From: a virus
Length of the DNA stretch: 20,180 nucleotides
Virus record (IMG/VR): IMGVR_UViG_3300032331_004101
Coordinates: 1-20,180 of that record
Reading direction: 5' to 3' (one strand)
Shown: positions 1 through 20,180 of the stretch, one piece after another
Layout: every line of letters starts with the position of its first letter
Numbering within the stretch: position 1 is the stretch's first letter
Made by a program: the position numbers and the translations under genes
Notes under the pieces: model-generated
What the model was told of the DNA's origin: nothing
The model's input: only the letters and a program-made list of their open reading frames with translations
The model's database searches: none

Positions 1-3000
1 CATCTTCTTGACTCAATGTATAGTCTAAACCGTTGAACAGACATTGTCCATTATAAGATACAATCATTCGTTGATCAACTTGAAACACTCTATTCAAATT
101 AAAATCATTGTAAGCCAGTATCACACCTTCGCTGTAATCATAACTTCCAGGTTCTCCGGTAGTTGATCCAAAATCAAATGGGTAAGCATCAAATTTTTCA
201 TAAGCCACTCCACCAGTAGTGATCGGGCCAACCCATACCAATTGAATAATACCTTGCTGACTGGTGTCATTCCAGGTAGTGACAGAAATTATATCACCAG
301 GCTGTAATCCAAAACTACCTGATGGTCTAAAGGTTATTTCATCGTCGGCTATGACATAATCAGCTTTGGTATTGACACAAATTAGAACACGAGCACCAAT
401 GGTTGGTACGTAGGTTAAAAGCACAGATCTTCTACTGAACCCGTCCCATGGTACCACAGTGAAATCACTGCCCAATACTTGTGCAACGTCGTCAACATAT
501 ACATGAACTTCGTTGTCTGCAATCAATCCCTGACTATACCCACCACGATCAGGTAACAAAAACTCTGCACTAGAGCCGTCGCCATACCATTCAATGCCCT
601 CTGATGGTCGTAATTCAATCCCGTTAACTGTTACGTAAGCATTGTCTATGTTAGACCCAGGTAAAGGATTGGTCAACGGATAAGTCAAAACTGCTGCAAA
701 TGCCACCACTGGTGGCACAACAATGATTTGCGTTTCAGGCAAACTCCAACTGTGCTGCGGAGTTTCATACCCCAGAGCAGTCAATGTTATTGCATCTGCG
801 CCAGTTAAGATTATATTAAATTCTATCAATGTTGCAACTGATAACAACGATGAATACGTGTAATCGGTGCCAGCAACTAATAAAACTCCATTGACAAAAA
901 TAACCAATTCATAAATTTCTGCATAGGTCACCGGAATCTCAAGCCTTAGGCCAACATCAGCACCATTGTAATTGGCCTGCAGCAATTGATTTCCGCCACC
1001 AACTTGGTACACTGTAACAATAAGAATATCGCTGGCTGCTGCAGCAAATGGTGAAACTGTGACAGTTTGATTTACATAATCAACTGAATATTCTTCGCCA
1101 CCGCCAATATTGTTCAACACCAATCCAGTGGTAGCATTGCTCACACGCAACGCACTTGGATAGATGGTATTGAGATTAGCTGTTAGTCCAATCTGGCTCC
1201 AGTCTATCGTGGGGTTGTCAGGATCATATTCAGCACGTTGTTGCAAAATAGCAAAGCCGTGCCCAGTTCCACTCCAATCTGAGCCCGGACGAGTGTACAC
1301 TCTAAAATCCAACGTATCAAATTCTTGTCCAGGAACTAATTCTTGTGGAGCGTAGCTTGAGTAAGTGTCAACAAATGCTCCGCCATCAACATTGATGTCA
1401 CCGCTGCGAGATCCAAGATATACATCTAAAAACTGACTTTCATACTGTGCGTCAAGTATGGTATCGCTGTAGGTCGGACGACCTTCTGGGCCAAAGTCTA
1501 TGTTGTCCCAGGGAGTTACATCAAATGGTCCATGATCAAACCCAGTGTCATATTCAAACGGCAGTCCGGCAACTTGCACACCAGGATAATCAACGCCATC
1601 AATCAACAATGGTAACACACGTCCGGGTTGATTAATTGATGCTACATAATAGCCCATGGTACGATCAACACCACTGAGGTCGCCAATTGGTACCAGTATC
1701 CAATCTGCAGGATCAAAAGTAGGTGTATTAACACCGGTACTGTCAGGGCTATCAGCGGCCCAAATCTTATCAGCATAACGAACTAACTGTCCGTTATCAA
1801 ATGTAATGTTGGGTTCCCACTGTAAAATGTTGCTGGAATATTCGCAGCGGTCAAACTTAATTGTTGTTTTAATACTTCTGATTAGTCCATTGGTCATGTA
1901 CGCCACTGCACGAGCGCCAGTGCCATTACCACCAACTATTGTGACCACAGCCGATGTAAGATACCCAACGCCTGGAGTTACTAAAGTCACAGAAGTCACA
2001 GCACCAGCACTGTCAATGTTGGCAATGGCCACTGCTGCAGTAGTTGCGTCACCGGTGATGTTGACTGTGGGAGGCGAGGTATACCCTGCGCCGCCATCAA
2101 TTATAACAATTTGTTCAACATATAATTTGTAATTGTTAAACCATTGATCCCAAGGATTGGTTTGCCAAATGGCAGCATTGCTTGGGAAATAACTTGGACC
2201 GGTTTCAGAGTTTGATAAAATTGGACTTGTATACTGCGCAGGTGATACTGCAGTATTATAAAACGCCGGTACGTCAAAATCCGCGATATCGCCGGTATAA
2301 AGGTCAAAACCATTGTAACGTAAATTAAACTCTCTAATTTGTACATGATATGGTTTGACTTCGTTTAGATAATCAAGTACAAAGTCTTGATTATCACGAC
2401 GATACGTTGGGTATGGAAGTAGTTCACGGATGGTATGATCAACGTCAATCAAACTGGTTTTCATTAACCAGTCTGGTGCTAGTTGTTCAGTTAAAATAAA
2501 ATTAAACATCAATGTCATGAGCGTGTTGCGCTCAATCAACAATTCATCAATGAATAGTTCTTCATTGATACTTTGAATAATTTTACGAGTTTCAGTCTGC
2601 GGTGTTTCGTCAAAATACTGTGCGTCAAATACTTCACCATCAAATCCTAGTTTACCCTCGGCGTAGTTCCAAATACCTGTGGAAATTTGAATAGTGCCAT
2701 CTTGTAATCCCACACGCTGCCAGCCAGCATCATCAAGTTGATAAATTTCAAATTTTCCTTGGCTGTTGGCCGTGACCAAAACTACTGTGCCCAGAGGAAC
2801 GGTGAGAGTAATCAACTCAGCGTAACTTGCAACTTCAATACTGGGCGCAATGGTTTGATTAAATCCTGGTGAGTACCAATTGACATAGCTCCAATAAGCT
2901 TTGGTGTCATAGCTTTGTACCCGTGTCAGCAACAGATATCTAAGTCCAAGACTATTGACTTCTACGGTGTAAATTGTCCAGCGTCCGTTGTTGTCACTGT

Positions 3001-6000
3001 CGCTCAACACCAAATATTTGTAACCCAATGGTACAATTAAAATATTTTGCCAGCTGAGTTCTTCTAGATTGGCAACAGCTTCATTCCAGTTGCCAGCTGC
3101 CGAAGGAATTGGCTCTTCGCTTTCTAATAATGTTAATGTGCGGCTTTCTGCAATAGGATACAACAACAAAACATTGTTGGTGTGAGTTATGTAATTTTGC
3201 AGAGCAAGATAACGATCTACAAACATTGACTGTCGAGGTCTAAACTGAACTCCGTATCGTTCAGCAGGACTCAGACTCACATCAGGCACTGCGTTTCCTT
3301 GTGTATCAACGCCACAGAAACTGTCTTGTAATTTACGATACAGAGCTGGTGTTAAGAAACTGTTGGCCCGACCCTGTGCCAACAGTTGGAATTCAGTGTG
3401 TACGTTGGCGTCGTTAATTTCCCGGTCAAATTCAATATGAATAATTGTATCAGCTGCACTGAAATAACTTTGAGAATTATAGATTGCTATGCAACTTGGT
3501 GTCAGTGGAGCAATGTACGGTATTCCGCTGGCAATTGGTGCCTCAATATAACGAGCCAATGCGCTGACACTTAAAGTCTTTTTAGCGGCTGTACTGACAG
3601 TGGTAATTCCTTTGACCCAATAATAGTAAGAAGTTACAAATGCACCCGAGCTATTAAGAGTCGCACCCACTGAATAACTCAAGATTGAGTATGGTGTTCC
3701 TTGTCCGGTGTAGACTGCCGGGGGGACATCGCTCTCAATCCATTGATAGATGTCAACACTGCTGCCGGGGAATACTTGCCCCCAACGCCGACTTGCGTAC
3801 ACTATGTCATCTTGGCCAGGATCAACAAAGCGCACTGAACTGGTATCCCACCATATCAGTCCAATCTTTGATGCTCCCCAAGGATTGCCTTGATTATTAA
3901 AGCTACCGTTATTGTAACCAGCTGGATCAAAAGTGCTAATATAATTAAGATTTTGTTTGACTGCACCAAGGATCTTTCCTTGTAACGGGTCAAAGAAATC
4001 AAGAAACTGTGTTCGAGCACTTTGTAATCGATCATACAAAGTTACAGAATTAATAGCATAAATGTTGACTGCTGGTGCCTGATAGTGCTTAATTGACCAA
4101 GCAGGTACCTGATCGTTGTTTCTGAATACAGTTGCGGCTCCGTTATTCAACACACCATCAAACTCAACACCTGGTGATCCGACCATCAATGCTGTGGAAG
4201 TGTAGTTTACTGATTCACCAAAACGATCATTGGTTTGAGAGTTGCTGTAATAAATTTGCTGCCCATAAACATAGGCACCAGGATTAATCGCAGATTCATT
4301 TGCCGAGGGCAAATAATCAAATTGATATACTACCCCGGCCATGGAAATGTCTTGATAAAACTGTGTGCTGTTGGCATCAAAATACGTGTCACCACCATCA
4401 AATGTTTCAATGATATGTGGAGTACCACCCGGTGATCCAATAATAAGTTCTAGGCCTTGCGTAAACAATGCTGCTCCAAACCGAGCTTGGTCAGTGACAT
4501 ATGGACTTACCAACGTCTGTGAATACACAACGTCCTTGAAACCCAGTGTTGTATAAACGCTGGTTGCATCAGTGCCCACCGCACCCGGTAACACCAATAA
4601 TTTTTGATAGGGCGTTGCAGCAGTTTTATTGATCAGGTCAATAGTGATCAATCCCGACGATGCCGATACTGCAGCAATAACATTGGGGATTCCAGCGGCA
4701 TTGATGGCACTTGTCAGCCCGGCCACGTTGTTGTTTGGACTTGCGGGCACCGCAACTTCAAAATTATTAATACGGAGAGTATTGCCAGCAGTTAAACTAG
4801 GCGATGCCACTGTGCTAGTAATCGTTCCGTAGAGTCGTGATTGGTTGAGATTGACATCAACCGTTCCTTGCTGTTGATTATTGACTGCAGCCGTTGGAGA
4901 TGATGCCACAACACTGCTATCAAACAATCCAAATGTCACTTGTTGGCCAAAGTATGCATTTTCACCGGTGGTGTTGGCCACAAGTTTTTGCACTTGAGTA
5001 AACAAGTTTGTTTCAACATCAACGATTGTACCCAAATTAAGCTGTTGATTTACAGTTACACTAGAGGCAGTTGTAAAGATATCACCAGCATAATTAACCG
5101 TAAATGTATTGGGAATATCACCCCATTGAGCAGTATTATTAAAATACTCTCCGTTGACTGCAACAGAAGTTGGATACGTCAACGTTCCATTTACAACCAA
5201 TGTAGTTGTATCGTCGACTGCATCAACTATAAATCTTTGTATATTTCTATCAAACACATAGACAGCGCCGGATCTTGATACGCCATTGTAATTTTCCTGT
5301 GGTGCGCCCACCAATACCTGTGATCCATCAGCAGAGCATGCCACAGAATACCCAAATCGTGCATCCAGTGCCAGCCCTGGCACTGTTATTTTGGCAGCAT
5401 ACGCATAGTATGTTGTGGCCACAACAAAGATTTCCGAGCCAGCAGCTGGAGAAGTGACAAACACAAGATCATAGTCATTCAATGTGCTGTCTGGCAAGCT
5501 ACTGTCAGACCTTTCCCATTCGTAGTCAAGTTTTGGACGTTGCATAACACCATTAACCGACACTGTGAACGAGCTGATATTTTCTGCAGTATAGAGGTAT
5601 TGACTTATTGAAAAACGATCAACAGTCGAAGGCCTTGATCCTGTGACGCTGATGCTAATAATATTACCGGCAAACGTAGTCTCTTCAACTGTGATGTAAC
5701 AGTTGTTGGCTGGGGTTGATCCACCAAGATTAGTGCCATAGATAGTTAAAATTTCACCAACACTGTAGTTGGTGCCGGCATCGGCCAATGTAGCAGAATA
5801 CAGACCACGGGTAATGTCCACATTGAATTTGGCATCAAATCCTGAACCATTGGTGGAGTCTTGACTTATATTTAGGTATTGATAGAAATCTAATTGTACC
5901 CGCTGGCGACGATTAATGTAGACAGTTTGCCCGGGGCCAGTCACTGTGTTAAAGGTAATGTAAGTTAGGCTAGCAGTGTAATCAACATTCAGTGTCTGCG

Positions 6001-9000
6001 GACGATTTTCAATGTATACGTCAAGTTGATCAACTGAGTTATACTGAATTCCTGCAGTACTGAACCTAACTGTCACTCCATCAGTTGTATGAGTGACCAC
6101 TTGTGTTGGTACTGGTACTTGCCCATAAGCATAGACAGCATTTGTCCCCGGGGCACCAACATAAATCCAACGTTCGTTGCTGCTGATTGCCACACTGAAT
6201 CCAAATTCTCCTGGTCCAGGTTGATCCAACGCCAGTATTAATTGTGCATTTCCAAAAGCCTGTGTCTGTCCATCATATGCAAGTACTGTGGCATATCCTA
6301 TATAATTTGCACTATTGGGTGCGCCAGCGGCTCCCCAACTGTTGTTGCCTATGGCCACCGACCGTCCATAAGCCAACACACTTGTGGCGTTGAGACTCAG
6401 TGTTGAGCCTTCGGCAAATAAACCCAGAGAGTTCACTGAGTACTGATAGACTATACCGGTGCTCAAATATGGTGCTGACAGCAGTGACACAATATTATTT
6501 TGTGTTTGTGCTATGCCCAGTGTCCATTGTGCCCCACTGCCTCTACTTGGATCAATATACTGAGCATAGGTCCAAGGCTCGTCTTTTTCCAATACTATCC
6601 AATTGTCAGCACCGCCGTTGTCAACCCAAACCAAACTGCCTGCAAGTAAGTCATTTACATATGGCAAATTTTTTATGTCGCTTGGCTGTGCTACTCTAAT
6701 GCTCTGTAAAATTAAGCCAATACCTCGCCCAGTAACTGACAATTGGTTGGTGCCAACAAACTGATACACAATGGTTATTGTATTCAATGAAGGCACTGTC
6801 AACACTTTATAAACACCATCAATTGCAGTGTTAAAGAATTTAATAATAATAGTGTCACCAACTGCCAGTTGATGTTGAGAGCTGAAATATACTATTGAAG
6901 TACCATCAAGATTATCTGCAACTTCGGCAACAAATCCTGGAATATGGTCGCAGCGATAAACTCCCCAGTTGTGGTCGTTAATTTTTGCAAACCAAATAGA
7001 TGTGCCAACACCAATGATGTCAAGATTGGCATTGATGTTTGCAGTGTCATTGATATCAAACACAGTGATGTCAATGTCATTTAAGTTCACATAGCCGGCA
7101 CTGGGTAAATTAACATCTGAAACTGGTACAGTGACCACAGGCAGAATATTTGGTGAAGTTATTTTATAACTTTCTCTCCAGAGATTGTCAATTTGCACAG
7201 TCTGATCTGCCTGTGAAAATTCAAAAGGCTCAATAACTTGTACTGTACTTGGGTTTGACGTCAATAAGGCTTGATTTAGTCGCATGTCAAAGAAGCTGCG
7301 ATTGGCCTGCGCTCCGTATACGCCTTTGAGAATTGCCCAGTTTTCGTAGACCACATAGTTCGCAGCGACGTTGGTAAAGTTTGCATTGCCAAACAAATCA
7401 ATACTGTACTTGGTACCTTTGGTGCCCAAGAACTGTTGATAAACATTGACCTGGCTGATGTCATCAAGATTGAGATTGGCCATATACTGGCGTGGCCTAA
7501 ATCCAATTAATCCAAAGCTCAGTAAATCTTGATCTCGCTCAAGATTGGTTGATGAAACATTGTACGATGTGCGCAGTTGATTTGCTTTGTTGGCCAGATT
7601 TGGCAGTAGCCCTTTTTGTATACGATTATAATCACTGATTAACCAATCATTGAAATCAAATTCAGCCTTGGGTTGTACAATGGTTGCCGCACTGTAATAA
7701 TTGTTTTTAAACAGTACAATTTGACCACGAGTGTACTTGACATTGGGCTGCCACTCCACAATGTTGTTTTGATTTAAAATAAACCCTTGAGCATCAAGTT
7801 GTCCATTCCATTCTTCAGTGGTGGCAGCAATAAACAGCAATCGACCCTGGCGGGCTGCAGTTATGGGATCATAAATTAAATCGCCAAATACGCTGACATT
7901 CTTTAAAATTAAAATTTGTTCGTAAGACGTAAACTGTAGATCAATAAAATTAATAGTTTGTTCAGTGAGACTGGTGACTTTAAACGTATTGTCAATACGA
8001 TCAACAACTAAATTTTGTGTTTCTATTCTTCGACGATTTTGATCCTGTATAATAGTTAGGGATCCGCGGTCAATGATACTATCTACCACTGCCTGTTGTC
8101 TAGTGACCATCAGTGTAGTTGATGTTGGATTAAGATTGACAATACTGCCTGGCCCCCAACCTTGCGCACTCCAGTACAGGAACTCTTGCGCCATTTGGTG
8201 CCAACTTAGTGTTATTCCATTCTCAACATCATCAAACACCATTCCTCGCTGTTTGAGTAATTGACCATAACTTAAAATAAAATCACACACTGCAGTTTCA
8301 TTGCCAAACACATACCCATAGGGAACACTTACAATGTTGTCTGAATAGGTAACAGGCACAGATACTGTTTTGCCACCAGCGGTGATGGTATCTGTTGGTC
8401 CGGTTGTTCGACTTATTAATATATTGAAGTACGGTTCCTGAATACCATATCCAAAAACGCTGTACCCGTCGGCAACTCGTTGGATGATGATCGAACTATA
8501 AACAATTTCACCAAACGGTTGATTTTTATACAACAGTAAATCGTATCCATCATCAGGCAACAATAGACTGGTGTTTACGCTATTGGGACTGGGTTTTTCA
8601 ATATACATCTTGATGTAATTTTTATCTGAAAAACTTGCCAGACGGTATGCTAGTTGTACTCCCAAGCTCTTGAGATTTGCGCTCAGACTTTCCGGGGTCG
8701 CTACGTTACCAAGATAGGTATTGTAATCAACAATCCAGTTGATGTAACTGGCCTTGCTGACACCAAGTCCATAAATTTCAACGTCGCTGGCGCCAATTCT
8801 GTAACGACCATTATAGAGATATTGATTGAGAACTTCGTTGTATTTGTAGAGATCGCGATCAATAAACAGCGAGAAGAATTCAGCAGGTTTGGTCAATGCA
8901 TACAAGCGCATTATTGCAAATGGATAGCTAGAACTGGTTCTCCAGGTATTTTCAACAGGGCCGTCGTCGCCAACTTTCCAGCTTCTTTGGAAGGTAGTTC

Positions 9001-12000
9001 TTGAATACAGCGACACCACGGACTCTAACGGTGGTAATAAATTGCCTTGTGCATCAACTGGCAACACTTCAAGAAGGTTGGGTCTAGCATACTGTGGTAA
9101 AGTATACGCACCAGCAGGGTCAGCCACTCGTCCTAGACTTAAATCGTCCCATAGCACCAAGTTACCTGATGTATACGGGCCTTCCCCATAGGTGTTGGTC
9201 CACCAGGTGGGTTGATCTGTGAATCCCAACATTTCCCAAGGAGCTGTGTTGGGTCTATAGGTGTCGTAAAAATATTCGTAGATTCCGCGCCAGGCTCCCA
9301 GCAATGGTAACCCTGACAATTTGTTGGAACTTTGACTGTAATTGTAGGTGAATGGGTTGGTTGGCAAGAACTGCTGTGCAGCATAGTCAATCTTATTGGT
9401 GCCAACCCAAGTCAAGAAATCAACACTTAAAATACTGTTGACTTCTTGCAGTGTGTATTCTGTGGTACGGAATTGCCCAGGAATTACATCAGTGATTTGA
9501 ATTGGTATTTTACTGTGTATCTTTAAATTGTTATAGATTCTTGTTTCAAACTCTAGTAGAATCTCATCACGAATATCCTGGAATGCCACTGTGACACTTC
9601 CATCATGCCCTCTGATTACCAATGCCGGGGTAACATAAGTTTCATCTAAGAAAATTGTTGGTCTAAATGCAGGATATAGACCCATTTTTGTAGGAGTGTT
9701 GGGGACGAAGTTTCCAATCGTTGTGGGGAACTCCTGGATAGTAACAACATCGCCTACATTCAACGACAAAGTCAGTGTGATAATGGGTGCATCAACAGAC
9801 ACAACATATTCAAAGTCTTTGGTCAACAATCTGTTGTTGACGTAGACCAATAATCCATAATAGTTACTTGTTGTAAAATCGTAGACTCTATTTGTATTGA
9901 ATGAGTTGGTACTGATAGGTGTTATGGTATAGACATTTTCTGTGTACACTGTTCGTGCTGGCAGCATGTCTGACCAATAGAATGGATTTGATTCAGTTCT
10001 TCCGGCTGTCAAGGCACTGATTGCTTCTGTGAAAATTTGTGGCGTAGTCATATCGCCCCAATCTTTTGAAGCAACAATATCTAATAACTGTGTTTTAAAC
10101 TTAATGTATTCTCTGGCGTTATAGTCAAGCGAAGCAAAGAATTCATAGTCTTGATTACGTAAGAAATAGCCCAACAATGTCATTGGTGAGCTTTGCTGCA
10201 GGATATTCAATCCATAAGGTGCAATATATCCCAGATCCCGACTGTTGTTGGCACCGTTAATAATTCCAGTAAAGTCTAATAAATTCTGACAGATTGTTTC
10301 GTAGTGAGTACGAACCGTGCCTAGTGTTACTGTCTGAGGATTTTGATTCAGCGCATTGTTTTCAAGATTTGAAGGTATTTGATAAAAAGCTACAGGACTT
10401 ACCTGTGAGCTCAACGCCAGTACAATCACTGTGTCGCCTGTGACATAACTAGTGTCAAGATTTATAGTTGTAGTTGTTGCGGTTGTGGTATAAGAGTATG
10501 TGCCTGGATCTTTAAACTTAGAACCAACATATACTTTTAATACCGGATATGTTGATGGCATATACGGGTCAATAATTTGATCATCAACTTTGACATCTAA
10601 CAATAATGGTGCACCAGTGTACGTAAACTGGAACTGCTGGTAAGTTTCACTTGGGTATGGCGCAGTTGCCCAACCAATCTGACGATTGAACACCAGACGA
10701 TCCAGGTACCGATGCACAAATCCTATGCTTATATTTTCTGTGGTACTGATTCTATTGTTGACATAGGTAAATGTATCTGTGTAAAAATTATTATCAAATA
10801 CAATATCACCAATGTTGTTAATTGTCAAATACTTGATGGCAAATCCAAGAGTGGGATCAGTTACTCCAGCACTGTCAACTGCATATGAAAACAGTTTGGT
10901 GCCCGCAAATGTACTACTGGGATATTTCACAGGATCTGACAACGCAATACCATCGGCATCAAATACATCAAATAACGGAGGCTGGTTGATAGAAATTTTT
11001 TCCTGGGCTTGCTGCCAGGTCACGCCGTCAAACCAAAAACTTTGTCCTTGTCGTGTGGCACCGTTGAGACAGACTGTTGTGCTTAGATAACTGGCCTCAC
11101 CGTCGGCCACAGGAGTTAAATTAATAATTGGCTCGGCAATCAATGGCGACACAGTGTCTGGTGTGATTAACTCAACCTGATAGATTTTATTGCGTACATT
11201 GGGATCTGTATCAGCGGCAAACACAACCAACGATCCAGTGACTAGAGTGTACCCATCAATGACATAATTGTTGAGTACTCCGTTGACATCACTAAATGCA
11301 TCTTTGATAGTAAAATCAATGACATCAATTGGCATTTTTCCCTTGGTGCCAAAATCAAATAATTTTATTCCTGCATTAAATTCTAAGATTGGACGTCGCG
11401 CTCGCGCTGCCAAATCAAGCAATGGAGTTGAATTGTTGTAGTAGGCTGACTCTTCCAGAACTTGTCTATGGAACCAACGATTACTGCGACTCCAGGCGTT
11501 GCGACTTACACTGGCACGATTGATGGTAATGTAATCAGGTTCTGCTGGGATATTGCTGCTGATATCATAGTTTCCAATATCAAACGCAGTGACATCAAAC
11601 CCTACATAAAGACTTTTTGTATAGGTTTCCGGCGTGACCATATCAACCACAGGCACTAATACAATGGCGTCGCCTACACCTTCAACATAGTATTCGTTAT
11701 TTGCGTAGCTCTCAGGAACAACGTTGCCTCTAAATTGAACTATCAATCCATTGGTAAATGTCACGCCATTGGGACTGTTGTATTGCTTCTTGCCAATGAT
11801 ATCTTCAATGTACAATGTAGTGTCAACGTTGGCATCAATAAGACGTATTTCCCCAACTAATGTAGGGTCTAACTCATCTTGATAATACAAGACGTCAAGT
11901 ACGGCCGACAGCAGTGGAATTCTTTCAAAATAATGATTGTCGCTGCGATACCACTGAGTACTTGAGTATTGTGTTCCAAATGTTATGACAAATTTTTCAA

Positions 12001-13465
12001 AATCATGCACAAGTTGGTTAGGTACCAACGTCATGTAAACTCTTCCATCACCATCGGTGTTGAATTGAATTTGCCAGATATTGTAACGATCATCAAGGCT
12101 GACAATTTCTAATTCCTGGTCATAAAGTTCCTGATTGTATCCGCCATTGGGATCTGCAATCTGAGTGGGACTATACAATGTGGTATAAGTCCATCCACCG
12201 GCTTCGGCGGTGTTGACATCAAACCCTTGCCCTTCCAGAGATGGAATATTGAATACCAATGTACGATTTTCTAGGTCAGTGACACCATCAATACCCTGAG
12301 GGTACGTTGCAAGAAACGCATCTACGTAGACATTGTTGATTTGATTAAACTTAATGTCGCTCAGTATGTCAACTGAGCCGATGTCTGTGAGATTATAATA
12401 GAAGTTCTGCGCAGTTTTCTTGGGAACATTAAAGGTTATGGTTCCTAGGTCAGCACCGTTGTTTGACACTCCCAGTATTTCACGACTTGAGATGTTTGGA
12501 GTCGCTGGCATTGTACCGTCAATGCCCGGCTGTGCTTGAATAAAGAATCCTGGTCCTGTTCCACCGTCGCCATCAACAATAGTAAATTTTCCCTGCATCT
12601 GTGAGGATGTTTCGCTGGCATAATACAGTGTGTCAGGTGCGTCTTGTGGTACAGTAAATGTCAGAGTTCCTTCACGGGCTCCGTTATTAATTACACCAGT
12701 GCTGTAAACGTTGGTGGTGCCGGTGGATGGTAAAGTTTTGATCCATAAAGGAAAATCTCCTTCAATACTCAAGGTAAAGATATAGGTATTACCTCTTATA
12801 AGAGTAATTTCAGGATTGGGTTGATAATTTATAATGTAGGCTTTGTTGCCTTGGTTTGTGACTCGATAATTAACTGTTGTTTTTCTGTTTTGGGCAACTT
12901 CAAACTGATAAGACCCACCACGTACCAAAGTGATAACTGGATTTTGTCCCAGCACTCCACTGAAACTGTAGTATCCTGGGTTACGTGTTACATTAAGGGT
13001 ATTTTGTGCCGCGATGATTCCGCCAGTGACCCCAACACTCAATGGACCAGTAGGCAACCAATAATACTCGGAGAAATTTATCATCATGTCATAATTGACA
13101 AATGGATCCCAGGCATAATATTGATTAGAATACAGTCGGTTACTGCGTGTGGTATTGGCTCCTTGTAAATCCAATGCATTGGAGATACCCGGATAGGTAA
13201 TGGCGTCAACTACTGTGTCTGTGTCTGGTAACTTGATTACAACTGCAGGTTCAAGTTGATAGTCGGCTCGTTCTTTGCTGGGTTCAATGACATAATTTGA
13301 TCCAGTGGGATCAATACCTGGGCCAATTTTTCTACCAACGTACCCTTGTGTTTTTTTGTATTTGGGCTCTTGTACCAGCTGATCAAGCGTACTTGATAAA
13401 AACTGCCGATTGGTTGTAGTCTGAAAAATTTCAGGTAAAAAGTCTACGGTTTTTACTCGTGCCAT
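1..13465 (-). CDS. Giant baseplate/tail structural protein in the gp7 position, at least 4488 aa, 3' end beyond the window
   Basis: The frame opens with ATG at 13465-13463 (MARVKTVDFLPEIFQ) and stays open to base 2, so its C terminus lies outside the window. The start shares one base with the gp6 stop (TAATG) and has GGAG seven bases upstream. Blocks that I recognise from memory in very large structural proteins of aquatic T4-like phages are WDPFVNYD (119 on), NRWFHR (about 662), RRPILEF (about 690), NQPPLFDVFD (about 827), DIRDEILLEFE (about 1296), WKVGDDGPVENTW (1496-1508), IGLIWWD (about 3201) and LNEVKPYHVQIREF (about 3700). Between them lie cupredoxin-like, chitin-binding-like, FG-GAP and VNG-type modules, listed separately. 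T4 gp7 has 1032 residues and I see no clear sequence match to it, so the gp7 role is inferred from position next to gp6. Cys is very rare. I see no signal peptide, transmembrane segment or enzyme motif. It could instead be a wedge protein fused to a tail fibre. Confidence 0.85.
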   Translation of the reverse strand, partial: MARVKTVDFLPEIFQTTTNRQFLSSTLDQLVQEPKYKKTQGYVGRKIGPGIDPTGSNYVIEPSKERADYQLEPAVVIKLPDTDTVVDAITYPGISNALDLQGANTTRSNRLYSNQYYAWDPFVNYDMMINFSEYYWLPTGPLSVGVTGGIIAAQNTLNVTRNPGYYSFSGVLGQNPVITLVRGGSYQFEVAQNRKTTVNYRVTNQGNKAYIINYQPNPEITLIRGNTYIFTLSIEGDFPLWIKTLPSTGTTNVYSTGVINNGAREGTLTFTVPQDAPDTLYYASETSSQMQGKFTIVDGDGGTGPGFFIQAQPGIDGTMPATPNISSREILGVSNNGADLGTITFNVPKKTAQNFYYNLTDIGSVDILSDIKFNQINNVYVDAFLATYPQGIDGVTDLENRTLVFNIPSLEGQGFDVNTAEAGGWTYTTLYSPTQIADPNGGYNQELYDQELEIVSLDDRYNIWQIQFNTDGDGRVYMTLVPNQLVHDFEKFVITFGTQYSSTQWYRSDNHYFERIPLLSAVLDVLYYQDELDPTLVGEIRLIDANVDTTLYIEDIIGKKQYNSPNGVTFTNGLIVQFRGNVVPESYANNEYYVEGVGDAIVLVPVVDMVTPETYTKSLYVGFDVTAFDIGNYDISSNIPAEPDYITINRASVSRNAWSRSNRWFHRQVLEESAYYNNSTPLLDLAARARRPILEFNAGIKLFDFGTKGKMPIDVIDFTIKDAFSDVNGVLNNYVIDGYTLVTGSLVVFAADTDPNVRNKIYQVELITPDTVSPLIAEPIINLTPVADGEASYLSTTVCLNGATRQGQSFWFDGVTWQQAQEKISINQPPLFDVFDADGIALSDPVKYPSSTFAGTKLFSYAVDSAGVTDPTLGFAIKYLTINNIGDIVFDNNFYTDTFTYVNNRISTTENISIGFVHRYLDRLVFNRQIGWATAPYPSETYQQFQFTYTGAPLLLDVKVDDQIIDPYMPSTYPVLKVYVGSKFKDPGTYSYTTTATTTTINLDTSYVTGDTVIVLALSSQVSPVAFYQIPSNLENNALNQNPQTVTLGTVRTHYETICQNLLDFTGIINGANNSRDLGYIAPYGLNILQQSSPMTLLGYFLRNQDYEFFASLDYNAREYIKFKTQLLDIVASKDWGDMTTPQIFTEAISALTAGRTESNPFYWSDMLPARTVYTENVYTITPISTNSFNTNRVYDFTTSNYYGLLVYVNNRLLTKDFEYVVSVDAPIITLTLSLNVGDVVTIQEFPTTIGNFVPNTPTKMGLYPAFRPTIFLDETYVTPALVIRGHDGSVTVAFQDIRDEILLEFETRIYNNLKIHSKIPIQITDVIPGQFRTTEYTLQEVNSILSVDFLTWVGTNKIDYAAQQFLPTNPFTYNYSQSSNKLSGLPLLGAWRGIYEYFYDTYRPNTAPWEMLGFTDQPTWWTNTYGEGPYTSGNLVLWDDLSLGRVADPAGAYTLPQYARPNLLEVLPVDAQGNLLPPLESVVSLYSRTTFQRSWKVGDDGPVENTWRTSSSYPFAIMRLYALTKPAEFFSLFIDRDLYKYNEVLNQYLYNGRYRIGASDVEIYGLGVSKASYINWIVDYNTYLGNVATPESLSANLKSLGVQLAYRLASFSDKNYIKMYIEKPSPNSVNTSLLLPDDGYDLLLYKNQPFGEIVYSSIIIQRVADGYSVFGYGIQEPYFNILISRTTGPTDTITAGGKTVSVPVTYSDNIVSVPYGYVFGNETAVCDFILSYGQLLKQRGMVFDDVENGITLSWHQMAQEFLYWSAQGWGPGSIVNLNPTSTTLMVTRQQAVVDSIIDRGSLTIIQDQNRRRIETQNLVVDRIDNTFKVTSLTEQTINFIDLQFTSYEQILILKNVSVFGDLIYDPITAARQGRLLFIAATTEEWNGQLDAQGFILNQNNIVEWQPNVKYTRGQIVLFKNNYYSAATIVQPKAEFDFNDWLISDYNRIQKGLLPNLANKANQLRTSYNVSSTNLERDQDLLSFGLIGFRPRQYMANLNLDDISQVNVYQQFLGTKGTKYSIDLFGNANFTNVAANYVVYENWAILKGVYGAQANRSFFDMRLNQALLTSNPSTVQVIEPFEFSQADQTVQIDNLWRESYKITSPNILPVVTVPVSDVNLPSAGYVNLNDIDITVFDINDTANINANLDIIGVGTSIWFAKINDHNWGVYRCDHIPGFVAEVADNLDGTSIVYFSSQHQLAVGDTIIIKFFNTAIDGVYKVLTVPSLNTITIVYQFVGTNQLSVTGRGIGLILQSIRVAQPSDIKNLPYVNDLLAGSLVWVDNGGADNWIVLEKDEPWTYAQYIDPSRGSGAQWTLGIAQTQNNIVSLLSAPYLSTGIVYQYSVNSLGLFAEGSTLSLNATSVLAYGRSVAIGNNSWGAAGAPNSANYIGYATVLAYDGQTQAFGNAQLILALDQPGPGEFGFSVAISSNERWIYVGAPGTNAVYAYGQVPVPTQVVTHTTDGVTVRFSTAGIQYNSVDQLDVYIENRPQTLNVDYTASLTYITFNTVTGPGQTVYINRRQRVQLDFYQYLNISQDSTNGSGFDAKFNVDITRGLYSATLADAGTNYSVGEILTIYGTNLGGSTPANNCYITVEETTFAGNIISISVTGSRPSTVDRFSISQYLYTAENISSFTVSVNGVMQRPKLDYEWERSDSSLPDSTLNDYDLVFVTSPAAGSEIFVVATTYYAYAAKITVPGLALDARFGYSVACSADGSQVLVGAPQENYNGVSRSGAVYVFDRNIQRFIVDAVDDTTTLVVNGTLTYPTSVAVNGEYFNNTAQWGDIPNTFTVNYAGDIFTTASSVTVNQQLNLGTIVDVETNLFTQVQKLVANTTGENAYFGQQVTFGLFDSSVVASSPTAAVNNQQQGTVDVNLNQSRLYGTITSTVASPSLTAGNTLRINNFEVAVPASPNNNVAGLTSAINAAGIPNVIAAVSASSGLITIDLINKTAATPYQKLLVLPGAVGTDATSVYTTLGFKDVVYSQTLVSPYVTDQARFGAALFTQGLELIIGSPGGTPHIIETFDGGDTYFDANSTQFYQDISMAGVVYQFDYLPSANESAINPGAYVYGQQIYYSNSQTNDRFGESVNYTSTALMVGSPGVEFDGVLNNGAATVFRNNDQVPAWSIKHYQAPAVNIYAINSVTLYDRLQSARTQFLDFFDPLQGKILGAVKQNLNYISTFDPAGYNNGSFNNQGNPWGASKIGLIWWDTSSVRFVDPGQDDIVYASRRWGQVFPGSSVDIYQWIESDVPPAVYTGQGTPYSILSYSVGATLNSSGAFVTSYYYWVKGITTVSTAAKKTLSVSALARYIEAPIASGIPYIAPLTPSCIAIYNSQSYFSAADTIIHIEFDREINDANVHTEFQLLAQGRANSFLTPALYRKLQDSFCGVDTQGNAVPDVSLSPAERYGVQFRPRQSMFVDRYLALQNYITHTNNVLLLYPIAESRTLTLLESEEPIPSAAGNWNEAVANLEELSWQNILIVPLGYKYLVLSDSDNNGRWTIYTVEVNSLGLRYLLLTRVQSYDTKAYWSYVNWYSPGFNQTIAPSIEVASYAELITLTVPLGTVVLVTANSQGKFEIYQLDDAGWQRVGLQDGTIQISTGIWNYAEGKLGFDGEVFDAQYFDETPQTETRKIIQSINEELFIDELLIERNTLMTLMFNFILTEQLAPDWLMKTSLIDVDHTIRELLPYPTYRRDNQDFVLDYLNEVKPYHVQIREFNLRYNGFDLYTGDIADFDVPAFYNTAVSPAQYTSPILSNSETGPSYFPSNAAIWQTNPWDQWFNNYKLYVEQIVIIDGGAGYTSPPTVNITGDATTAAVAIANIDSAGAVTSVTLVTPGVGYLTSAVVTIVGGNGTGARAVAYMTNGLIRSIKTTIKFDRCEYSSNILQWEPNITFDNGQLVRYADKIWAADSPDSTGVNTPTFDPADWILVPIGDLSGVDRTMGYYVASINQPGRVLPLLIDGVDYPGVQVAGLPFEYDTGFDHGPFDVTPWDNIDFGPEGRPTYSDTILDAQYESQFLDVYLGSRSGDINVDGGAFVDTYSSYAPQELVPGQEFDTLDFRVYTRPGSDWSGTGHGFAILQQRAEYDPDNPTIDWSQIGLTANLNTIYPSALRVSNATTGLVLNNIGGGEEYSVDYVNQTVTVSPFAAAASDILIVTVYQVGGGNQLLQANYNGADVGLRLEIPVTYAEIYELVIFVNGVLLVAGTDYTYSSLLSVATLIEFNIILTGADAITLTALGYETPQHSWSLPETQIIVVPPVVAFAAVLTYPLTNPLPGSNIDNAYVTVNGIELRPSEGIEWYGDGSSAEFLLPDRGGYSQGLIADNEVHVYVDDVAQVLGSDFTVVPWDGFSRRSVLLTYVPTIGARVLICVNTKADYVIADDEITFRPSGSFGLQPGDIISVTTWNDTSQQGIIQLVWVGPITTGGVAYEKFDAYPFDFGSTTGEPGSYDYSEGVILAYNDFNLNRVFQVDQRMIVSYNGQCLFNGLDYTLSQED
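2..961 (-). repeat. Tandem 'V-x-VNG ... DYT' beta modules at the visible C-terminal end of the giant protein
   Basis: From about residue 4169 to the edge the protein is a run of beta modules with a V-x-V-N-G hairpin followed 6 to 12 residues later by D-Y/F-T. Copies include LVIFVNGVLLVAGTDYTY (4187-4204), AYVTVNGIELRPS (4276-4288), VHVYVDDVAQVLGSDFTV (4320 on) and IVSYNGQCLFNGLDYTL (4468 on). Related copies lie further upstream at about 1205 (LLVYVNNRLL), 2483 (LDVYIENR) and 2633 (FTVSVNGVMQ). Such modules are common in phage tail and fibre proteins and may be Ig-like sandwiches. More copies probably continue outside the window. Confidence 0.6.
1700..1819 (-). other. Chitin-binding-like (CBM5/12 type) Trp module 2 in the giant protein
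   Basis: Residues 3883-3922 read WEPNITFDNGQLVRY, then KIWAAD, then FDPADWILV. It matches module 1 in the order Trp-x-Pro-Asn, aromatic, Gly-Gln-hydrophobic-Val and a closing (D/N)W. It directly follows the Gly-rich repeats. Two copies in one virion protein favour a real module over a chance motif, but the substrate is unknown. Confidence 0.5.
1889..2086 (-). repeat. Gly-rich 'GYTSPPTV' tandem beta repeats in the giant protein
   Basis: Residues about 3794-3859 hold two tandem copies of one short unit: GYTSPPTVNITGD followed by GVGYLTSAVVTIVGGNGTGA. Each has Gly-Tyr, a Ser/Pro turn, a V-x-I strand and a Gly/Ala-rich end. Units of this kind are common in phage tail fibres and bacterial surface proteins. 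A related piece (AGTNYSVGEILTIYG, about 2560) sits inside the propeller insert. I infer a structural spacer; no catalytic feature is seen. Confidence 0.6.
4110..6517 (-). repeat. FG-GAP-type beta-propeller repeats split by inserted modules in the giant protein
   Basis: About residues 2317-3115 contain at least six repeats of the pattern FG-x-S/Q-V-(strand)-hydrophobic-G-A/S-P-(loop)-G-A-x-Y/V-hydrophobic-(D/R). Clear copies are YGRSVAIG...GAAGAP (about 2366), FGFSVAISSNERWIYVGAP (about 2419), FGYSVACSADGSQVLVGAP (about 2704), YFGQQVTFG...VVASSP (about 2838), FGAALFTQGLELIIGSP (about 2996) and FGESVNYTSTALMVGSP (about 3082). A weaker copy (IVSLLSAP...GIVYQYS) precedes them. This is the signature of FG-GAP/integrin-alpha-like propellers. 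The gaps between Phe positions vary from about 55 to 283 residues because other beta modules are inserted between blades. Propellers of this kind usually mediate protein or glycan binding; a role in host-surface contact or as a wedge scaffold is inferred. Confidence 0.75.
7643..7753 (-). other. Chitin-binding-like (CBM5/12 type) Trp module 1 in the giant protein
   Basis: Residues 1905-1941 read WQPNVKYTRGQIVLF, then NNYYSA, then FDFNDW. The spacing Trp, Tyr, Gly, Val, Tyr and a final Trp is that of the small carbohydrate-binding module family 5/12, which uses exposed aromatic residues to bind chitin or related glycans. In phage tail proteins such modules may bind surface sugars or simply act as spacers. 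The same pattern recurs about 1980 residues later in this protein. Confidence 0.5.
12356..12973 (-). other. Cupredoxin-like beta-sandwich modules in the giant protein
   Basis: Residues 165-370 of the giant protein hold related beta modules. The most complete is about 217-298: it opens with NPEITLIRGNTYIF, continues through FPLWIKT and GTTNVYSTGV, and closes with LTFTVPQDAPDTLYY and SQMQGKF. This order matches the cupredoxin-like module seen in many aquatic phage and bacterial surface proteins, where the usual ending is a Tyr-Tyr-x-Cys stretch followed by a Met. Here the Cys position is Ala (YYAS), so a type 1 copper site is unlikely although the Met remains. A front half-copy precedes it (NPVITLVRGGSYQF, about 180-193) and a back half-copy follows (GTITFNVPKKTAQNFYY, about 341-357). 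The likely role is structural or surface binding. The fold call rests on motif pattern only. Confidence 0.6.
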
Positions 13466-13476
13466 TAAATCACTCC
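13463..13476 (-). promoter_or_regulatory. TAATG stop-start overlap with ribosome binding site for the giant gene
   Basis: The gp6 stop TAA (13467-13465) and the giant gene's ATG (13465-13463) share one A. GGAG lies at 13476-13473, seven bases before the ATG and inside the last gp6 codons. Together they suggest translational coupling, so that the giant protein is made in step with gp6. This site decides the start and is the strongest Shine-Dalgarno sequence I found at any start in the window. Confidence 0.7.
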
Positions 13477-16400
13477 GCTGCCAGGTGCTGTTCTAATATT
13501 AGTGCTTGTCAATGCTTCAATTACTTCGACGTCTGCCACTGTGGCGGCATTGACAAAAATCTCATTGGGTGCTGATCTGATTTCGTACAAGTCACCAAAG
13601 CTCTTCTGTGTGTTTACAGGAACCAATACCACGGAACTTACAATAGTTCCAATTTGGGAATGTATGTACGCAGCAAGTTCCGAAAAATAGAAAGTGTCAC
13701 CAAAATTCCACTTATCAATAGTGAAGTAGGTGTTGAGGTTTGCCACCACAAGATTTTTAATTTCACTGACACTGGCTGTGCTGTTAGAGGCTCTAATGAC
13801 CTTGATAGTGGCTCGCAGTTCAGGCGCGGCTTTGGCACCAAACAAAGGTTTGAAAACCACTGAATTCAATACCAGATTATCAGAAATCATTTTGTAATCT
13901 TGTAACTTCTGGAATTCAGTTGTTAATTCATCAATAGTAGGCACCAAAGGTTCTACCACAGTGCCTGTGGAATCTTTGATCCAGTTTTGATATGCTGTGT
14001 AATATATTTGTGTGACCACATAGACATCAATGATGTTGGTCACTGATGGGTCAATGCGGTTTGTCAGCAGGCTGTTGTGACGGTATTGATAATACAGATC
14101 TTGACGACCAGTGCGGGCTAAAAATTCTGTGGTTACTGTCAAAGTTCGTGTACCGTCAGTGCCCACGCTCAACACATAGAATACCTGATCCTGATATGCA
14201 TAAAATACCTGTCCATCTAGATACTGACTTTTAATTGTTTCAAGTTCTGACAGAGTAGAATATTGATAATTTACACGACCTTGTTCAACAAGAAGGTAGC
14301 GTTGTAAATTATCAAAGTCAACTGTGGATTCTAAAAATACCAATGGACCACTTTGTCCGGTGGCAGGATCTGGGCCAACGATAGTCGCAAAGAAATCTGG
14401 ATCGTCTGCTGCACCATCTTGGTCTGAGTCTTGAAAACTTACATTGACTTGGAAATCATCAACATAGCCATCGCTTTGTACTGGCTGTGCAATAATTTGC
14501 ATCGTGACATCCCCAGTGAGCGGTGAGTTACTGTCAGGTTGGCTATTGGTTTTTAATACCCGAATAAAATCTTTGATCACTGACCCAATACGTGAATCAT
14601 AAACAGCCACATTTTCTTCAAAGAAGAATCGTGTTTGTAAAACTGATGCAAAATAATATGTAAGTTCACGTGCGGTCACTGCATACTGTGTGCCATCAGT
14701 GATAAATTTCAGCAACCAACTTGAATCGCTGTAGGTACCTGCAGTACTCTGTTGATTGACAAGACTAAATGCCCCATCAGCATTAAGATTGGTCTGAGTA
14801 ATAATGTACCAAGTTGATGTAAGATTATTGTACCCAAGACCAAAATTACGATATAGTCTAATTAATTCAATTACTTGCTGCACTAAACTTGAAGGCAATT
14901 CTGTTAGGAACAACGGAATTACCTGAGTTGGAACTGCACCAGTGGGAATATAGTTGTTCAAAGCCACTGGGCCAGTGCCGTCAGTGAGATTGCCCTTGCC
15001 TTGATTGGTACCATCAAGTACCACATCTGTCACGGTGGCCCAGATGTAAGATTTGTCAGTATCAGAGGTTGAAATCCCTGATACCAAGTGGTTATACTGA
15101 TTAAAGTAGTACCCATCAGGTGGTACAAATTTAACTAGAGCATTTTTTACAACATATTGCATGTTGTTGCTGGCAAATGATCCAATTGGTACTGGTAATC
15201 CAGTACTGGGATTCTCAAAGTAGCCTGTACAAAGATTGGTCAACGCTGTGCTTTGATTCCAGCTATAATTTAAAACTGCAAGATTGGGACGAACGAAATT
15301 AGCGTAGTAAAACTGCAGCAGGCCGGCCTGTGTCAACAGCGGTTGTACTTTGTTGGCAACATTGTCTGAAATATCATTGGTTGTGAACCAGGAAAACTGA
15401 AACGTTGGCAGCGTATTGTCTTTGTATAGACCACCGTCGCTGCCAAACACATTGGTTGATGCATACTTGTTGGTGTTGTCAACCAGCTCAAGGTATCGCG
15501 ATGTACCCACGGCGCTGCGTGCCAGTGCTTTTGATTTGATAATTTGGTTGTACAATGTAAATGGGAAAATATTATAATCTTCTCCATTGACCATACGATT
15601 CTGTGTGTAGTATCTAGCTGGAGCACGTTGCTTGATTTCATCAATGGCTTCGCGCTGCTGTGAGTTACTCACCGGCGTTTGTAGACTCACTGTGAATGTC
15701 AATGTTTCAATACGACCAGTGCGACTGACATAGCTAACCGGCAATACAATACTTTGCATCTCATCAGGGTTAATGATGTACTCAAGTCCGTTTGAGCTAC
15801 GCACATAGGTTCTAAAAGACCCTACAGGAATTGCTGAAAAAACACCATCACCAAACACCAATGAAATTTGATCGTTGCTGCGACTTGTTATTGAATATAT
15901 TTTTCTAAGGCCTGATGCTGAAGTATCAGGCGCTGCGGTGTAGACGCTTTCAACATATAACCATTCGGTATTCAGACTTCCAATATCATCAAGTTGGTAT
16001 AACCAATGATCTTCGTTATTGATACCATCAATGTTGATGGCTACTTGACGATTACTGACTCGTTCAGGTAAATTAAAGTCTGCTGACTGCAGGTTCCCCT
16101 GCTTAAAGTAAAAGAAGAATCCAGTGTTGTTGGATGCAAATCCCAACTGATCATTGCGATATAAAATGTTAAACGCACCATTGGGCTTTGGGGCTGGTTC
16201 ATACAAATATGACTTACCCGAAGATGTAACATTGATTGCTTCAAATGGCATGTTGACACCATCCACAGTGGCAGTATAAGGAATAACAGGCAAGTATCCT
16301 TGCACTAAATTCAGCGTGTATTCATCAGTTTTAACGCCCAGCAAATCTGCAGTATTACCTGGATTACCATATCTCTGTGTGTTGACAAAAGCAGCATTGA

Positions 16401-16878
16401 TAATTGATACAAATTGTTCAAACCAGTCAGGGTTTGTGGGGTCGTTCCAGTTTACTGTGATATTGGCGAGATTTACGCCGTTGTAATCTGTAACACCTTC
16501 GGTGGTTGATACAGCAGTGACTTTGATCAATCCCTGTGCGGGTTCGTTGCGTTTGGCAGTGTAGCTGACCAACGAAGCCAGTTGATTAACTGAATCCCTG
16601 CGTTCAGCGGTGTCCATGTAGTTTTCGCGGGCATTTAAATCTGAGCGGAAAGCCAACGATTGCCCCATAAATGCCATGACATCCAGCAACGCAATGAACT
16701 CTGAACTTTCAATGTAATCATTAAAAGTCTCGGGGTAATACAAGCGCAAGTAGTCTACAAAACTCTTGCGCAGAGTCTCAAAATCGTAGCTTTGAAAGTC
16801 AGCTTCACGATAAGTCTGATAGATCTGTTTCCAGTCTTCGACTCCAAAAATAACGGTTTGTCTGGTAGTTTTAGCCAT
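13465..16878 (-). CDS. 6: Baseplate wedge protein gp6, enlarged (1137 aa)
   Basis: gp6 forms the ring of the T4-type baseplate wedge and holds the iris-like connections between wedges. The N-terminal third carries the family signature: YLRLYYPETFNDY (43-55), FIALLDVMAFMGQSLAFRSD (61-80), ARENYMDTAERRDSV (83-97) and YTAKRNEPAQG (106-116). A baseplate-J-like block follows at about 407-435 (EIKQRAPARYY then NRMVNGEDYN). The C-terminal domain ends with DKWNFGDTFYFSEL and FGDLYEIRSAPNEIF (1094-1108). T4 gp6 has 660 residues, so this protein carries several hundred extra ones, mainly in the middle, including an Asp-rich DSDQDGAADD loop at 817-826. The ATG at 16878 leaves 43 bases after gp25 and has no clear Shine-Dalgarno sequence. 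The next gene overlaps its stop. The family call is firm; the placement of the insertions is an estimate. Confidence 0.93.
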   Translation of the reverse strand: MAKTTRQTVIFGVEDWKQIYQTYREADFQSYDFETLRKSFVDYLRLYYPETFNDYIESSEFIALLDVMAFMGQSLAFRSDLNARENYMDTAERRDSVNQLASLVSYTAKRNEPAQGLIKVTAVSTTEGVTDYNGVNLANITVNWNDPTNPDWFEQFVSIINAAFVNTQRYGNPGNTADLLGVKTDEYTLNLVQGYLPVIPYTATVDGVNMPFEAINVTSSGKSYLYEPAPKPNGAFNILYRNDQLGFASNNTGFFFYFKQGNLQSADFNLPERVSNRQVAINIDGINNEDHWLYQLDDIGSLNTEWLYVESVYTAAPDTSASGLRKIYSITSRSNDQISLVFGDGVFSAIPVGSFRTYVRSSNGLEYIINPDEMQSIVLPVSYVSRTGRIETLTFTVSLQTPVSNSQQREAIDEIKQRAPARYYTQNRMVNGEDYNIFPFTLYNQIIKSKALARSAVGTSRYLELVDNTNKYASTNVFGSDGGLYKDNTLPTFQFSWFTTNDISDNVANKVQPLLTQAGLLQFYYANFVRPNLAVLNYSWNQSTALTNLCTGYFENPSTGLPVPIGSFASNNMQYVVKNALVKFVPPDGYYFNQYNHLVSGISTSDTDKSYIWATVTDVVLDGTNQGKGNLTDGTGPVALNNYIPTGAVPTQVIPLFLTELPSSLVQQVIELIRLYRNFGLGYNNLTSTWYIITQTNLNADGAFSLVNQQSTAGTYSDSSWLLKFITDGTQYAVTARELTYYFASVLQTRFFFEENVAVYDSRIGSVIKDFIRVLKTNSQPDSNSPLTGDVTMQIIAQPVQSDGYVDDFQVNVSFQDSDQDGAADDPDFFATIVGPDPATGQSGPLVFLESTVDFDNLQRYLLVEQGRVNYQYSTLSELETIKSQYLDGQVFYAYQDQVFYVLSVGTDGTRTLTVTTEFLARTGRQDLYYQYRHNSLLTNRIDPSVTNIIDVYVVTQIYYTAYQNWIKDSTGTVVEPLVPTIDELTTEFQKLQDYKMISDNLVLNSVVFKPLFGAKAAPELRATIKVIRASNSTASVSEIKNLVVANLNTYFTIDKWNFGDTFYFSELAAYIHSQIGTIVSSVVLVPVNTQKSFGDLYEIRSAPNEIFVNAATVADVEVIEALTSTNIRTAPGSGVI

Positions 16879-16895
16879 AGTAATATATTATTTTG

Positions 16896-16903
16896 TATTT
16901 ATG
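16896..16903 (-). promoter_or_regulatory. Candidate T4-type late promoter (CATAAATA) before gp6
   Basis: In the 43-base gap before gp6 the minus strand reads CATAAATAC, seven of eight matches to the T4 late promoter box TATAAATA, 17 bases before the ATG. Late promoters of this type are read by RNA polymerase carrying a phage sigma-like factor and drive structural genes. Caution: equally good matches occur inside the giant gene at 10459-10466 and 12826-12833, so the match alone is weak. Its position in the only sizeable gap is what favours it. Confidence 0.35.
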
Positions 16904-16921
16904 GCCCTGAAAACCGCGCAG

Positions 16922-17296
16922 TTATATGTAACTGGCTCGGCGTGTTTCTTGATCAAAGAAAATGGATAGACGTTCGGCGGTGGTGCTGGGTACTATTTGT
17001 ATTTGCAGTTCAATTAAAATTCCGTTCTGCTGAGGGTATTGATACATGTTGTAAATTTTTAATCTGGGATCACCACCAGCAACTCTTTGCACTTCATTTT
17101 TGATGGCAGTTTCTACTTCTAGGGTCTGTGGTTCAAACAAGAAATCCCATAGTGCTGTGCCATAATCAGGACGTCCCACCAACTCTCCTTGGCGAATATT
17201 AAAGGCGTTGAGCAGATCACGCTTGACTAACTGGTAATCAACAAGAGTGAATTTTTTGTACTGATTGATGGTGCTGTAGCCAATGAATGTTGTCAT
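16922..17296 (-). CDS. 25: gp25-like baseplate wedge / sheath initiator
   Basis: This 124-residue protein is close to the 132 of T4 gp25. gp25 sits at the top of the baseplate wedge and starts sheath polymerisation; the family also includes the TssE-type proteins of type VI secretion. The hallmark block is at 37-56: GELVGRPDYGT then LWDFLFEP, followed by DPRL at 76-79 and a final beta region (GILIELQIQIV, 92-102). The ATG at 17296 lies five bases after the upstream gene's stop, in an AT-rich stretch with no clear Shine-Dalgarno sequence. Lying directly before gp6 fits the T4-like wedge module. The older lysozyme label for this family is not supported by anything I can see. Confidence 0.93.
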   Translation of the reverse strand: MTTFIGYSTINQYKKFTLVDYQLVKRDLLNAFNIRQGELVGRPDYGTALWDFLFEPQTLEVETAIKNEVQRVAGGDPRLKIYNMYQYPQQNGILIELQIQIVPSTTAERLSIFFDQETRRASYI

Positions 17297-17301
17297 AATT
17301 T

Positions 17302-18837
17302 TTAATAATAAAGTAAAGCAGGATACTTATCCACCAATGCGTTCAACGTGTTAATCACTGCTCTATACTTATTTAAATCTGCTTCCCACTTGTCTCTAGC
17401 AGCAATGACCTGTAGATCATCGCGCCCATATATGCTTCGTAGGCGATTGTACTCTTGATCGTCAAAGTCAACCTGTCTGCCCAATGTTGCTTTTTCTTCT
17501 GTGAGTCGTTTGAATTCAGCCCGATCAGCTGCTGATGGTTCATCAAGAACGCCGGTACTGACCACCGAAGGTGTTGCCACTGCAGCAACCGGTTGTCCAT
17601 AATCTATGGCGGGCACCTTGGCATCACCAATAAATGCCGTCACCGATTGATTCAACACTTTGCGATTCACTGTGTTGAGTGCAGGCACAGCTGATTGTAT
17701 ACCAGCTGCTGCAGCTGGCACTTTTAAATCTGTAAAATTTACTGCAAACTGTCCTTGCTTGGCAACATTATCAAGTTGCTGTACTATACCTGCCGGTGAT
17801 GCACCTTTGGCCCAGGCTGCTGCAGCTGATGCACCAAATTTTCCAGCAGCCTGTACTAGGCTACCCAACTGTGCTGACGTTGCTCCACTGGGTACTAGTC
17901 CTGCCTTGTTTAGAGATTTAAACCCGTTCTCTAACAAATTCACTTGCACTGATGCTTGTTTGTTTGCGTCTCCAAGAAGACTTCCTAGATTACCAACACC
18001 CTCTTTGCCAGTCCATACCGTTGATGTTTTTAAAACATCTTGAAGTTGTCGGTTGGTGGCCACTTGTTGTGCAGTGATGCTTCCACCTGAGGCATTGATT
18101 TTTTGTGCTTCTTGTATATCGGCACCGGTTACCTGTGCGTTTTTTCCGTACTGGGCCAAAGTACCAGGTTTTAAAAATCCCGAAGATTCCAACTGAGTTG
18201 GATTGATACCAAACTTACCAATACCCTGTGACAGTGAATAATCAGTACTGGACTGTCCAGCAGCCGATGCACTCTGTGCCAACAGGCCCTGTACTTGTTT
18301 GACGTCAAGCGCACCAATTTTTTTTGCAACGCCGGCACCTACCTTGACAAAGTCCGCTACATTCATACCTTTGCCAACTGGAACACCAGTCAAACTGCCA
18401 ACTTTACTGGCCAAGCCCGACACACCTGACAACGCAGATTTTCCCAGCTGGCTTGCTGCTGACAACAACCCGCCGCCCAGTTGACTCAACGCACTCAACG
18501 CTTGGCCTTTTTGCAATCCGGTAAGGCTTCCGGTACTGGCTTGCTGATCAAAAATAGCTCGTGCCTGGGCTTCGGTAGTTCCAGCAGGGGCTTGTACAGT
18601 AAAATTCTCTCCACCAAAGTTAAACGTAAATTTAGAACTTGTGCCTGATGCAGTTCCGGTGGCAGGAGTATACTGCGAATAAGGATTGCCTGCTCGAACT
18701 CCGTCATCTGCGGGCTTTGGGAGTCCTATGTCAGTGAGTCCTGGCAATCCTTGTTGTAGTCGTTCAGCATTGACACGACTCCAGACCAAAGGGTCATCGC
18801 CGGTATAAACTAATCTATTATCAGCTGTGTCTGCCAT
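17302..18837 (-). CDS. 511-aa Ala/Gly/Ser-rich baseplate-module protein, function unknown
   Basis: I do not recognise this as a named protein. It lies two bases after the gp5-like gene and five bases before gp25, so it is very probably a virion or assembly protein of the hub or wedge. Visible parts: a polar N terminus (1-65); a compact block FTFNFGGENFTVQAPAG then TTEAQARAIFDQQ (70-99); a long Ala/Gly/Ser/Leu-rich helical region (about 105-185); a block INPTQLESSGFLKPGTL (211-227); more Ala-rich segments, including SAAAAW near 337-342; and a charged helical, probably coiled-coil C terminus (about 436-505). No catalytic motif or clear transmembrane span is seen. The ATG at 18837 is preceded by the weak AAAGAA. 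Candidate roles are a hub-associated or tape-measure-like plug protein, or a functional substitute for a missing wedge protein such as gp53. Confidence 0.85.
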   Translation of the reverse strand: MADTADNRLVYTGDDPLVWSRVNAERLQQGLPGLTDIGLPKPADDGVRAGNPYSQYTPATGTASGTSSKFTFNFGGENFTVQAPAGTTEAQARAIFDQQASTGSLTGLQKGQALSALSQLGGGLLSAASQLGKSALSGVSGLASKVGSLTGVPVGKGMNVADFVKVGAGVAKKIGALDVKQVQGLLAQSASAAGQSSTDYSLSQGIGKFGINPTQLESSGFLKPGTLAQYGKNAQVTGADIQEAQKINASGGSITAQQVATNRQLQDVLKTSTVWTGKEGVGNLGSLLGDANKQASVQVNLLENGFKSLNKAGLVPSGATSAQLGSLVQAAGKFGASAAAAWAKGASPAGIVQQLDNVAKQGQFAVNFTDLKVPAAAAGIQSAVPALNTVNRKVLNQSVTAFIGDAKVPAIDYGQPVAAVATPSVVSTGVLDEPSAADRAEFKRLTEEKATLGRQVDFDDQEYNRLRSIYGRDDLQVIAARDKWEADLNKYRAVINTLNALVDKYPALLYY

Positions 18838-18839
18838 GG

Positions 18840-20180
18840 CTAGTTCTTTATAATAATAACATCTTTGGGCACTGGAACTGCGTCAGGTGGTGGCGCAGCA
18901 CCTTCGCCAATGGTAACATTGACATCAACTCCGGCATTATGGTAAGGATAAGGTTCGTGCGTGGGTGCTCTAGTTACAATACTTTCAAGTTTGCTGGGAG
19001 CGACCTCCCAGCCAGTCGATGCATTGAACGTAGTATCACTCAAGGTAAATTTGGTCATGGGCTTGGGTGCAGCAACATCATCAGCTCCGCCTCCGTTCAA
19101 ATCAATTCTACCGCCCTTGAGTTTTAGAGCACCACCACCATCAAAGCTTCCGCCTTTTCCTTTGAGAGCCAGGGATCCATCGGCCCTGACGCCTAGTTGC
19201 ACTTTACTGTACAAGGTAGTTTTCCCTGCGCTATAGGTAGATATTGTGCCGTCACTTTCAAGTGCCAAAGATACCTTGGACTTGATGTTAATTTGTTCTC
19301 CGGCATACATGTTGATGTTTTTGTCAGCATGTAAGTTAATTGTGCCCTGTGTTCTAACATTGACAGAATTAGTACTGAACACATCTACAGTGCCTTCTAC
19401 GCCCAGCTCAATCCAGGTCAATCCATTGGCATGTACAATGTAAAAGAAGTTACCATCGTCACTCATTGTGATCTGATGTCCTTTGCTGGTGCGTAGGCGT
19501 ATCATGGCATTTTGATTCTCTAGGTCACCGTCATCCATGACAAGGGTGTGTCCACCTTGGCGTGCAATCACTGCCACATCCAAGGGACTGAGTTTGTTTT
19601 CCATCAAATCTTTGCGAATTTGATTTGGGCCAACACCGCTTTGATAGACCGGGCGACCTGGTGTTGAAATACCGTACACAGCACTGGGACTTTCACGTTG
19701 TGAACTGCTGTTGGTTGGTCCACGTTCGGTATCTTTGTCTAGGCCTTGCTGAAAGAATGTGCCAGCTACCACCGCATGCACAGGCTTAGGCGAATCAAAG
19801 AATCTAGGATTGCTAATGATTGCATTGCTTTTGGCGTTGATTTCTGTGACTGGCTGCTGTGGTGATGTTTCAGTGTATTTGGCCTGTGTTTTGTTGCCGG
19901 GTATGTATTGCCCCTTGGGTGCTGCACCAATGGCTGGAATCATGTGATTTACACCGGGTTCAGGAATACACCCAAGATAATATCCTTGTGATGGGTCACC
20001 GCCCACAAAGAAACACATCACTCGCACTCCAATGTCTGGAGGTGTAAACCACATACCATAAGTGTGTTGATTGCTGGTCCAAGTACCATCACCAGCTGCA
20101 CCACCGTTGGGCTTTTGTGTTATTCCATAGAATGGCGGCAAGTATCTCACTGTACGCCAGAGTGCTGTGTTGGTTTTGTC
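18840..20180 (-). CDS. 5: gp5-like baseplate hub/spike protein, 5' end beyond the window, lysozyme domain absent
   Basis: gp5 forms the trimeric needle under the tail tube that pierces the host envelope. The frame is open to base 20180 (DKTNTALWRTVRYLPPFYG), so the start lies outside; the GTG at 20150 is an internal Val in a conserved stretch. Counting from that GTG, an OB-fold region covers about 1-75, with YGMWFTPPDIGVRV at 31-44 and GYYLGCIPEPG at 56-66. A gp5/VgrG-type block follows, QGGHTLVMDDGD (198-209) then IRLRTSKGHQITM (217-229). A beta-helix comes next at about 235-363, with repeated strands such as INLHADKNINMYAGEQINIK. The link between OB-fold and beta-helix is about 120 residues, too short for the roughly 170-residue lysozyme domain of T4 gp5, and no lysozyme motif is visible. 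The C terminus is Pro-rich. Stop TAG is at 18842-18840. Confidence 0.88.
   Translation of the reverse strand, partial: DKTNTALWRTVRYLPPFYGITQKPNGGAAGDGTWTSNQHTYGMWFTPPDIGVRVMCFFVGGDPSQGYYLGCIPEPGVNHMIPAIGAAPKGQYIPGNKTQAKYTETSPQQPVTEINAKSNAIISNPRFFDSPKPVHAVVAGTFFQQGLDKDTERGPTNSSSQRESPSAVYGISTPGRPVYQSGVGPNQIRKDLMENKLSPLDVAVIARQGGHTLVMDDGDLENQNAMIRLRTSKGHQITMSDDGNFFYIVHANGLTWIELGVEGTVDVFSTNSVNVRTQGTINLHADKNINMYAGEQINIKSKVSLALESDGTISTYSAGKTTLYSKVQLGVRADGSLALKGKGGSFDGGGALKLKGGRIDLNGGGADDVAAPKPMTKFTLSDTTFNASTGWEVAPSKLESIVTRAPTHEPYPYHNAGVDVNVTIGEGAAPPPDAVPVPKDVIIIKN

Follow-up and report, generated by a model that had tools for sequence, protein, structure and literature searches.

A predicted seven-bladed FG-GAP propeller inserted in the giant gp6-adjacent virion protein of a group of jumbo phages

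The locus and the giant virion protein

We analyzed the whole of a 20,180-base virus record (IMG/VR record IMGVR_UViG_3300032331_004101), referred to here as the window. All of its long genes lie on the minus strand and encode a gp5-like hub protein, a 511-aa ORF, gp25, a gp6-like wedge protein and a giant ORF (Table 1). The giant ORF, which is open at the window edge, is complete in two close relatives at 4744 and 4741 aa. It lies directly after gp6 in the baseplate cluster, which is the gene position of gp7 in T4. The 511-aa ORF (17302-18837), between the gp5-like hub and gp25, has a weak hub/lysozyme match (phrog_27932, E 1.5e-4).

In its core, the giant protein has homologues among the virion proteins of RaK2, PA5oct, Atu_ph07, SCTP-2 and CBB-type jumbo phages; the family N-core profile gave E-values of 1e-233 for PA5oct and 7e-125 for RaK2. 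We found the conserved core encoded in 559 stretches of viral contigs. Scans seeded with SCTP-2 alone or Atu_ph07 alone yielded no new relatives. Members of phrog_10938 have a homologous N-terminal core and C-terminal part and a gene directly after gp6, all of which are found for the giant protein; the giant proteins of the RaK2/PA5oct/Atu_ph07/CBB type likewise share the core, the C-terminal part and the gene order. The PA5oct homologue has been detected in virions by mass spectrometry, as has the CBB homologue, CBB_236, with 21 peptides (PMC5259590). The giant protein is a virion protein of RaK2/PA5oct-type jumbo myoviruses and probably resides in the baseplate. An earlier note on this DNA, made from its letters alone, had assigned it to the T4-type wedge proteins. 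The placement directly after gp6 in a baseplate cluster is in keeping with the baseplate part of that assignment. Kinship with T4 gp7 did not emerge: hhalign against the single T4 sequence gave E-values of only 0.096 and 0.066, nothing significant was found for gp7 or gp8 with single T4 sequences as targets, and the search for a PDB match bearing on gp7 homology returned none. The AlphaFold2 model of core residues 1090-2280 was poor (pLDDT 60.5, pTM 0.37), and we set aside its Foldseek hits, which were to endosialidase and ubiquitin E1.

Several other stretches of the giant protein and its relatives can be recorded here. Residues ~140-300 (window 12569-13048) look by eye like cupredoxin-like repeats, and residues 191-298 match phrog_677, annotated as "baseplate wedge tail fiber protein connector" (E 6e-16). 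Residues 1904-1925 (window 7691-7756) carry a weak CBM_5_12-like motif (E 0.12), and a PA5oct-like homologue is annotated as a "chitin-binding type-3 domain-containing protein". Residues 3778-3857 (window 1895-2134) form a "GxGYT..P.V" beta module common to phage head-closure and hub proteins (phrog_460, phrog_1922). Contigs with relatives of the giant protein (L179-L184) have been placed in MAGs of Pelagibacter, Porticoccaceae, Betaproteobacteria, Neomarinimicrobiota and Rickettsiales; these are probably phage contigs, and the bins are possible host hints.

FG-GAP repeats and the predicted propeller

The giant protein belongs to the FG-GAP_2 repeat family (PF14312), matching it with an E-value of 3.2e-13 and 50.1 bits against a cut-off of 23. 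At the DNA level, PF14312 matched four separate segments of the giant gene (best E 1.6e-10), and only 1 of 14 control genomes matched. Each of the 37 relatives that we searched gave a PF14312 match at E <= 0.1, in 26 cases above the cut-off. FG-GAP_3 (PF13517) gave no match. FG-type motifs start at residues ~2316, 2366, 2421, 2704, 2839, 2996 and 3082, making seven repeats, and seven are also present in the consensus of the family alignment (A2, 58 loci). A blade profile, which was trained on the family itself so that its E-values, unlike those of Pfam, are not independent, likewise hits the window seven times, with start-to-start spacings of 52, 56, 283, 134, 156 and 86 residues. It gives exactly seven hits in 95 of the 127 slots with any hit. 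The earlier note had read an FG-GAP propeller at 4110-6517 with at least six repeats, spaced about 55 to 283 residues apart, and blades split by inserted beta modules. The strand and coordinates were right to within the slightly larger domain listed in Table 1, and the spacing and interruptions agree with what we found; the repeats, however, number seven rather than six.

Table 1. Coordinates of the propeller, its parts and the surrounding genes (window positions)
Feature	Residues	Position	Strand	Basis
Giant virion-protein gene	4488 aa present, open at window edge	2..13465	-	phrog_10938 "virion structural protein", E 3e-287
Right flank of insertion site, "VNIYAINSVTLYD...FDPLQGKILG"	3129-3175	3941..4081	-	empty-site alignment
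Whole FG-GAP propeller	2296-3126	4088..6580	-	AF2 model residues 16-846 aligned to integrin alpha headpieces; PF14312
Blade 7 strands A-C	3082-3115	4121..4222	-	FG-GAP_2 hit 4124-4246, E 4.3e-6; AF2 model
Blade 6, 33-residue B-C loop	2996-3071	4253..4480	-	blade profile, AF2 model, DSSP
Blade 5 strand D	2979-2986	4508..4531	-	AF2 model, DSSP
Insertion 3, C-D loop of blade 5	2875-2978 (104 residues)	4532..4843	-	AF2 model, DSSP, profile comparison
Blade 5 strands A-C	2839-2874	4844..4951	-	Pfam, blade profile, AF2 model
Blade 4 strand D	2822-2828	4982..5002	-	AF2 model, DSSP
Insertion 2, C-D loop of blade 4	2741-2821 (81 residues)	5003..5245	-	AF2 model, DSSP, profile comparison
Blade 4 strands A-C	2704-2740	5246..5356	-	best Pfam FG-GAP_2 hit (5252-5395, E 1.6e-10), AF2 model
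Blade 3 strand D	2686-2693	5387..5410	-	AF2 model, DSSP
Insertion 1, C-D loop of blade 3	2451-2685 (235 residues)	5411..6115	-	AF2 model, DSSP strands, profile comparison
Blade 3 strands A-C	2421-2450	6116..6205	-	family consensus, blade profile, AF2 model
Blade 2	2366-2410	6236..6370	-	family consensus, blade profile, AF2 model
Blade 1	2314-2356	6398..6526	-	family consensus, blade profile, AF2 model
N-terminal strand, probable closing strand D of blade 7	2299-2304	6554..6571	-	model residue 16 aligns with integrin alpha residue 1
Left flank of insertion site, "WVDN..W.V"	2277-2295	6581..6637	-	empty-site alignment with propeller-less relatives
gp6-like baseplate wedge protein (context)		13465..16878	-	phrog_10646, E 4e-279
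gp25-like baseplate wedge protein (context)		16922..17296	-	PF04965 above cut-off
gp5-like baseplate hub protein (context)		18840..20180	-	phrog_13211, E 8e-26

AlphaFold2, given residues 2281-3145 and 58 aligned sequences, produced a model with a mean pLDDT of 88.8 and a pTM of 0.89. When this model was used in a Foldseek search, the integrin alpha headpiece ranked first and integrins dominated the list, with integrins alpha-5 and alpha-V at the top (E about 1e-8, TM up to 0.58 by target). VIA-align superimposed it on integrin alphaM with a Z-score of 28.8 at 2.5 Å over 352 residues and 21% identity. Model residues 16-846 align to seven-bladed propellers and 28 strands are assigned from DSSP; the domain is predicted to fold as a seven-bladed propeller, with closure of the ring judged from the alignments and the strand count. 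This is the structure that had been proposed from the letters, here with its blades counted. The FG-GAP-type propeller forms the head of animal integrins, and the FG-GAP sequence leads us to assign the predicted propeller to the integrin type, as does its identity to integrins (18-22% over about 350 residues), which is higher than that to seven-bladed WD40 proteins (10-16%, Z about 27); the order of the Z-scores of these two groups, which lie within about 1-2 Z of each other, was left out of this choice. It is very improbable that the repeats arose by chance in a long beta-rich protein that forms no propeller. The rest of the giant protein is indeed partly beta-rich and contains repeated beta modules, but the Pfam E-values, the quality of the structural match and the recurrence of exactly seven blade hits in most of the slots all argue against such a coincidence.

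Like the window domain, the integrin alpha headpiece has seven FG-GAP blades, and the alignment begins at integrin residue 1. Loop insertions are also found in integrins that have an alpha-I domain, but the alpha-I domain sits elsewhere than the C-D loops of blades 3-5 that hold the insertions of the window propeller. Unlike integrin alpha, the window propeller is embedded in a phage virion protein and has no known beta-subunit. It also lacks the Ca2+ loops found in the A-B hairpins of the later blades of integrin alpha: the motif Dx[DN]x[DN]G is absent from residues 2290-3130 of the giant protein, and 104 of 124 related propeller slots have none. Judging by these missing loops, Ca2+ binding of the integrin kind is unlikely.

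The placement of the insertions follows from the D-A loops, all six of which measure 12-14 residues in the DSSP strand assignment; this puts each large insertion in a C-D loop, those of the consecutive blades 3, 4 and 5. By the integrin convention, the face formed by the C-D loops is opposite the ligand face, and we assigned the top and bottom faces of the model from this convention and the strand order. Insertion 1 contains two copies of a beta module (96% profile probability to each other) and insertion 2 a related one (81%), while insertion 3 is a different module. Further copies are likely elsewhere in the giant protein, at residues 1178-1244, 4179-4220, 4319-4365 and 4454-4487. The slot itself varies among relatives, from a compact 439-aa propeller with no insertions (L138) through a 622-aa one with two (L126) to the three of the window, and slots with zero, two and three insertions are living intermediates. 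Since compact insert-free propellers exist, the insertions may have come later than the propeller. The largest members seen (L128 and L133) are ORFs of 5855-5858 aa with slots exceeding 1300 aa and long insertions after several blades.

Insertion site, history and divergence

The propeller occupies a fixed site between the conserved core and the conserved C-terminal part. At this position, the giant proteins of RaK2, PA5oct, Atu_ph07 and SCTP-2 show no FG-GAP repeats and, unlike the window protein, lack the propeller. When the flanks are aligned, which works poorly for the left side of RaK2, nine relatives have an empty site at this position: a "WVD...W.V" stretch is separated by some 10-25 residues from a conserved right flank ending in "DP.K..LPG". 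The slot is ~117 residues long in RaK2 and in one further relative (L099), and larger with other content in other propeller-less relatives. In L105 and L106 it is occupied by arrays of beta modules of the "GxGYT..P.V" type. Just upstream of the empty site in the Salicola phage SCTP-2 (L096:13848-15260) is a stretch that reads by eye like a LamG/concanavalin-type lectin domain; Pfam gave no match to it.

In a tree of the core, the loci with the propeller form one clade with an SH-aLRT of 100 (63 rows), and the 14 rows outside it are all without a propeller; RaK2, PA5oct, SCTP-2 and Atu_ph07 belong to these 14, as do the nine relatives with the empty site. The only row of the clade scored as propeller-less (L112) does have FG-GAP_2, at E 6e-13. 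A single supported clade with the propeller and none outside it points to one acquisition, which is the simplest reading given a tree whose root and long branches are uncertain; the propeller may instead have been lost on the other side of the core tree.

The propeller diverges faster than its flanks and yet is under purifying selection. Across the propeller region, identity to the window averages 0.42, as compared with 0.56-0.62 for the N-terminal parts and for the C-terminal part next to the propeller, and 0.53 for residues 3621-4488. Pairwise dN/dS is 0.055-0.15 for the propeller versus 0.03-0.065 for the core, and it is higher in the propeller in every pair for which both are defined. The earlier note had anticipated variation concentrated in the inserts. 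For length this is largely so, most of the differences falling in the insertions and a few top loops, but substitutions occur throughout the propeller (1.69 bits in the inserts, 1.89 in the D-A loops and 1.69 in the B-C loops).

Possible roles and known phage propellers

Propellers take part in host recognition in several phages, among them the phi11 receptor-binding protein, PRD1 P2 and phiKZ gp131 (PMC4901313). The C-terminal domain of phiKZ gp131 (PDB 4GBF) is also seven-bladed, lies at the baseplate periphery of a jumbo myovirus and has been proposed to bind a receptor (PMC4901313). However, gp131 is a separate tail protein that is weakly RCC1-like by Pfam, whereas the window propeller is an insertion in the gp6 neighbor, and we found neither an FG-GAP match in gp131 nor profile similarity between the two. 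The phi11 receptor-binding protein is likewise a propeller platform on the baseplate, implicated in binding teichoic-acid GlcNAc (PMC4901313), but unlike the window propeller it has five blades and is a separate trimeric protein, of a Staphylococcus siphophage. Stand-alone propellers of about 400 residues in cyanophage S-TIM5 (H6WG31) and Atu_ph07 (A0A2L0UZX4) match the model by their predicted folds; these are separate small proteins, whereas ours is an inserted domain. BFVD also contains an unnamed protein of an uncultured phage that matches closely (A0A6J5L8L4), indicating that sequences of this kind are already in databases without comment. In tblastn searches of a cultured-phage collection with three versions of the propeller, no propeller carrier was found: two versions had no match, and the third matched only pieces of 53-56 residues inside insertion 1, in Synechococcus phages. 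In the open literature searched, we found no report of an FG-GAP propeller inserted in a giant gp6 neighbor. Propellers on phage baseplates as such are already known, including the seven-bladed one in the jumbo phage phiKZ.

By analogy with these proteins and from the predicted model, the likeliest role of the window propeller is that of a surface for gripping the host cell, to which we give a probability of about one half. The argument draws on the fold, the location in a virion protein beside baseplate genes, the absence from relatives, the faster change and the known phage propellers. In the mechanism we propose, a complete seven-bladed FG-GAP propeller of the integrin alpha type would have been inserted once in the giant protein of one clade. 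In the lineage of the window, beta modules in the C-D loops of blades 3, 4 and 5 would leave the B-C/D-A face free, and this face would be exposed and would bind a ligand on the host surface, with the modules on the C-D face docking the propeller on the baseplate. The propeller would then act as an accessory or secondary receptor-binding platform. Since relatives with an empty site live without it, it is not the family's general receptor-binding device. Counting against host binding, substitutions do not cluster on the putative binding face, and a peripheral domain that is simply under weaker constraint would also account for faster evolution at a dN/dS near 0.1.

A serious competitor, to which we give somewhat less weight, is that the propeller is a structural docking domain that fastens other baseplate or tail-fiber proteins to the wedge without ever contacting the host. 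Propellers commonly serve as protein-protein platforms, this one is part of a very large protein whose gene adjoins that of gp6, insertions 1 and 2 are akin to the scaffold's own beta module, and purifying selection dominates. However, RaK2, PA5oct and others have no propeller at the same site, so it is unneeded for building the baseplate as such, and it is among the fastest-diverging parts of the giant protein. An enzyme acting on a host-surface polysaccharide is improbable. Carbohydrate-active and lactonase enzymes do occur among seven-bladed propellers, and one compact relative also matches a Lactonase profile (PF10282, E 8e-6), but this match is just 82 residues long and may stem from the resemblance of propellers in general, and the families that match best, FG-GAP repeats and integrins, are not enzymes.

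The propeller offers a candidate for host binding that can be tested, in a large group of jumbo phages most of which are uncultured. It is also an example, placed on a tree, of a phage tail protein that captured a domain at a single defined site, where the domain was possibly elaborated afterwards. We advance only tentatively, as a scenario that could well be wrong, that a propeller resembling that of integrin alpha entered a baseplate protein of the clade once, was extended stepwise on one face with copies of that protein's own beta modules and came to be used in host adhesion. If this is true, a bacterial virus and animal integrins would adhere through the same propeller platform.
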